A DNA stretch of 57,179 nucleotides from Flavobacteriaceae bacterium (GTDB lineage: Bacteria > Bacteroidota > Bacteroidia > Flavobacteriales > Flavobacteriaceae): assembly GCA_016780245.1 (NCBI GenBank), contig JADHME010000003.1, forward strand, positions 1-57,179, written 5' to 3'. Positions 1 through 57,179 of this stretch are shown in pieces (position 1 is the first letter of the stretch; every line of letters begins with the position of its first letter). A model generated the notes under the pieces. It was not told where the DNA came from, did no database searches, and worked only from the letters and a program-made list of their open reading frames with translations. A program made the translations under genes and the position numbers.

Positions 1-329
1 AAGTTATTTTTTTTAATCAACTTTATGATATCTATCAGGCACTTGTTTCAGATATTAAATGGACTGAATTTATAGATATGATTAAATCAGATGTGAGGAT
101 TGGTAATTCACATATGGATGTTCCTGGTCATGATGGTAGATTGGGTTTTGGCGGAGCATGCTTCCCAAAAGATATCGCAGCATTATTGTCTCTATCAAAA
201 GATATTGATAAAGAGTTTTCATTACTAAAAGAAGTAATCAGTGCTAATAATAATATTAGAATGCAATACAATGATCTTGAAAAAAGAGAAAAAGAACAAG
301 GCGTAAATTATAAAATTGATTTAGAATAG
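1..329 (+). CDS. ugd: UDP-glucose 6-dehydrogenase, C-terminal part (5' end outside window)
   Basis: The reading frame is open from base 3 and ends at the TAG before the tRNA, so this is the last ~108 residues of a longer protein. The segment RIGNSHMDVPGHDG followed by GFGGACFPKD is the active-site region of UDP-glucose/GDP-mannose dehydrogenases; the Cys of GGACFPKD is the catalytic thiol that carries the thio-ester during the two-step oxidation. In the family these residues lie in the C-terminal half and bind the nucleotide sugar. The product would be UDP-glucuronate, which fits the UDP-glucuronate 4-epimerase at 21979-22986. The internal ATG at 78 is not the start, because conserved sequence continues upstream of it. 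Whether the missing N-terminal Rossmann domain is intact cannot be seen. Confidence 0.88.
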   Translation, partial: VIFFNQLYDIYQALVSDIKWTEFIDMIKSDVRIGNSHMDVPGHDGRLGFGGACFPKDIAALLSLSKDIDKEFSLLKEVISANNNIRMQYNDLEKREKEQGVNYKIDLE

Positions 330-341
330 CAACTTACTAAT

Positions 342-428
342 GCCCGGGTGGTGGAATTGGTAGACACAAGGGACTTAAAATCCCTCGAAGGCAACTTCGT
401 GCCGGTTCAAGTCCGGCTCCGGGTACCA
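342..428 (+). tRNA. tRNA-Leu (anticodon UAA)
   Basis: An 87-base class II tRNA. The acceptor arms 342-348 and 418-424 pair over 7 bp with two G-U pairs, the discriminator is A425, and CCA is encoded at 426-428. The anticodon stem AGGGA/TCCCT encloses the loop CTTAAAA, giving anticodon TAA at 376-378 (reads UUA and UUG). A long variable arm and a T-loop GTTCAAGTC follow. UUA is expected to be a major leucine codon in DNA this AT-rich. The gene lies 12 bases downstream of the ugd stop and ends 12 bases before the next ATG, so it is probably part of a longer transcript. Confidence 0.97.
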
Positions 429-440
429 TAAAAAGATATT

Positions 441-1274
441 ATGAATAAAATTAATAAGATAGAAATTATTGCCGAAATAGGGTGGAATCATATGGGCGAC
501 AACTCTCTAGCAGAACAAATGATTAAAAGTGCTAAAGAGAATGGTGCCAATACTGTTAAATTTCAGTATTGGGATCCTGTGCATCTTAAAAGTGGAGCAT
601 GGGATTCAGATGGAAGAAGAGAGATATATAATAAGGCAGCACTAAGCATAGAAAAAGTTTCTGAATTGCAAAAAATGTCTAATGATATTGGTTGTAATTT
701 TTTAATAAGTGTCTTTGGTACTATTGGTGCTAAATCAATATTAGATATTGGAATTAGAAATATTAAAATTCCTTCTCATGAAACCACCAATAAGAAACTG
801 ATTGAATTTTGTTCAACTCACTTTGATTTCATTTATTTTTCAGCTGGTGCCTCTTCAGAGAATGATGTTATAGAGGCGGTAAAAATTTTAAAAAATGGAA
901 ATGCTGATTTTAATTTAATGCATTGTGTATCTTCATATCCATGTGCTGATGAAAATGCAAATTTAAACAGAATTAATTGGCTTAGCGAAATGCATTCATC
1001 TGTTGGTTACAGCGATCATACACAGAGTACAATAGTTCCTGCTTTTGCTTTGCTTAATGGAGCAACAGTTGTCGAGAAACATTTTACTATCGATAAAGAT
1101 TTGCCAGGAAGAGATAACAAGTTTGCATTAGATTCAAATGAATTCAATGAGATGTGCAAAAATATACATATCGCATCCAACTCAATTATAGATAAAGGAA
1201 ATGGATATCAATCTATAGAAGAGGATACAGTCATGAATTATCGTGGAAGATGGGAACCTCAGGATTATAGTTAG
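441..1274 (+). CDS. NeuB-family sugar-phosphate/PEP condensing enzyme without SAF domain
   Basis: 277 residues, homologous to the TIM-barrel domain of N-acetylneuraminate, legionaminate and pseudaminate synthases, which condense phosphoenolpyruvate with an N-acetylated hexose. Visible motifs are AEIGWNHMGD near the N-terminus, HCVSSYP near residue 160, GYSDHT near 190 and EKHFTID near 214, then a PGRDNKFALD segment. Typical NeuB/PseI proteins have about 340-350 residues and end in an antifreeze-like SAF domain; this one stops after the barrel with a short tail, so the SAF domain is absent. A full-length paralogue is encoded at 9619-10662, so this copy may use a different substrate or have a modified role. 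It starts 12 bases after a tRNA and is followed after 5 bases by the nucleotidyltransferase-cupin gene. The family is clear; the substrate is unknown. Confidence 0.82.
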   Translation: MNKINKIEIIAEIGWNHMGDNSLAEQMIKSAKENGANTVKFQYWDPVHLKSGAWDSDGRREIYNKAALSIEKVSELQKMSNDIGCNFLISVFGTIGAKSILDIGIRNIKIPSHETTNKKLIEFCSTHFDFIYFSAGASSENDVIEAVKILKNGNADFNLMHCVSSYPCADENANLNRINWLSEMHSSVGYSDHTQSTIVPAFALLNGATVVEKHFTIDKDLPGRDNKFALDSNEFNEMCKNIHIASNSIIDKGNGYQSIEEDTVMNYRGRWEPQDYS

Positions 1275-1279
1275 TAGAA

Positions 1280-2071
1280 GTGAGCTCTAAAGATATTCAT
1301 GTGATTGTAAGTGGTGGATTTGATCCGATTCATTTAGGTCATTTAAATTTAATTAACGAAGCATCTAAGTTAGGCAAAGTAGTAGTTATAGTCAACTCTG
1401 ATGAATTTTTATTAAACAAAAAAGGTTTTTGTTTAATGCCAATTAACGAAAGGGTTGAAATTATTAAAAATCTTAAAAATGTTGAAACTGTTTTTCCTTC
1501 TATTGATAAAGATGAATCAGTTTCCGAATCTATTAAAGCTCTGTCTTTAAACAAATCTCTAAATATTAGATTTTTTGCTAATGGTGGAGATAGGAAAAAT
1601 GAGTCAGATTTACCAGAAGCAAATATTTGTAAAAATAGTGACATAGAGTTAGTTTTTGGTATTGGCGGTGGTAAAACTCAATCAAGTTCTAATCTTTTTA
1701 AAGAGGCAATCAATGTTTTTAATTTTTATAAAAATTATACAAAAAAACCATGGGGCTCATATTTAAACTTATTAAAGGAGCATAATTTCCTAGTTAAAAA
1801 AATCCTTGTCGATGTTGGTGAAGAGATTTCATATCAATCTCATGACTTTAGAGATGAGCATTGGATACTCATTGAAGGGAGCATAGAAGTTATCAACGGA
1901 AGCTCAACAAAAATATTAAAATCAAATGATTATGACTTTATAAAAAGAGGCGTAAAACACAGAATAAAAAATATTGGATCTAGCACTGCATTGATGATAG
2001 AAGTTCAGTTTGGCGAAAAAATAGATGAAAATGATATTAAAAGATATGATGATAAATATGGAAGAGCTTAG
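1280..2071 (+). CDS. Nucleotidyltransferase (RfaE2/TagD-like) fused to a mannose-6-phosphate-isomerase-type cupin
   Basis: 263 residues starting at a GTG just after the preceding stop. Residues ~6-150 form a cytidylyltransferase-like domain: GGFDPIHLGH is the HxGH nucleotide-binding motif and ANGGDRKNES resembles the GGDY region of heptose-1-phosphate adenylyltransferases. Residues ~155-263 match the C-terminal cupin of bifunctional ManC proteins: KKPWGSY at the domain start, SHDFRDEHW in the metal-site region, RGVKHRIKN, EVQFG and a final DDKYGRA. ManC normally pairs this cupin with a GT-A nucleotidyltransferase, so the combination here is unusual. A role in activating or isomerising a sugar phosphate for the neighbouring nonulosonate genes is inferred from context only. 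Confidence 0.75.
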   Translation: MSSKDIHVIVSGGFDPIHLGHLNLINEASKLGKVVVIVNSDEFLLNKKGFCLMPINERVEIIKNLKNVETVFPSIDKDESVSESIKALSLNKSLNIRFFANGGDRKNESDLPEANICKNSDIELVFGIGGGKTQSSSNLFKEAINVFNFYKNYTKKPWGSYLNLLKEHNFLVKKILVDVGEEISYQSHDFRDEHWILIEGSIEVINGSSTKILKSNDYDFIKRGVKHRIKNIGSSTALMIEVQFGEKIDENDIKRYDDKYGRA

Positions 2072-2090
2072 AGCTAAAAGAGGAGCTTAA

Positions 2091-4248
<2,158 letters not shown>

Positions 4249-4252
<4 letters not shown>

Positions 4253-5127
4253 TTTCAAAAATTTCAATTGGAACAGCTCAGTTTGGCTTAGATTATGGAA
4301 TATCAAATCAAAGAGGAAAAGTTCCATTTTCTGATGTTGAAAATATCATTGAGCTTGCATACTCAAGGGGGATTGATAAATTAGACACTGCTTCTGCTTA
4401 TGGTAAAAGTGAAAAAGTGTTGGGTCAAATAGGTGTTAAAAATTTCAAAATTACTTCGAAGATTCCAACCATTCCATCTGATGCAAAAAATATAAATGAT
4501 TTTCTTTTTAGAACAACTGAAAGATCTCTTGCTGATCTTAAAATTGATAAATTTAACTGCATTTTGGTTCATGATTCCTATCAATTTTTCCAAAAAAAAT
4601 ATCATGATGAATATATAAAAGCTCTTGTTGATTTAAAAAGGTCAAACTTAACAACAAAAATAGGCTTATCAGTTTATGACCCTCTTGATGATAGTATTAT
4701 GGAGGTTATTAATCATATCGATGTAATACAGTCTTCATTTAACATTTTTGATCAAAGATTAAATCAAAAAGATTTAATAAGTACTCTAAATGCTAATAAT
4801 ATTGAAGTTCAAGCAAGATCAATATTTTTGCAAGGATTATTATTAATTAATCATAGAATGATCCCAAAAAAATTTGAAAAATGGAAAAATATATTTAATG
4901 ATTATCACTCATGGCTAGATAAAAATAACTATAGCGCACTTAGCGCGTGTTTAAATTTTGTTATAAATAGTAAAAATATTAATGCAGTTATTATAGGAAT
5001 TGATACTCCTCAACAATTTATTGAAATTATAGAAAGTCTGAGCAGCGAAATTATTAATATTCCAAAGAATCTTGAATGCGATGATCATATGCTAATTAAC
5101 CCCTCATATTGGGATAAAATAAAATAA
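4249..5127 (+). CDS. Aldo/keto reductase family protein
   Basis: 292 residues with the (beta/alpha)8 aldo/keto-reductase pattern: GTAQFGLDYG at the N-terminus, DTASAYGKSE containing the catalytic Asp and Tyr, a Lys in ITSKIPT, VHD in place of the usual catalytic-His strand, and GLSVYDP. NADPH-dependent reduction or oxidation of a sugar carbonyl is expected. Such reductases occur in surface-sugar loci, but the standard pseudaminate pathway does not need one, so its substrate here is unknown. It overlaps pseC by 4 bases and is followed after 1 base by a Gfo/Idh oxidoreductase. The family is fairly sure; the specific role is not. Confidence 0.78.
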
Positions 5128-5128
5128 A

Positions 5129-6013
5129 ATGAATAGAATTGGTGTGATTGGATACAATGAAGGAAATGGCCATCCGTTTTCATTTTCAAGTATTTTCAAT
5201 GGCTATAATGAAAATAATATTGATTCATGTCCCTACAGCACAATTCCTGATTACTTAAGAAAAAATAATTCTAATGATAAATTGTTACAAAATTCAAAAG
5301 TAACTCATGTTTGGACTCAAGACTTTTCAATCTCACAAAACATAGCTGCTTTTTCAAATATTCCAACCATTGTAAAAAATTTGGATGATATGATTGGACA
5401 GATTGATGCAATAATTTTAGCCAGAGATGATTATGAAAATCACTTTGAAAATGTAAGTAAATTTTTTAATAAAGAAATTCCTATTTTTATAGATAAACCT
5501 CTTGCTATTAATGTAAATGATGCAAAAAATATTCTGTCTAATCAAAAATTTGACGGCCAAATATATTCTATAAGCGCCCTTGCAAACGATAATAAAGTAA
5601 TTGATGCAAAAAATAATTTAAAATCAATTGGAAAAATTAACTCTATTTTTGGTCTTATGCCTGGATCTTGGGAAAAATATTCAGTACATTTATTTGATCC
5701 ATTGATTAAAATTTTTGGGAAAGACTTTACTATTAAAGATTATAAAGTTCTTAAATCAGATTCATTAACTATGCTTAATGGCACATCAATCGAAAACTCT
5801 AACATATCACTGACTTGTCTTGGTGGAGAAAAATGTGCTCCATTTTTAAATATAGTTGGTGAAAAGGGCTTTTTATTTATAGATTTTGATGATCCTTATA
5901 TGGCATTTAGAAATACTTTACAAAAATTTTCCGAAAATATTCATCATAAGAATATATTGAGAAGTCAAAAAGAAATCATTCATTCTATTTCTTTAATACA
6001 AATGGGTTTATGA
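5129..6013 (+). CDS. Gfo/Idh/MocA-type oxidoreductase
   Basis: 294 residues. An N-terminal IGVIGYNEGNG stretch occupies the nucleotide-binding position, and IPIFIDKPLA near residues 115-124 corresponds to the family's conserved EKP segment with Glu replaced by Asp. The C-terminal half is beta-rich, as expected for the substrate domain, but the protein is somewhat shorter than the usual 330-380 residues. These enzymes oxidise or reduce sugar hydroxyl groups with NAD(P). With the aldo/keto reductase just upstream it could remodel a sugar by oxidation and re-reduction, which is inference. Its last 4 bases overlap the start of pseG. Confidence 0.68.
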   Translation: MNRIGVIGYNEGNGHPFSFSSIFNGYNENNIDSCPYSTIPDYLRKNNSNDKLLQNSKVTHVWTQDFSISQNIAAFSNIPTIVKNLDDMIGQIDAIILARDDYENHFENVSKFFNKEIPIFIDKPLAINVNDAKNILSNQKFDGQIYSISALANDNKVIDAKNNLKSIGKINSIFGLMPGSWEKYSVHLFDPLIKIFGKDFTIKDYKVLKSDSLTMLNGTSIENSNISLTCLGGEKCAPFLNIVGEKGFLFIDFDDPYMAFRNTLQKFSENIHHKNILRSQKEIIHSISLIQMGL

Positions 6014-7044
6014 ATATAGGTGTCAGGGTTGAAGCTTCAGACAAAATTGGCACTGGACATCTTAAAAGATGTATCTCTTTATCTCTAGAAATTAAAGAAA
6101 ATTTAGACGCTGATGTTATATTTTTTTTCTCTGGCGATGATAGATATTTAGATCTCCTCAAAAATCATGATTTAGCTTTCCATAAAATCAAATCAAATAC
6201 TTTTAATTATTTAGACGATGTAAAGTTATTAAAATCAATAGTTAAGAAAAACAATATTGAGTTAAGTTTTATAATCGTTGATCATTATAAAATTGATATA
6301 AATTGGGAGAAACAATTATCAGACTATAAAATAATCGTTTTAGATGATCTTGCAAATAGAAAACATCATGCCGATATTCTTATAGATCAAAATCTCTACA
6401 ACAATTATCAAAAAAGATATCTTGATCTTGTAAATAAAGGATGCATTTTATTATTAGGACCCAAATACGCAATATTAAATAATAAATACAAAAAATTAAG
6501 AAAAAATCTAATAAAAAAAAATAGCTACAAAAATGTTCTTATATCATTTGGTGGAACAGATGAATTTGAATTGACAGAACAATTATTGGCAAAATTTTCT
6601 TCCTGCCCTGATTTGAATGAATATATATTTCATGCAGTAGTTACTAAATCTTTTAAAAATAAACCATTAATACGATCTTATTCACGTTATGAAAACATCG
6701 AAATTTATGAAGATTTAGATTGTCTATCTAGCTTAATGTATGAGTGTGATTTTTCAATTGGAGCAGGTGGCACAACCACATGGGAGAGATTCGCAATGAA
6801 ACTCCCAGCAATTGTTATTACAATAGCAGAAAATCAAGTCGAGAGTGCAAATTACCTTAAAAAGAATGGTTTTATTGACTATATTGGTAAGGCCAAAGAC
6901 CTCCGTAAAGATTGGATAGAAAATATTATATCTATGATAAAAGACAAGAAAAACTTAGAAAGTCAATCTAAAAAAATATCCGATATAGTTGACGCTGAGG
7001 GTACTAAAAGAATAATAAATAGTATGATAAATTTAATGCTTTAG
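6010..7044 (+). CDS. pseG: UDP-2,4-diacetamido-2,4,6-trideoxy-beta-L-altropyranose hydrolase, PseG
   Basis: 344 residues with a GT-B-like fold resembling MurG. The N-terminus GVRVEASDKIGTGHLKRC contains the GxGHxxR-type motif with the catalytic His. The C-terminal half has SFGGTDEF and GAGGTTTWER, the nucleotide-binding loops. PseG removes UDP from the diacetamido sugar before condensation by PseI. Length agrees with the family (about 270-350 residues; the longer end here). The ATG overlaps the stop of the preceding gene. A 49-base AT-rich gap follows before the acetyltransferase. Confidence 0.9.
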   Translation: MNIGVRVEASDKIGTGHLKRCISLSLEIKENLDADVIFFFSGDDRYLDLLKNHDLAFHKIKSNTFNYLDDVKLLKSIVKKNNIELSFIIVDHYKIDINWEKQLSDYKIIVLDDLANRKHHADILIDQNLYNNYQKRYLDLVNKGCILLLGPKYAILNNKYKKLRKNLIKKNSYKNVLISFGGTDEFELTEQLLAKFSSCPDLNEYIFHAVVTKSFKNKPLIRSYSRYENIEIYEDLDCLSSLMYECDFSIGAGGTTTWERFAMKLPAIVITIAENQVESANYLKKNGFIDYIGKAKDLRKDWIENIISMIKDKKNLESQSKKISDIVDAEGTKRIINSMINLML

Positions 7045-7093
7045 AAAATTTTTAGAAATATATTTTACATATCATTTATATTATACTTTCCTC

Positions 7094-7666
7094 ATGTCTA
7101 GGGTATATCTTGAACTTTTAAACGAAGATCATTTTGATGATGAGTATGTTGGCTGGCATAGCCAAAGTCATACTGATTTTTATTCTGGTTCAAAAAGAAT
7201 TTTTACTAAAGAGAATCTTTTAGAAGAATTCCATGCAGGTACCAAAAACAATAATAACTTTCATTATGGTATTTTTTACAAAGAAAATAATAAACTTATT
7301 GGAGTTATTAAGCTTGGCATAGTAAATTGGGTTCATAAAATATCTGATATGATAGTTTTCATTGGAGATGCTGACTATCTAGGAAAGGGTCTTGCCGTTG
7401 ATGCGATAAATGAAGGCAATGAAAAAGCTTTTAATGAGCATAAGCTAAGAAAATTGTATGGAGGTATGTACAAAGATAATGTTGCTAGCGTAAAAGCATA
7501 TCTAAAAACAGGATGGATAATTGAAGGTATCATGAAGGATCAATATTTACATGTAGGTATTTCACAAGATAGAGTTCTTGTGGCGTGTTTTAATCCATCT
7601 ATTTTTAAGAGTGAATATCATAGAAAAGGTTTATATTCATTTGAGGATATTTATCAAGCAAATTAA
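7094..7666 (+). CDS. pseH: GNAT N-acetyltransferase, probable PseH
   Basis: 190 residues of the RimJ/RimL-like GNAT family. Recognisable parts are the N-terminal YLELLNEDHFDDEY, IGVIKLG on strand 4, the acetyl-CoA loop region DYLGKGLAVDAI and NVASVKAYLKTGW in the C-terminal core. In the pseudaminate pathway the equivalent enzyme acetylates N4 of the PseC product with acetyl-CoA. Its position between pseG and pseF supports this, but PseH proteins diverge a lot and a different acyl donor is possible. Next gene begins 11 bases downstream with its own AGGG-type ribosome site. Confidence 0.75.
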   Translation: MSRVYLELLNEDHFDDEYVGWHSQSHTDFYSGSKRIFTKENLLEEFHAGTKNNNNFHYGIFYKENNKLIGVIKLGIVNWVHKISDMIVFIGDADYLGKGLAVDAINEGNEKAFNEHKLRKLYGGMYKDNVASVKAYLKTGWIIEGIMKDQYLHVGISQDRVLVACFNPSIFKSEYHRKGLYSFEDIYQAN

Positions 7667-7677
7667 AGGGAAAAATT

Positions 7678-8874
7678 ATGAATAATCAATGGCGTTTTAA
7701 AGGCAATGAGCTTAAGTATTTAAAGGACGTATTAGACTCAGGAGAAGGCTCATCTACAACAGGTTCTTACAATAAGGCATTTGAAGAACTTTTTGCATTA
7801 AAAAATAATGCTAAATATGCTGTTACGTTCAATTCTGGTACTAGTACATTGCATGCAGCTCTTGATGCATTAGGCGTATCTTATGGTGATGAAGTAATCA
7901 TTCCTCCAATAACTGTATATAGTAATTTTGCAGTAACAATTGCTGCGAATGCCATACCAGTATTTGCTGACGTAGAAGAGGATACTTTTAATATTTGCCC
8001 TAAAGATATTGAAAGAAAGATAACATCAAAAACTAAAGCAATAATGCCAGTTTCCTTATACGGACTATCTTGCGATTTAGATAAAATAATGGCCATTGCT
8101 AAAAAACATAATCTTGTTGTTATTAATGATGCAGCAGAAGCTCATGGAGCCACATGGAATAATAAACAGATAAGTGAATATGCTCATGTCACAAGCTATA
8201 GCACTGAAAACAGCAAGCATATTTCAACTGGTGATGGCGGGATTATAACTACCAATGATGAGATGACTGCAAAAAGATGTAGAAAATTTGGAAGTATGGG
8301 ATATTCTTTAATGACTGCTAATGAAGGAAGATTAAGGCTTAATAAAGAAGTTTTTCAAGATCCTACTTACAAAAGACATGATGGATTTGCTTATAACTAC
8401 AGAATGCCAGAGGTAGCAGCTGCAGTAGGATTGGCCCAGACAGAAAAATATGAATTTTTTATTGAATTAAGAGAAAAAGTTGGCCTGCAAATGAGAGAAA
8501 TAGCATTAACAAGTGATTTTTTGATACCACAAAAGAAAATAGATGGTGCTAGAAATACTTACTGGACATTTGCTGCAAGAATGGTTAGATCTGATATCAG
8601 ATGGCAGGATTTTAGAAAGAAATTTATTGAATTTGGTGGCGAAAGTATTTTTGCTTGCTGGGCATTAACTTATGATGAGCCTATAGTTGCTGAAGGTATT
8701 TTTAAAAAACAGAATCCAGCACTTTATTCAAACATTGAGTACAAAAAATCGGATTATCCAGTCGCCGAAAAAATACAACCTCAATTAATGCAGTTTCCTT
8801 TAAATTACTCTTCATACGAAGAATCTCAGCCTCAGTTAGATGCGTTAGATAAAACTCTACGTTTCTATGAGTAA
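7678..8874 (+). CDS. DegT/DnrJ/EryC1-family sugar aminotransferase (second copy)
   Basis: 398 residues. PLP-enzyme motifs are NSGTSTLHAAL for phosphate binding, NDAAEAHGA with the aspartate that holds the pyridine nitrogen, and STENSKHISTGDGG with the Schiff-base Lys. NYRMPEVAAA is the family's conserved C-terminal segment. The N-terminus (WRFKGNELKYLKDVLDSG) differs from PseC, so this is not a recent duplicate. It should aminate a keto-sugar, on a second carbon or in a second pathway. It lies between the pseH-like and pseF genes. Confidence 0.85.
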   Translation: MNNQWRFKGNELKYLKDVLDSGEGSSTTGSYNKAFEELFALKNNAKYAVTFNSGTSTLHAALDALGVSYGDEVIIPPITVYSNFAVTIAANAIPVFADVEEDTFNICPKDIERKITSKTKAIMPVSLYGLSCDLDKIMAIAKKHNLVVINDAAEAHGATWNNKQISEYAHVTSYSTENSKHISTGDGGIITTNDEMTAKRCRKFGSMGYSLMTANEGRLRLNKEVFQDPTYKRHDGFAYNYRMPEVAAAVGLAQTEKYEFFIELREKVGLQMREIALTSDFLIPQKKIDGARNTYWTFAARMVRSDIRWQDFRKKFIEFGGESIFACWALTYDEPIVAEGIFKKQNPALYSNIEYKKSDYPVAEKIQPQLMQFPLNYSSYEESQPQLDALDKTLRFYE

Positions 8875-8884
8875 ATCATGATTC

Positions 8885-9619
8885 ATGAAAATGAATTATT
8901 GTATATTTGTACAGGCTAGACTGTCCTCCTCAAGATCTCCAGGAAAAGTTCTTGCCGACATTGAAGGCAAACCAATGCTTCTTAGACAACTTCAAAGAAT
9001 TAGACATGGAGTCAATAATATTGACATCATATGTGTAACATCAAATGACAAATCAGATGATCCTATTGAGGAGTTATGCTCGAATAATAACTTTAATTTT
9101 TTTAGAGGTAGTTTAAATAATGTCCTTCAGAGATATATTGATGCGTCAGATGAATTTAATATTAAAAACATTATAAGGATAGGGGGCGATGATCCTTTAG
9201 CAGACCATAATTCTGTAACTAAATTAATTAGTGAACATAAAGACGAAGATTTCTTGTATACGAGTCATAGATATGGATGGCCTTATGGAACAGCATCAGA
9301 ATTAATCAAAGTAAGTGCACTAAGAAAAATTGCTACTTTAACTTCAGAGGAATTATATAAAGAACATATAATTCCTTTTTTTTGGCACAATCAAGATAGA
9401 TTTAATATGAAAAAGGTTTTCTCCCCTGAAAGCATATGCAGACCTGAATATTATTTCAGCGTTGACTATGAAGAGGATTTGCAGCTAATTAGAAATATTT
9501 TTGCGTTATTAAAGAGTAAGGGAGAGTTTTTTAGTCTAAAAGATGTTATTTATCTATGTGATAATCAAAAAGACATTTTAGAAATTAATAAACATTTACA
9601 TTCAGGATTTGATTTTTAG
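8885..9619 (+). CDS. pseF: CMP-pseudaminate cytidylyltransferase-like protein (PseF/SpsF type)
   Basis: 244 residues of the GT-A-like cytidylyltransferase group. IFVQARLSSSRSPGKVL near the N-terminus corresponds to the CTP-binding QAR-S-R-PGK motif, GKPMLLRQLQR follows, and RIGGDDPLADH carries the metal-binding Asp region. This is the SpsF form of the family. It would load the nonulosonate onto CMP, the final activation step. Two ATGs (8885 and 8891) are possible starts. The stop codon shares one base with the GTG of pseI, so the two are coupled. Confidence 0.83.
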   Translation: MKMNYCIFVQARLSSSRSPGKVLADIEGKPMLLRQLQRIRHGVNNIDIICVTSNDKSDDPIEELCSNNNFNFFRGSLNNVLQRYIDASDEFNIKNIIRIGGDDPLADHNSVTKLISEHKDEDFLYTSHRYGWPYGTASELIKVSALRKIATLTSEELYKEHIIPFFWHNQDRFNMKKVFSPESICRPEYYFSVDYEEDLQLIRNIFALLKSKGEFFSLKDVIYLCDNQKDILEINKHLHSGFDF

Positions 9620-10662
9620 TGATTATAAATAATAAAAAGATTGGATTGGATGCGGCACCATACATTATTGCTGAAATGTCAGCAAATCATAACAATGATA
9701 TTGAAAATGCAAAAAAATTAATTGAAGAGGCAAAAAAAAATGGAGCTGATGCGATAAAGCTTCAAACATATAAACCAGATACTATTACACTTAATTCATC
9801 ACATGAAGACTTCATTATTAAAGATAATGGCTTATGGCATGGAAGAACCTTATATGATTTATATGAAGAAGCACATATGCCATGGGATTGGCATAAACCT
9901 TTATTTGAATTTGCAAACAAACTCGGCTTAACAATTTTCAGTTCTCCTTTCGATAGAACTGCAGTTGATTTACTTGAAGAATTAAATGCTCCGGCATATA
10001 AAATTGCTTCATTTGAAATAGTTGATATTCCGCTTATTCAGTATGTGGCTTCAACAAATAAACCAATAATAATTTCTACTGGTATGGCTAATGAAGATGA
10101 AATATTTGAAGCTATTGAGGCTGTAAAAAGTTTTGGAACATCAGACATTGCAATTTTGCATTGTGTCAGTTCATATCCAGCCAAACCCTCAGAATATAAT
10201 CTTAAAACTATTGAAGATATGAGAAAGAAGTTTAAAGTTGAGGTCGGAATATCTGATCATACTATAGATAATGTTACTGCGATTTCAAGCATTGCTTTTG
10301 GTTGCACATTAATAGAGAAACATTTTACTTTAGACAGAAATGCGGGCGGCCCAGATGATTCTTTTTCAATGGAGCCAAGCCAATTAATGAGTCTTTCTAA
10401 AGATACAAAAAATGCACGCAAGGCAATTGGTAAGATAAATTACAGCCTTAAAAATAACGAAAAAACTAATATAAAATTTAGAAGATCTTTATATTTTGTT
10501 AAAAATCTTTCAAAGGGGGCCATTATTAGTAAAGATGATATTGCATCTGTAAGACCTGGCTATGGCGTTTTACCAAAACATTACCATGAAATAATTGGTA
10601 AAACTGTTAATAAAGATATATCTAAGCATACTGCTGTAAATTTTGATGATATATCAAATTAA
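9619..10662 (+). CDS. pseI: Pseudaminic acid synthase (NeuB family, with SAF domain)
   Basis: 347 residues, full length for the family. The PEP-condensing barrel shows IIAEMSANHNND, ADAIKLQTYKPDTIT, PFDRTAVDLLE, ISTGMA, HCVSSYPA, GISDHT and EKHFTLDR. Residues ~290-347 form the C-terminal SAF domain (RRSLYFVKNLSKG, then SVRPGYG). The AHMPWDWHKPLF region and PFDRTAV segment match PseI better than NeuB or LegI by eye. It condenses PEP with 2,4-diacetamido-2,4,6-trideoxy-L-altrose. The start is GTG overlapping the pseF stop. Confidence 0.9.
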   Translation: MIINNKKIGLDAAPYIIAEMSANHNNDIENAKKLIEEAKKNGADAIKLQTYKPDTITLNSSHEDFIIKDNGLWHGRTLYDLYEEAHMPWDWHKPLFEFANKLGLTIFSSPFDRTAVDLLEELNAPAYKIASFEIVDIPLIQYVASTNKPIIISTGMANEDEIFEAIEAVKSFGTSDIAILHCVSSYPAKPSEYNLKTIEDMRKKFKVEVGISDHTIDNVTAISSIAFGCTLIEKHFTLDRNAGGPDDSFSMEPSQLMSLSKDTKNARKAIGKINYSLKNNEKTNIKFRRSLYFVKNLSKGAIISKDDIASVRPGYGVLPKHYHEIIGKTVNKDISKHTAVNFDDISN

Positions 10663-10670
10663 TCTATGCA

Positions 10671-11804
10671 ATGAAGTACTGTAAAAAATGCTTACAGCCT
10701 GATACAAGGCCAAATGAAAAATTTATCAATGGAGTATGCTCAATTTGCAGATATTATGATTCTGTTGAAGATATAGATTGGAACTCCAGATATGAGCAAC
10801 TTCAAGATTATTTAAAAAATAGAAAGAAAAAATCTGTTAAAAATTCATTCCAAAAATTTGATTGTATTATTGGAGTAAGTGGAGGAAAAGATAGCACTAG
10901 ACAAGCTTTGTGGGTAAGGGACAAATTAAAACTTAATCCATTACTATGGAGTTTGTCTTATCCGCCTGAGCAAATTTGTGATATTGGGACAAAAAATATC
11001 TCAAATTTAATTAATCTTGGTTTTGATTTAGTTGTTTCTAGCCCATCACCAAAAACTTGGAGGGATTTAATTAAAGAATCTTTTTTTAAATTTTCTAACC
11101 ATATGAGAACTTCAGAGCTAGCTTTATTTAGTTCAGTGCCTCAGGCAGCATTAGCCTACAAAATTCCAATTATTTTTTGGGGAGAAACACCAATGCAAGT
11201 TGGAGACTTGAGTGCAGTTGGAGAAGAGGGCTGGGATGGAAACAATATGAAAAATTCAAATACACTCAGTAGCGGGCATCAATGGATGATTGATATGGGT
11301 TACAAAAGAGAAAAATTGATTCCATATATATACCCTGACAAGAATCAATTTGAACTACAAGATCTTCAAATTATCTACTTAGGATGGTATTTGGGAGATT
11401 GGTCGCTTACAAACAATGCAAAGTATTCAAACTTAAATGGTCTTATAAATAGATCAGAAGACTATATAAATACTGGCGACATACATGGTACGAGCGCTCT
11501 AGATGATAACTGGCAAATCATGAATCAAATGATTAAATATTATAAGTTTGGTTTTGGATTTGTTACTGAAATTATTTGTGAAGATATTCAAAGAGGACAC
11601 ATTGATAGGAAAAGCGGAATTAAATGGATTAAAAAATATGATGGAAAATGCTCTGATGAATATGTATATTCATTTTGTAAATATATCGACATTTCAGTTG
11701 ATGAATTTTGGTGGCAGGTTAGAAAGTCAGCAAATAGAGATTTATTTATTGTTAAGAATGATGGTCAAATTGTTCCAAAATTTAAAGTTGGAGAGGACCT
11801 ATGA
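10671..11804 (+). CDS. pseA: N-acetyl sugar amidotransferase (WbpG/PseA family)
   Basis: 377 residues. An N-terminal two-pair Cys cluster (CKKC ... CSIC) is followed by the PP-loop ATP pyrophosphatase motif SGGKDS at residues 70-75. This family adenylates an acetamido group on a sugar and replaces its oxygen with ammonia, giving an acetamidino group. Ammonia comes from a HisH/HisF pair, and exactly such a pair follows with 4-base overlaps. In Campylobacter PseA converts pseudaminate to its acetamidino form; in Pseudomonas O-antigen loci WbpG acts with HisH and HisF homologues. The precise substrate is inferred. Confidence 0.85.
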   Translation: MKYCKKCLQPDTRPNEKFINGVCSICRYYDSVEDIDWNSRYEQLQDYLKNRKKKSVKNSFQKFDCIIGVSGGKDSTRQALWVRDKLKLNPLLWSLSYPPEQICDIGTKNISNLINLGFDLVVSSPSPKTWRDLIKESFFKFSNHMRTSELALFSSVPQAALAYKIPIIFWGETPMQVGDLSAVGEEGWDGNNMKNSNTLSSGHQWMIDMGYKREKLIPYIYPDKNQFELQDLQIIYLGWYLGDWSLTNNAKYSNLNGLINRSEDYINTGDIHGTSALDDNWQIMNQMIKYYKFGFGFVTEIICEDIQRGHIDRKSGIKWIKKYDGKCSDEYVYSFCKYIDISVDEFWWQVRKSANRDLFIVKNDGQIVPKFKVGEDL

Positions 11805-12409
11805 TTTCTGTAGGCATAGTTGATTATGGTGTTGGGAATATACATTCTTTGAGTAAATCTTTAAGGATTGCGGGTTTTAGACCAGAAATATCATCTAGCA
11901 AGGAACTTCTCAGTAAATCGGATATCATTTTACTTCCAGGAGTTGGGTCATTTTCTTTTGCGATTGATAATCTCAAAAAGTCAGGACTTGATAGTTTCAT
12001 AATTAAACAATCTAAAATTAATAAACCAATTATAGGCATTTGTCTTGGAATGCAACTTTTGTGTAGTAATTCTACTGAAGGAGGCATTAATAAGGGACTC
12101 GGAATTATACCAGGTAAAATTAAAAGAATGAGTAATTCTAAATTTCATATTGGATGGAATAGCATTCAACTTAAAAATAAAAATCATTTTCTAAAGAGAT
12201 TTAATAATCATGAGTTCTTTTTTAATCATGGCTACCAATTTGCAGGCAATCAAAAGTATGTAATTGCCGAAACAGAATTTGAAAAAAGTTTTCCAACCAT
12301 AATAAAAAAAAATAATACAATCGGATTTCAATTCCATCCTGAAAAAAGTCAAAAAGCTGGAATTCAATTACTTAAAAAAACAATTAAATCAATTTCAAAC
12401 ATAGAATGA
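11801..12409 (+). CDS. hisH: HisH-type glutamine amidotransferase subunit (LPS-locus paralogue)
   Basis: 202 residues, class I glutaminase. It shows VDYGVGNIHS at the N-terminus, the nucleophile in GICLGMQ (Cys81) and the His-x-Glu pair in FQFHPEKS near residues 179-181, so the catalytic triad is complete. In histidine biosynthesis HisH feeds ammonia to HisF. Here it is locked between two sugar amidotransferases by 4-base overlaps, with no other his genes in view. Its likely job is releasing ammonia from glutamine for acetamidino formation. Confidence 0.9.
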   Translation: MISVGIVDYGVGNIHSLSKSLRIAGFRPEISSSKELLSKSDIILLPGVGSFSFAIDNLKKSGLDSFIIKQSKINKPIIGICLGMQLLCSNSTEGGINKGLGIIPGKIKRMSNSKFHIGWNSIQLKNKNHFLKRFNNHEFFFNHGYQFAGNQKYVIAETEFEKSFPTIIKKNNTIGFQFHPEKSQKAGIQLLKKTIKSISNIE

Positions 12410-13176
12410 TAAAGAAAAGAATATCAGCTTCAGTGATAGTCAAATCTAATAGAGTTGTCCAATCTATATCGTATAGAAAGTATTTGCCAATAGGCTCAAT
12501 AGAGCCTGTGGTTGAAAATTTAGATAGATGGGGAGTTGATGAAATAATAATTTTTGATATTGATAGAAGTAAAAATAATCTTGGGCCGAATTACGACCTA
12601 ATTAAAGCTATTAGCTCTATTCCAATTTCTACGCCTTTAGCTTATGCAGGAGGTATAAATAATTATAAGGATGCTATCAGAGTAATATCATCTGGTTCTG
12701 AGAGAGTTATTGTAGATAATTTATTTTTTAAAAATCCAAAAAATATTAAAAACATATCAAATGCAATTGGGTCCCAGGCTCTATTGCTAGCATTACCACT
12801 TTCAATTAATAAGAATGGCATATTTCACTATAATTACCTAAATAAAAAATCTAAATTATTAGACTTGCATAAAATTTTAGATTTAAAACCTTACTTTTCA
12901 GAACTTATAATTATTGATTATTTATCACAAGGATTTGACTCAAAGTTTGATATCGGTTTGTTAGAAATTTTTAACGAGAATGATATAGATCTAGTATGCT
13001 ATGGCGGGATTGGTGCTAGTGAATTGTCCTCACAAATATTAGCTTCTAAAAATGTTAAGTCAATTGCGTTTGGAAATATTTTAAATTACGGCGAATTAAA
13101 ATTTCAAGAAATCAAGAAAAGTATAAAATATTCTAAAAAAAATCTTAGACGCTCAATATTTAGGGAGAAAATATAA
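12406..13176 (+). CDS. hisF: HisF-type ammonia-channel subunit (cyclase catalytic residues apparently lost)
   Basis: 256 residues, the length of imidazole glycerol phosphate synthase HisF, with the half-barrel repeats visible as AYAGGINNYKDA and CYGGIGASEL. The usual N-terminal CLDV, whose Asp is catalytic in the cyclase, is replaced by an ASVIV segment, and the second catalytic Asp (in a VxIDxW-type strand) is replaced by LALPLSI. Both losses are judged by eye. They argue against histidine synthesis and for a role as scaffold and ammonia tunnel for the amidotransferases at 10671 and 13178. It overlaps hisH by ATGA. Confidence 0.85.
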   Translation: MIKKRISASVIVKSNRVVQSISYRKYLPIGSIEPVVENLDRWGVDEIIIFDIDRSKNNLGPNYDLIKAISSIPISTPLAYAGGINNYKDAIRVISSGSERVIVDNLFFKNPKNIKNISNAIGSQALLLALPLSINKNGIFHYNYLNKKSKLLDLHKILDLKPYFSELIIIDYLSQGFDSKFDIGLLEIFNENDIDLVCYGGIGASELSSQILASKNVKSIAFGNILNYGELKFQEIKKSIKYSKKNLRRSIFREKI

Positions 13177-13177
13177 T

Positions 13178-14398
13178 ATGGAAACAGCTTCCCAATGTTC
13201 AAGGTGTTTATACGATACAAGCCATCCTTTGGGTCTAGAAATTAATGAAAAAGGAATTTGTTCAGGATGTTTGATACATGAAGAGAAAGACTATTTAGAC
13301 TGGGATCAAAGATGGAATGATTTGCTAGACCTTGTTAAGGATTATAAATGCAAACAAAAAGTTAAATATGATTGCATAGTCCCTGTTTCTGGAGCAAATG
13401 ACTCTTATTTCATTCTTCATGTAGTAAAAAATAAACTTAACTTAAATCCCTTAGTCGTAACATATAACAAATACTTTAATACTCCCATTGGAATTAAAAA
13501 TTTAGCAAATTTAAGAACGAAATTCGATGTAGATGTATTAATTCAAAATATTAATCCTACAATCGTCAAAAAAATAACTAAAACAACTTTATTTCAATTA
13601 GGAAGTATGTATTGGCCATGCATTGCAGGCCAGACTGTTTTTCCAGTACAAACGTCAATAAGATATAACATACCTTTGATTATCTGGGGAGCTCATCAGG
13701 GACTAGAGCAAGTTGGAATGTTTTCACATTTACATAATGTTGAGATGACAAGACGATATAGAAAAGACCATGATTTAATGAGTATGGAAGCAGATGACAT
13801 GCTCAATACATTTAATACTTTATCAGAAGAGGACATGTGTCAATACAGATATCCATCAGACAGCGATCTAAGAAAAGCTGGAACAAGAGGCATCTATCTT
13901 GGTAATTACATAAGATGGGATCCAAAAGCACAGCATGAGGAAATGATTAAATTATATGGTTATGAATCAGCTTCTTTTAATAGAACATTTGAAACTTATG
14001 ATCATATTGATTGCTATAACTATCTTAATATTCATGATTATCTAAAATACCTCAAAACTGGCTTTTCAAAAGTTACTGATCATGCCTGTAGAGAAATAAG
14101 ACATGGCAGACTGAGAAAACCACAAGCAAAGTCATTAGTAAGCTACTATGAAAAGAGAAAAATACAGAATCAAAATCTTTTTTATGATTGGCTTGGAGTA
14201 GATGAAAATTCTTTTAATTTTATTTTAAGAAAAATTGCTGAAGAGAATAATAGGAACCCAAATAATATTGAAATTAGCCATAGAAAGAAAAACAAAAGTG
14301 TTTCTAATAATCTAATGAAACTAGATTATAAGATAAATAGCTCTATCAATCGTGATAAAAAAACTCAATATATTACTATCGGAAAAGGCTATCCGTAG
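13178..14398 (+). CDS. Second N-acetyl sugar amidotransferase family protein
   Basis: 406 residues with the same architecture as the protein at 10671: N-terminal paired cysteines (CSRC ... CSGC), then a PP-loop. The loop reads SGANDS (residues 71-76) instead of SGGKDS, so the family's usual Lys is Asn. Downstream, IIWGAHQGLEQVG matches the IIFWGETPMQVG segment of the first copy, and a C-terminal RHGRLRK region is shared with this group. It probably takes ammonia from the same HisH/HisF pair and acts on a second sugar or position, or it is a modified partner. The family is clear; activity is uncertain because of the loop change. Confidence 0.78.
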   Translation: METASQCSRCLYDTSHPLGLEINEKGICSGCLIHEEKDYLDWDQRWNDLLDLVKDYKCKQKVKYDCIVPVSGANDSYFILHVVKNKLNLNPLVVTYNKYFNTPIGIKNLANLRTKFDVDVLIQNINPTIVKKITKTTLFQLGSMYWPCIAGQTVFPVQTSIRYNIPLIIWGAHQGLEQVGMFSHLHNVEMTRRYRKDHDLMSMEADDMLNTFNTLSEEDMCQYRYPSDSDLRKAGTRGIYLGNYIRWDPKAQHEEMIKLYGYESASFNRTFETYDHIDCYNYLNIHDYLKYLKTGFSKVTDHACREIRHGRLRKPQAKSLVSYYEKRKIQNQNLFYDWLGVDENSFNFILRKIAEENNRNPNNIEISHRKKNKSVSNNLMKLDYKINSSINRDKKTQYITIGKGYP

Positions 14399-14414
14399 AC
14401 CTGGATTTTCGAAA

Positions 14415-15434
14415 ATGAAAGAGAAATTTAGAGAAATATATGATGATCAAGATCTTTATGACAATCTTAGATTAGATATTAAATTTACAAGAGTTTTCAT
14501 AAGATACGCTGTAAGAGTTTTTGGAATTAAACATTCAATTCTAATACTTAACTGTGCACTGAGTCTTGCTTCATATAAAAAGGGTTTTAGTTACCATGCC
14601 TATTTAATAAGAATTAATATATATAGATTAAAGAATTTCCTATATCTGTCATCTGAGGATTATCAAGAATCATTTCGTATTAAAGAAAAATGGGCACAAT
14701 ACGTAATAAAGCATTCTCCAAGCAAAAAGGCTATAGGTAATGCAGAATATTATTCTAAGATAGTATCGGCTGATGATAGCAATCCTAAAGAAGTCTGTGA
14801 AAATAATTTAAAAAAATTTTATATTTATGGCCCATCAGCACAAAATGATCCTCAAGAAAAATATAATGAATATACTTTAATTCATCTAAAACCATTCCCA
14901 AAAGAATTAAATTTTCATAATGAAATCCTATTTTCCAACTCCTTTTATTTTACAAATGCAATTAAAGGAAACATAAAGCTGCAAGAAAATTTTTATAAAA
15001 GGTATAAACAAATATATGTAACATGTATGACTTCACAGCTGCCTTCAAATTTCATTAGAGTTCCTCTATCCAATGAAGGATTTATGGCAAGTGAGATGGG
15101 TCTGCAGAGAATATTAAAATTTCTGATACAAAAATATGGAAATCTTGAATGCATAATTGAAGGATTTGATTTTTATTTATCAGAAGACGCATATCAAAAT
15201 AAAAATTATGATAAGTTAACTAGAAAACAGTCTGAAATAGATGAAGGAGAAATATGTCTTTCTATAGCAGAGCATGATTTTTATTTTAACTTCATAAAAA
15301 CAAGACAACTGATGAATAATATAAAACTAATTGATTCTTATGATTTTCAAAAAATCATTTCCATGAGTCCTGAGCAATATTGTAGTGAATTATTCAGAGT
15401 TAGAAACTTCAAAATGATAAAAAAATATATTTAG
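14415..15434 (+). CDS. Unknown protein, candidate sugar transferase
   Basis: About 339 residues from the ATG at 14415. An upstream GTG at 14352 is in frame but would overlap the previous gene by 47 bases. I do not recognise the family with confidence. An N-terminal helical, basic region is followed near residue 140 by KFYIYGPSAQNDP, which could be a nucleotide-binding strand-loop. Later come SNEGFMASEMGLQR, IEGFDFYLSED and IAEHDFYFNF. The last two recall the GFDFY and HD elements of sialyltransferase-like proteins, which is a weak visual resemblance. No signal peptide or membrane span is seen. It sits directly after the nonulosonate genes and abuts the next transferase, so a nonulosonate transferase is a reasonable guess. 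Confidence 0.5.
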   Translation: MKEKFREIYDDQDLYDNLRLDIKFTRVFIRYAVRVFGIKHSILILNCALSLASYKKGFSYHAYLIRINIYRLKNFLYLSSEDYQESFRIKEKWAQYVIKHSPSKKAIGNAEYYSKIVSADDSNPKEVCENNLKKFYIYGPSAQNDPQEKYNEYTLIHLKPFPKELNFHNEILFSNSFYFTNAIKGNIKLQENFYKRYKQIYVTCMTSQLPSNFIRVPLSNEGFMASEMGLQRILKFLIQKYGNLECIIEGFDFYLSEDAYQNKNYDKLTRKQSEIDEGEICLSIAEHDFYFNFIKTRQLMNNIKLIDSYDFQKIISMSPEQYCSELFRVRNFKMIKKYI

Positions 15435-16772
15435 ATGAGTTATATGAATGACTTAGAATTTGATAAAAGTCGCGAATTTTTTTTATCCCATAAAAAAAAT
15501 TTTAGTAAATTTGAAATAGACTTAGATAATTTGTACTTAAAATATCAAAATAAATCAAAAATAATTGTTTTGCTTGATTATTGGATCTTTAATATTTTTT
15601 TACTAAAGAAAATATACGGCTCAAAAGGCTTAATAGATTTTTGCAATAGTGATATTAATAATCCTCAAAGATTTAGTTTTCTATATGAAATTGATAATTC
15701 AAATAAGAAATATGAAATAAAGTTCAAAAAAAATAATTCTAAATATTTTTATGCTTTAAAGTTTTTTCATAAAAAGATATTTATTCCTGGAGCTCACTTA
15801 GATAACTTATTTAAAAAATTGCAAAATCTAATCTCTTTGAAATTTATTTTATCCATACCCACAAAAGCAAATGAAGAAATTGAGAATGGGTTAAAACACA
15901 TACTAAAAAATATATTTAAAGATAAATTTGATAATTCAGAGATCAACGTTATTTTTAAAAAAATTCCTAAAGTTTTCATTTCATCCAATGTATCCGTACT
16001 ATACAACAGTATTAATGTTTCAGGATCTTCTTCCTCTTTCTTAGAATATGAGGGCTTTGAAAATATTTTTTTATTGAATTCTAATTTATATATAGAAGGC
16101 ATCCAGCATGGTGGAGGATATGATATTTTTAAAGTGGATTATTTTGCTGATTATGAAAAAAACCTATGTGATAAATTTTTTGGATGGGGCTTTTCAGATA
16201 ACAACATAAAGCAAACAAAATTTAAGCATATTTCTAAAAAATCTGAAAATAATATTCGAAGAGTATTGTGGATTGAAGATTCAAAAGTTCCACTTTTTTA
16301 TTTTTATTCCATGCCATGCCACCATCTTCAATCTATAAATTCTGATTCAAAAAAATATATTCATAAAGAACTTAATCTTAATCAAACGGAATACACTAGC
16401 ATGTTTCATCCATCTTCAAATTCAGATTTATATAAGAATTTTAGAAAAAATAGTTTCAATATATCCTCTGGAGGACAATCAGAGAAAAAATTTTATGCTA
16501 ATGACATCCTAATATTTGATAATTCTGGTTCGACATTGATTCATTTTGCAATTGAAAGCCAGATGATTTTTTATAATATAATTAGCCGTTCTGATTATAA
16601 AAATTTTAGTGAATCTCAGAAAGAATTTTTCTTAATTCAAAGAAAGTATGATTTCGGTATTTTTAATGACGAAGATAATAAGCTCTCAAATTCAATCAGT
16701 AAAATTAAATTAAACAGTAATTATCATTTACCAAAAGAATTAATAGATTTTTATGAAAGTAATTTTAAATAA
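15435..16772 (+). CDS. Putative surface-carbohydrate transferase, LIC12162-like
   Basis: 445 residues with a probable two-domain GT-B shape. EGIQHGGGYDIF near residue 222, followed by DKFFGWGFSD, matches the QHGGGYG ... D-F-WGW pattern of the LIC12162 family of putative transferases. Near the C-terminus, IFDNSGSTLIHFAIES resembles the DxxxST loop that binds the donor nucleotide in CDP-glycerol- and Kdo-transferase-like enzymes. It begins one base after the stop of the preceding gene. Use of the CMP-nonulosonate made upstream is inferred from position. It is the last gene of the first rightward block. Confidence 0.62.
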   Translation: MSYMNDLEFDKSREFFLSHKKNFSKFEIDLDNLYLKYQNKSKIIVLLDYWIFNIFLLKKIYGSKGLIDFCNSDINNPQRFSFLYEIDNSNKKYEIKFKKNNSKYFYALKFFHKKIFIPGAHLDNLFKKLQNLISLKFILSIPTKANEEIENGLKHILKNIFKDKFDNSEINVIFKKIPKVFISSNVSVLYNSINVSGSSSSFLEYEGFENIFLLNSNLYIEGIQHGGGYDIFKVDYFADYEKNLCDKFFGWGFSDNNIKQTKFKHISKKSENNIRRVLWIEDSKVPLFYFYSMPCHHLQSINSDSKKYIHKELNLNQTEYTSMFHPSSNSDLYKNFRKNSFNISSGGQSEKKFYANDILIFDNSGSTLIHFAIESQMIFYNIISRSDYKNFSESQKEFFLIQRKYDFGIFNDEDNKLSNSISKIKLNSNYHLPKELIDFYESNFK

Positions 16773-16823
16773 TTAATGTTTTATTTGTGAATTCGTATGT
16801 TATTTTTTGTCACTCTATTTTTA

Positions 16824-17507
16824 TTAATGCCATATACGTACCCTTAGATTTTTTCTTTGAGATAGTAACTTTAGTATTTTTTGCTCCCTTTTCTTTGTTA
16901 GCATAGACTGCGATAATATTTGATATTGAGAATGAAACTCAACATAAAGAAAGCTTATATGGTCAATTGTTCCCTCTTTGATAAGATGTTCTAAAAGGTC
17001 GACTTCAGCACCTTCAATGTCCATTTTCACAATAATTTTTTCATATTTGTTAGATGCTTCTGCTAAATAAGCAGAAAAGTCAATTAAATTTACTTTAATT
17101 GCATTATCTTCTATAACTTCATATAAATCAGAGTTATGTTCTTTAATAACTGAACCTCCTTGAGCAAACTTTCCTCCTTCTTTAGAGTCTAAGCCATATA
17201 AATTATATCTTCCAGAACTGACACCAACTCCAATATCATGCAATATAACTTTTCCCGATTTAATTTCAGGAATTTTTTTTAATTCATCACAACAGAATGG
17301 GTTTGGTTCAAAAAGTTCAAACTTTATATTTAAATGATTATAGTATTTCTTAAACCATTTATAGCCTTGGCCTAAATTTGATCCCAAGTCTAAAAATAAA
17401 ACTTCATCGCTTAATTTTAAACTTGATGCATCTTTTTTAACAAATATATGCTCTCTATACCGGTGAATTTTAGCTTCCAGTCTATTTATTAAATCTAAAA
17501 TTTTCAT
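16824..17507 (-). CDS. FkbM-family SAM-dependent methyltransferase
   Basis: 227 residues on the minus strand. DLGSNLGQ (residues 40-47) is SAM motif I, ELFEPNP ends the second strand, and VKMDIEGAE (160-168) is the FkbM signature. FkbM-type enzymes O-methylate sugars and small molecules, and they are common in polysaccharide loci. This gene is convergent with the transferase at 15435-16772 (51-base gap) and divergent from wzz. It therefore interrupts the otherwise rightward operon and must have its own promoter in the 190-base gap upstream. The target hydroxyl is unknown. Confidence 0.85.
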   Translation of the reverse strand: MKILDLINRLEAKIHRYREHIFVKKDASSLKLSDEVLFLDLGSNLGQGYKWFKKYYNHLNIKFELFEPNPFCCDELKKIPEIKSGKVILHDIGVGVSSGRYNLYGLDSKEGGKFAQGGSVIKEHNSDLYEVIEDNAIKVNLIDFSAYLAEASNKYEKIIVKMDIEGAEVDLLEHLIKEGTIDHISFLYVEFHSQYQILSQSMLTKKREQKILKLLSQRKNLRVRIWH

Positions 17508-17697
17508 ACATACTTGATATTTATAATCTATATCTTAATACAGATTTGCTTTTATTTTTCTTGAAAAAAGCTTAACTAAACAATTTATAGAAAAACTTAG
17601 TATAAAATTTTAAAATATATATTTAATTCAATTTTAGTTAATAAATATTCTTATTTTCTATCTAAAAACAATATCATCGTTTAAAATAATCAACTAA
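17508..17697. promoter_or_regulatory. Divergent intergenic region with a candidate rightward promoter for wzz
   Basis: The 190-base gap between the leftward FkbM gene and rightward wzz must hold promoters for both. On the plus strand TTGAAA (17561-17566) is followed after 17 bases by TTTATA (17584-17589), with TATAGA two bases on and a TATAAA at 17601-17606. These are plausible sigma-70-like elements, though chance matches are common in DNA this AT-rich. On the minus strand several TATAAA-like sites exist and I cannot choose among them. I see no ops/JUMPstart GGCGGTAG element. Confidence 0.35.
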
Positions 17698-18633
17698 ATG
17701 AGCACCAATTCAACAAATATTCTTGAAAAGGAATTAAGTATCACATCCTTATTTTATTTATTTTTAAAAAATAAAGGCTTTATAGCTTCATTTTCTTTTA
17801 TTTTCGCCATTTCATCAGTATTTATAGCATTGTCATTGTCACCGATTTTTTCATCAAACATTGTTTTAAAATCAGTTCAAGAAAATGAACCTTCATTATC
17901 TACCGGACTTGGTATGTTGGGAGGTATTGCTAGTATCAGTGGAAGTTTAGGTTTAAATCCAGATGAAGAAGCAATGCTGGCTATGAAACACGCTGTAAGT
18001 AGAGACTTTTTTAAGAAAATTTACGCCGATCAAGAATTTAAGAAGAATCTCATGGCCTATGATTCATATAATCCAAATAATAAATCAAATTTATATGATC
18101 AATCTATTTATGATTCAGAAACCAAAAAATGGATTATTGAACCAATTTTTCTCGTTGCTCATAAAAGATTTACGACTCAGCATATGAAAATATACCAAGA
18201 AAAAGTCGGAGGTTTTGTAAATATATCAATCGAACATAAGTCACCAATAATTGCCAAAGAATGGGCGGATCTTATGTTTAGAGAACTAAATAAATATATG
18301 AAAGAAGTTTCTTCGCAGAAAATAAATAGAGAAGTCGAGTATCTTAATAACGAATTAAATAAAACCTCAAGCTCTGAATTAAAAAAAGTTGTTGCGCAAT
18401 TGCTTGAGAGTAAAATTCAAAAGCAAATGTATGGAAACATATCTGATGATTATATTTTTGAAATAGTCGATTCTGCTTATGTTCCTTATGAAAGAGCAAG
18501 GCCTTCAAGAGCATTTATTTGCATAATGATAACCGCATTAGGCTTTTTTTTATCTTGCTTAATTGTTTTTATATTAGATAACTTCAAAAAAAGAATTAAA
18601 TTAAATCCACCTTTTATTGAAAACGTGGAATAA
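17698..18633 (+). CDS. wzz: Wzz-type polysaccharide chain-length determinant
   Basis: 311 residues with two membrane spans, about residues 29-50 and 273-293, and a large periplasmic region between them. The glycine-rich GLGMLGGIASISGSLGL stretch follows the first span region, and PYERARPSRAF just before the second span is the Pro-rich motif of Wzz proteins. There is no C-terminal tyrosine-kinase domain, so this is the short O-antigen type (PCP-1-like). It sets the chain length of Wzy-made polymers in the inner membrane. It heads the second rightward block, with rmlD 15 bases after it. Confidence 0.85.
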   Translation: MSTNSTNILEKELSITSLFYLFLKNKGFIASFSFIFAISSVFIALSLSPIFSSNIVLKSVQENEPSLSTGLGMLGGIASISGSLGLNPDEEAMLAMKHAVSRDFFKKIYADQEFKKNLMAYDSYNPNNKSNLYDQSIYDSETKKWIIEPIFLVAHKRFTTQHMKIYQEKVGGFVNISIEHKSPIIAKEWADLMFRELNKYMKEVSSQKINREVEYLNNELNKTSSSELKKVVAQLLESKIQKQMYGNISDDYIFEIVDSAYVPYERARPSRAFICIMITALGFFLSCLIVFILDNFKKRIKLNPPFIENVE

Positions 18634-18648
18634 ACATACTTCACTAAA

Positions 18649-19542
18649 ATGAAAATTTTGGTAATTGGTTCATCTGGTCAGCTCGGAACTCAAATATTCA
18701 ATTTAAAAAATTCATTAAATTTTCTTGATTTTTATTTCTGCAACAAACATGATCTAGACATATCATCCCCTGAAAGTATAGATAGCTTTTTTGTCAATAA
18801 TAAATTTGATGTTGTGATAAATTGCGCTGCTTATACAAGTGTTGACGAAGCTGAAAAGAATTTTAAGTATGCAAAAATAATAAATGGATATTCTATAGAT
18901 TATATTTGTAAGTCATTAGAAAAACATAAGCCAGATACTAAGTTTATCCATCTAAGCACAGATTATATTTTTGATGGTGAATTTTTAAAGCCAATATGTG
19001 AAAAAGATATACCAAATCCAATCTCAAAATATGGAAAAAGCAAGCTACTAGGAGAGGAAATGCTACAGAAATCAAAAATCCCAAGCATCATAATAAGAGT
19101 AAGTTGGCTTTATTCCATTTTTGGTAAAAATTTTATGAAAACTATAATCAATCTCTCCAAAACTAAAAAATCCATAAGTGTTATAAGTGATCAAATCGGA
19201 TCTCCAACAAGCGCAAATGATCTTGTTGAATGCATATTAAGAATTATAGCTTCAGAAAGATTTAATGATTATGCTCAAAAAAAAGGCATATTTCATTTTT
19301 GCAATAAAGGTTCATGTAGCTGGTACGAATTCGCAAAAGAAATTTTATTATTAACTTCTTCTGATTGTAAGATATGTCCAATAACAACAGATGAATACAA
19401 AACACTTGCACAAAGACCAAAATATTCAGTCCTTGATACATCAAAGATAGAGAGCTCTTTTGGTCTAGAAATCAATTCTTGGAAAGATGCTCTTCAAAAT
19501 ACCATTAATTCTGAAAATACAAATTATAATAAATCAATATGA
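18649..19542 (+). CDS. rmlD: dTDP-4-dehydrorhamnose reductase
   Basis: 297 residues, extended short-chain dehydrogenase. IGSSGQLGTQ is the NAD(P)H-binding loop, STDYIFDGE is a RmlD signature, and YGKSKLLGE holds the YxxxK catalytic pair. It reduces dTDP-4-keto-L-rhamnose to dTDP-L-rhamnose, the last step of the pathway. Length matches the family. It overlaps rmlB by 4 bases, and all four rml genes are adjacent (order D-B-A-C). Confidence 0.94.
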   Translation: MKILVIGSSGQLGTQIFNLKNSLNFLDFYFCNKHDLDISSPESIDSFFVNNKFDVVINCAAYTSVDEAEKNFKYAKIINGYSIDYICKSLEKHKPDTKFIHLSTDYIFDGEFLKPICEKDIPNPISKYGKSKLLGEEMLQKSKIPSIIIRVSWLYSIFGKNFMKTIINLSKTKKSISVISDQIGSPTSANDLVECILRIIASERFNDYAQKKGIFHFCNKGSCSWYEFAKEILLLTSSDCKICPITTDEYKTLAQRPKYSVLDTSKIESSFGLEINSWKDALQNTINSENTNYNKSI

Positions 19543-20546
19543 AAATTTTAATAACTGGGGGGTCAGGATTTATTGGATCAGCTTTAATTAGATATTTGTT
19601 AAAAAATTTTAATAACTATCAAATTCTTAATGTTGATAAGCTAACTTATGCCTCAAATGATTCTTTAAATCAATTTGAAAAAAATCAAAATTATAGTCAT
19701 AAGAAAGTTGATATATTAGACAAGATAAACTTAAGGGAGATATTTTTTGACTTTAAACCTGATTTTGTTATGCATCTTGCTGCTGAGTCACATGTTGATA
19801 ATTCAATTAAAACCCCAAGTAAATTTATTGAAACAAATATCATAGGAACTTTTAATTTGTTAAATGTATCATTGGAGTATTCTAAAAAAGTAAACCCTAA
19901 ATTTTACAGATTTCATCATATTTCAACTGATGAGGTTTATGGAGATCTTGAAAAGAATGACCCTAAATTCAGTGAAAAAACATCATATAACCCTAGTTCA
20001 CCATATTCAGCTAGCAAGGCCTCATCAGATCATTTAGTGAGATCATGGACAAGAACATATGGATTGCCTTCAGTAATAACCAATTGTTCAAACAATTATG
20101 GCCCTTACCAAAATGATGAGAAATTAATTCCAACAATAATTAGGAGTGCACTTAATTACGAACCAATTCCTATTTATGGTGACGGAAGCCAAATAAGGGA
20201 TTGGCTTTTCGTTGAGGATCATGTTGCTGCACTTCATAAAGTATTAATAGAAGGTAAAAATAATGAAACTTATAATATTGGTGGCATGAATGAGGTAAAG
20301 AACATAGATGTCGCTATAAAGATTTGCGCAATTTTAGATGATATATATCCAATAAGTTCTCAAGAGTTTAAATCTTACAATAAGCTTATTAAATTTGTAG
20401 ATGATAGACCTGGACATGATAAAAGATATGCAATTGATTGCAGTAAAATTAAACAAGATCTCAACTGGCATCCTAATGAAAATTTCAACAGCGGTATGAT
20501 TAAAACAGTTAAATGGTATTTAGATAAATATAAAAAAGGGAATTAA
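19539..20546 (+). CDS. rmlB: dTDP-glucose 4,6-dehydratase
   Basis: 335 residues. GGSGFIGSALIRY is the NAD site, HLAAESHVDNSI and ISTDEVYGDL are RmlB signatures (TDE with the catalytic Asp-Glu), and YSASKASSDHLV carries YxxxK. NNYGPYQ and RDWLFVEDH complete the substrate pocket. It converts dTDP-glucose to dTDP-4-keto-6-deoxyglucose. It overlaps rmlD by ATGA, and rmlA begins 5 bases after its stop. Confidence 0.96.
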   Translation: MKILITGGSGFIGSALIRYLLKNFNNYQILNVDKLTYASNDSLNQFEKNQNYSHKKVDILDKINLREIFFDFKPDFVMHLAAESHVDNSIKTPSKFIETNIIGTFNLLNVSLEYSKKVNPKFYRFHHISTDEVYGDLEKNDPKFSEKTSYNPSSPYSASKASSDHLVRSWTRTYGLPSVITNCSNNYGPYQNDEKLIPTIIRSALNYEPIPIYGDGSQIRDWLFVEDHVAALHKVLIEGKNNETYNIGGMNEVKNIDVAIKICAILDDIYPISSQEFKSYNKLIKFVDDRPGHDKRYAIDCSKIKQDLNWHPNENFNSGMIKTVKWYLDKYKKGN

Positions 20547-20551
20547 ATATT

Positions 20552-21421
20552 ATGTATAAGGGGATAATTTTAGCAGGTGGCAGAGGTTCAAGACTCTTTC
20601 CAATAACTTTATCAACTTCAAAGCAACTTTTACCTATATATGATAAACCAATGATCTACTATCCATTATCAGTTTTAATGACTGCTGGAATTAAAGATAT
20701 TTTGATAATTGTAAATCCAAATGATTTAGAAAATTATGAGAATCTTTTAGGAGATGGAAGTCAACTAGGTATAAGTATTTCATACAAAGTTCAACCTTCT
20801 CCTGATGGGCTTGCTCAATCATTTATATTAGGAGAAACCTTTATAGGTTCATCGAACGTATGTTTAATTCTTGGAGACAATATATTTTTTGGAGAAAATT
20901 TTTCTAATCATCTTGAAAGGGGCATCAATAGAACAAAAGGAGCTACTATATTTTCTTATCACGTGAATAATCCTGAAGATTTTGGTGTAGTAGAATTTGA
21001 TGGAGATAGAGTTGTAAATATTGAAGAAAAACCTAATAAACCAAAATCTAATCATGCAGTTACGGGTATATATTTTTATGATAATGATGTGATTGAAATT
21101 GCTAAAAATTTAAAGCCTTCCTCAAGAGGAGAGCTTGAAATCACAGATGTAAATAAAACCTATCTTGATAGGAATGAGCTTTATTTGGAGAAAATGAATA
21201 GAGAGTTTGCTTGGCTAGATACTGGTACTTATGATTCATTAATAGCTGCAGGTCAGTTTATTCATATGATTGAAAAACGTCAGGGTCTCAAAGTTGCATG
21301 CCTTGAGGAGATTTCATTTTCCAAAGGATGGATAGGTTCTGAGGAGATGCTAAAGCAAGCAAATAAGTTTAAATCTACCTCTTATGGAAGATATATACTA
21401 AATTTACTTGAAGAAAGATAA
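20552..21421 (+). CDS. rmlA: Glucose-1-phosphate thymidylyltransferase
   Basis: 289 residues, standard length. ILAGGRGSRLFPIT is the nucleotide-binding loop, SKQLLPIYDKPM the conserved sugar-phosphate nucleotidyltransferase stretch, ILGDNIFFG the metal-binding Asp region, and IEEKPNKPKSN and AWLDTGT further substrate contacts. It makes dTDP-glucose from dTTP and glucose-1-phosphate and is normally feedback-inhibited by dTDP-rhamnose. It lies between rmlB and rmlC with 2-5 base gaps. Confidence 0.96.
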   Translation: MYKGIILAGGRGSRLFPITLSTSKQLLPIYDKPMIYYPLSVLMTAGIKDILIIVNPNDLENYENLLGDGSQLGISISYKVQPSPDGLAQSFILGETFIGSSNVCLILGDNIFFGENFSNHLERGINRTKGATIFSYHVNNPEDFGVVEFDGDRVVNIEEKPNKPKSNHAVTGIYFYDNDVIEIAKNLKPSSRGELEITDVNKTYLDRNELYLEKMNREFAWLDTGTYDSLIAAGQFIHMIEKRQGLKVACLEEISFSKGWIGSEEMLKQANKFKSTSYGRYILNLLEER

Positions 21422-21423
21422 TT

Positions 21424-21978
21424 ATGAATATAACTAAATGCTCAATCGAAGGGGTAAGAATTATAGAGCCTGATGTTTACGAGGATGAAAGGGGTTTTTT
21501 CTATGAAAGTTATCATCAAGAAAAATATAAAAACTTAATAAATATCAAAGAAAACTTTGTTCAAGACAATCATTCCAAGTCTTCTTATGGAGTGTTAAGA
21601 GGTCTTCACTTTCAAAAGAATCAAGCACAAGGGAAGCTAATAAGAGTGATACAGGGTAATGTATATGATTTTTTTATAGATATAAGACAAGAATCTGAAA
21701 CTTTTGGTAAAGCTTTTGGAATCGAAATTAGTGAAAAAAATAAGTTGCAAGTTTGGCTTCCTCCAGGATTGGCTCATGGATTTTTAACTTTAAGTCCATT
21801 TGCTGAATTTGAGTACAAATGCACAAATTTTTATGATCCAAATGATGAACATTGTTTAATATGGACTGATCCTCAAATTAATCTAAAATTGCCTATCCCA
21901 AAAGGAGATATAATAGTTTCACAAAAAGATTTAAATGGTCTGACTTTTGATGAGTTGATAACCAAGGGTATTATATAG
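21424..21978 (+). CDS. rmlC: dTDP-4-dehydrorhamnose 3,5-epimerase
   Basis: 184 residues, a cupin-type epimerase. ERGFFYESYHQEKY, GVLRGLHFQ with the catalytic His, VWLPPGLAHGFLTLS, and the CTNFYDP Tyr segment that contributes the acid are all present. It epimerises C3 and C5 of the RmlB product. The gene ends immediately before the ATG of the next gene. A more divergent RmlC-like protein is encoded at 32425-32970 in a CDP-sugar context. Confidence 0.95.
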   Translation: MNITKCSIEGVRIIEPDVYEDERGFFYESYHQEKYKNLINIKENFVQDNHSKSSYGVLRGLHFQKNQAQGKLIRVIQGNVYDFFIDIRQESETFGKAFGIEISEKNKLQVWLPPGLAHGFLTLSPFAEFEYKCTNFYDPNDEHCLIWTDPQINLKLPIPKGDIIVSQKDLNGLTFDELITKGII

Positions 21979-22986
21979 ATGAACTTATTGGTAACTGGTT
22001 CTGCAGGGTTTATAGGCTCTCAATTATGTATAAATCTTTTAGAAAGAGGCGATAAAGTCATAGGTTTAGATAATCTAAATGATTATTACAATATTCTTCT
22101 TAAGAAAGCTAGACTAGAAAGGCATCTCAATCATAAAAACTTTTCTCATTACCATGTAGATATATCAAATAAAGCTGATCTTGAAAAAGTTTTTAAAGAG
22201 AATAGCATTGATGTTGTTGTTAATCTTGCTGCCCAAGCAGGGGTAAGATACTCAATTGAAAATCCTGATGTATATATTCAAAGTAATATTGTTGGTTTTA
22301 TGAATATCCTTGAGTGTTGCAGACACAATAAGATTAGTAATCTTGTATATGCTTCATCTAGCTCTGTTTATGGAGCAAATACAACCAAACCATTCTCTGT
22401 ACATGATAATGTTGACCACCCGCTCAGTCTTTATGCAGCTTCAAAGAAATCTAACGAACTTATGGCTCATACTTATAGTAACTTATTTGAACTTAGCACA
22501 ACCGGCCTGAGATTTTTCACAGTTTATGGTCCTTGGGGAAGACCAGATATGGCTTTATTTAAATTCACTAAAGCAATTATGAACGAAGAAATGATAGATG
22601 TTTACAATTATGGAAATCACGAAAGAGATTTTACATATATTGATGATATCATAGAGGGAGTTATTAGGGTTATTGATAATCCAGCTAAGTCAAACACTCA
22701 TTGGAATGGCAAAAATCCAGATCCTGGATCAAGTTTTGCACCTTGGAAAGTTTATAATATTGGAAGCAATAACCCTGTTAAACTTAACGATTATATTGCA
22801 GCAATCGAAAAAAATCTTGGAAAAAAAGCAAATATCAACTTGCTCCCGCTTCAGCCAGGAGATGTTGTTGCAACATATGCTGATGTTGAGGATTTATTTA
22901 TAACATTCAATTTTAAGCCAAAATATAATATTCATGAAGGCGTAAAAAACTTTGTTGATTGGTTTAAAAAACATCCAAATTTTTAG
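21979..22986 (+). CDS. UDP-glucuronate 4-epimerase
   Basis: 335 residues, extended SDR of the capsular UDP-glucuronate epimerase group. GSAGFIGSQL is the NAD site, GLDNLNDYYNI the coenzyme-specificity segment, LAAQAGVRYSIENP and SSSSVYGAN are diagnostic of this subgroup, and YAASKKSNE holds YxxxK. FTVYGPWGRPDMA is also typical. It interconverts UDP-glucuronate and UDP-galacturonate, which fits the UDP-glucose dehydrogenase at the left edge of the window. It directly abuts rmlC, and an ABC transporter gene follows after 6 bases. Confidence 0.9.
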   Translation: MNLLVTGSAGFIGSQLCINLLERGDKVIGLDNLNDYYNILLKKARLERHLNHKNFSHYHVDISNKADLEKVFKENSIDVVVNLAAQAGVRYSIENPDVYIQSNIVGFMNILECCRHNKISNLVYASSSSVYGANTTKPFSVHDNVDHPLSLYAASKKSNELMAHTYSNLFELSTTGLRFFTVYGPWGRPDMALFKFTKAIMNEEMIDVYNYGNHERDFTYIDDIIEGVIRVIDNPAKSNTHWNGKNPDPGSSFAPWKVYNIGSNNPVKLNDYIAAIEKNLGKKANINLLPLQPGDVVATYADVEDLFITFNFKPKYNIHEGVKNFVDWFKKHPNF

Positions 22987-22992
22987 AGCAAA

Positions 22993-24789
22993 ATGACAGC
23001 AAATAATAATACCTTAAGTTTGATAAATTCTTTAAAAAGCTTATGGAATCACTTTACAATAAAAAGAAAATATCAACTCGCTCTTATAACATTAGCCACA
23101 TTTATTACTGCTATTTTAGACCTTGTAAGCATAGGTACTATTATGCCTTTTATATCAGTAATTATGGACTCAGAAGCAACCTTCAATAATCCATCTTTTA
23201 ATGAATATTTTATAAATTATGGATATTCATCTGGAGAAGAAATTATTTTACCCATCACATATTTTTTTATATCAATAAATATAATAGCTGCGATTATAAA
23301 AGTAATTATTTTTTGGTTTCAAAATAAGATTAGTGTTCTTTGCGGCAACGACCTTAGTAGATTAGCTTATACTAAAACAATATACCAACCTTTTGAAATA
23401 CATATCAATAGAAACTCTGGTGACGTTATCAGCTCAATTGTAAACAATGTGAATATTACAATTTTTGGAGTACTTTACATGGTTCTTCTTTTTATAAGTT
23501 CACTAATCTTTACTTTAGCTATTTTAGGAGGCATTTTGATCATAGATCCCACTATTTCATTAATTGCCTTAGCTACTCTATGTTTTTTCTATATACCAAT
23601 ATCTATATTTCTTAAAGGTAGACTTGAAAGAAATAGCAAGGTTGTAGATTTAGGGCAAAAAAAGATTGTTAGATTTATTCAAGAAGCTTTAGGAGGCATC
23701 AGGAACCTAATACTGGATAAATCACATGATTTTTTTATATCAAAATATAATGAAATAGACTTTAATTTAAGAGATGCTGTTGCAGAGAATAAATTTTTAG
23801 GTAGTGTTCCACGTTATGTTATTGAAGCTTTAGTTGTAATATTAATGGCATTACTTGGACTATATTATGCTTATCAACCAAATGGCATGAGCGAAGGTCT
23901 TCCTATATTAGGTTTTATCGCTTTAGCTTCTCAAAAACTTATACCAAATATGCAGCAAATTTATAGATGTTATGCTTCAATTGCGGGTAGCAAAGAAAAC
24001 CTTGATGATACCCTCGAAATTCTCAATCAAGAACTTATTACTAATGATGATAGTCTATCATCTCAAAAAATTATCAATGATTTTAATAAATTATCTCTAC
24101 GAAATATTTCATTTAGATATTCTCAAAGTGAACCATTAATATTTAATGATATTAGTTTAGATATCTACAAGGGTGAAAAAGTTGGAATTGTTGGAGTTAC
24201 AGGAGGCGGTAAGAGTACCCTTATAGATTTAATTCTTGGTTTATTGAAGCCTGAATCTGGCCAAATTCTTATTGATGAAAACAACATGGAAAGTGTTAAG
24301 AACTCATGGCAAAAAATGATTTCTCATGTACCTCAAGACGTTTATTACAGCGATGACTCATTTGCCAAAAATATTGCTTTTGGAACAGATATAAAAAATC
24401 TTAATCAAGATAAGCTCACTAATGCTTCTAAAGATGCGTTTATACTTGATTATATTTTGCAACAGGATGATAAGTTTGAACATATTTTAGGTGAATCTGG
24501 TGTCCAGCTATCGGGTGGTCAAAAACAAAGACTTGGAATTGCAAGAGCTTTATACAAAGATTCGAATATAATAATTTTTGATGAAGCTACCAGCGCTTTA
24601 GACGAAAAAACTGAAAAAGATGTTGTTAATTCTATTCAATCAATAGATTCAAAAAAAACTGTTTTAATAATAGCTCATCGACTATCAACCATAAAACATG
24701 CAGATAGAATAGTGTGTGTTGAGCATGGAAAAATTATAACTTTCAACTCATTTGCAGAATATGAGAAAGAAAAACTGAGCAATTTATAA
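22993..24789 (+). CDS. ABC transporter with fused permease and ATPase, candidate lipid-linked glycan flippase
   Basis: 598 residues. The N-terminal half (~30-330) holds about six membrane spans. The ATPase half has Walker A GVTGGGKST (401-409), signature LSGGQKQR (506-513), Walker B IIIFDEATSALD with D530/E531, and the H-loop in IIAHRLST. The layout matches MsbA/PglK-type half-transporters that dimerise and flip lipid-linked sugars or lipid A. No Wzx-type flippase is seen in the window, so this is the best candidate for moving the repeat unit across the inner membrane. Its stop overlaps the next ATG (TAATG). Confidence 0.85.
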   Translation: MTANNNTLSLINSLKSLWNHFTIKRKYQLALITLATFITAILDLVSIGTIMPFISVIMDSEATFNNPSFNEYFINYGYSSGEEIILPITYFFISINIIAAIIKVIIFWFQNKISVLCGNDLSRLAYTKTIYQPFEIHINRNSGDVISSIVNNVNITIFGVLYMVLLFISSLIFTLAILGGILIIDPTISLIALATLCFFYIPISIFLKGRLERNSKVVDLGQKKIVRFIQEALGGIRNLILDKSHDFFISKYNEIDFNLRDAVAENKFLGSVPRYVIEALVVILMALLGLYYAYQPNGMSEGLPILGFIALASQKLIPNMQQIYRCYASIAGSKENLDDTLEILNQELITNDDSLSSQKIINDFNKLSLRNISFRYSQSEPLIFNDISLDIYKGEKVGIVGVTGGGKSTLIDLILGLLKPESGQILIDENNMESVKNSWQKMISHVPQDVYYSDDSFAKNIAFGTDIKNLNQDKLTNASKDAFILDYILQQDDKFEHILGESGVQLSGGQKQRLGIARALYKDSNIIIFDEATSALDEKTEKDVVNSIQSIDSKKTVLIIAHRLSTIKHADRIVCVEHGKIITFNSFAEYEKEKLSNL

Positions 24790-26783
24790 TGTGCGGCCTT
24801 GTTGGTTACATTGAATCTAAAAATAGTGCGAATTGCTCGCATGATATTGACAAAGCAATAGCATCATTAGAGCACAGAGGACCTGATGCAACTGGTAAGG
24901 ATGAGTTTTATACTAATAAAAAAGTAGGATTTGGACATAGAAGATTATCTATATTAGACATTTCTGATGCCGGCAATCAGCCAATGGAATCTTTTACTGG
25001 AAGATTTAAGATTGTTTTCAATGGTGAGATTTATAATCATTTAGAAATACGAGAACACATAAAAAATACATACAGTTTTAATTCTTGGAAAAGCTCATCT
25101 GACACTGAAACTCTTGTAAATTTATTTGAGTTTATTGAATTTAAAGATGCTCTTAAATTAATAAAAGGTATGTTTGCAATAGCTTTATTTGACTTAAGAA
25201 ATAACTTTATATACTTTGCTAGGGATAGAATTGGAGAAAAGCCATTATATTTGTCCTTCAATGAATCATCTATTCTTTTTGGATCTGAATTAATTGCTTT
25301 AACAAAATTTTCTTCATTTGACAAAGATATTTCTATGAATGCTTTGTCTTCTTTCTTTAAATTTAATTATATTCCTGCCCCACAAACAATTTATAGCAGC
25401 ACTTTTAAATGTCCTCCTGGAAAATTTATTTGCATCGACCTAAACAAATCTATATTTAAAAAGACTTATGATTGTTTTGATGATATTTTTTCTAATGATG
25501 GTGCTTCAATTAATGATTACTGGTCTTCTTCAGATTTATTAGATAAATCTATAATAGAAACTAGAGATTTTAATGAGGCTTCATTAAATCTAGAAAGCAT
25601 TATTTCTAAAGCCGTAAAAAATCAATTGATATCGGATATGCCTATAGGAGCCTTTTTATCAGGGGGCATAGATTCTACATTAATTACAGCTTTGATGCAG
25701 AAAGAAAGCATGGATAAAGTTAAGACTTTCACGATTGGTTTTGAAGATAAAAGATATGACGAATCAAGTTATGCAAAAGAAGTCGCTAACCATTTAGGAA
25801 CAAGTCATACAGAACTAATCTTATCTCAAGATGATGTAATTAATGTCATTCCAAACCTAAGTAAAATTTATAGCGAACCATTTGCTGATTCATCACAAAT
25901 TCCAACTCTTTTAGTTTCTAAACTCGCTAAATCTGAAGTTTCTGTTGCCTTATCTGGAGATGGAGGTGATGAGTTATTTGGTGGATATAATAGATATTTT
26001 TTAGCACCAACAGTTTGGTCTATATTAAAAAAATTTCCATTTTCTTTAAGGAGTTTTAGTGCTGATATCATTTTGTCTTCTCCTAATTTTTTAAAGTCAA
26101 TAGAAAATACATCTAGATTCTTCTATAAGAAAACTCCCGTACAGTTGGTTGAAAAGATTCAATCATTATTCTCTAAAGTTAAAAATATTGAATCAGAAAA
26201 AGATTTGTTCATATCATTGATTTCAGGCTATGAAGATTTATCAGAACTTCTGAACTTTAAATCGAACCCGCAATCCTATGCTTATAATGATAAAATATGG
26301 TCAAATGCAAGCTTATCATTTCAAGAGAAGATGATGTTCTTAGACATGATAACTTATTTACCAGATGACATAATGTGCAAAGTAGACAGAGCTACAATGG
26401 CATTTAGTTTAGAATCAAGAGCACCATTTCTTCATCAAGATGTTGTTGAAGCAAGTTACAAAATACCAACTAATTACAAAATAAAAAATAAAAATGGAAA
26501 ACATATACTAAAAAATATTCTCTATAAGTATGTGCCTAAGGATTTAGTTGAGAGACCAAAACAGGGCTTTGGAATACCATTAGATGAATGGATTAAGGGA
26601 CCATTAAAAAATGATTTTTATGAATCAATATCAGATGAAAATTTATCTCATAATTTAATTAACAAAAGCATGGTTAAAAAGATGCTAGAAGATCATATTG
26701 ACGGAAAAAGAAACTGGCAAAATCAATTATGGGCAATTTACTCTTTCCAAAGCTGGTTTCATGAAAATGAAATAAATTCTTAA
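24789..26783 (+). CDS. asnB: Asparagine synthetase (glutamine-hydrolysing) family amidotransferase
   Basis: 664 residues. The protein starts MCGLVGY, so Cys2 after Met removal is the glutaminase nucleophile, followed by LEHRGPDATG and VFNGEIYNH. The synthetase domain has the PP-loop FLSGGIDSTL near residue 290, SGDGGDELFGGY and LESRAPFLHQ. True asparagine synthetases and sugar-modifying relatives share these motifs. In polysaccharide loci such genes are linked to converting uronic acids to uronamides. With UDP-galacturonate made next door, this role is plausible but unproven. A housekeeping asparagine synthetase cannot be excluded. Confidence 0.88.
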   Translation: MCGLVGYIESKNSANCSHDIDKAIASLEHRGPDATGKDEFYTNKKVGFGHRRLSILDISDAGNQPMESFTGRFKIVFNGEIYNHLEIREHIKNTYSFNSWKSSSDTETLVNLFEFIEFKDALKLIKGMFAIALFDLRNNFIYFARDRIGEKPLYLSFNESSILFGSELIALTKFSSFDKDISMNALSSFFKFNYIPAPQTIYSSTFKCPPGKFICIDLNKSIFKKTYDCFDDIFSNDGASINDYWSSSDLLDKSIIETRDFNEASLNLESIISKAVKNQLISDMPIGAFLSGGIDSTLITALMQKESMDKVKTFTIGFEDKRYDESSYAKEVANHLGTSHTELILSQDDVINVIPNLSKIYSEPFADSSQIPTLLVSKLAKSEVSVALSGDGGDELFGGYNRYFLAPTVWSILKKFPFSLRSFSADIILSSPNFLKSIENTSRFFYKKTPVQLVEKIQSLFSKVKNIESEKDLFISLISGYEDLSELLNFKSNPQSYAYNDKIWSNASLSFQEKMMFLDMITYLPDDIMCKVDRATMAFSLESRAPFLHQDVVEASYKIPTNYKIKNKNGKHILKNILYKYVPKDLVERPKQGFGIPLDEWIKGPLKNDFYESISDENLSHNLINKSMVKKMLEDHIDGKRNWQNQLWAIYSFQSWFHENEINS

Positions 26784-26785
26784 CT

Positions 26786-27709
26786 ATGCATAATATTTTA
26801 ATTTTAGGCGGAGGCGGTTTTATTGGTAAGAACATATTAAGGTATATGGATCAGGTAGATTTTTTTAAAAATTATAAAAAGTTTATAACAAGTACTAAAA
26901 AATCATTCATTTCAGAAGATGGCCTGACAAATTGTGAGATATGTAATATAAAACTAGAACAAGTCGATAAGATAAAGAATCTAATTGAAGTAAATCATAT
27001 TAAAACAATAGTTCACTTAGTATCAGGGATGATTCCATCATCAAATGAAAATGATTTTAAAGAAGAGAAAAGAGCTGTCATCAGACCAACACATGAGATT
27101 TTTTCTTTTGCTGCAAAGAATCGAGTAAAAGTAATTTTTATTTCCTCTGGAGGAACAATCTATAAAAATAATTTACTAGATCATAAAGAAATCGAAGATC
27201 TCAATCCAATAAACTTTTATGGTAAGTCTAAAGTTGCTATTGAAAAAAATCTTAAAGATTTACATAACAGTTTTAATCTACGATATATCACTTTAAGACC
27301 TTCAAATGTATACGGTAATTTTTATAGCTTGAATTCTAATCAAGGCTTGATTCCTAATACTATTAATAACATTCTTAAAAAAGAGCCAATCACAATTTGG
27401 GGTGATGGTTCAGATAAAAGAGACTATTTATATGCTGAAGATTTGGCTAGTACAATCTGTCAAATGATTCTAAAAGAAGAAATATATGGTGAATTTAATG
27501 TGGCGTCATCATCTGTACATAGCGTTCTTGAAGTCATAAGATTAATCGAATCAAAAATAAATATTCCTGCTAATATAATATTTCAAAAAAGAAGAGATGT
27601 TGATGCATCTTGTAATTCTTTAGATACCTCGAAAATACAAAGAGTTATAGACTTTAAACCTCATAATTTAGACTACGGTCTTGATAAGATTATAAAAAAA
27701 TTCTTATAA
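26786..27709 (+). CDS. NAD-dependent epimerase/dehydratase (UDP-glucose 4-epimerase-like)
   Basis: 307 residues, extended SDR. ILGGGGFIGKN is the NAD loop, FISSGGTIY sits at the Ser/Thr catalytic strand, FYGKSKVAIE carries YxxxK, RPSNVYG follows, and DKRDYLYAEDLA is the C-terminal substrate segment. Many UDP-sugar 4-epimerases and reductases look like this, and I cannot choose the substrate. It lies between the asnB-like gene and two glycosyltransferases with 2-3 base gaps, so it probably supplies a sugar for this repeat unit. Confidence 0.8.
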   Translation: MHNILILGGGGFIGKNILRYMDQVDFFKNYKKFITSTKKSFISEDGLTNCEICNIKLEQVDKIKNLIEVNHIKTIVHLVSGMIPSSNENDFKEEKRAVIRPTHEIFSFAAKNRVKVIFISSGGTIYKNNLLDHKEIEDLNPINFYGKSKVAIEKNLKDLHNSFNLRYITLRPSNVYGNFYSLNSNQGLIPNTINNILKKEPITIWGDGSDKRDYLYAEDLASTICQMILKEEIYGEFNVASSSVHSVLEVIRLIESKINIPANIIFQKRRDVDASCNSLDTSKIQRVIDFKPHNLDYGLDKIIKKFL

Positions 27710-27712
27710 AGC

Positions 27713-28648
27713 ATGAATAACAACCTTGCAATTTTCATACCTACCTACAACAGACCTTCAATTCTTAAGTCTAATCTAGTAAATATAATATCTCAGGCTA
27801 AAGAATTTAATATCCCTATTTACATTTCTGACGACAGCAATAACGACGAAACAAAAAAAATTATTGAAGGGTACATGAAAAATTATAATTTGTTGAATTA
27901 CTCACAAAATATACCAAGCCTAGGTCATGATAGAAATATTGTTTCTTGTTTGTCTAATAAGGAATATGAATACATTTGGCTTATGGGTGATTCCATGTCA
28001 ATTTCAGATAATGCGATTAAAATAATCTTAGATATAATAGAAATTGAATCGCCAAATATTATAAGCTGTGGAGCAGAAAATAGGAGCATAGATATAGACT
28101 CTAGCCATATATATGATAAGGACTTCATACTTGAAAAATTTGGTTGGCACAATACCTTAACTGGAACGACAATATATAGTAAAAATGCTTTAAGCTTTGT
28201 TCAAAATTTAGATCTTCTTGAATGTAAAAACTTCCCACAAATATCAATTATTTTTAAAGCCTTAAATAAAAAATGTTCTTTTTATTGGGAGAAAAAACCC
28301 TTAATTTATGCTCATAAAGATAAAGAAAGTTATTGGCAAAATAACATATTCGAAACATTTATTGACGATTTCTCAAGGGTCGTCTTTTATTTACCACCAG
28401 AATACTCAAACCATCTTAAGTCTAAGGTTATTCCCATCCATTCTAAAAGAGCTAAAATTTTTGATTTAAAATCTTTATTAGTTTTGAGAACTGAAGGTAT
28501 TTTTGATTTTAACAAGTTTAAAAAATACTATAAAACATTTAGAAATAATAGTAGAACAAATCTGCTCATAATATTAATAATCTCCATCATCCCTAAATCA
28601 ATTTTGATTCCAATTCGTGCATTCAATAAGAGTAGTTATAAGAAATGA
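27713..28648 (+). CDS. Glycosyltransferase family 2
   Basis: 311 residues. FIPTYNRP is the GT-A start motif, IYISDDSNND the first nucleotide-binding Asp pair and IWLMGDSMSI stands where the DxD metal site is expected (only one Asp). The C-terminal part ends in a hydrophobic stretch (~285-303), which may anchor it to the inner membrane. The acceptor and donor are unknown; abequosyl- and related deoxysugar transferases have similar shapes. It overlaps the polymerase gene by ATGA. Confidence 0.8.
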   Translation: MNNNLAIFIPTYNRPSILKSNLVNIISQAKEFNIPIYISDDSNNDETKKIIEGYMKNYNLLNYSQNIPSLGHDRNIVSCLSNKEYEYIWLMGDSMSISDNAIKIILDIIEIESPNIISCGAENRSIDIDSSHIYDKDFILEKFGWHNTLTGTTIYSKNALSFVQNLDLLECKNFPQISIIFKALNKKCSFYWEKKPLIYAHKDKESYWQNNIFETFIDDFSRVVFYLPPEYSNHLKSKVIPIHSKRAKIFDLKSLLVLRTEGIFDFNKFKKYYKTFRNNSRTNLLIILIISIIPKSILIPIRAFNKSSYKK

Positions 28649-29604
28649 GCTATAAACAAGATCAAAACATCTCCTGGGTTATATATTTTATACTTATGGT
28701 GTTTACTTCATATTATTTTGTATTAATAGCAACAAATATCTCTAATGATTTTTCAGAATACACGGCGCTCTCAGATAGATTAAGAGGCGAACCATTAAGT
28801 TATTCATTTGAGCGCGAACTTACAGAACCCTTTTACTTAATAATATTTTGGATTTTAAGTAATACTTTTTCATCAACAGCTGTTGTCATAATTGCTGGAG
28901 GAATACCATTAATATTTAAGTCGTTAATAATAAAAAGATATTCCTATTATCCATTTATTGGTCTTATATTTTATTTTGCAACTTTTTTAGCACTGCATGA
29001 TGCCAATCAAATTAGATTGGCTGGAGCATGCATATTTATTTTATATGCCTTAATGTCTCGAGAAGATATGAGTAAAACTAAAGTAATTCTCTTATCTGTA
29101 TGTGCTGCGGCATTTCATTATACAGGCATCCTTCTTCTTATTCTTTTATTTCAAAATAGAAAATACCTAGCACTAACTTTCATGACTTTCGCTTCATTTT
29201 TATTCGTCCCAATATTCGAATATATTGAAACTATTAACGAATCTTTCAAAATTTTTAATAGATATACAGCTGAAACAGCAAGCCTTGGGTTTACCTCCCC
29301 ATACTTCCTTCTCCATTTAATTACTGCAATCAGCTCATTGCTAATTTGGAATTCATTAAATCATATTCAACAAAAAGGTGCTCTTTTTCTTGCTATGGGA
29401 GCTTTAGCTTATATATTATTTCAAAACCTTGATATTCTTGCTGTTAGAATAAGAGAATTAGGTTATTTAGGAATAATACCTTTGTTATTTTCTACTAAAT
29501 TAAGATTAACAATTCCATGGATCTTTATAATCTCCTCTACATTATTAATTTTTTTACTATTTATTTATGAAGTTTGGACAGAATTATTAAGTTATATGAT
29601 ATGA
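28645..29604 (+). CDS. wzy: EpsG/Wzy-like polysaccharide polymerase
   Basis: 319 residues, almost all hydrophobic, with roughly 9-10 membrane spans. After the first span come NDFSEYTALSDRL and ELTEPFYLI, a pattern of the EpsG family (Y-x-x-EPxF/Y at the start of span 2), and ALHDANQIRLAGA matches the N-Q-x-R segment of that family. EpsG-type proteins are thought to polymerise repeat units at the outer face of the inner membrane. Its location between two GT2 genes and in the same block as wzz agrees. Primary sequence of Wzy proteins is poorly conserved. Confidence 0.75.
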   Translation: MSYKQDQNISWVIYFILMVFTSYYFVLIATNISNDFSEYTALSDRLRGEPLSYSFERELTEPFYLIIFWILSNTFSSTAVVIIAGGIPLIFKSLIIKRYSYYPFIGLIFYFATFLALHDANQIRLAGACIFILYALMSREDMSKTKVILLSVCAAAFHYTGILLLILLFQNRKYLALTFMTFASFLFVPIFEYIETINESFKIFNRYTAETASLGFTSPYFLLHLITAISSLLIWNSLNHIQQKGALFLAMGALAYILFQNLDILAVRIRELGYLGIIPLLFSTKLRLTIPWIFIISSTLLIFLLFIYEVWTELLSYMI

Positions 29605-30524
29605 AAGATTCACTTGTTGATATAGTTATAGTTAATTGGAATGCAGGAAGCTATCTACAAGATTGTATTAAATCAATTGTAGATAATAAAAATGAAAATA
29701 TTGGAAATGTAGTAATTGTTGATAATGGTTCTACTGATAAGTCTTTGTCATTGTTACCAAATGACAAGACATATATAAATATAATTAGAGAAAAAATAAA
29801 TCATGGTTTTGGAAAAGCTTGCAATATTGGTGCATCATACACTGATTCAAAATATATTTTATTTTTAAATCCAGATACTAAAATAAATGAATTTAGCATT
29901 AATGAATCTATTAATTTCATGGAGAAACAAAGCTCATCAGATGTAGGTATTTGCGGTATACAGTTAAAAGATAAATACGGTATCTCAGCATCATGTTCTA
30001 GATTCCCATCAGTGCTTAATATTCTTAGTTCTTCGATAGGACTATCTAAACTATTCTTCAAACTTGGAGCACCCATGAAAGATTTCTCTCATGAATCAAG
30101 TATGGAGGTCGATCAGGTAATGGGTGCTTTCTTTTTTATAAGAAGAGACTTGTTTAATCAATGTAATGGATTTGATGAACAGTTTTTTGTTTATTTCGAA
30201 GAGGTTGATCTTTCAAAAAGAATCAAAGATCTTGGTTTTAAATCATTTTTTTTAGCTGATTGTAATGCTTTTCATGCTGGGGGAGGTGTATCTCAACAAG
30301 TTAAAGCAAAAAGATTATTTTATTCAATTAGGAGCAGAATTTTATATTCACGTAAACACTTCAATTTTTTAAGTTATATGTTTGTTTATTTTATAAGTTT
30401 ATTATTGGAACCATTGCCTCGAATAGCATTTTCAATAGCTAAATTTGAATTTAAGGCAATATTAGAGACTATTAGTGCATATAGATTGCTTTTTTTATGG
30501 ACCTTTATAAGAGAAAGGCCATAG
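29601..30524 (+). CDS. Glycosyltransferase family 2 (rhamnosyltransferase-like)
   Basis: About 307 residues from the ATG at 29601, which overlaps the polymerase stop by 4 bases; an in-frame TTG at 29574 is less likely. VIVNWNAGSYL, VIVDNGSTDKS, FLNPDTKI and FDEQFFVYFEEVDL are in the order seen in WbbL-type rhamnosyltransferases, with EEVDL the base/acceptor motif. A hydrophobic C-terminal stretch is likely membrane-associated. dTDP-L-rhamnose from the rml genes is the likely donor. This is the last gene of the wzz block; a 67-base gap follows. Confidence 0.83.
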   Translation: MKDSLVDIVIVNWNAGSYLQDCIKSIVDNKNENIGNVVIVDNGSTDKSLSLLPNDKTYINIIREKINHGFGKACNIGASYTDSKYILFLNPDTKINEFSINESINFMEKQSSSDVGICGIQLKDKYGISASCSRFPSVLNILSSSIGLSKLFFKLGAPMKDFSHESSMEVDQVMGAFFFIRRDLFNQCNGFDEQFFVYFEEVDLSKRIKDLGFKSFFLADCNAFHAGGGVSQQVKAKRLFYSIRSRILYSRKHFNFLSYMFVYFISLLLEPLPRIAFSIAKFEFKAILETISAYRLLFLWTFIRERP

Positions 30525-30591
30525 AAACTATCTATTAATTTTAATTTTTGTAGGCCGGTGTTAAAATATAGTCCAAAATTTAGGGTATACA

Positions 30592-31359
30592 ATGAAAGCA
30601 GTCATTCTTGCTGGCGGGTTAGGAACAAGATTAAGCGAAGAAACATCACATAAACCAAAACCTATGGTTGAAATTGGCGGAATGCCAATTTTATGGCACA
30701 TCATGAAGAGTTATTCTCATGCTGGAATTAATGAATTTATTATCTGTCTTGGTTATAAAGGCTATGTAATTAAAGAATTCTTTGCTAATTATTTTTTACA
30801 TATGTCTGACGTTACCTTTGATTTAAAAAATAATTCTATGGAAGTGCATTCTGCTAATGCAGAATCATGGAAAGTAACTTTAGTCGATACTGGAAGAGAT
30901 ACTATGACTGGTGGAAGGCTGAAGAGGGTTAAATCGTATATTGGAGATGAAAACTTTTGCTTTACATATGGTGATGGAGTTTCTGATTTAAATATAAACT
31001 CATTAATAAATTTTCATGAAAACAATAATAAACTAGCAACAATAACTGCTGTTCAACCACCAGGACGATTTGGCTCATTAGATATTAATAATGACTTAGT
31101 TGAAAGTTTTCTTGAAAAGCCTGAAGGGGACGGTGGTTGGATAAATGCTGGATTTTTTGTTTTATCACCAAAAGTAATTGATTTTATTGATGGTGATCAG
31201 ACGGTTTGGGAAGATGAACCATTGACTAAACTGGCTAATAAAAAAGAACTATGCGCATATTGCCATACAGGTTTTTGGAGGCCGATGGATACTTTGAGAG
31301 ATAAAACTACATTGAATGATCTTTGGTCAAAGGGTCATGCTCCATGGAAAAGATGGTAA
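30592..31359 (+). CDS. rfbF: Glucose-1-phosphate cytidylyltransferase
   Basis: 255 residues. [14 protein letters not shown] and [18 protein letters not shown] are signatures of Rfb[16 protein letters not shown] and YGDGVSDLN (metal Asp) are present, and [16 protein letters not shown] closes the pocket. It forms CDP-glucose from CTP and glucose-1-phosphate, the entry to CDP-deoxysugars. The 67-base AT-rich gap upstream could hold a promoter but I see no convincing -35/-10 pair. The 3' end overlaps rfbG. Confidence 0.93.
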
Positions 31360-32423
31360 TTGATAATTTTAATTCTGTATTCAAAGATACCAATACATTC
31401 ATATCAGGCCACACAGGGTTTAAAGGCAGCTGGTTAGCTTTTTGGTTAAATAATCTTCATTCAAATGTTTCAGGGTTATCGCTAGAACCTGAAAAAGATT
31501 CTCATTGGAATGATCTTGATATATCGATTCTGAATAATAATATTGGTGACATTAGAAATTATAATTTTGTTGAAGAATGTTTGTTAAAAGCAAATCCTGA
31601 AATAGTTTTTCACCTTGCTGCTCAGCCATTAGTCAGAGAATCATATGAAACTCCCATAGAGACTTGGGAAACAAATGTTATTGGTACAGCAAATTTATTG
31701 CAAGCATGCAGAAAATTAGACAACCTTAAAGCTATTATCGTTATTACCTCCGATAAGTGCTATAAAAATATTGAAATCAATAAAGGCTACAAAGAAAGTG
31801 ACCCTTTGGGCGGGCATGATCCCTATAGTTCTTCAAAAGCTGCAGTAGAGTTTCTTGTTTCTAGTTTTAGAAAATCATTTTTCTTAGATGCTGACTCACC
31901 TAGATTAGTAACAGCAAGAGCAGGTAATGTTATTGGAGGAGGTGATTGGTCAAAAAATAGATTAATTCCTGATGTAGTTCGAAGCTCTATATCTGGAAAT
32001 CCTTTATCGATAAGATATCCAAATTCAACTAGACCCTGGCAGCACGTTCTTGATTGCAACTATGGATATCTTCAGCTAGCCATGAAGCTATTATCAGAAT
32101 CCAGTGTTAAAGAAAATGCATTTAATTTTGGGCCTTCTCAAAATAGTAATGCTACTGTTGAAGACATTCTGATAAAAATTAAATCATTTTGGACTTCTAT
32201 TAAATGGGAACTAGATGATAAAACTAATCCACATGAAGCTGGATTTCTATACTTGGATAGTTCTTTATCAAATAATGTTTTAAATTGGAAGCCTGTTTTA
32301 AATCTTGAAAATACACTAAAGATGACAATTGATTGGTATAAAAACCACCATGAAGACATAATATGCAGCAAAGATCAATTATCATTATATACAAAGCTAT
32401 TAAAAGACTCCGCTAAAAATTAA
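31353..32423 (+). CDS. rfbG: CDP-glucose 4,6-dehydratase
   Basis: About 356 residues from the ATG at 31353, which overlaps the rfbF stop by 7 bases; an ATG at 31344 is an alternative. [12 protein letters not shown] is the RfbG form of the NAD motif, [14 protein letters not shown] and ITSDKCYKN carry the catalytic Asp-Lys pair, and [11 protein letters not shown] has Yxxx[18 protein letters not shown] and RPWQHVLD are subgroup signatures. It makes CDP-4-keto-6-deoxyglucose, the branch point for several CDP sugars. Confidence 0.93.
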
Positions 32424-32424
32424 G

Positions 32425-32970
32425 ATGAAAATAAAATCATTACCTATTAATGGGGCTTTTGAAATTGAATTAGTTGATTTTAATGACTCTAGGGGTACCT
32501 TTAAAAGATTATTTTGCTCAAAAGAACTTAATGATCTGATATCTTCAAAGCAAATAGTTCAAATTAATTCTTCTGAAACTTTTCAGGAAGGCTCAATTAG
32601 GGGTATGCATTTTCAAACTAAACCAAAAGCAGAAACAAAATTAATACATTGTATAAACGGTGAGGTTTATGATGTCATGATTGATTTAAGAAAATCATCA
32701 AAGACCTTTCTTCAATGGCATTCAGTCAAGCTTTCAAGTCAGCATAATAATATGGTTATAATTCCAGAAGGCTGCGCACATGGTTTTCAAGTTCTCTCAA
32801 AAAACTCAAAACTAATTTACTTTCATACAGAATTTTATTCACCAGAATATGAGTCTGGAATTAGATATGATGATCCATTAATTGGTATCGATTGGCCACT
32901 TGAAATTAATTTTGTGTCAGAGAGAGATAAAAAACATCAGCTATTAACAGAAAACTTTGAGGGAATATAA
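32425..32970 (+). CDS. RmlC-like sugar 3,5-epimerase of the CDP-sugar cassette
   Basis: 181 residues, a divergent RmlC cupin. SRGTFKRLF, GSIRGMHFQ with the catalytic His, IPEGCAHGFQVLS and YFHTEFYSPEYE with the Tyr region are all kept. Because it lies one base after rfbG and two bases before a C-methyltransferase, the likely substrate is CDP-4-keto-6-deoxyglucose rather than the dTDP sugar, which has its own RmlC at 21424. Such epimerases precede C-methylation in branched-sugar pathways by making C3 reactive. Confidence 0.85.
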   Translation: MKIKSLPINGAFEIELVDFNDSRGTFKRLFCSKELNDLISSKQIVQINSSETFQEGSIRGMHFQTKPKAETKLIHCINGEVYDVMIDLRKSSKTFLQWHSVKLSSQHNNMVIIPEGCAHGFQVLSKNSKLIYFHTEFYSPEYESGIRYDDPLIGIDWPLEINFVSERDKKHQLLTENFEGI

Positions 32971-32972
32971 TA

Positions 32973-34196
32973 ATGAAATGTAGACACTGTAACTCTAAAC
33001 TAGAAAATGAGTTTATCGATCTAGGCGATGCACCTCCTTCAAATAACTATGTTTCTCAAGATAAGTTAAAACTTCAAGAGAGATCTTATCCATTAAGAGT
33101 CATGGTTTGTAGTAATTGCTGGCTAGTTCAAACTGAGGATTTTAGTGATGCTGATGAGCTATTTACTGATGAATATGCATATTTTTCTTCTACATCAATA
33201 AGTTTCCTTGAACATGCTAAAAATTATGTAAGTGAAATTACTAAATTTTTAAAGCTTAATCAGAATTCTCTTGTTGTAGAATTAGCATCAAATGATGGTT
33301 ATTTATTGAAAAATTTTGTTGAATTAGGTATTCCATGTCTTGGAATAGAGCCAACAAAAAGCACTGCAAATGTTTCTAGACAAAAAGGTATTGAAACTAT
33401 TGAAGAATTTTTTGGAAGAGATTTTGCAAAAAAACTCAGTCAAGACAAAAAAGCTGATTTAATTATTGGAAATAATGTTTATGCGCATGTTCCTGATATA
33501 AATGATTTTACTGCAGGTATTAAAGAGCTTCTATCTCCAAACGGAACTGTAACGCTTGAATTCCCACATTTAGTTGAATTAGTTCAAAACAATCAATTCG
33601 ATACAATTTATCATGAGCATTATTCTTATCTATCCTTATTTTCAGTCTCACAAATATTTAATAAGGCTGGATTAAAAATCTATAAAGTAGATAAACTTCA
33701 AACTCATGGGGGAAGTCTAAGAATCTATGGATGCCACAAAGAAAATAATATGTTGATAGATGAATCTTATAATGACCTTATCAATAAGGAAATAAAATTG
33801 GGTATCAATGATATTAATTTTTATAAGAACTTTAATAAAATAGCTGAAAAAATTAAAGATGAGTTTTATAAATTTCTCATAGATTGCAAAGAAAAAGATT
33901 TATTTGTGTGTGCATACGGGGCAGCCGCAAAAGGCAATACATTATTGAATTATTGCGGGATTAAAGACAATTTAATAAAATTTGTTTGTGATGCAGCAGA
34001 GGCCAAACAAAATAAATTTTTGCCAGGATCAAAAATACCTATTGTCCACCCTGATGTTTTAAAAAATCAAAAAAAAATTGACTTTGTTATCATATTCCCC
34101 TGGAATATAGCGGATGAGGTTACAGCCAAATTAGATTATCTAAAAGCAAATGGCACAAAATTTGTAATAGCCATACCAAAGCTTACTATCATATAG
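32973..34196 (+). CDS. NDP-hexose C-methyltransferase (TylC3-like)
   Basis: 407 residues in three parts. The N-terminal Cys cluster (CRHC near residue 3, CSNC near 46) is the putative zinc-binding domain. SAM-binding VVELASNDGYLLKNF is near residues 103-117. The C-terminal domain includes YHEHYSYLS, containing the conserved HEHxxY, and LQTHGGSLRIY. This architecture is that of sugar 3-C-methyltransferases such as TylC3. With rfbF and rfbG upstream and a reductase downstream it should produce a branched 6-deoxyhexose on CDP. The exact carbon methylated cannot be read from the sequence. Confidence 0.87.
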   Translation: MKCRHCNSKLENEFIDLGDAPPSNNYVSQDKLKLQERSYPLRVMVCSNCWLVQTEDFSDADELFTDEYAYFSSTSISFLEHAKNYVSEITKFLKLNQNSLVVELASNDGYLLKNFVELGIPCLGIEPTKSTANVSRQKGIETIEEFFGRDFAKKLSQDKKADLIIGNNVYAHVPDINDFTAGIKELLSPNGTVTLEFPHLVELVQNNQFDTIYHEHYSYLSLFSVSQIFNKAGLKIYKVDKLQTHGGSLRIYGCHKENNMLIDESYNDLINKEIKLGINDINFYKNFNKIAEKIKDEFYKFLIDCKEKDLFVCAYGAAAKGNTLLNYCGIKDNLIKFVCDAAEAKQNKFLPGSKIPIVHPDVLKNQKKIDFVIIFPWNIADEVTAKLDYLKANGTKFVIAIPKLTII

Positions 34197-35117
34197 ATGA
34201 ATTTATTAATTACTGGAGCTTCGGGTTTTATAGGAAGACATCTAATTAATCTACTTGATAGAGATGATAAATACAAAATTCATGCAATTTATAATCAAAA
34301 AAAACCTATTAAAGGATTAAAAAATACTATTTGGTATAAGCTAAATCTTTTTAATTGCGATGAAGTAGAGTTATTAATAAAAGAAATACAACCAACGCAT
34401 ATTGTTCATCTAGCTTGGTATACAGAACATGGAAAATTTTGGAATTCAGAAAAAAATGAAGACTGGAAGAATGCTTCAATTAAATTATTTCAGATATTTA
34501 AGAAGTATGGCGGAAAGCGTTTTATTTCTTCAGGAACTAAAGCAGAATATTTTGATGGCGAATTTTTAGATGATTATCAAGACTCTACCTTCGAATGTTA
34601 TGAATTAGATAAACCAAATCCTGATAGTATTTATGGAGAATACAAGAATTTACTTAATATGCAATTAAATGAGATTGATAAAAAGGGAAATAGAAGCTTG
34701 GTTTGGGCCAGAATTTTTGACACTTATGGTCCTTATGAAAACGAAAAAAAATTTTGTTCATACGTAATAAAGAACTGCATTAATCAAAAAAAGATAACTT
34801 GCAATAATCCACACTTGGGCATGGACTTTCTTCATGTTCAAGATATTGCTGAAGCATTTAAATTTATTATAGACAGAGATTTCCTTGGAACAATAAACAT
34901 CTCGTCTGGTAGTTCATGCACACTAGAATATATTTCAAAATATATTACAAAGAAATTTAATAGTGAAGAGTTGCTTGAGCTCAATAACTCAAGCAATGAT
35001 AGAAGAAATTTTTTTGGTAATAATACTATTTTAAAGAATCTTGGATGGCGTAATAAATATTCAATTAAGGATGGCCTTGATGACTTAATTAAATTTTATG
35101 TAAAAAAATATGAATAA
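34197..35117 (+). CDS. NAD(P)-dependent sugar reductase/epimerase (probable 4-ketoreductase of the CDP cassette)
   Basis: 306 residues, extended SDR. ITGASGFIGRHLI is the coenzyme loop, HLAWYTEHGKFW is unlike the UDP-galactose epimerase group, SSGTKAEYF and YGEYKNLLN give the catalytic Ser/Thr and YxxxK, and FDTYGPYE follows. It starts at the base after the methyltransferase stop and overlaps the next gene by 8 bases. By position it is best read as the enzyme that reduces the 4-keto group after C-methylation. This is inference; the fold is clear. Confidence 0.8.
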   Translation: MNLLITGASGFIGRHLINLLDRDDKYKIHAIYNQKKPIKGLKNTIWYKLNLFNCDEVELLIKEIQPTHIVHLAWYTEHGKFWNSEKNEDWKNASIKLFQIFKKYGGKRFISSGTKAEYFDGEFLDDYQDSTFECYELDKPNPDSIYGEYKNLLNMQLNEIDKKGNRSLVWARIFDTYGPYENEKKFCSYVIKNCINQKKITCNNPHLGMDFLHVQDIAEAFKFIIDRDFLGTINISSGSSCTLEYISKYITKKFNSEELLELNNSSNDRRNFFGNNTILKNLGWRNKYSIKDGLDDLIKFYVKKYE

Positions 35118-36156
35118 ATTAAAAATAGGGTATTGGCCTAATTCATTAACATTTGATGCTCCAGGAGATAGAAGGCGCTTTATTTTTTACGCAGAAAATA
35201 AAAAAATAGATTTTGAATTATTTAAACTTGGTAAGAAATATGATTTAGTTTACTTGTCTCAAGCAGCTGATATTTCCCTTATAAAAGAGTTCAAGAAGAC
35301 TGGTGCTAAAATTTTTTATGACAATATTGATTCATATTCTTCAGACTCACAGTCTATTAGATCAAAATTAAGAGGAGTGGCTAAATTTCTTAACCGGTCA
35401 AGTAAATACCTAATTTTCAATAATACAAAATTCTTAAATGAACATTTTTTACCTTCAGTAGATGCGGTTGTATGCGCATCTGAAGAACAATCAGAAATTG
35501 CAAGAAATTTTTCTTCAAATGTTTTCTGTATACCTGATCATACTCACAATGAAAAAGTTTCTATTAAGGAAGATTATTTCTCAACTGATACTATAAATAT
35601 TGGCTGGGAGGGTTTGGGCTCAAACGTATACCAGTTAAAGGCTTTAAAAAATGTATTCAAAGAATATTCTAAAACACATAAATTTAATCTTCATGTTATA
35701 AGTGATAAAACCTCATATAAATTTATGAACAAATATATTAGTATAAATAATGAAAAGAACATAAAGGACTTATGCGATAACATCATTTTTCATGAATGGA
35801 ATAATGAGACATATTCATCTAATCTTGCTTCTTGTGACATAGCAATAATCCCAATAAATCTAGAAAGTAAGATGGCATCAGGCAAACCTGAAAATAAACT
35901 AATACATTTATGGAAAATGGGCATGCCCGTAATTACTTCAAACACAAATAGTTACAAACGAGTGATGGATAAGTGTGGTGTGCACTTAGTATGTAACTCA
36001 GAAAATGACTGGATCAATAACTTAAGATTATTATCTGATAATTATGAACTGAGACGGAAAATAGGAAAAAAAGTTTATAATTATGCTAATAATTATTATG
36101 GCGCAACCGCTGTTATTGAGAGATGGGACTCAATGTTTAATCAAATTTTTAAATGA
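35110..36156 (+). CDS. GT-B type glycosyltransferase
   Basis: 348 residues. No signal peptide. The C-terminal half looks like a GT4/GT1 donor domain: DTINIGWEGLGSN, then IIFHEWNNETY, ASCDIAIIPIN and the ESKMASGKPENKLI loop, where a Lys/Glu pair normally binds the donor nucleotide and phosphates. The N-terminal half includes IFYDNIDSY and AVVCASEEQ. It follows the CDP-branched-sugar genes directly (8-base overlap), so it may transfer that sugar. It overlaps the GNAT gene by ATGA. Confidence 0.75.
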   Translation: MNKLKIGYWPNSLTFDAPGDRRRFIFYAENKKIDFELFKLGKKYDLVYLSQAADISLIKEFKKTGAKIFYDNIDSYSSDSQSIRSKLRGVAKFLNRSSKYLIFNNTKFLNEHFLPSVDAVVCASEEQSEIARNFSSNVFCIPDHTHNEKVSIKEDYFSTDTINIGWEGLGSNVYQLKALKNVFKEYSKTHKFNLHVISDKTSYKFMNKYISINNEKNIKDLCDNIIFHEWNNETYSSNLASCDIAIIPINLESKMASGKPENKLIHLWKMGMPVITSNTNSYKRVMDKCGVHLVCNSENDWINNLRLLSDNYELRRKIGKKVYNYANNYYGATAVIERWDSMFNQIFK

Positions 36157-37112
36157 TAGATTATAGAAAATACAATCATATTGATGACTATGATGCTTAT
36201 AAACGTTTTTGTGAAAAAAATTTTGGCAAAAAGTGTTATCAATCTAAAATCGACCATATAGAATGGCTTGAATCTAATAAATACCATTTTATTAATTTAG
36301 CTGTTTCAGACAGTGAGATTATTGGCTGCTTTCATGGCTTTAAAGCACCTGTAAAAATTAATAATGAAACTCAATTCTTTTATTCTCTGCATGACTTAAT
36401 GGTTGATAAGGAATACGGTACACAAATCGGCCTTAAGCTTATGCAGGCTGTTATATTTCAGGATAAGCCGGTGATTCTCTCAGGAGCAATAGGAAGAATT
36501 TCTAGAGCATACAAAAGACTTGGATCTACTCAATTTCAGTCTCATTGGTATAGAAAGTTTATAGTTCCATATAATCCATTAAGGTTTTTCTTTCTTGATA
36601 AGAATTTCATTAAACTGAGCCAAAACAAAATGAAATTTAATTTTATTAATAATAAAGAGGAAGATTCAAGAATCATTATAGAATCTATAATAAACGCTTA
36701 TGAATATGATGATGATTTTTCAAGAGAATTTTTTGAATGGAGATATTTTCAGACCAATTCTCCGTTAACTTTTTTCACATATGACAGTAGTTTTAAAAAT
36801 ATCATAAAATTTTCTATTGGTTTGAGAGGATTTATACCGTTTTTAAGAATAATATCTGTTAGCAAAGATAATGATAAAATTTTTTTACATCTTTTGAAGT
36901 CTATTGAAGATTTCGCTTCAAGAATTGGGATTCCTGTTATCTTGTATTCAATTACCGAAAATATTTTACCCCCTAAAGAACTTAAATTTAATGAATATAA
37001 AGATATACCTAATTCATTTGTATTTTCAAAAAAAAGAAATCTTTTAAATAATTTCTCTATAACCATAAATGGTTTTTCGACTGACTTAGGTTTTGACAGC
37101 ATGTTTTTATAA
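36153..37112 (+). CDS. GNAT-superfamily acyltransferase
   Basis: 319 residues, longer than a single GNAT domain. An N-terminal GNAT-like region has IIGCFHG on strand 4, then YSLHDLMVDKEYGTQIGLKLMQAV, where the QIGLKL turn occupies the acyl-CoA phosphate loop. The second half may be a degenerate repeat. Such proteins in glycan loci transfer acyl groups to amino sugars. The acyl carrier module starting at 38856 makes an acyl-ACP donor conceivable, but this is speculative. It overlaps the upstream glycosyltransferase by 4 bases. Confidence 0.62.
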   Translation: MIDYRKYNHIDDYDAYKRFCEKNFGKKCYQSKIDHIEWLESNKYHFINLAVSDSEIIGCFHGFKAPVKINNETQFFYSLHDLMVDKEYGTQIGLKLMQAVIFQDKPVILSGAIGRISRAYKRLGSTQFQSHWYRKFIVPYNPLRFFFLDKNFIKLSQNKMKFNFINNKEEDSRIIIESIINAYEYDDDFSREFFEWRYFQTNSPLTFFTYDSSFKNIIKFSIGLRGFIPFLRIISVSKDNDKIFLHLLKSIEDFASRIGIPVILYSITENILPPKELKFNEYKDIPNSFVFSKKRNLLNNFSITINGFSTDLGFDSMFL

Positions 37113-37120
37113 AGGAATTA

Positions 37121-38023
37121 ATGAAAAGAACTAATAAAGGCATCGTGACATTGTCATTTGACTGTGAAGCAAAATGGGGTATGGCAGATTTAAGCCTTAA
37201 TTGGACTAAAGAACTAACCGATAAAAATTTAGTTGAGGTATATGAATACATTTTAGAAATTCTTAAAAAATATAATATACCTTCTACTTTTGCTTTTGTA
37301 GGAGCCATGACAGAGACAAAAGATAGTTTTTTAGCTCAAACCAAACCCTTAATGAATGGTCCTAATCATAAAACATGGCTTAAACCAATATATAGTCAAT
37401 TAACAGAAAGCGATGAAGGATGGTTTTTCCCAAATCTTATTAATCTTTGCAAAAAACATCATATGCATGAAATTGCTTCACATGGATACACGCATATTCC
37501 ATTTAGCAGTCTTACAGATGAAGAAGTTGTTGAAGAGATGAAGCTAATAAAAGATTGGTCATTGAGAAATGAACTTAACTGTAAGACATTAATATTTCCT
37601 AGAAATGATATTAATTTTTCTGAGATACTGAATAGATACGATATTCAATTGTACAGAAATCTACCAAAACTTATTGACATTAAATACTTACCAAAATATG
37701 TAAATACTTTTTTGGAAGAATTAAATGTTTTTAAAAAAAGTGAAGAATTAAATATTGATAAATTATGTATCCCAGGTGGTGTTTTTATAAACTGGAAGTA
37801 TGGACCAAGGAAGATCATACCAAAAGCCATTTCTAATATAAGATATAAAAATATCATAAACGATGCCATAAAAAGAAATAGAGTAGCTCATTTTTGGACA
37901 CATCCACATAACTTTATAACCGCCCCAGATTCAAAAAAAATATTTGAAAGGCTGTGCCAAGAAATTCAGAACAAAGTTGAATCTAATGAATTAGAAATTT
38001 GCAGGCAAGTTGATTTCATCTAA
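37121..38023 (+). CDS. Polysaccharide deacetylase family protein (NodB fold, cytoplasmic)
   Basis: 300 residues with no signal peptide. TLSFDCEAKWG at residues 10-20 is NodB motif 1 with the metal Asp, SHGYTHIPF near 124 is motif 2 with the two metal His, and FPRND and HFWTHPHNF correspond to later active-site motifs. Members remove acetyl groups from N-acetylated sugars. Absence of a secretion signal suggests action on precursors inside the cell. Its last 8 bases overlap the 3' end of the minus-strand gene at 38016-38780. Confidence 0.82.
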   Translation: MKRTNKGIVTLSFDCEAKWGMADLSLNWTKELTDKNLVEVYEYILEILKKYNIPSTFAFVGAMTETKDSFLAQTKPLMNGPNHKTWLKPIYSQLTESDEGWFFPNLINLCKKHHMHEIASHGYTHIPFSSLTDEEVVEEMKLIKDWSLRNELNCKTLIFPRNDINFSEILNRYDIQLYRNLPKLIDIKYLPKYVNTFLEELNVFKKSEELNIDKLCIPGGVFINWKYGPRKIIPKAISNIRYKNIINDAIKRNRVAHFWTHPHNFITAPDSKKIFERLCQEIQNKVESNELEICRQVDFI

Positions 38024-38780
38024 AGTTATCTATCAGTTTACTTGTAAACAAATAAATGCTGTTCAATACCAATCTCATTAAATGAATAAACGTTATTTTT
38101 CTATATCTATTATTGAGGTCCAAGAAAAAAAATTCTCCTCCTGATCTAACATTACTTTCACCCAAATCATAAATAGGTATTTTTAACTTCCATGAGCAAT
38201 AATTTAAAGCAAGTTGATCTCTTTTCGCTTCTTTTGAATATTCTTTCCAACAATTATGAAGTAATTCTCTAGAGTTTTCGTTATTCTTGCATATTATTAT
38301 ATTGTTTTCGAATAGACCTCTATCTTCAGGATATAGTTCCTTTGAATATCTTTTCATTTGTTTTCTTATTCTCCAAAACCAATCTAGAGAGTCCTCAATG
38401 CATTTTTTGCCTTCATCATAAATAGACTCTCTTTCAAAATGTCTAAATAGAAATATATCTTCATCTTTTACATAGATTTTATCTACGAGATCTGAAATAT
38501 GATTAATGATTTCTATATTGCCGTCTATATAAATGCTTATGTCATGCGAAGGAAGAAATTCACTTGGATGAAATTTGACGTACCTATTTTTATCTTTATT
38601 TGAAAAGTTATCTAGGCCATTTATGGGTTGCATAATCCAACCATAAGGAACATTTTGAGAAGAATCAGTAAAAAAAATATATTTTATTTTTTTTTCTAAA
38701 TTTTTATGATGTATTAATTTCTCATATTTCCCAGTCACGCAAGAGTAAACAACTATTTTCTTATTTGTTATATTTAGCAT
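38016..38780 (-). CDS. DUF616-type putative glycosyltransferase
   Basis: 254 residues on the minus strand. KKIVVYSCVTGKYE is the typical start of this family, followed by YIFFTDS, KNRYVKFHPSEF and YIDGNIEI, whose Asp takes the DxD position. RHFERESIYDEG and a late KRDQLALNY segment also fit. It converges on and overlaps the deacetylase by 8 bases, and its promoter must lie in the 75-base gap (38781-38855) before the acyl carrier gene. It is one of only two leftward genes in the window. The sugar transferred is unknown. Confidence 0.72.
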   Translation of the reverse strand: MLNITNKKIVVYSCVTGKYEKLIHHKNLEKKIKYIFFTDSSQNVPYGWIMQPINGLDNFSNKDKNRYVKFHPSEFLPSHDISIYIDGNIEIINHISDLVDKIYVKDEDIFLFRHFERESIYDEGKKCIEDSLDWFWRIRKQMKRYSKELYPEDRGLFENNIIICKNNENSRELLHNCWKEYSKEAKRDQLALNYCSWKLKIPIYDLGESNVRSGGEFFFLDLNNRYRKITFIHLMRLVLNSIYLFTSKLIDNFR

Positions 38781-38855
38781 GTAATAAAGATTTATATGAT
38801 GGTATTTCCACTGTTAAATTATTATAATTACATTTTTTTTAAAAGGAATTATTTC

Positions 38856-39080
38856 ATGCAAGACAAACTCATTGAATTAATAGCTGAGGCTTTAGAAATT
38901 GATAAAACTGAAGCTGAGAATGATCTTATACTTGATCCTGAAGATAATTGGGACTCTATTGCATTACTATCTGTAATTGCATCTATTGATGAGGAGTTCA
39001 ATATACAATTAGATGGCGATAAGCTTGCTGAATGTAAATCAATCCTAGAAATATTAAAACTCTTAGAAGAAAATTCTTGA
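38856..39080 (+). CDS. Acyl carrier protein
   Basis: 74 residues from the ATG at 38856, which has a clean AAGGAA ribosome site 5-10 bases upstream; an earlier in-frame ATG at 38796 would add a hydrophobic, unconvincing extension. The acidic four-helix pattern and the NWDSIALLSVI segment identify it: the Ser of DSI receives the 4'-phosphopantetheine arm. It is not embedded in a fatty-acid operon. Instead it begins a set with a phosphopantetheinyl transferase, a FabG-like reductase, a methyltransferase and a KAS III, all overlapping or nearly so. This points to a dedicated acyl group for the glycan. Confidence 0.9.
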   Translation: MQDKLIELIAEALEIDKTEAENDLILDPEDNWDSIALLSVIASIDEEFNIQLDGDKLAECKSILEILKLLEENS

Positions 39081-39664
39081 GTGTAACCTTTTTAGACTTA
39101 TCAAAAGATAGTTCGTTTTTTGTATTATTAGGCTCAAGAAAACATTTATCGACTTTTTACAACATAAAAAATTTTTTTAATTTTTTTGAGCTAGTTTTCT
39201 CCCCATTTATTAGCAAAAGACTATGTCAGAACCGTTATTTTCAAACCAGATCACTTATTCTAAAAGAATTAAAAAATATGAACATTAATCCTTCAGATAT
39301 CAAGATCTCAATGTCTCATAATAAAGATGATTTTGTTGCACTTATATCAAAAAAAGATACAAATATGGCAATTGATTTTGAGCAAACTAACAGAAAGATT
39401 TCTTATGCATTGGATGTTAAAATCTCTCAATTACAAAAACCCGATTCCTTATCATCACTAGGATTTATAAATATGATAGAAACATTGGTTAAAATCACAA
39501 ATAAAAAATGGTTTTACTTAATAGAAAATGTTGAAATAAAAAAAATGCTTAATTTCAAGGATGTTTATAAGGTAAATTTTGAAAATGAAACTATATATTC
39601 CAGATTCTATAGCTATAATGGCAATCAAATCTGTATAAGTTCATATAAGTCTGAGGTTTTGTAA
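39077..39664 (+). CDS. Divergent 4'-phosphopantetheinyl transferase (Sfp-like)
   Basis: 195 residues with a probable TTG start overlapping the ACP stop (TTGA). The Sfp-family landmarks are present in order: SMSHNKDD (residues 78-85, His after the Ser), MAIDFEQ (Asp100 and Glu102 as the metal-binding DxE pair) and FINMIETLVKI (Glu135 and Lys139, spaced as in the WxxKExxxK motif). The protein is shorter than Sfp (~225) and the first ~60 residues are not recognisable. It should attach phosphopantetheine from CoA to the neighbouring ACP. Coupling to the ACP gene strongly supports this. Confidence 0.72.
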   Translation: MSVTFLDLSKDSSFFVLLGSRKHLSTFYNIKNFFNFFELVFSPFISKRLCQNRYFQTRSLILKELKNMNINPSDIKISMSHNKDDFVALISKKDTNMAIDFEQTNRKISYALDVKISQLQKPDSLSSLGFINMIETLVKITNKKWFYLIENVEIKKMLNFKDVYKVNFENETIYSRFYSYNGNQICISSYKSEVL

Positions 39665-40341
39665 TGATAGTTTTAACTGGCGCATCTGGAGGAATCGGTA
39701 CTGAAATTATAGGGGATTTATCTAAATTAGATGATGTTTTAGCAATTTATAACACAACTAAACCAAAGAACATTAATCTTCCAAATGTTTCTTTTCGAAA
39801 AGTTGATATTTCTGATCCTGTAGAGATAAAAAGTTTTGTTGATAAAGAAGGCTTATATTTGAAAAATATATCATTAATAAATATGGCTGCTGTCTCTATT
39901 GATGGCTTATTAGCTAATTATGATTTAGAAAATTGGGAGAAAGTTATGAAAATTAATCTAATTTCAAATTTTCTTTTATCTAAATATTTATTACCAAAAA
40001 TGATTAAGGATAAATGGGGAAGAATCATACATGTCTCTTCTACCAACTCTGCGATAGGTGCAGGAGCATATTCGTCTTCAAAATCGGGATTAGATGGCTT
40101 ATCCAAGGCATTATCAAAGGAGTATGGAAGATATAACATTACATCAAATATCATCAAATTAGGCGTATTTAATAGTGGTATGTTTCATCAACTATCAAAA
40201 AAGAATCAAAAAATATTTCTTGAAAAAATTCCATCAAAAAATATAGGAAAAACATCTAATATAACTAATGCAATTTCTTTCCTAATTAGTTCTGAGTTTG
40301 TAAATGGAGCATCAATAACCATTGACGGAGGAGCATCGTAA
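39664..40341 (+). CDS. FabG-like short-chain reductase (3-oxoacyl-ACP reductase type)
   Basis: 225 residues, classical SDR. VLTGASGGIG is the TGxxxGIG coenzyme loop, INMAAV is the NAG-equivalent strand, IHVSSTNSAIGAGAYSSSK provides the Ser-Tyr-Lys catalytic set, and ASITIDGGAS ends the protein as in FabG. Beside an ACP and a KAS III, reduction of a 3-ketoacyl-ACP to 3-hydroxyacyl-ACP is the simplest reading. The ATG overlaps the previous stop by 1 base. Confidence 0.85.
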   Translation: MIVLTGASGGIGTEIIGDLSKLDDVLAIYNTTKPKNINLPNVSFRKVDISDPVEIKSFVDKEGLYLKNISLINMAAVSIDGLLANYDLENWEKVMKINLISNFLLSKYLLPKMIKDKWGRIIHVSSTNSAIGAGAYSSSKSGLDGLSKALSKEYGRYNITSNIIKLGVFNSGMFHQLSKKNQKIFLEKIPSKNIGKTSNITNAISFLISSEFVNGASITIDGGAS

Positions 40342-40345
40342 GTTT

Positions 40346-41071
40346 ATGCAATCTAAAAATCATAGTGTTAAAATTTTAAAAAATATGACCCTTGATATTA
40401 CTTTAGGAAGTGGTGTATTTGAACCAACTGGAACCTCCACTGAGATTGCAAAGGCAGTATGCAACCATATTATATCTCCAGGTAAAACACTTGATCTTGG
40501 ATGTGGCTCAGGAGTTGTGGGGTTGGCTTTAGCAAAAGCTAAGAAAATTAAAGGAAAGTTATATGCATCTGATCTTAGCAAAGATGCTGTAAAGTTTTTA
40601 AAAATTAATGCTGATAGATATGATATAGATGTTGATGCTAGGCCAGGAAGTATTTTTGATCCATGGAAGGATGAAAAATTTGATTATATTATCGATGACA
40701 TATCAGGAGTTGCTAAAAGAATAGCTGAGATATCTCCTTGGTTTAAAGAAACGGCATGTGATGCAGGTGAAGATGGTGCTGCACTTGTAATAGATGCTAT
40801 TGAAAAATCTCCTAATTACTTGAATCCTAATGGAAAATTTTTTTTCCCAATCTTATCGTTATCAAATTCAGATATTATATTAATTAAAGCTAATGAGACA
40901 TATAAAAATGTTGATAAATTATCATCTCACAAGTGGAGAATACCTGAAGACATGATGAGTCATCATGAAGAACTATTTGAATTAAAAAGAGAGAAAAAAA
41001 TATATTTTGAAGAAAAATACGGTTGGCTATTATGGTCAACTGATGTATTTGTTGCATACAACCCAAGGTAA
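40346..41071 (+). CDS. SAM-dependent methyltransferase (small-domain/PrmC-like)
   Basis: 241 residues from the ATG at 40346; an in-frame TTG at 40322 would overlap the reductase gene. LDLGCGSGVVGLAL is SAM motif I, LYASDLSKDAV motif II, and FDYIIDDISGVA occupies the position of the NPPY motif of PrmC-type enzymes, replaced here. GEDGAALV follows. Because NPPY is needed for amide-nitrogen methylation, a different target, such as the acyl chain or a sugar hydroxyl, is likely. It lies between the FabG-like and KAS III genes with no gap to the latter. Confidence 0.78.
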   Translation: MQSKNHSVKILKNMTLDITLGSGVFEPTGTSTEIAKAVCNHIISPGKTLDLGCGSGVVGLALAKAKKIKGKLYASDLSKDAVKFLKINADRYDIDVDARPGSIFDPWKDEKFDYIIDDISGVAKRIAEISPWFKETACDAGEDGAALVIDAIEKSPNYLNPNGKFFFPILSLSNSDIILIKANETYKNVDKLSSHKWRIPEDMMSHHEELFELKREKKIYFEEKYGWLLWSTDVFVAYNPR

Positions 41072-42094
41072 ATGATGTTCATGAAATCTTTTATAGATAA
41101 AATCGAATTTTTTGTACCATCTAACAAGCTATCTAATAAGATGCTTGCAGAGGTAAATCCTTCATGGGATGTTGAAAAAATTTATGAAAAGACTGGAATC
41201 AAAAATAGATTTATTGCCAATTCAAATGAAACTGCTACAGATTTAGCAGTAGAAGCTGGAAAAATTTTTTTACAAAAGTATCCTGAAAAAAAACAAGAAA
41301 TTGATTATTTGATTTTTTGTACTCAGTCCCCAGATTATTTTTTGCCTACATCTGCATGCCTCATTCAAGATCGCTTGGAATTAAGAACTGAGATAGGGGC
41401 TATTGACGTAAATCAAGGGTGTTCTGGTTTCGTATATGCTCTTTCATTAGCTAAAGGCATGATAGAAAGTAATCAAGTCAGAAATGTATTAATAATTACT
41501 GCAGAAACTTATTCTAAATACATCAATGACAAGGATAAAAGTGTCAGAACTCTTTTTGGTGATGCAGCATGCTGCACTTTTGTTAATTCTAGGGACATTA
41601 AAGAAGATTATATTTCAAATATTATTCATGGAACTGATGGAAAAGGGGGAGAGCATCTTATAGTGCCCCATGGTGGACATAAGAATCCAATTGATGATAC
41701 TTCATATTTAGAGCTTGAAGACGATAGAAAAAATGTAAGATCGCCAGCTAATTTATATATGAATGGTAGTGCAATAATGACATTTACATTAGTAAAAATA
41801 CCAAAAGTATTTAATCAAATCCTTCAAGCTAACAATATGACCATTGATGATGTTGACGTAGTTATTTTTCATCAGGCTAACAAATTTATACTTGATGGAA
41901 TCCAGAGAAAGCTAAAAATACCTGAATGTAAAATGCACAGATCTTATGAAAACTATGGAAATACTGTCTCATCAACAATTCCAATTGGAATTAAGATCGA
42001 ACAAGATCTTAAAAAAGATAATGAAAAGAAAACTGCTCTTATTCTTGGATTTGGTGTCGGTCTTTCATGGGCAGGGACAATAATTAAATTTTAA
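41072..42094 (+). CDS. 3-oxoacyl-ACP synthase III-like ketosynthase
   Basis: 340 residues, thiolase-fold KAS III. The catalytic triad is visible: Cys117 in DVNQGCSGFVYAL, His in VIFHQANKF and Asn in YENYGNTVSS. RTLFGDAACC and LGFGVGLSWAGTII are also typical. KAS III starts chains by condensing acetyl-CoA or another acyl-CoA with malonyl-ACP. With the ACP and reductase upstream it could make a short 3-hydroxyacyl unit such as 3-hydroxybutyryl. Three nearby ATGs (41072, 41075, 41081) could be the start. It closes the acyl module; 11 bases follow before the next gene. Confidence 0.88.
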   Translation: MMFMKSFIDKIEFFVPSNKLSNKMLAEVNPSWDVEKIYEKTGIKNRFIANSNETATDLAVEAGKIFLQKYPEKKQEIDYLIFCTQSPDYFLPTSACLIQDRLELRTEIGAIDVNQGCSGFVYALSLAKGMIESNQVRNVLIITAETYSKYINDKDKSVRTLFGDAACCTFVNSRDIKEDYISNIIHGTDGKGGEHLIVPHGGHKNPIDDTSYLELEDDRKNVRSPANLYMNGSAIMTFTLVKIPKVFNQILQANNMTIDDVDVVIFHQANKFILDGIQRKLKIPECKMHRSYENYGNTVSSTIPIGIKIEQDLKKDNEKKTALILGFGVGLSWAGTIIKF

Positions 42095-42105
42095 AAAAAT
42101 ATAAC

Positions 42106-43389
42106 TTGAAAAAATTAAATTACAAAATATCAGTATCGGGCTTAGGCTATGTTGGATTGCCTGTTTTGATAGCTTTCTCAAAAATAGATAAAGTAATTGG
42201 TTTTGATATCAATACCCAAAGAATAAGTGATTTATCTAGTGGTAAAGATAAAAATAATGAAGTTAAAGCAGAGGATTTAATTAATCCGAATATTTTATTT
42301 TCTAATAATATAGAAGATATAAAAAAGGCGAACTTTCATATAGTTGCTGTGCCAACACCAGTTAGTGTTAATAATGATCCTGATTTAAGGCCCCTTATTT
42401 CAGCATCTGAAAAGATAGCTTCAGTCTTAAAAAAAGGAGATATTGTTGTTTATGAATCAACAGTATATCCTGGCGTCACTGAAGAAATATGTATTCCAAT
42501 TCTAGAAGAGAAATCTTCTTTGCAATTAGGAGTTGATTTCAAAGTTGGCTATAGCCCAGAAAGAATAAATCCTGGAGATCATGAGCATACTATTTCTAAT
42601 ATTGTTAAAGTTGTTTCAGGATCTGACGATGATTGTTTAGAAGCGGTTGCAGATATTTATAGCAAAATTGTTAAAACTGGGATATTTAGGGCCGCTTCTA
42701 TTAAAACAGCAGAAGCAGCCAAAGTTATTGAGAATACTCAAAGGGACATTAACATAGCATTGATCAATGAGCTTTCCCTAATTTTTAAAAAACTAGATAT
42801 TGATACTTCAGAAGTTCTTGAGGCTGCAAATACTAAATGGAATTTTCTAGATTTTAAGCCTGGTCTTGTCGGTGGTCATTGTATAGGTGTAGACCCATAT
42901 TACCTTACATATAAATCTAGGCTTCATGGTTACGAGCCTCAGGTTATTCTTGCTGGCAGAAAAATCAATGATCATATGGCTCATTATATTTCTAATCAAA
43001 TCATTGAAGAGATAAATGGACTACCAATAAAAGAACCCTCAGCAACAATTTTGGGGGTAACTTTTAAAGAAGATTGCCCAGACATGAGAAACTCCAAGGT
43101 ACTGGATATTATAGATAATTTAAAAGCAGCAAAGATTAATATTCAAATTAGCGATCCGATTGTATCACTTGAAGAAGTTGTAGAATCTACTGGAATAGAA
43201 TTGACCAAAATAGAAAATTTAAAACCTTCAAATATATTAGTTTTAGCAGTTGCTCATAATCAATTTAAGGAATTAGATAGATATGCTATTAAAAAATTAC
43301 TTAAAGACGGTGGGTCTATCTATGACTTAAAAAATGTTTTCAAAAAAGATTATTTCATTAAAGAAGAAATAAAACATTGGAAGCTATAA
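42106..43389 (+). CDS. UDP-N-acetylhexosamine 6-dehydrogenase (TviB/WbpO-type)
   Basis: 427 residues beginning at TTG, the only plausible start near the conserved N-terminus. VSGLGYVGLPV is the NAD loop. VAVPTPVSVNNDPDLRPL, YESTVYPGVTEE, YSPERINPGD and VGGHCIGVDPYYL (catalytic Cys) are the signatures of dehydrogenases that oxidise UDP-GlcNAc or UDP-GalNAc to the uronic acid. The NDPDLRPL stretch favours the TviB/WbpO subgroup. A second, more divergent dehydrogenase is at 44577. Confidence 0.88.
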   Translation: MKKLNYKISVSGLGYVGLPVLIAFSKIDKVIGFDINTQRISDLSSGKDKNNEVKAEDLINPNILFSNNIEDIKKANFHIVAVPTPVSVNNDPDLRPLISASEKIASVLKKGDIVVYESTVYPGVTEEICIPILEEKSSLQLGVDFKVGYSPERINPGDHEHTISNIVKVVSGSDDDCLEAVADIYSKIVKTGIFRAASIKTAEAAKVIENTQRDINIALINELSLIFKKLDIDTSEVLEAANTKWNFLDFKPGLVGGHCIGVDPYYLTYKSRLHGYEPQVILAGRKINDHMAHYISNQIIEEINGLPIKEPSATILGVTFKEDCPDMRNSKVLDIIDNLKAAKINIQISDPIVSLEEVVESTGIELTKIENLKPSNILVLAVAHNQFKELDRYAIKKLLKDGGSIYDLKNVFKKDYFIKEEIKHWKL

Positions 43390-43402
43390 ATTTGTCAGGA
43401 AC

Positions 43403-44593
43403 ATGAAGAAAGTTTTAAGAATTCTGAATAGATTTAATATTGGAGGCCCAACACATAATGCAACATATTTGACAAAGTATTTGCATCCCGAATTCCAAAC
43501 TAAGCTCATTGCAGGAAAAAAACTTGATTCTGAGGAAAGTTCTGAATATATGCTAAAGGATTATGAAATTAATTTTGAAATTATTGAGGATATGAGTAGA
43601 TCGATTAATCTAATCAAGGATTTAAAATCTTTTTTTAAAATTAAAAAAATTATTAAAGAATTTAAACCAGATATTGTACATACTCACGCTTCAAAATCTG
43701 GCGCACTTGGGAGGTTAGCTGCAATAACTTCAGGAGTGCCAATAATTGTTCATACTTTTCACGGTCACGTATTTCATTCGTATTTTGGTAGACTTAAAAC
43801 AAAGTTTTATATTTTTCTTGAAAGGTATTTAGCTAAAAAATCATCAGCAATAATTGCTATCAGTAATCTTCAAAGAAAAGAGCTTGTAAATGAATTTAAG
43901 ATTTGTTCAAAGAATAAAATACATACAATTCCTTTAGGTTTTGATTTAGAAAAATTTCAAAAACAAGATTTTTTGAAAAGAAATGAATTTAGAGATGAGT
44001 TCAATCTAAATAAGAATGATATTGCTATAGGGATAATTGGTCGATTGACACCAATAAAAAATCATTCGTTTTTCTTAAGGTCAATAAAAATTTTATTAGA
44101 AGATAGCTCAAGAAAATTTAAAGTATTTATAGTTGGAGATGGTGAGGATAGATTAGCTTTAGAGAGTTTATGCACTCAATTAGATTTAAGATTTAATGCT
44201 GAGGGTGTAGAGGACCCCATTATCTATTTTACATCTTGGAGAAAAGACATTGATAGAGTTTATGCTGGAATTGATATAGTGGCATTGACTTCAAAAAATG
44301 AAGGTACTCCTGTAACATTGATTGAGGCACAAGCATCAAATAAACCAATAGTATCAACAGATGTTGGAGGTGTATTGGATGTTGTTAAAAATAATATCAC
44401 AGCATTTGTTTCGGATAAGTATGACTATAATGTATTCTCCAATAATTTAAGAAAGCTCGTAGAGAATGATTCTTTAAGAGTAAAAATGGGTAGTGCGGGC
44501 TACAGTCATGTATCAGAGCTATTTAGTTATCATAGACTTGTAAAAGACGTTAGAAAATTATACAAAAATCTTTTGAATGAAAAAAATATCTAA
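43403..44593 (+). CDS. Glycosyltransferase family 4
   Basis: 396 residues. NRFNIGGPTHN at the N-terminus is the GT4 glycine loop, HTHASKSGALGR and HTFHGHVF line the acceptor site, GIIGRLTPIKNH opens the donor domain, and SKNEGTPVTLIEAQ is the EX7E motif. Retaining transfer from a UDP or GDP sugar is expected. This subgroup (HASKSGALGRLAA) is common as an early-acting transferase in capsule and O-antigen loci. It overlaps the next gene by 17 bases. Confidence 0.9.
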   Translation: MKKVLRILNRFNIGGPTHNATYLTKYLHPEFQTKLIAGKKLDSEESSEYMLKDYEINFEIIEDMSRSINLIKDLKSFFKIKKIIKEFKPDIVHTHASKSGALGRLAAITSGVPIIVHTFHGHVFHSYFGRLKTKFYIFLERYLAKKSSAIIAISNLQRKELVNEFKICSKNKIHTIPLGFDLEKFQKQDFLKRNEFRDEFNLNKNDIAIGIIGRLTPIKNHSFFLRSIKILLEDSSRKFKVFIVGDGEDRLALESLCTQLDLRFNAEGVEDPIIYFTSWRKDIDRVYAGIDIVALTSKNEGTPVTLIEAQASNKPIVSTDVGGVLDVVKNNITAFVSDKYDYNVFSNNLRKLVENDSLRVKMGSAGYSHVSELFSYHRLVKDVRKLYKNLLNEKNI

Positions 44594-46076
44594 AAATCCA
44601 ATCACTAATAAGGATTACTTTATTCCAGATGTACTCGATGATGGTGCTTCTCTTAAAGAGTTTACAGAAGAACACCCTGATAAACCTATTATTATAGTTC
44701 AAGGTCTTGGTTTCGTTGGGTCTGTAATGTCTTTGGTATGTGCTAATGCCATTAATGGAGATTATGCAGTAATAGGAGTTGATCTTCCAACGGAAGAATC
44801 ATATTGGAAAATAGCTTCTATAAATGATGGTTTTTTTCCTGTTGTATCATCTGATCCAAAAGTCAAAGCTTATTTTGAAGAAGCAAGAAAGAAAAGGAAT
44901 TTTTATGCAACATATGATAATTATGCATATCAACTAGCCGATGTAATTATTGTTGATATTAATTTAGATGTTCAAAAAGAATCAACTCCATTTGGCAATT
45001 TGATAGATTATAAAGTCGATTTGTCCTCCTTTAAATCTGCAATTAGGGCCATAGGCAAGAATGCAAAAGAAAAGGTTTTAATTTTAGTAGAAACAACAGT
45101 CCCGCCTGGTGCTACAAAGCTTGCTGCTGAAATTATTGATAAAGAATATTCTAAAAGAGGAATATCTTCAGAGAATGTATCAATTGGCCATTCTTATGAG
45201 AGAGTCATGCCAGGACCAAACTATATTGATTCTATTCAAAATTTTTTCAGAGTATATGCAGGTGTTGATGATAAAAGTGCAAATGAAATAGAGAGTTTTC
45301 TTAGAACCATTATAAAAACTGATGAGTATCCATTAACGAGATTGGGCAATACTAACGCAACTGAAATTTCAAAAGTTCTAGAAAATTCATATCGTGCAAT
45401 GAATATCTCATTTATAGTTGAGTGGTCAAGATTTGCTGAAGAGGCAGGAGTAAATCTTTATGAAGTTATTAATGCAATAAGAATGAGGACTACCCATAAA
45501 AACATAATGTTGCCAGGAATAGGAGTTGGTGGATACTGTTTAACAAAGGATCCTCTATTGGCTAGCTGGGCAAGACAAAATCTTATTAATGCAGATAATG
45601 ATATGTTGGCTATGAGTGAAATGGCTGTTAGAACAAATGATAAAATGCCATTACATGCATTTGAATTTTTAGAATCATTCTATGGAAAAGAAAAGCTAAA
45701 GGGCAAGAAAATACTTTTATATGGGGTGTCATATTTAGCAGGGGTTGGCGATACAAGATATACTCCTGTTGCAAACTTTTATAAATTATTAATTGAACAT
45801 GAGTCTATCATTTCATTGCATGACCCATATGTTAGTTTTTGGGAAGAATTTAATCTTAATATAAGTCAAGATATCAATAGTTTTGATGAAGAAACAAATA
45901 TAGTAATTTTCACTACTGGACATACAGAATATAAAAATAATAAAAATTTGATAACTAATTTAAATAATCAAGAAGACTTATATATCTATGACACCATAGG
46001 AATTCTTAGTGAAGATGAGATTAGTTTTTTATCAAAAAAACATGTCGTTAAAGTTTTAGGCAGAGGTGATATCTAA
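44577..46076 (+). CDS. Nucleotide-sugar dehydrogenase with extended N-terminus
   Basis: 499 residues, longer than the usual ~430. About 35 residues precede the Rossmann loop IIVQGLGFVGS. LVETTVPPGATKLA, GHSYERVMPGP and GVGGYCLTKDPL (catalytic Cys) are clear UDP-glucose/GDP-mannose dehydrogenase elements, and GVSYLAGVGDTRYTP is the C-terminal UDP-binding domain. The sequence around the active Cys differs from both the ugd fragment at the left edge and the TviB-like protein at 42106, so a third substrate is likely. The following epimerase gene (11 bases on) may act on its product. Confidence 0.83.
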   Translation: MKKISKNPITNKDYFIPDVLDDGASLKEFTEEHPDKPIIIVQGLGFVGSVMSLVCANAINGDYAVIGVDLPTEESYWKIASINDGFFPVVSSDPKVKAYFEEARKKRNFYATYDNYAYQLADVIIVDINLDVQKESTPFGNLIDYKVDLSSFKSAIRAIGKNAKEKVLILVETTVPPGATKLAAEIIDKEYSKRGISSENVSIGHSYERVMPGPNYIDSIQNFFRVYAGVDDKSANEIESFLRTIIKTDEYPLTRLGNTNATEISKVLENSYRAMNISFIVEWSRFAEEAGVNLYEVINAIRMRTTHKNIMLPGIGVGGYCLTKDPLLASWARQNLINADNDMLAMSEMAVRTNDKMPLHAFEFLESFYGKEKLKGKKILLYGVSYLAGVGDTRYTPVANFYKLLIEHESIISLHDPYVSFWEEFNLNISQDINSFDEETNIVIFTTGHTEYKNNKNLITNLNNQEDLYIYDTIGILSEDEISFLSKKHVVKVLGRGDI

Positions 46077-46087
46077 AGGTTTAAAAA

Positions 46088-47110
46088 ATGAAGAAAGTAA
46101 TAATTTTAGGTGGAGCGGGTTTTATTGGATTAAATATTGCGAAATATTTAATTACAAAGAAAAACTATAAAATTACTATCGCTGATAATCTCTCACGAGG
46201 AAAAATGGATTCCTATTTAGAGGAAATTATTTCATATGAAAATGTTGATTTTATTGAAGGTGACTTCACAAAAAAATCTTCCTTTAAAAGTCTCAATACC
46301 GATTATGATTATTGTTACATGCTTGCATCAGTTGTGGGAGTCAATAATACACTTAAGATTCCTAGTGAGATAATAAGAATTAATACTTTGTTAATTCTTA
46401 ATACTCTTGAATGGTTAAAAATAGGGGCAGCCAAAAATGTTGTTTTCACATCAACAAGTGAAAACTACGCAGGAACAATTGATAAATTTGGTTATACTAT
46501 ACCCACTCCTGAAGATATACCATTATCTATTATAGATATCTCTCATCCAAGATATACATATGCAGTAACAAAAATGCTTGGAGAATCAAGTTTTTTAAAT
46601 TATTCAAAATCATATGGTTTTAATTGCACTATTGTTAGATATCACAATGTAATAGGACCAAGAATGGGATTTAAACATGTTATACCCCACCTTGCAGAAA
46701 GATTTTTAGTGAATAAAGAAAATCCTTTTTTAATGTATGGACACGATCAAACAAGAGCCTTTTGTCATATCACTGATGCGGTTGAAGGAACAGTTCTAGC
46801 TTTAGAATCTGATAAATCAAATGGTGAGATCTTTCATATAGGAACAGAAGAGGAAATAACTATTGAAGAGTTAATAAAAACTACTGGTAGTTTTTTTAAT
46901 TATGACGGAACCTATAAAGAAGCTCAAACATTTCCAGGATCAACAAACAGAAGATGTCCTGACATATCAAAAGCAAGAAATTTGCTCGGCTATAACCCAA
47001 GATTTAAATGGCAAGAATCCTTAGAGGCCACTCTTGAATGGTATGAGGATTTCTTTCAAAAAGGTGAAACAGCGTTTGAAACCTCATTTGAAGATCCAAC
47101 TAATGTATAG
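46088..47110 (+). CDS. NAD-dependent epimerase/dehydratase/decarboxylase family protein
   Basis: 340 residues, extended SDR. ILGGAGFIGLNIA is the NAD loop, YMLASVVGVNN the second strand, FTSTSENYAG recalls the TSTSEVYG of UDP-glucuronate decarboxylases, and YTYAVTKMLGE has YxxxK. HNVIGPRMGFKHV and TRAFCHITDA also resemble that group. A decarboxylase or 4-epimerase for the uronate made by the dehydrogenase upstream is plausible. It overlaps the initiating transferase gene by 8 bases. Confidence 0.8.
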   Translation: MKKVIILGGAGFIGLNIAKYLITKKNYKITIADNLSRGKMDSYLEEIISYENVDFIEGDFTKKSSFKSLNTDYDYCYMLASVVGVNNTLKIPSEIIRINTLLILNTLEWLKIGAAKNVVFTSTSENYAGTIDKFGYTIPTPEDIPLSIIDISHPRYTYAVTKMLGESSFLNYSKSYGFNCTIVRYHNVIGPRMGFKHVIPHLAERFLVNKENPFLMYGHDQTRAFCHITDAVEGTVLALESDKSNGEIFHIGTEEEITIEELIKTTGSFFNYDGTYKEAQTFPGSTNRRCPDISKARNLLGYNPRFKWQESLEATLEWYEDFFQKGETAFETSFEDPTNV

Positions 47111-47768
47111 CATAACTAAAAGGATGTTAGATATATCAACTGCATTCATTACTCTTATTTTATTAACCCCCTTGTTTATACCAATTATTTTAATATTAAG
47201 GTTTACAGGCGAAGGAGAAGTATTTTATTTTCAGGAAAGAGTGGGCTTAGATAATAAGACTATTAAAATATTTAAGTTTGCTACCATGCTTAAAAATAGT
47301 GAAAAAATAGGAACAGGGATATATACAGCTAAAAATGATCCAAGAATTCTCCCTTTTGGTAATTTTTTAAGAAAAACTAAAATTAATGAGTTGCCGCAAA
47401 TTATTAATATATTAAATGGTGACATAAGCTTAGTTGGGCCGAGGCCACTAATTAGAAAAACATTTGAGCTATACAAAGAAGAAGATCAAAAAATAATATA
47501 CTCAATTAAGCCAGGATTAACTGGTATAGGGTCTATTGTTTTTAGAAATGAAGAGGAAATATTAAATAATGCTGAGATGGAATTAGAAGAGTTCTATAAA
47601 AACTATATTACTCCATACAAAGCTGAACTGGAATTATGGTATGTAAAAAATAAATCATTTTTACATGATTTAAAAATTATATTTCTTACAGCTTGGGTAA
47701 TATTATTTAAAGATTCAAAACTACCATGGGCTATATTTAAAGGCTTGCCAAAAAGAGATCAAATTTAA
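47103..47768 (+). CDS. Initiating phosphoglycosyl transferase (bacterial sugar transferase, PglC/WcaJ core)
   Basis: 221 residues from the ATG at 47103. Residues ~13-33 form one hydrophobic re-entrant or membrane segment. FYFQERVGLD, IKIFKFATM, DPRILPFGNFLRKTKINELPQ and LNGDISLVGPRPL are the family core. The transferase attaches the first sugar phosphate to undecaprenyl phosphate. The usual catalytic Asp-Glu in DELPQ reads Asn95-Glu96, and the common KFRSM Arg is Ala60. It has only the catalytic core, as in PglC, not the large WcaJ form. The stop overlaps the next ATG (TAATG). Confidence 0.87.
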   Translation: MYSITKRMLDISTAFITLILLTPLFIPIILILRFTGEGEVFYFQERVGLDNKTIKIFKFATMLKNSEKIGTGIYTAKNDPRILPFGNFLRKTKINELPQIINILNGDISLVGPRPLIRKTFELYKEEDQKIIYSIKPGLTGIGSIVFRNEEEILNNAEMELEEFYKNYITPYKAELELWYVKNKSFLHDLKIIFLTAWVILFKDSKLPWAIFKGLPKRDQI

Positions 47769-48367
47769 TGATAAATATTTCAAATATTTCTAATCAATTA
47801 CCATATTTAAAGTTTAAAAAGCTTTATAAAGAGGCTCTTAGTTTGCAACAACCTAACATTGAGGCTGTTTGCATAAGTTCATTTGATGATAAAAACAAAG
47901 AATCAAACTCAAGATTTGTTAATCTTAAATATATTATTGATGATGAATGGATATTTTTCTCAAATTACTTAGGCCCTAAAGCTAAGGAATTTAATTATTG
48001 TCCAAATATATCTGCAGTATTTTTTTGGCATCAAACAAACACTCAAATTCGCATAAAAGCAAAAATACAAAAATCTCCAAGAGAATTTTCTGACAATCAT
48101 TTCAAGCATAGAGATAAAGGTAAAAATATTCTTGCTATTTCATCTGAACAATCAAAAGAAATAGATTCATACAATGATTTTATAAATATTTATGAGCAAG
48201 CCTCAAAAAAAATATTAAATACACAAAAAAGACCTAATTACTGGGGCGGTTATTCTTTTAGGCCATATTATTTTGAATTTTGGCAAGGCCATAATTTAAG
48301 GATTAATAAAAGAGAAGCGTTTATTTTTGAAAAAGATGTTTGGAAAAATATCTTCCTTCAGCCATAA
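47768..48367 (+). CDS. pdxH: Pyridoxamine 5'-phosphate oxidase
   Basis: 199 residues. SRFVNLKYI, FFSNYLGPKAKEF, SAVFFWHQTNTQIRIKAKI and the C-terminal PNYWGGYSFRPYYFEFWQGHNLR match PdxH in order and spacing; the WGGYR...EFWQG region contacts the PLP phosphate and FMN. It makes PLP by oxidising pyridoxamine or pyridoxine phosphate. It is translationally coupled to the sugar transferase upstream, so it may be expressed with the glycan locus, whose aminotransferases use PLP; whether this is functional or incidental is open. Confidence 0.88.
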   Translation: MINISNISNQLPYLKFKKLYKEALSLQQPNIEAVCISSFDDKNKESNSRFVNLKYIIDDEWIFFSNYLGPKAKEFNYCPNISAVFFWHQTNTQIRIKAKIQKSPREFSDNHFKHRDKGKNILAISSEQSKEIDSYNDFINIYEQASKKILNTQKRPNYWGGYSFRPYYFEFWQGHNLRINKREAFIFEKDVWKNIFLQP

Positions 48368-48525
48368 AGAAAAATATATTTACCTTGTATATCAATTAGT
48401 TTAAAATGCTCTTCAAATTATGAATAATAAAAAATCACAAAATTACTCGTTACACTTTTGTTAGATTCTCTTTTGTTAAAATTAAATCATATAACTCTCA
48501 TCAAAAAACATCCTAGGTAAATCTA
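48368..48525 (+). promoter_or_regulatory. Leader/promoter region of the infC operon
   Basis: 158 bases without a gene separate the glycan block from infC. A weak sigma-70-like pair TTGTTA (48458-48463) and TTAAAT (48482-48487), 18 bases apart, is the best candidate. AGG at 48515-48517 lies 8 bases before the AUA start of infC and fits a ribosome site. No strong hairpin, and no thrS gene, precedes infC here. Confidence 0.35.
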
Positions 48526-49056
48526 ATAGCTACAAATACAAAAAATAGAACTCCTATCAATGATAAGATTCAGGCGGATCAAGTTATGCTTATTGATTCT
48601 AATGGAGAAAAGAAAGGTTTAGTAAGTATAAATGACGCTCTTGAAGCTGCAAAAAATCAGTCACTTGATCTTGTGCAAGTTTCTCGCTCAGATTCTGATC
48701 CAATTGTTTGTAAACTTCTTGACTACGGGAAGCATGTTTTTGAGAAAAAGAAGAATGCTTCATCATCAAAAGTTAAAATCAAAAAAAATACTACAAAAGA
48801 AATTAAATTTAGACCATCTACAGATGTAGGCGATTACAATATAAAATTAAAAAAAATTAAAAGCTTTATTCTTGATGGAGATAAGGCTAAAATAAGCGTC
48901 CGTTTTAGAGGTAGAGAGATACTAAACAGTGATATGGGTCTAAATCTTTTGCATAGATTGAAGGATAACTTACAAGATATCGCTCAGGTTGATCAAGAAC
49001 CTTCACTTGAAGGCAGGCAATTATTGATGGTATTGTCACCACTAAAAAAGAAGTAG
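48526..49056 (+). CDS. infC: Translation initiation factor IF-3 (non-AUG start)
   Basis: 176 residues if started at the ATA at 48526. The frame carries family sequence upstream of the first ATG (48586): [14 protein letters not shown] matches the IF-3 N-terminus, so starting at ATG would cut 20 conserved residues. A stop at 48514 limits the extension, and AGG at 48515-48517 sits 8 bases before ATA. IF-3 uses rare AUU/AUC/AUA starts, which let the protein repress its own translation. [35 protein letters not shown] and VRFRGRE are typical of both domains. It blocks 50S joining and checks initiator tRNA on the 30S subunit. Confidence 0.93.
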
Positions 49057-49082
49057 TAGAGTTAGCAATTTTAAAATTAATT

Positions 49083-49274
49083 ATGGGATATAAAATTAAA
49101 ACACATTCTGGGGCTGGAAAGCGATTTAAGAAGACTGGATCTTCTGTAAAAAGCAAAAGTGCAAACAGAAACCATATTCTTACAAAACAGTCTACTAAAA
49201 GAAAAAGACATAACAGAGGCTTAAATAAGTTAACTGGTACAGTGCTTAAAATGGCTTCAAAACTTATTAGATAA
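49083..49274 (+). CDS. rpmI: Ribosomal protein bL35
   Basis: 63 residues, very basic. The N-terminal [18 protein letters not shown] and the later [12 protein letters not shown] and LNKLTGTV are the L35 pattern. It is part of the 50S subunit and lies between infC and rplT, its standard place; rplT follows after 2 bases. Confidence 0.95.
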
Positions 49275-49276
49275 TT

Positions 49277-49624
49277 ATGCCAAGAACAACCAAATCAGTA
49301 ACAGCTAAAGCAAGACATAAAAAAGTACTTTCTTCTACAAAAGGGCAATATGGTGCTCGAAGCAGGCTTTTTAAGACCGCTAAACAAGCAAATATTAAAT
49401 CACTTCAGTATGCTTTTAGGGATAGAAAAAATAAAAAAAGAGCATTCAGATCTTTATGGATTTCACGAATTAATGCCGCATCAAGTAATTTAGGGGTTTC
49501 ATACTCATCACTTATCCATGGTCTTGCAAAAAATAATATTGAACTCGATAGAAAAGTTCTTTCCGATATAGCCATAAATGATCCTGCTACTTTTGAGATG
49601 ATTCATAAAAAAGCTACTAGCTAG
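49277..49624 (+). CDS. rplT: Ribosomal protein bL20
   Basis: 115 residues. It starts PRTTKSVTAKARHKKVL, continues with GQYGARSRLFKTAKQ and RDRKNKKRAFRSLWI, and ends with the globular domain (SHALSDIA-like LSDIAINDP segment). L20 is needed for early 50S assembly, and in E. coli it also represses rpmI-rplT translation; I do not see enough RNA structure here to claim the same control. The pheS gene begins 16 bases downstream. Confidence 0.96.
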   Translation: MPRTTKSVTAKARHKKVLSSTKGQYGARSRLFKTAKQANIKSLQYAFRDRKNKKRAFRSLWISRINAASSNLGVSYSSLIHGLAKNNIELDRKVLSDIAINDPATFEMIHKKATS

Positions 49625-49640
49625 TTTTTTCTTATCTTAA

Positions 49641-50366
49641 ATGTCATCAGATATCGACATTAATTTACCAAAAATATCTCTCAATAGGGGTTCAATTCAT
49701 CCCATAAATCAAATGAAAGATTCAATTTTGAGTCTCCTTAACTCATTTGGTTTCCAGATTATTGATGGTCCTGAGATTGAAACTGAAGAATATAATTTTG
49801 ATATGTTAAATATAAAAGAGTCTCATCCCGCGCGTCAGATGCATGATACCTTTTATGTTAATGACAAAGAATATGTCCTCAGAACACATACATCACCCGT
49901 TCAGATAAGAACAATGTTAGAAAATAAACCACCAATGGCTTTTATATCCAGTGGAAAAGTTTACAGAAAAGATGATGATGCAACTCATCTACCAATGTTT
50001 CATCAAATAGAAGGCATATATGTTGATAAAGAAGTTAATTTTGCTCAACTTAAAGATTTAATATATAAAATAGTCCATTCTTTATTTGGCGAAAATATTA
50101 AATTAAGGTTTCGTCCCTCTTATTTTCCATTTACAGAGCCCTCTGCTGAAGTAGATATTATGTCTAAAGAAGGAGAATGGTTGGAGATTCTTGGTTGTGG
50201 GATAGTAAATCCGATAGTTTTAGAAAATTGTAATATTTGTTCTGATGACTATAAAGGGCTTGCTTTTGGATTGGGCGTAGAAAGAATTGCTATGCTTAAA
50301 TATGGCGTAAGGGATATAAGAGAATTCTATAAGTCTAATTTAGATTTTTTAAGGCAATTTAAATGA
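49641..50366 (+). CDS. pheS: Phenylalanyl-tRNA synthetase alpha subunit, lacking the N-terminal coiled coil
   Basis: 241 residues against about 327 in E. coli. The protein begins DIDINLPKISLNRGSIHPI, which aligns with the start of the catalytic domain near E. coli residue 90, so the N-terminal helical arm that contacts tRNA-Phe is missing. There is no room upstream, since rplT ends 16 bases before the ATG. The class II catalytic core is intact: SHPARQMHDTF, RTHTSPVQIRTM, GKVYRKDDDATH (motif 2), FRPSYFPFTEPSAEVD and AFGLGVERIAML (motif 3). The ATGA overlap with pheT is kept. The enzyme charges tRNA-Phe as an alpha2beta2 complex. Confidence 0.94.
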   Translation: MSSDIDINLPKISLNRGSIHPINQMKDSILSLLNSFGFQIIDGPEIETEEYNFDMLNIKESHPARQMHDTFYVNDKEYVLRTHTSPVQIRTMLENKPPMAFISSGKVYRKDDDATHLPMFHQIEGIYVDKEVNFAQLKDLIYKIVHSLFGENIKLRFRPSYFPFTEPSAEVDIMSKEGEWLEILGCGIVNPIVLENCNICSDDYKGLAFGLGVERIAMLKYGVRDIREFYKSNLDFLRQFK

Positions 50367-52267
50367 AAATAGCCTACAAACATCTTTTAAGGTTTCTTAA
50401 AAACAAACCCTCGATTGAGGATATTTCTAAGAAATTATTTCAACTAGGTCATGAACACGAGATACAAAGTTCTATATTCGACATGGAATTTACCCCCAAT
50501 AGAGGTGACTGTTTATCTTTATTGGGCTTGGCCAGGGATTTAAATGTATTTTACGAAACTGATCTTGAATTAAATATATCTAATTTAGAAATAAAAAAAC
50601 TTAATTTGAACTTTACAAACAATGCTATAGATAAATGTCCTGCAATATCTTTTTTAAATATTCAAGTTGAAGATATTGCTGATAATTATGAAGATTATCT
50701 CGAAAGTTATTTCGTAGACCTTAAACTAAATAAAAATAATTTTTTTACAGATATATCAAACTACATTGCTTATGAAATGGGTCAACCCACTCACTGCTAT
50801 GATTATAGCAAATTAGGCGAACCCAAAATTTCTTTAACTAATGAAATATCTGAAAATAAATTTAAAACCTTGCTTGATAAAAATATCGAATTGGATGGCA
50901 CTGACATGGTTTTTTCTAACCATAATAAAGTAATTAATTTAGCCGGAATAATTGGAGGAATGGAAACCGCATGCACTAATAATACTAATGATGTTTTGGT
51001 TGAATGTGCTTATTTTGTGCCAGAATCAATAATTGGTAGAGCGGTTAAATACAATGTTCAGTCTGATGCATCTCATAAATTTGAAAGAGGTGTTGATCCA
51101 ACAATTCAAGAAAAAGCTTTGAGACGTTTCATGCAGATTGTCGCTGATCATGCAAAAATAATAAAAGCTGAAATTTTTTCATACTCTTCAGGCAATTTTC
51201 AAAATAAAGAGTTAGAAATTAATTTTTCCAAGATTAATTCAATTTTGGGCACAAATGAAAATGACGATATGTATAAAGATACTCTTATGAAACTAGGTTT
51301 TAATTACGATAAATGCATTAGGGTTCCTTCATATAGAAATGACATATATAATCAAAATGATCTTGCTGAGGAATTTGCAAGAGTAATTGGTTACAACAAA
51401 ATCAGATCTAAAAGTATCAGTCTTCCAAAAATTAAAAACAATAAATTAGATACAGTTGAAAGAAATATTAAATCATTTTTAATTGAGAAAGGTTTTTTTG
51501 AAGTTATTAATTTTCCTTTTTGTAATGACAGCAACAAAGATGCCATTAAAATTGATAATCCATTGGATAGTAATAGAGAGTACCTGAGAACGAATGTTAT
51601 AGATTCTCTAGTTTCTAACATTATTTATAATGAAAAAAGACAAAAGGATTCTATAAAAATATTTGAAATATCTAACATATATTCATCAACTGATATTCTT
51701 GTTGATAAAAAACTTGCAATTGCCGTTTCAGGAAGATGTGGCCACAATTATAAAGATTTTAGTAATCAATTAGATAAAAAATATATTTCTAATTTGTTTG
51801 AAGAAGTAGGTGTCAATCTTGATGAGGAGATATTAAATATTTCAAAAGATAATTTAGATTCAAAATTAAAAACAAAGATATTTGCAGTTGAATTGAGTGT
51901 AAAGGATATCCAAGAGAATTTTTATCAGGAATTAAGTTCTTACAGAACAAAAGAGGACTATGCTCAATATGAACCAATTTCTGAATTTCCATCCAGTTCG
52001 AGAGATTTATCTTTTTCAATAGGAGATTCATCAAAAGTGCAGCTTGCAATTGAAACATTAGATAATGTTAAACCAAAGTTCTTAAAAGAATCATTTATGT
52101 TCGACTATTATAAAAATAACGAAACAGATATTACTAAAGTTGGATATAGATTTATATTTCAATCACATAAAAAAACATTAACTGATTCAGAAATCGATGA
52201 AAGTATAAATGACATAATTGAACCCATGCTTATCATAGATTCAGTTTCTCTTCCTGGATTAAAATAA
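50363..52267 (+). CDS. pheT: Phenylalanyl-tRNA synthetase beta subunit, lacking the EMAP/OB tRNA-binding domain
   Basis: 634 residues against about 795 in E. coli. After ~33 N-terminal residues the sequence passes straight to MEFTPNRGDCLS at residues 41-52, which in E. coli lies after a ~110-residue EMAP/OB domain; that domain is absent. The editing region (DISNYIAYEMGQPTHCYD), SDASHKFERGVDPT, the catalytic-like domain and a C-terminal ferredoxin-fold anticodon-binding domain (YEPISEFPSSSRDLSFSI onward) remain. The region between the catalytic-like and anticodon-binding domains is also short. Together with the short PheS this is a minimal bacterial PheRS. Confidence 0.94.
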   Translation: MKIAYKHLLRFLKNKPSIEDISKKLFQLGHEHEIQSSIFDMEFTPNRGDCLSLLGLARDLNVFYETDLELNISNLEIKKLNLNFTNNAIDKCPAISFLNIQVEDIADNYEDYLESYFVDLKLNKNNFFTDISNYIAYEMGQPTHCYDYSKLGEPKISLTNEISENKFKTLLDKNIELDGTDMVFSNHNKVINLAGIIGGMETACTNNTNDVLVECAYFVPESIIGRAVKYNVQSDASHKFERGVDPTIQEKALRRFMQIVADHAKIIKAEIFSYSSGNFQNKELEINFSKINSILGTNENDDMYKDTLMKLGFNYDKCIRVPSYRNDIYNQNDLAEEFARVIGYNKIRSKSISLPKIKNNKLDTVERNIKSFLIEKGFFEVINFPFCNDSNKDAIKIDNPLDSNREYLRTNVIDSLVSNIIYNEKRQKDSIKIFEISNIYSSTDILVDKKLAIAVSGRCGHNYKDFSNQLDKKYISNLFEEVGVNLDEEILNISKDNLDSKLKTKIFAVELSVKDIQENFYQELSSYRTKEDYAQYEPISEFPSSSRDLSFSIGDSSKVQLAIETLDNVKPKFLKESFMFDYYKNNETDITKVGYRFIFQSHKKTLTDSEIDESINDIIEPMLIIDSVSLPGLK

Positions 52268-52341
52268 ATTTATTGTATAAATAATTTTTTAAAAAGCATA
52301 TTTAGTTTACAATCTATCGTAACAATTATTTTAAATTTAAA
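52268..52341 (+). promoter_or_regulatory. Candidate promoter of the wza-yjbH unit
   Basis: 74 bases between pheT and the export gene. TACAAT at 52308-52313 is a 5/6 match to the -10 consensus and lies 29 bases before the ATG; the -35 region is a poor T-run. No terminator hairpin for pheT is apparent, so read-through from the translation operon is possible. Confidence 0.35.
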
Positions 52342-54165
52342 ATGAAACATACAATTTTCTATCTGTCATTTATCTTGTTTTTCATAACATTGTCATCTTC
52401 AGTTAAAGCCCAAGATTTTGATGAAGATTTTTTGAAAAGTCTTCCTGAGGAAGTTCAATCTGATCTCATGAAAAGGAAATCTGATAAAGAAGAGTTAGAA
52501 GAAGATAGATACAGGAGGCCATCCTCATATATAGAAAAAAAGAACTCTAGAAAAAAAATTGAGCAACTGCAAAAGGAACTAGATTTACTTCGAGGTGAAT
52601 TACTAGAAACTGAATATGATAAATTAGATATTAGATTTGGCTCTGAAATATTCTCTCTTATGCAAACAACTTTGATGCCATTTAATGAACCTAATTTTGA
52701 TGGCGAATATGTTTTAGATTATGGTGATGTTTTAGAAATCCAACTAGTTGGTCAAAAGACCGATTCTCATATATTACCAGTTAAAAGAGATGGATCAGTA
52801 AGCATACCTGGAGTTGGTAAAGTGTTTGTATCTGGACTCTCTCTAGATAATGCAGTTAATACAATATCAAAAAAAATAGAATCTTTTTACACAGCTGTTG
52901 AAGCTTATACAACCCTTGTGAGTGTGAGAGATATTCAGGTAATAATTGCCGGTAATGCATTCAGCCCTGGACCTTATACATTAAATGGAAACTCTACATT
53001 ATTTCATGCACTTGCTATTTCAGGGGGCCCTTCAGAAGATGGTTCTTTTAGGCAAATAGATTTGGTCCGTGGAGGTAAGGTTATTGAAACAGCTGATTTT
53101 TATGAAACTTTTATAAATGGTGCATCAAGTTTTTCATCTAGATTGCGTTCGGGTGATCTTGTTTTTGTTAGACCCGTTTCAAATTTAGTATCAATTTCTG
53201 GTGCTGTAAAAAGACCAGGTACTTATGAATTAAGACCTGATGAAAACTTGTCAACAGTTATTTCATTTGCAAACGGCATCAACAATAAAGCTGACTTATC
53301 TCAAATAAGTTTAATTAGAATTTCTGATGGCATGGTTTCAAATATACCCGTAAAAAGTTTATCTGAGTTTAATAATATGCTTTCAGAAGATAACGATAAA
53401 TTAGTTATAGGAAGTTACTCTTACAGGTCAGTAGAAATCGAAGGTGCAGTAAAAAATCCTGGTAAGTACTTAATTAATGAGGGAGCCGGAATTTATGATT
53501 TAGTTATAATTGCAGGCGGCTATACTAATACTGCTTATCCTTTCGGAGGAGTTTTAGAAAATAATCAAACAAAGAAAATAAATGAAAAAGCTGGTCAAAA
53601 ATTGTATGAATCTTTTATTGATGAACTTTCAAATATATCTTCCAATGTTGTCCCTCAGCAGGGAGAGATGAGTTTTTTAGCAGAGCTTATTAACGAAATA
53701 AAAAATACCAAACCTTCTGGCAGGGTTAGTGCTGAGTTTGATCTTGAAAAATTGAAAAACGATCCTTCGTTGGATATTTTATTACAGGATGGAGATAAGA
53801 TTATAATCCCTGAATTTCTTGATCATATATATATCTTTGGTGAGATTAATACCGAGGGTACTATTAGATACAAAGAGGGCGCTGATTTCAAATACTATAT
53901 TGATAAAAAGGGCGGCTATAGCCCTTATGCAAATAAAAAGAATGTATATGTATTACATCCAAATGGTGAAACTACTCAAGTTACTGATAATAAAAATATT
54001 TTTATGAGGCAACGTAAAGATAATATGATACTTTATCCAGGATCAGTTATCTTTATTCCCCGCGAAACTGCTAAAGTTCCTTTTTCAGTTGCTGCACAGG
54101 CATATGCTTCAATTCTTGGAAATATAGGAGTATCACTTGCATCAGTATCAGTATTAAAAGATTAA
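52342..54165 (+). CDS. wza: Wza-like outer-membrane polysaccharide export protein with several SLBB domains
   Basis: 607 residues. A signal peptide (residues 1-23) ends SSVKA before QDFDED; there is no Cys at the cleavage site, so unlike classical Wza it is not a lipoprotein by sequence. A charged coiled-coil stretch spans about 63-97. The poly-export domain begins at YVLDYGDVLEIQLVG (~128-142) and PVKRDGSVSIPGVG. SLBB units follow: IIAGNAFSPGPYTL, VSISGAVKRPGTYEL, VEIEGAVKNPGKYLI and IYIFGEINTEGTIRY. The C-terminus has a hydrophobic helix region. It should form the periplasmic and outer-membrane channel for polysaccharide export. Confidence 0.88.
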   Translation: MKHTIFYLSFILFFITLSSSVKAQDFDEDFLKSLPEEVQSDLMKRKSDKEELEEDRYRRPSSYIEKKNSRKKIEQLQKELDLLRGELLETEYDKLDIRFGSEIFSLMQTTLMPFNEPNFDGEYVLDYGDVLEIQLVGQKTDSHILPVKRDGSVSIPGVGKVFVSGLSLDNAVNTISKKIESFYTAVEAYTTLVSVRDIQVIIAGNAFSPGPYTLNGNSTLFHALAISGGPSEDGSFRQIDLVRGGKVIETADFYETFINGASSFSSRLRSGDLVFVRPVSNLVSISGAVKRPGTYELRPDENLSTVISFANGINNKADLSQISLIRISDGMVSNIPVKSLSEFNNMLSEDNDKLVIGSYSYRSVEIEGAVKNPGKYLINEGAGIYDLVIIAGGYTNTAYPFGGVLENNQTKKINEKAGQKLYESFIDELSNISSNVVPQQGEMSFLAELINEIKNTKPSGRVSAEFDLEKLKNDPSLDILLQDGDKIIIPEFLDHIYIFGEINTEGTIRYKEGADFKYYIDKKGGYSPYANKKNVYVLHPNGETTQVTDNKNIFMRQRKDNMILYPGSVIFIPRETAKVPFSVAAQAYASILGNIGVSLASVSVLKD

Positions 54166-54184
54166 TCTAAAGGCATCTATTAGT

Positions 54185-56125
54185 ATGAAAATAAAAAGAA
54201 TGCTATTTTTATTAATTTGTACTTCTTTAATAATACCGAATATTTATTCCGACAGCTTTAAATACAATACATATAATAATCATGGCATGGTTGGATTAAT
54301 AAATATGCCAACCGCTCGAATATATAGCGAAGGCTCACATGGCTTTACTTTTTATTACGGATCACCTGATCAAAAAATGAATATTACATCTTCACCTTTT
54401 GACTGGCTTGAAGCATCAATATTTTATTCAAACATAAAAGATAATCCAGTGGGTTGCAATTTTCAAGATTGCAGAAAGGATAAAGGATTTAATTTTAAAA
54501 TAAGACTTAAAGAAGAGGGATTTTTTCCTGCCATCGCTGTAGGTTTAAATGATATAGGGGGAACCGGTCTTTATAGCTCTGAATACATTGTTGGAAGTTA
54601 TGGTATTAATAAATTAGATATGCATTTTGGCCTGGGATGGGGAACGCTTAACGGCACTTCGGATTTTAGAAATCCATTTACTTTTATAAGTGACAGTTTT
54701 GAAGATAGGCCTGGGATTCTAAATATTGAAGGAGGTAAAATTGCTTCTGATTCTGTATTTTCAGGCAAAACTGTATCACCTTTTTACGGAATTTCTTATG
54801 CAATTCATCCTAAGGTTCTATTAAAAGTCGAACATGATTCAACACTAACTTCAAGGCCTGAGCTTCCATTTGATGATCCTAAAAGCAAAATCTCTTTCGG
54901 ATTTGATTATTTGTATAATGATAATATCAACATTGGTCTTTCCGCTGAAAGAGGTAACACTATTTCATTAAAATTTACTGTAAAACAAGGTCTCGAGGCT
55001 AAGCAATTTAAATATGTCACACCTACAAAAATAGAAAATGAAAGCAAAGAAACATCCTTTATAAGAAACATCCAAGCAAATGGACTTGGCATTAACGAAA
55101 TATTTGAGGATGAAGACACTATCGGCATTGAGGTAATGCAATTTTCCCATCCAAGCTTAAACATTATAGAAGAAATAATAATGACAGCTAAGGGTGAAAG
55201 TGGAATTAATAAAGATATTAAAGTTAATTATAAAATTCACGGGCTTAATGCTGATGACCAGTTTGATCAGGCATTCAAAAACAGGGCTAAACAAATCTAT
55301 CAAAGGCAAGGAAAAGCTTCTTTTTATCAAGATACAAGAGTAACTGTTAGGCCTTTTCTTGCAGCTAGGGAGGATTTTCTTAAACTTTCAGTTATGTTAA
55401 ATAATGATGGTGAATATATTTTTTCAGAGAACTTTTTCTTTACATATAATCTTAAATATTCCATATGGGATAATTTTGAAGATTTAACATATCCACCTGT
55501 AGATATTGGCCCAGCTGAAGTTAGAACAGATATTAAAAAATACTTAAACGATTTTAATGGTCGTATAGTAATTGGTAGAGCTCAATTCGATTACCATTTT
55601 TCCCCAAAACAAAATAATCATATAGTTGTTACTGCTGGGTTGCTTGAGGAAATGTTCTCTGGATATGGATTTGAGTATTTATATTTTGATAATGGCAAAG
55701 ATTATGCATATGGCTTCGAAGTTTTTGATGTAGTAAAACGAGATTATGAATTAAGGTTTGGGACATTAGATTATAAAAATACAGTAGGCTCATTTAATTT
55801 TCATTTTAGAAATAAAAAAATAATACCTTTTGATGCCAAAATATCAGTTGGTGAATATCTTGCTGGAGATCTAGGTGGAACTTTTGAGATTTCAAGAACA
55901 TTTGAAAATGGAACAAAGTTTGGTGGTTTTGTTACCTTGACTAATGTTTCTACCAAGGAATTTGGCGAGGGTTCATTTGACAAAGGAATATATTTTAATA
56001 TTCCATTAGGTGGAAATGTTGGAAATTATATGTGGAGACCTCTTACAAAAAACCCTGGGCAAAAACTAAACAGGAAGTACACTTTGTATGATTTATTAGT
56101 AAAGTTTCGACCTTTCGAAGGATAA
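54185..56125 (+). CDS. yjbH: YjbH/GfcD-family outer-membrane beta-barrel protein
   Basis: 646 residues with a signal peptide of about 22 residues ending in NIYS. HGMVGLINMPTARIYSEGSHGF is the conserved N-terminal start of the YjbH family, followed by DWLEASIFYS and many alternating amphipathic strands through to a C-terminal GNVGNYMWRPLTKNPG and LVKFRP. YjbH proteins are thought to form large or paired barrels that act with Wza-like proteins (GfcE) in exopolysaccharide secretion. It follows the wza-like gene by 19 bases, so the two are probably one transcript. Confidence 0.86.
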   Translation: MKIKRMLFLLICTSLIIPNIYSDSFKYNTYNNHGMVGLINMPTARIYSEGSHGFTFYYGSPDQKMNITSSPFDWLEASIFYSNIKDNPVGCNFQDCRKDKGFNFKIRLKEEGFFPAIAVGLNDIGGTGLYSSEYIVGSYGINKLDMHFGLGWGTLNGTSDFRNPFTFISDSFEDRPGILNIEGGKIASDSVFSGKTVSPFYGISYAIHPKVLLKVEHDSTLTSRPELPFDDPKSKISFGFDYLYNDNINIGLSAERGNTISLKFTVKQGLEAKQFKYVTPTKIENESKETSFIRNIQANGLGINEIFEDEDTIGIEVMQFSHPSLNIIEEIIMTAKGESGINKDIKVNYKIHGLNADDQFDQAFKNRAKQIYQRQGKASFYQDTRVTVRPFLAAREDFLKLSVMLNNDGEYIFSENFFFTYNLKYSIWDNFEDLTYPPVDIGPAEVRTDIKKYLNDFNGRIVIGRAQFDYHFSPKQNNHIVVTAGLLEEMFSGYGFEYLYFDNGKDYAYGFEVFDVVKRDYELRFGTLDYKNTVGSFNFHFRNKKIIPFDAKISVGEYLAGDLGGTFEISRTFENGTKFGGFVTLTNVSTKEFGEGSFDKGIYFNIPLGGNVGNYMWRPLTKNPGQKLNRKYTLYDLLVKFRPFEG

Positions 56126-56135
56126 ATATTTTATT

Positions 56136-56171
56136 AGCAATTTATTAATTATTGCTTCAAAATTTTTTTTT
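56136..56171 (+). terminator. Candidate rho-independent terminator after yjbH
   Basis: AGCAAT (56136-56141) and ATTGCT (56151-56156) form a 6-bp stem with a 9-base loop, followed at 56163-56171 by a run of nine T. The stem is AT-rich and weak, but location 10 bases after the stop and the T-run fit. In this base composition such pairs also arise by chance. Confidence 0.45.
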
Positions 56172-56390
56172 ATAAATATAAGTGAAAAAAAAACATAAAA
56201 AAATTTACTTAGTTTCAAAATTATATATAATCCAACATCTAAGTACTGAAAATAAATATTAATTAATTAATGAATAATAAATTAATATGCGTTATATTAG
56301 TTCCTAATGGCTAAAAATGAGTCATTTGATTGTTTATTAAGTACTTACAAAATCATTAAAAGAGAAAATGATATGGAGAGGAATCAAAAA
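56172..56390 (+). promoter_or_regulatory. Upstream region of the Ig-repeat protein gene
   Basis: About 220 very AT-rich bases. AAGTACT occurs at 56241-56247 and again at 56339-56345, a repeat of a near-palindrome that could be chance or an operator. TATATT at 56293-56298 is a possible -10 with no good -35. AGAGGA (56377-56382) is a good ribosome site for the ATG at 56391. An in-frame ATG at 56307 would give a 28-residue extension instead. Confidence 0.3.
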
Positions 56391-57179
56391 ATGAAATTAC
56401 AAAATACTAAACTTCTGGCACTTGCTATTATATTTATCAGTTCGATATCGCTTGATGCTTTTGCAGACAAAAATGTGTTATCAGCAGAGGAAATTGCAGT
56501 AATAGAAAATAGGATTGATGCAATGAGTGTTTCTGAATTAAATACTCAAAGAGAATCATTAATGGCAGAAGCAGCCTACCTTCAGGTAGAACAAGGTGCA
56601 TCACAAAGCCCTACAAGAAGCAGAGCTATTTCATCAAGACTTAGTCAAATCACAGCTGAACTTTCTATCATACAGAAAGCTTTAATTGGACTAGGCTCTA
56701 TTGCTGTTCTAAACAGTCTTAGTGATGATGGTTATGATGACAATGTTCCTCCTGTTATCACCCTCACTGGTAACGCTACAGTAACAGTTGAATTAGGAAC
56801 CTCTTATACTGATGCTGGCGCTACTGCTAATGATGCATTTCATGGATCAACACCCGTTACCTCTTCCGGCAGTGTTAACACGAATGCTGTTGGCTCATAT
56901 CAAATAACTTATACTGCCACTGATAATGATGGTAATACTGCTACAGAATCAAGAACTGTAAACGTTGTAGATACTACGGATCCTATTGTCACTGTAACTG
57001 GTTCAGCTACAGTAACTCATGAATTAGGTGATACCTATACAGATGCTGGAGCAACAGCTACTGATGCTTCTGGAGATGTTACTGTTGTAACTACAGGTAC
57101 TGTAGACACCACAACTGTTGGTGATTATACAATTACTTATACATCTACTGATGCTTCTGGAAATGCTGGAACAGCAACT
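56391..57179 (+). CDS. Secreted protein with tandem Ig-like (DUF5011-type) repeats, 3' end outside window
   Basis: 263 codons are visible and the frame is still open at the window edge. The start is chosen at 56391 for its ribosome site; in-frame ATGs at 56373 and 56307 are alternatives. Residues 1-23 form a signal peptide (LLALAIIFISSISLDAFA). An acidic, helical region with EEIAVIENRIDAM and SRLSQITAELSIIQKAL follows to about residue 115. From residue 120 there are repeats of about 78 residues, each with ITLTGNATVTVELG- and SYTDAGATA-like segments, ending in YTATDNDGN. This is the bacterial surface Ig-like fold seen in adhesins and other large exported proteins. Function beyond that is unknown. 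Confidence 0.85.
   Translation, partial: MKLQNTKLLALAIIFISSISLDAFADKNVLSAEEIAVIENRIDAMSVSELNTQRESLMAEAAYLQVEQGASQSPTRSRAISSRLSQITAELSIIQKALIGLGSIAVLNSLSDDGYDDNVPPVITLTGNATVTVELGTSYTDAGATANDAFHGSTPVTSSGSVNTNAVGSYQITYTATDNDGNTATESRTVNVVDTTDPIVTVTGSATVTHELGDTYTDAGATATDASGDVTVVTTGTVDTTTVGDYTITYTSTDASGNAGTAT
56748..57179 (+). repeat. Tandem 234-base coding repeats in the Ig-like protein
   Basis: Repeat 1 begins at 56748 (PPVITLTG) and repeat 2 at 56982 (PIVTVTG), giving a 234-base, 78-codon period. Both contain the TYTDAGATA-type and GNxAT-type segments. Repeat 2 runs off the edge, so the copy number is unknown. Confidence 0.8.

What the first reader, a model, noticed from the sequence alone, without database searches (positions are those of the whole stretch)
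38856..42094. Self-contained acyl module (ACP, its own PPTase, FabG-like reductase, methyltransferase, KAS III) inside a glycan locus
Seen: five adjacent genes, with stop/start overlaps at the first two junctions. They carry ACP DSI, PPTase DxE and ExxxK, SDR Ser-Tyr-Lys, SAM motif I and the KAS III Cys-His-Asn triad. Known: KAS III plus ketoreductase on an ACP can yield short 3-hydroxyacyl chains, and 3-hydroxybutyryl groups occur on amino sugars and nonulosonic acids. Inference: the set makes a 3-hydroxyacyl or methylated acyl group for the polysaccharide. A dedicated activator PPTase implies the ACP is not served by the housekeeping enzyme. I know of no described glycan locus with this exact five-gene set.
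Basis: partly seen in the sequence, partly recalled or inferred. Interest (0 to 1): 0.8.

Follow-up and report, generated by a model that had tools for sequence, protein, structure and literature searches.

The report
Acyl-making gene set in glycan locus
A marine bacterium of the SAR86 group appears to carry its own small set of genes for making a short, possibly methylated acid and attaching it to a surface sugar; the core of this set is known from other bacteria, but here it comes with a probable carrier-activating enzyme and a sugar deacetylase/acyltransferase pair.

Summary
The five genes are real: ACP, a weakly supported Sfp-like PPTase, FabG-like SDR, SAM methyltransferase, and KAS III with intact Cys-His-Asn. 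The core is not new. Of 80 KAS III relatives from many phyla, 44 have ACP and SDR nearby and at least 57 have glycan-type genes. Published loci come close: Flavobacterium psychrophilum wfpC-G and the Pseudomonas syringae viosamine island (ACP, KAS III, reductase, methyltransferase). Unusual are the PPTase-like gene (a clear homologue in 1 of 203 SAR86-order genomes) and the absence of a hexapeptide (NeuD/VioB-type) acyltransferase among 57 window proteins scanned. Instead a GNAT and a NodB-like deacetylase gene precede the ACP; GNAT, deacetylase, ACP and KAS III also cluster, rearranged, in two other SAR86 loci. I infer a deacetylate-then-reacylate route, like NodB/NodA in logic only, that puts a short 3-hydroxyacyl, perhaps methylated, group on an amino sugar. 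The contig is SAR86-type DNA inside a Flavobacteriaceae bin, so statements about 'its own genome' do not apply. New variant of a known kind.

The parts
36153..37112 (+). GNAT-family protein, candidate acyl-ACP:amino-sugar N-acyltransferase
   Evidence: Pfam Acetyltransf_1 22.0 bits, cut-off 20.7; homologues clustered with the deacetylase, ACP and KAS III in L195, L083 and L232, though the L083 one is below cut-off and the L232 one has no Pfam match
37121..38023 (+). NodB-like polysaccharide deacetylase, candidate that frees the acceptor amine
   Evidence: Pfam Polysacc_deac_1 1.1e-10; FDxE, SHGYxH, FPRN and HPHN stretches conserved; homologues in 4 of 203 SAR86-order genomes
38016..38780 (-). 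TOD1/MUCI70-like glycosyltransferase, co-occurring
   Evidence: PF04765 24.2 bits, cut-off 21.4; homologues in L083 (9e-59) and L232 (4e-21)
38856..39080 (+). acyl carrier protein (DSI motif)
   Evidence: PF00550 5.9e-7; alignment A3
39077..39664 (+). divergent Sfp-type phosphopantetheinyl transferase (probable)
   Evidence: motif pattern in 65 of 200000 shuffles; hhalign P=3.1e-4, probability 39% against 3 Sfp-type proteins; third of 1487 ORFs, behind a training Sfp and an AcpS
39664..40341 (+). FabG-like SDR ketoreductase
   Evidence: adh_short 1.1e-31; best NCBIfam match 3-oxoacyl-ACP reductase, below its cut-off
40346..41071 (+). SAM methyltransferase, HemK-like, with DDISG where PrmC has NPPY (NPPY recalled)
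   Evidence: homologues beside KAS III, SDR and ACP in 5 SAR86-order genomes
41072..42094 (+). KAS III (beta-ketoacyl-ACP synthase III), C116-H266-N296
   Evidence: PF08545/PF08541; best PDB sequence match 3gwa 9e-90; alignment A1

Best explanation
A SAR86 surface-glycan acylation module. The ACP is converted to its holo form, probably by the adjacent Sfp-like protein (inferred). KAS III condenses a short acyl-CoA, most simply acetyl-CoA, with malonyl-ACP (inferred from an intact catalytic triad). The SDR reduces the product to a 3-hydroxyacyl-ACP, most simply 3-hydroxybutyryl (inferred). The methyltransferase methylates the acyl chain or, less likely, the acceptor sugar (inferred). The NodB-like deacetylase exposes an amino group on an N-acetylated sugar and the GNAT protein transfers the ACP-borne acyl group to it (inferred from conserved clustering; not shown). 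Confidence in parts: short 3-hydroxyacyl group for sugar N-acylation about 0.7; transfer by the GNAT/deacetylase pair about 0.4; 39077 as a true PPTase about 0.7; methylation of the acyl chain rather than the sugar about 0.55.
For: All five genes are conserved in order in G621 with dN/dS 0.10-0.23. KAS triad intact. Of 80 named KAS III loci, 44 have ACP and SDR within 5 kb and at least 57 have a glycan or DegT homologue in the fetched stretch. The methyltransferase lies with KAS III, SDR and ACP in 5 of 203 SAR86-order genomes (G621 and four others with different acceptor genes). GNAT, deacetylase, ACP and KAS III cluster in window/G621, L083 and L232, in different orders. None of 57 window proteins scanned with Pfam matched the hexapeptide family (one end-cut frame at 56307 not scanned). 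Published: P. syringae vioR loss removes modified viosamine, vioM loss removes one methyl (PMC3927599 passages); F. psychrophilum wfp genes (PMC6519341 passages).
Against: The GNAT/deacetylase link rests on three locus types in one order. The fourth deacetylase homologue (L233) has no GNAT, ACP or KAS III homologue in its 19.9 kb stretch, and 79 of 80 named KAS III loci lack the pair. In L232 the KAS III is only 32% identical, the GNAT homologue has no Pfam match and the deacetylase part is below cut-off. L083 and L232 have no SDR or methyltransferase homologue in the stretch. The deacetylase scores far below the NodB model (16.7 against 240 bits). In P. syringae the methyl is assigned to the sugar, and VioM could not be compared here. 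PPTase membership is weak by sequence; the only NCBIfam hit of the 39077 protein is ParC (E=0.0011, 17.4 against 813 bits), an E-value no worse than its Sfp-profile match (0.0033); its AF2 model is unusable (pLDDT 38).
Confidence: 0.5

Rival explanations
1. Viosamine-island type in all but layout: the acyl group goes to a 4-amino-4,6-dideoxy sugar made by a DegT aminotransferase elsewhere in the locus, and the methyltransferase methylates the sugar (as proposed for VioM), not the acyl chain.
For: P. syringae has ACP, KAS III, reductase and a 241-aa methyltransferase, and its vioM mutant loses one methyl from the terminal sugar residue (PMC3927599 passages). SAR86 loci L197 and L199 carry the same methyltransferase with a hexapeptide-family protein and a DegT homologue in the stretch. 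The window has two DegT genes at 3092 and 7678.
Against: The window DegT genes are about 31 kb away, inside a pseudaminic-acid-like set, and no hexapeptide-family protein was found among 57 scanned.
Confidence: 0.25
2. The 39077 protein is not a PPTase but an unrelated small protein, and a housekeeping AcpS activates the ACP.
For: No Pfam hit for it or its 98% identical relative in L195; no credible PDB sequence hit; best NCBIfam hit is ParC at E=0.0011; four related SAR86 sets have no such gene beside them; AcpS/Sfp-family match in 160 of 203 SAR86-order genomes.
Against: Sfp motif residues at Sfp-like spacing; hhalign P=3.1e-4 against Sfp-type proteins but 0.066 and 0.5 against GNAT and methyltransferase controls; ranked directly behind real PPTases among 1487 ORFs.
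Confidence: 0.28
3. KAS III acts as an acyltransferase on a sugar hydroxyl (CerJ-like, recalled) rather than as a condensing enzyme.
For: KAS III homologues can do this (recalled, no call).
Against: Cys-His-Asn triad intact in all 10 aligned sequences, and a ketoreductase gene is two genes upstream.
Confidence: 0.05
4. A decaying or transient gene set without a function.
For: Patchy: clear PPTase-like homologue in 1 of 203 SAR86-order genomes.
Against: dN/dS 0.10-0.23 for all five genes against G621, although the PPTase value rests on few changes; open frames and motifs in both genomes.
Confidence: 0.03

Closest known systems
Pseudomonas syringae viosamine island (vioA, vioM, vioT, vioS, vioB, vioR, acp; PMC3927599, passages seen)
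   Same: ACP, KAS III (VioS, 338 aa), 3-oxoacyl-ACP reductase (VioR) and a methyltransferase (VioM, 241 aa) in a glycan island; vioR and vioM mutants tie it to N-(3-hydroxy-1-oxobutyl)-2-O-methylviosamine.
   Different: VioA aminotransferase and VioB acetyltransferase in the island; no PPTase or deacetylase among its seven genes. Homology of VioM to the window methyltransferase not tested.
Flavobacterium psychrophilum O-PS genes wfpC-wfpG (PMC6519341, passages seen)
   Same: O-polysaccharide-specific ACP, KAS enzymes and ketoreductase in a glycan locus, proposed to make 3,5-dihydroxyhexanoyl for N-acylation of Qui2NAc4N.
   Different: Two KAS genes and a PglD-like acyltransferase; the word methyltransferase does not occur in the text searched, PPTase not searched.
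Burkholderia glumae BGR1 plasmid pBGF3 flagellar island (NZ_DQ996271.1)
   Same: vioA, KAS III (44% identical to the window's), ACP, SDR and acetyltransferase near flagellin and fliD.
   Different: Carries a Rieske protein; no PPTase, methyltransferase or deacetylase listed in the stretch, but that gene table is incomplete.
Rhizobial Nod-factor acylation (NodB, NodA, NodS: PMC5080398 passages; NodF, NodE, NodG recalled)
   Same: Logic: deacetylate a sugar, then N-acylate it from an ACP, with a SAM methyltransferase in the set.
   Different: No NodA or NodB family membership; KAS III rather than NodE-type KAS; likely short acyl chain; other glycan context.
SAR86 sets L196-L199 (this work)
   Same: Homologous methyltransferase (37-41% identity) beside KAS III, SDR and ACP; three of four among plain glycan genes (by window homologues).
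   Different: PhyH-type dioxygenase present (L196 by likeness); no PPTase-like gene; L197 and L199 have a hexapeptide-family protein.

Membership tests
ACP/KAS III/ketoreductase cassette for glycan N-acylation (viosamine-island / wfp type) | ACP with DSx serine, KAS III with Cys-His-Asn, FabG-like SDR close together | tested here: met
ACP/KAS III/ketoreductase cassette for glycan N-acylation (viosamine-island / wfp type) | lies in a glycan biosynthesis locus | tested here: met
   NeuB, DegT, Rml-type, UDP-sugar dehydrogenase, glycosyltransferase, sugar transferase, Poly_export and YjbH matches in the window
ACP/KAS III/ketoreductase cassette for glycan N-acylation (viosamine-island / wfp type) | NeuD/PglD/VioB-type hexapeptide acyltransferase in the locus | tested here: not met
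   no Hexapep match among 57 window proteins scanned; genes beyond the contig unknown
ACP/KAS III/ketoreductase cassette for glycan N-acylation (viosamine-island / wfp type) | sugar aminotransferase beside the cassette | tested here: inconclusive
   DegT genes at 3092 and 7678, about 31 kb away in a pseudaminic-acid-like set
ACP/KAS III/ketoreductase cassette for glycan N-acylation (viosamine-island / wfp type) | 3-hydroxyacyl amide on the glycan | not testable with these tools
   needs mass spectrometry
Sfp/AcpS phosphopantetheinyl transferases | Pfam ACPS (PF01648) above cut-off | tested here: not met
   no match for the window or L195 protein; the Sfp-type P0001 also falls below cut-off (15.3 against 25 bits)
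Sfp/AcpS phosphopantetheinyl transferases | SH, DxE and ExxxK motifs in order and spacing | tested here: met
   the pattern was written after seeing the protein
Sfp/AcpS phosphopantetheinyl transferases | Sfp fold | tested here: inconclusive
   AF2 single-sequence pLDDT 38
HemK/PrmC glutamine methyltransferases | NPPY motif (recalled) | tested here: not met
   DDISG, NDISG or NDVSG in the 6 aligned sequences
Nod-factor acylation enzymes | NodB equivalog score for the deacetylase | tested here: not met
   TIGR04243 16.7 bits, cut-off 240
Nod-factor acylation enzymes | NodA family acyltransferase | tested here: not met
   the 36153 protein matches GNAT and no NodA model

The most novel reading that the evidence does not exclude
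SAR86 bacteria remodel a surface glycan by a Nod-factor-like swap: a deacetylase removes N-acetyl, and a GNAT enzyme replaces it with a 3-hydroxy, methylated short acyl group built on a dedicated ACP that has its own divergent PPTase, a transfer route unlike the transaminase/hexapeptide route of the known cassettes.
Probability: 0.3. Interest if true: 0.62.

Novelty: new variant of a known kind. Interest (0 to 1): 0.45.

Why it matters
SAR86 is among the most abundant uncultured surface-ocean bacteria (recalled). Its glycans face phages and grazers, and I found no description of their acyl chemistry in one paper search (listing only). If right, this gives a testable enzyme set for an N-acyl decoration, links deacetylation to acyl-ACP-dependent N-acylation outside rhizobia, and defines a methyltransferase subfamily (DDISG motif) tied to acyl-glycan gene sets.

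Tried and rejected
Rejected: 'exact set unknown, so novel' (four of five gene kinds published together). Rejected: 'own genome lacks AcpS, so the PPTase is needed', because the contig does not belong to the Flavobacteriaceae bin and 160 of 203 SAR86-order genomes have a PF01648 match. PheT identity alone did not settle the origin: 34% at best in the bin's genus and 33% in SAR86 G488; synteny and G621 did. Rejected: methyltransferase as PrmC (motif differs; the window's bin and the relatives have other, PrmC-like copies). Not used as evidence: a PDB search with alignment A6 hit Sfp (3.4e-8), because three of its four rows are Sfp-type proteins. Led nowhere: viral-contig scan with KAS III (no relatives), plasmid searches with the methyltransferase and the PPTase-like protein (no match), paper searches (0 papers; nothing relevant seen in the listings), AF2 of the 39077 protein. 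A second AF2 job (GNAT) was not accepted: machine busy.
Full report
What is there. Searches confirm five consecutive + strand genes: ACP 38856-39080 (74 aa), 39077-39664 (195 aa), SDR 39664-40341 (225 aa), methyltransferase best started at 40346 (241 aa), KAS III 41072-42094. The first two junctions overlap (TTGA, TAATG). Pfam supports ACP, SDR, methyltransferase and KAS III above cut-offs. KAS III keeps Cys116, His266 and Asn296 in the 10 sequences aligned; its best PDB sequence match is 3gwa, named 3-oxoacyl-ACP synthase III (9e-90).

The PPTase label. Pfam, NCBIfam and PDB sequence searches give no PPTase match; the only NCBIfam hit is ParC at E=0.0011, 17.4 bits against a cut-off of 813. 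However S-H81, D100-x-E102 and E135-xxx-K139 occur in Sfp order; a pattern of that spacing, written after seeing the protein, appears in 65 of 200000 shuffles. In an alignment with three Sfp-type proteins (two over the PF01648 cut-off, one, P0001, below it) these residues are invariant. A profile comparison gives P=3.1e-4, probability 39%, against 0.066 and 0.5 for GNAT and methyltransferase controls. A profile of the same three run over 1487 ORFs of 120-320 aa ranks its own training member first, an AcpS (L161, named by eye) second, the window protein third (E=0.0033) and its L195 relative fourth (0.0055); the next is 0.45. The single-sequence AF2 model is useless (pLDDT 38). I call it a probable divergent Sfp-type PPTase.

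Where the contig comes from. The assembly G000 sits in a family shared with Flavobacterium genomes (G378 C16, 96276 bases, matches record L149, Flavobacterium sp. ALJ2). But the window carries pdxH-infC-rpmI-rplT-pheS-pheT, an order also seen, with thrS (by eye) and with pdxH in two fragments in L200, in SAR86-order stretches L194 and L200. G621, of the order of SAR86 cluster bacterium AG-447-A08 (G488), carries all 25 window genes from 30592 to 50363 in the same order (the two end ones cut by the contig or stretch), 91-100% identical in protein. In the bin's own genus 9 of 24 other genomes have a KAS III match at E<=1e-45, at best 34% identical. I conclude that it is SAR86-type DNA in the wrong bin. 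G621 could in principle share the fault; the synteny with L194 and L200 argues against that. PheT identity (33-34% to both sides) does not discriminate.

How common the set is. KAS III relatives at E<=1e-70 occur in 18 of 394 other genomes of the phylum sample (at most 5 candidates scored per genome). In the 18 fetched regions 17 have an ACP and 15 an SDR homologue, 0 the methyltransferase or the PPTase-like protein (phmmer E<=1e-3). Of these 80, 54 have an ACP and 57 an SDR within 5 kb of KAS III, 44 both; 45 have a DegT and 50 a hexapeptide acyltransferase homologue; 57 have a glycan or DegT homologue in the stretch of up to 10 kb each side; 0 have the methyltransferase or PPTase-like protein (also 0 at E<=0.05). 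Many are Flavobacterium, so they are not independent. The counts are lower bounds: several contigs are short, and at least two of the 23 negatives look like glycan loci by eye (L131, L140); others among them (L125, L162, L094) do not. A PPTase lies next to KAS III in at least 2 of the 80: Sfp-type in L148 and AcpS in L161.

SAR86 relatives. The methyltransferase has strong homologues (E<1e-40) in 5 of 203 SAR86-order genomes: G621, G569, G494, G651, G610. In all, 78 of 203 pass 1e-5: 21 have as best match a second family at 1e-15 to 1e-20 (I looked at 7 of the 21 regions; 5 show no glycan genes around, L200 and L206 do), and 52 have only weaker matches, probably PrmC, not examined. The five strong ones have KAS III and SDR beside the methyltransferase and an ACP. 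The four other than G621 also carry a PhyH-type dioxygenase (L197, L198, L199 by Pfam; L196 by likeness). L199 reads DegT, hexapeptide protein, methyltransferase, PhyH, ACP, KAS III, SDR: a viosamine-island-like set. A clear PPTase-like homologue is found only in G621; the other eight of nine hits at E<=0.01 are E>=5e-4 and partial, four of them with stops.

Window 36153 (GNAT) and 37121 (NodB-like deacetylase) lie upstream, with an oppositely directed gene (38016) between them and the ACP. A deacetylase homologue occurs in 4 of 203 SAR86-order genomes: G621, G488, G559, G576. In the first three a GNAT homologue, an ACP and a KAS III are clustered with it, in different orders and orientations, and a TOD1-like homologue is in the same stretch. 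The G559 members are distant: KAS III 32% identical, GNAT E=1e-17 without a Pfam match, deacetylase fused to a glycosyltransferase and below the Pfam cut-off. In G576 no GNAT, ACP or KAS III homologue was found in 19.9 kb. Among the 80 named loci only L083 (which is G488) has the pair. Clustering that survives rearrangement suggests one function: free an amine, then acylate it from the ACP.

Mechanism. Sequence support: ACP, condensing KAS III, ketoreductase, methyltransferase, GNAT and deacetylase families. Inferred: acetyl-CoA as primer, 3-hydroxybutyryl as product, site of methylation, transfer by GNAT, PPTase activity. The methyltransferase stays with the acyl genes while acceptor genes change, which favours the acyl chain; the P. 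syringae vioM phenotype (one methyl lost from the terminal sugar residue, PMC3927599 passages) favours the sugar. I could not compare VioM.

What is known. PMC6519341 (passages): wfpC to wfpG proposed to make and attach 3,5-dihydroxyhexanoyl. PMC3927599 (passages): seven-gene viosamine island with ACP, KAS III, reductase and methyltransferase; vioR and vioM tested by mutants there. PMC4875605 (passages): ACP and FabG genes in enterobacterial flagellin islands. Burkholderia glumae pBGF3: vioA, KAS III, ACP, SDR, acetyltransferase near flagellin. PMC5080398 (passages): NodB, NodA and NodS roles. Searches listed no paper that I recognised as describing a PPTase in a glycan locus (listings only), which is not proof of absence.

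Verdict. A real, conserved gene set; its core is a known kind. The PPTase-like gene and the GNAT/deacetylase pairing make it a new variant.

Noticed in passing
window 1-57179: The contig appears to be SAR86-type DNA in a Flavobacteriaceae bin, so the bin looks chimeric.
   Followed up: yes
window 49641-52267: PheS is only 241 aa (Pfam: catalytic core only) and PheT 634 aa with B3/4, B5, CLM and anticodon domains but no tRNA-binding domain match. Most other PheT frames seen are about 680-825 aa; G621 has the same 241-aa PheS. Possibly a reduced PheRS.
   Followed up: partly
window 441-10662: A pseudaminic-acid-like set: NeuB family twice, Polysacc_synt_2, DegT twice, GT28-C, GNAT and cytidylyltransferase genes (Pse names recalled).
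   Followed up: no
window 10671-13176: WbuX-type N-acetyl sugar amidotransferase with HisH- and HisF-like partners.
   Followed up: no
window 38016-38780: TOD1/MUCI70-family glycosyltransferase-like protein (PF04765) with homologues in three SAR86 locus types.
   Followed up: partly
L199:7769-12985: SAR86 set DegT, hexapeptide protein, methyltransferase, PhyH dioxygenase, ACP, KAS III, SDR, resembling the viosamine island plus a dioxygenase.
   Followed up: partly
L232:8129-10054: The deacetylase homologue is fused to a family-2 glycosyltransferase domain (641 aa).
   Followed up: no
L148:11001-11660 and L161:5735-6127: Other PPTase genes (Sfp-type, AcpS by eye) next to KAS III genes of this family.
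   Followed up: partly
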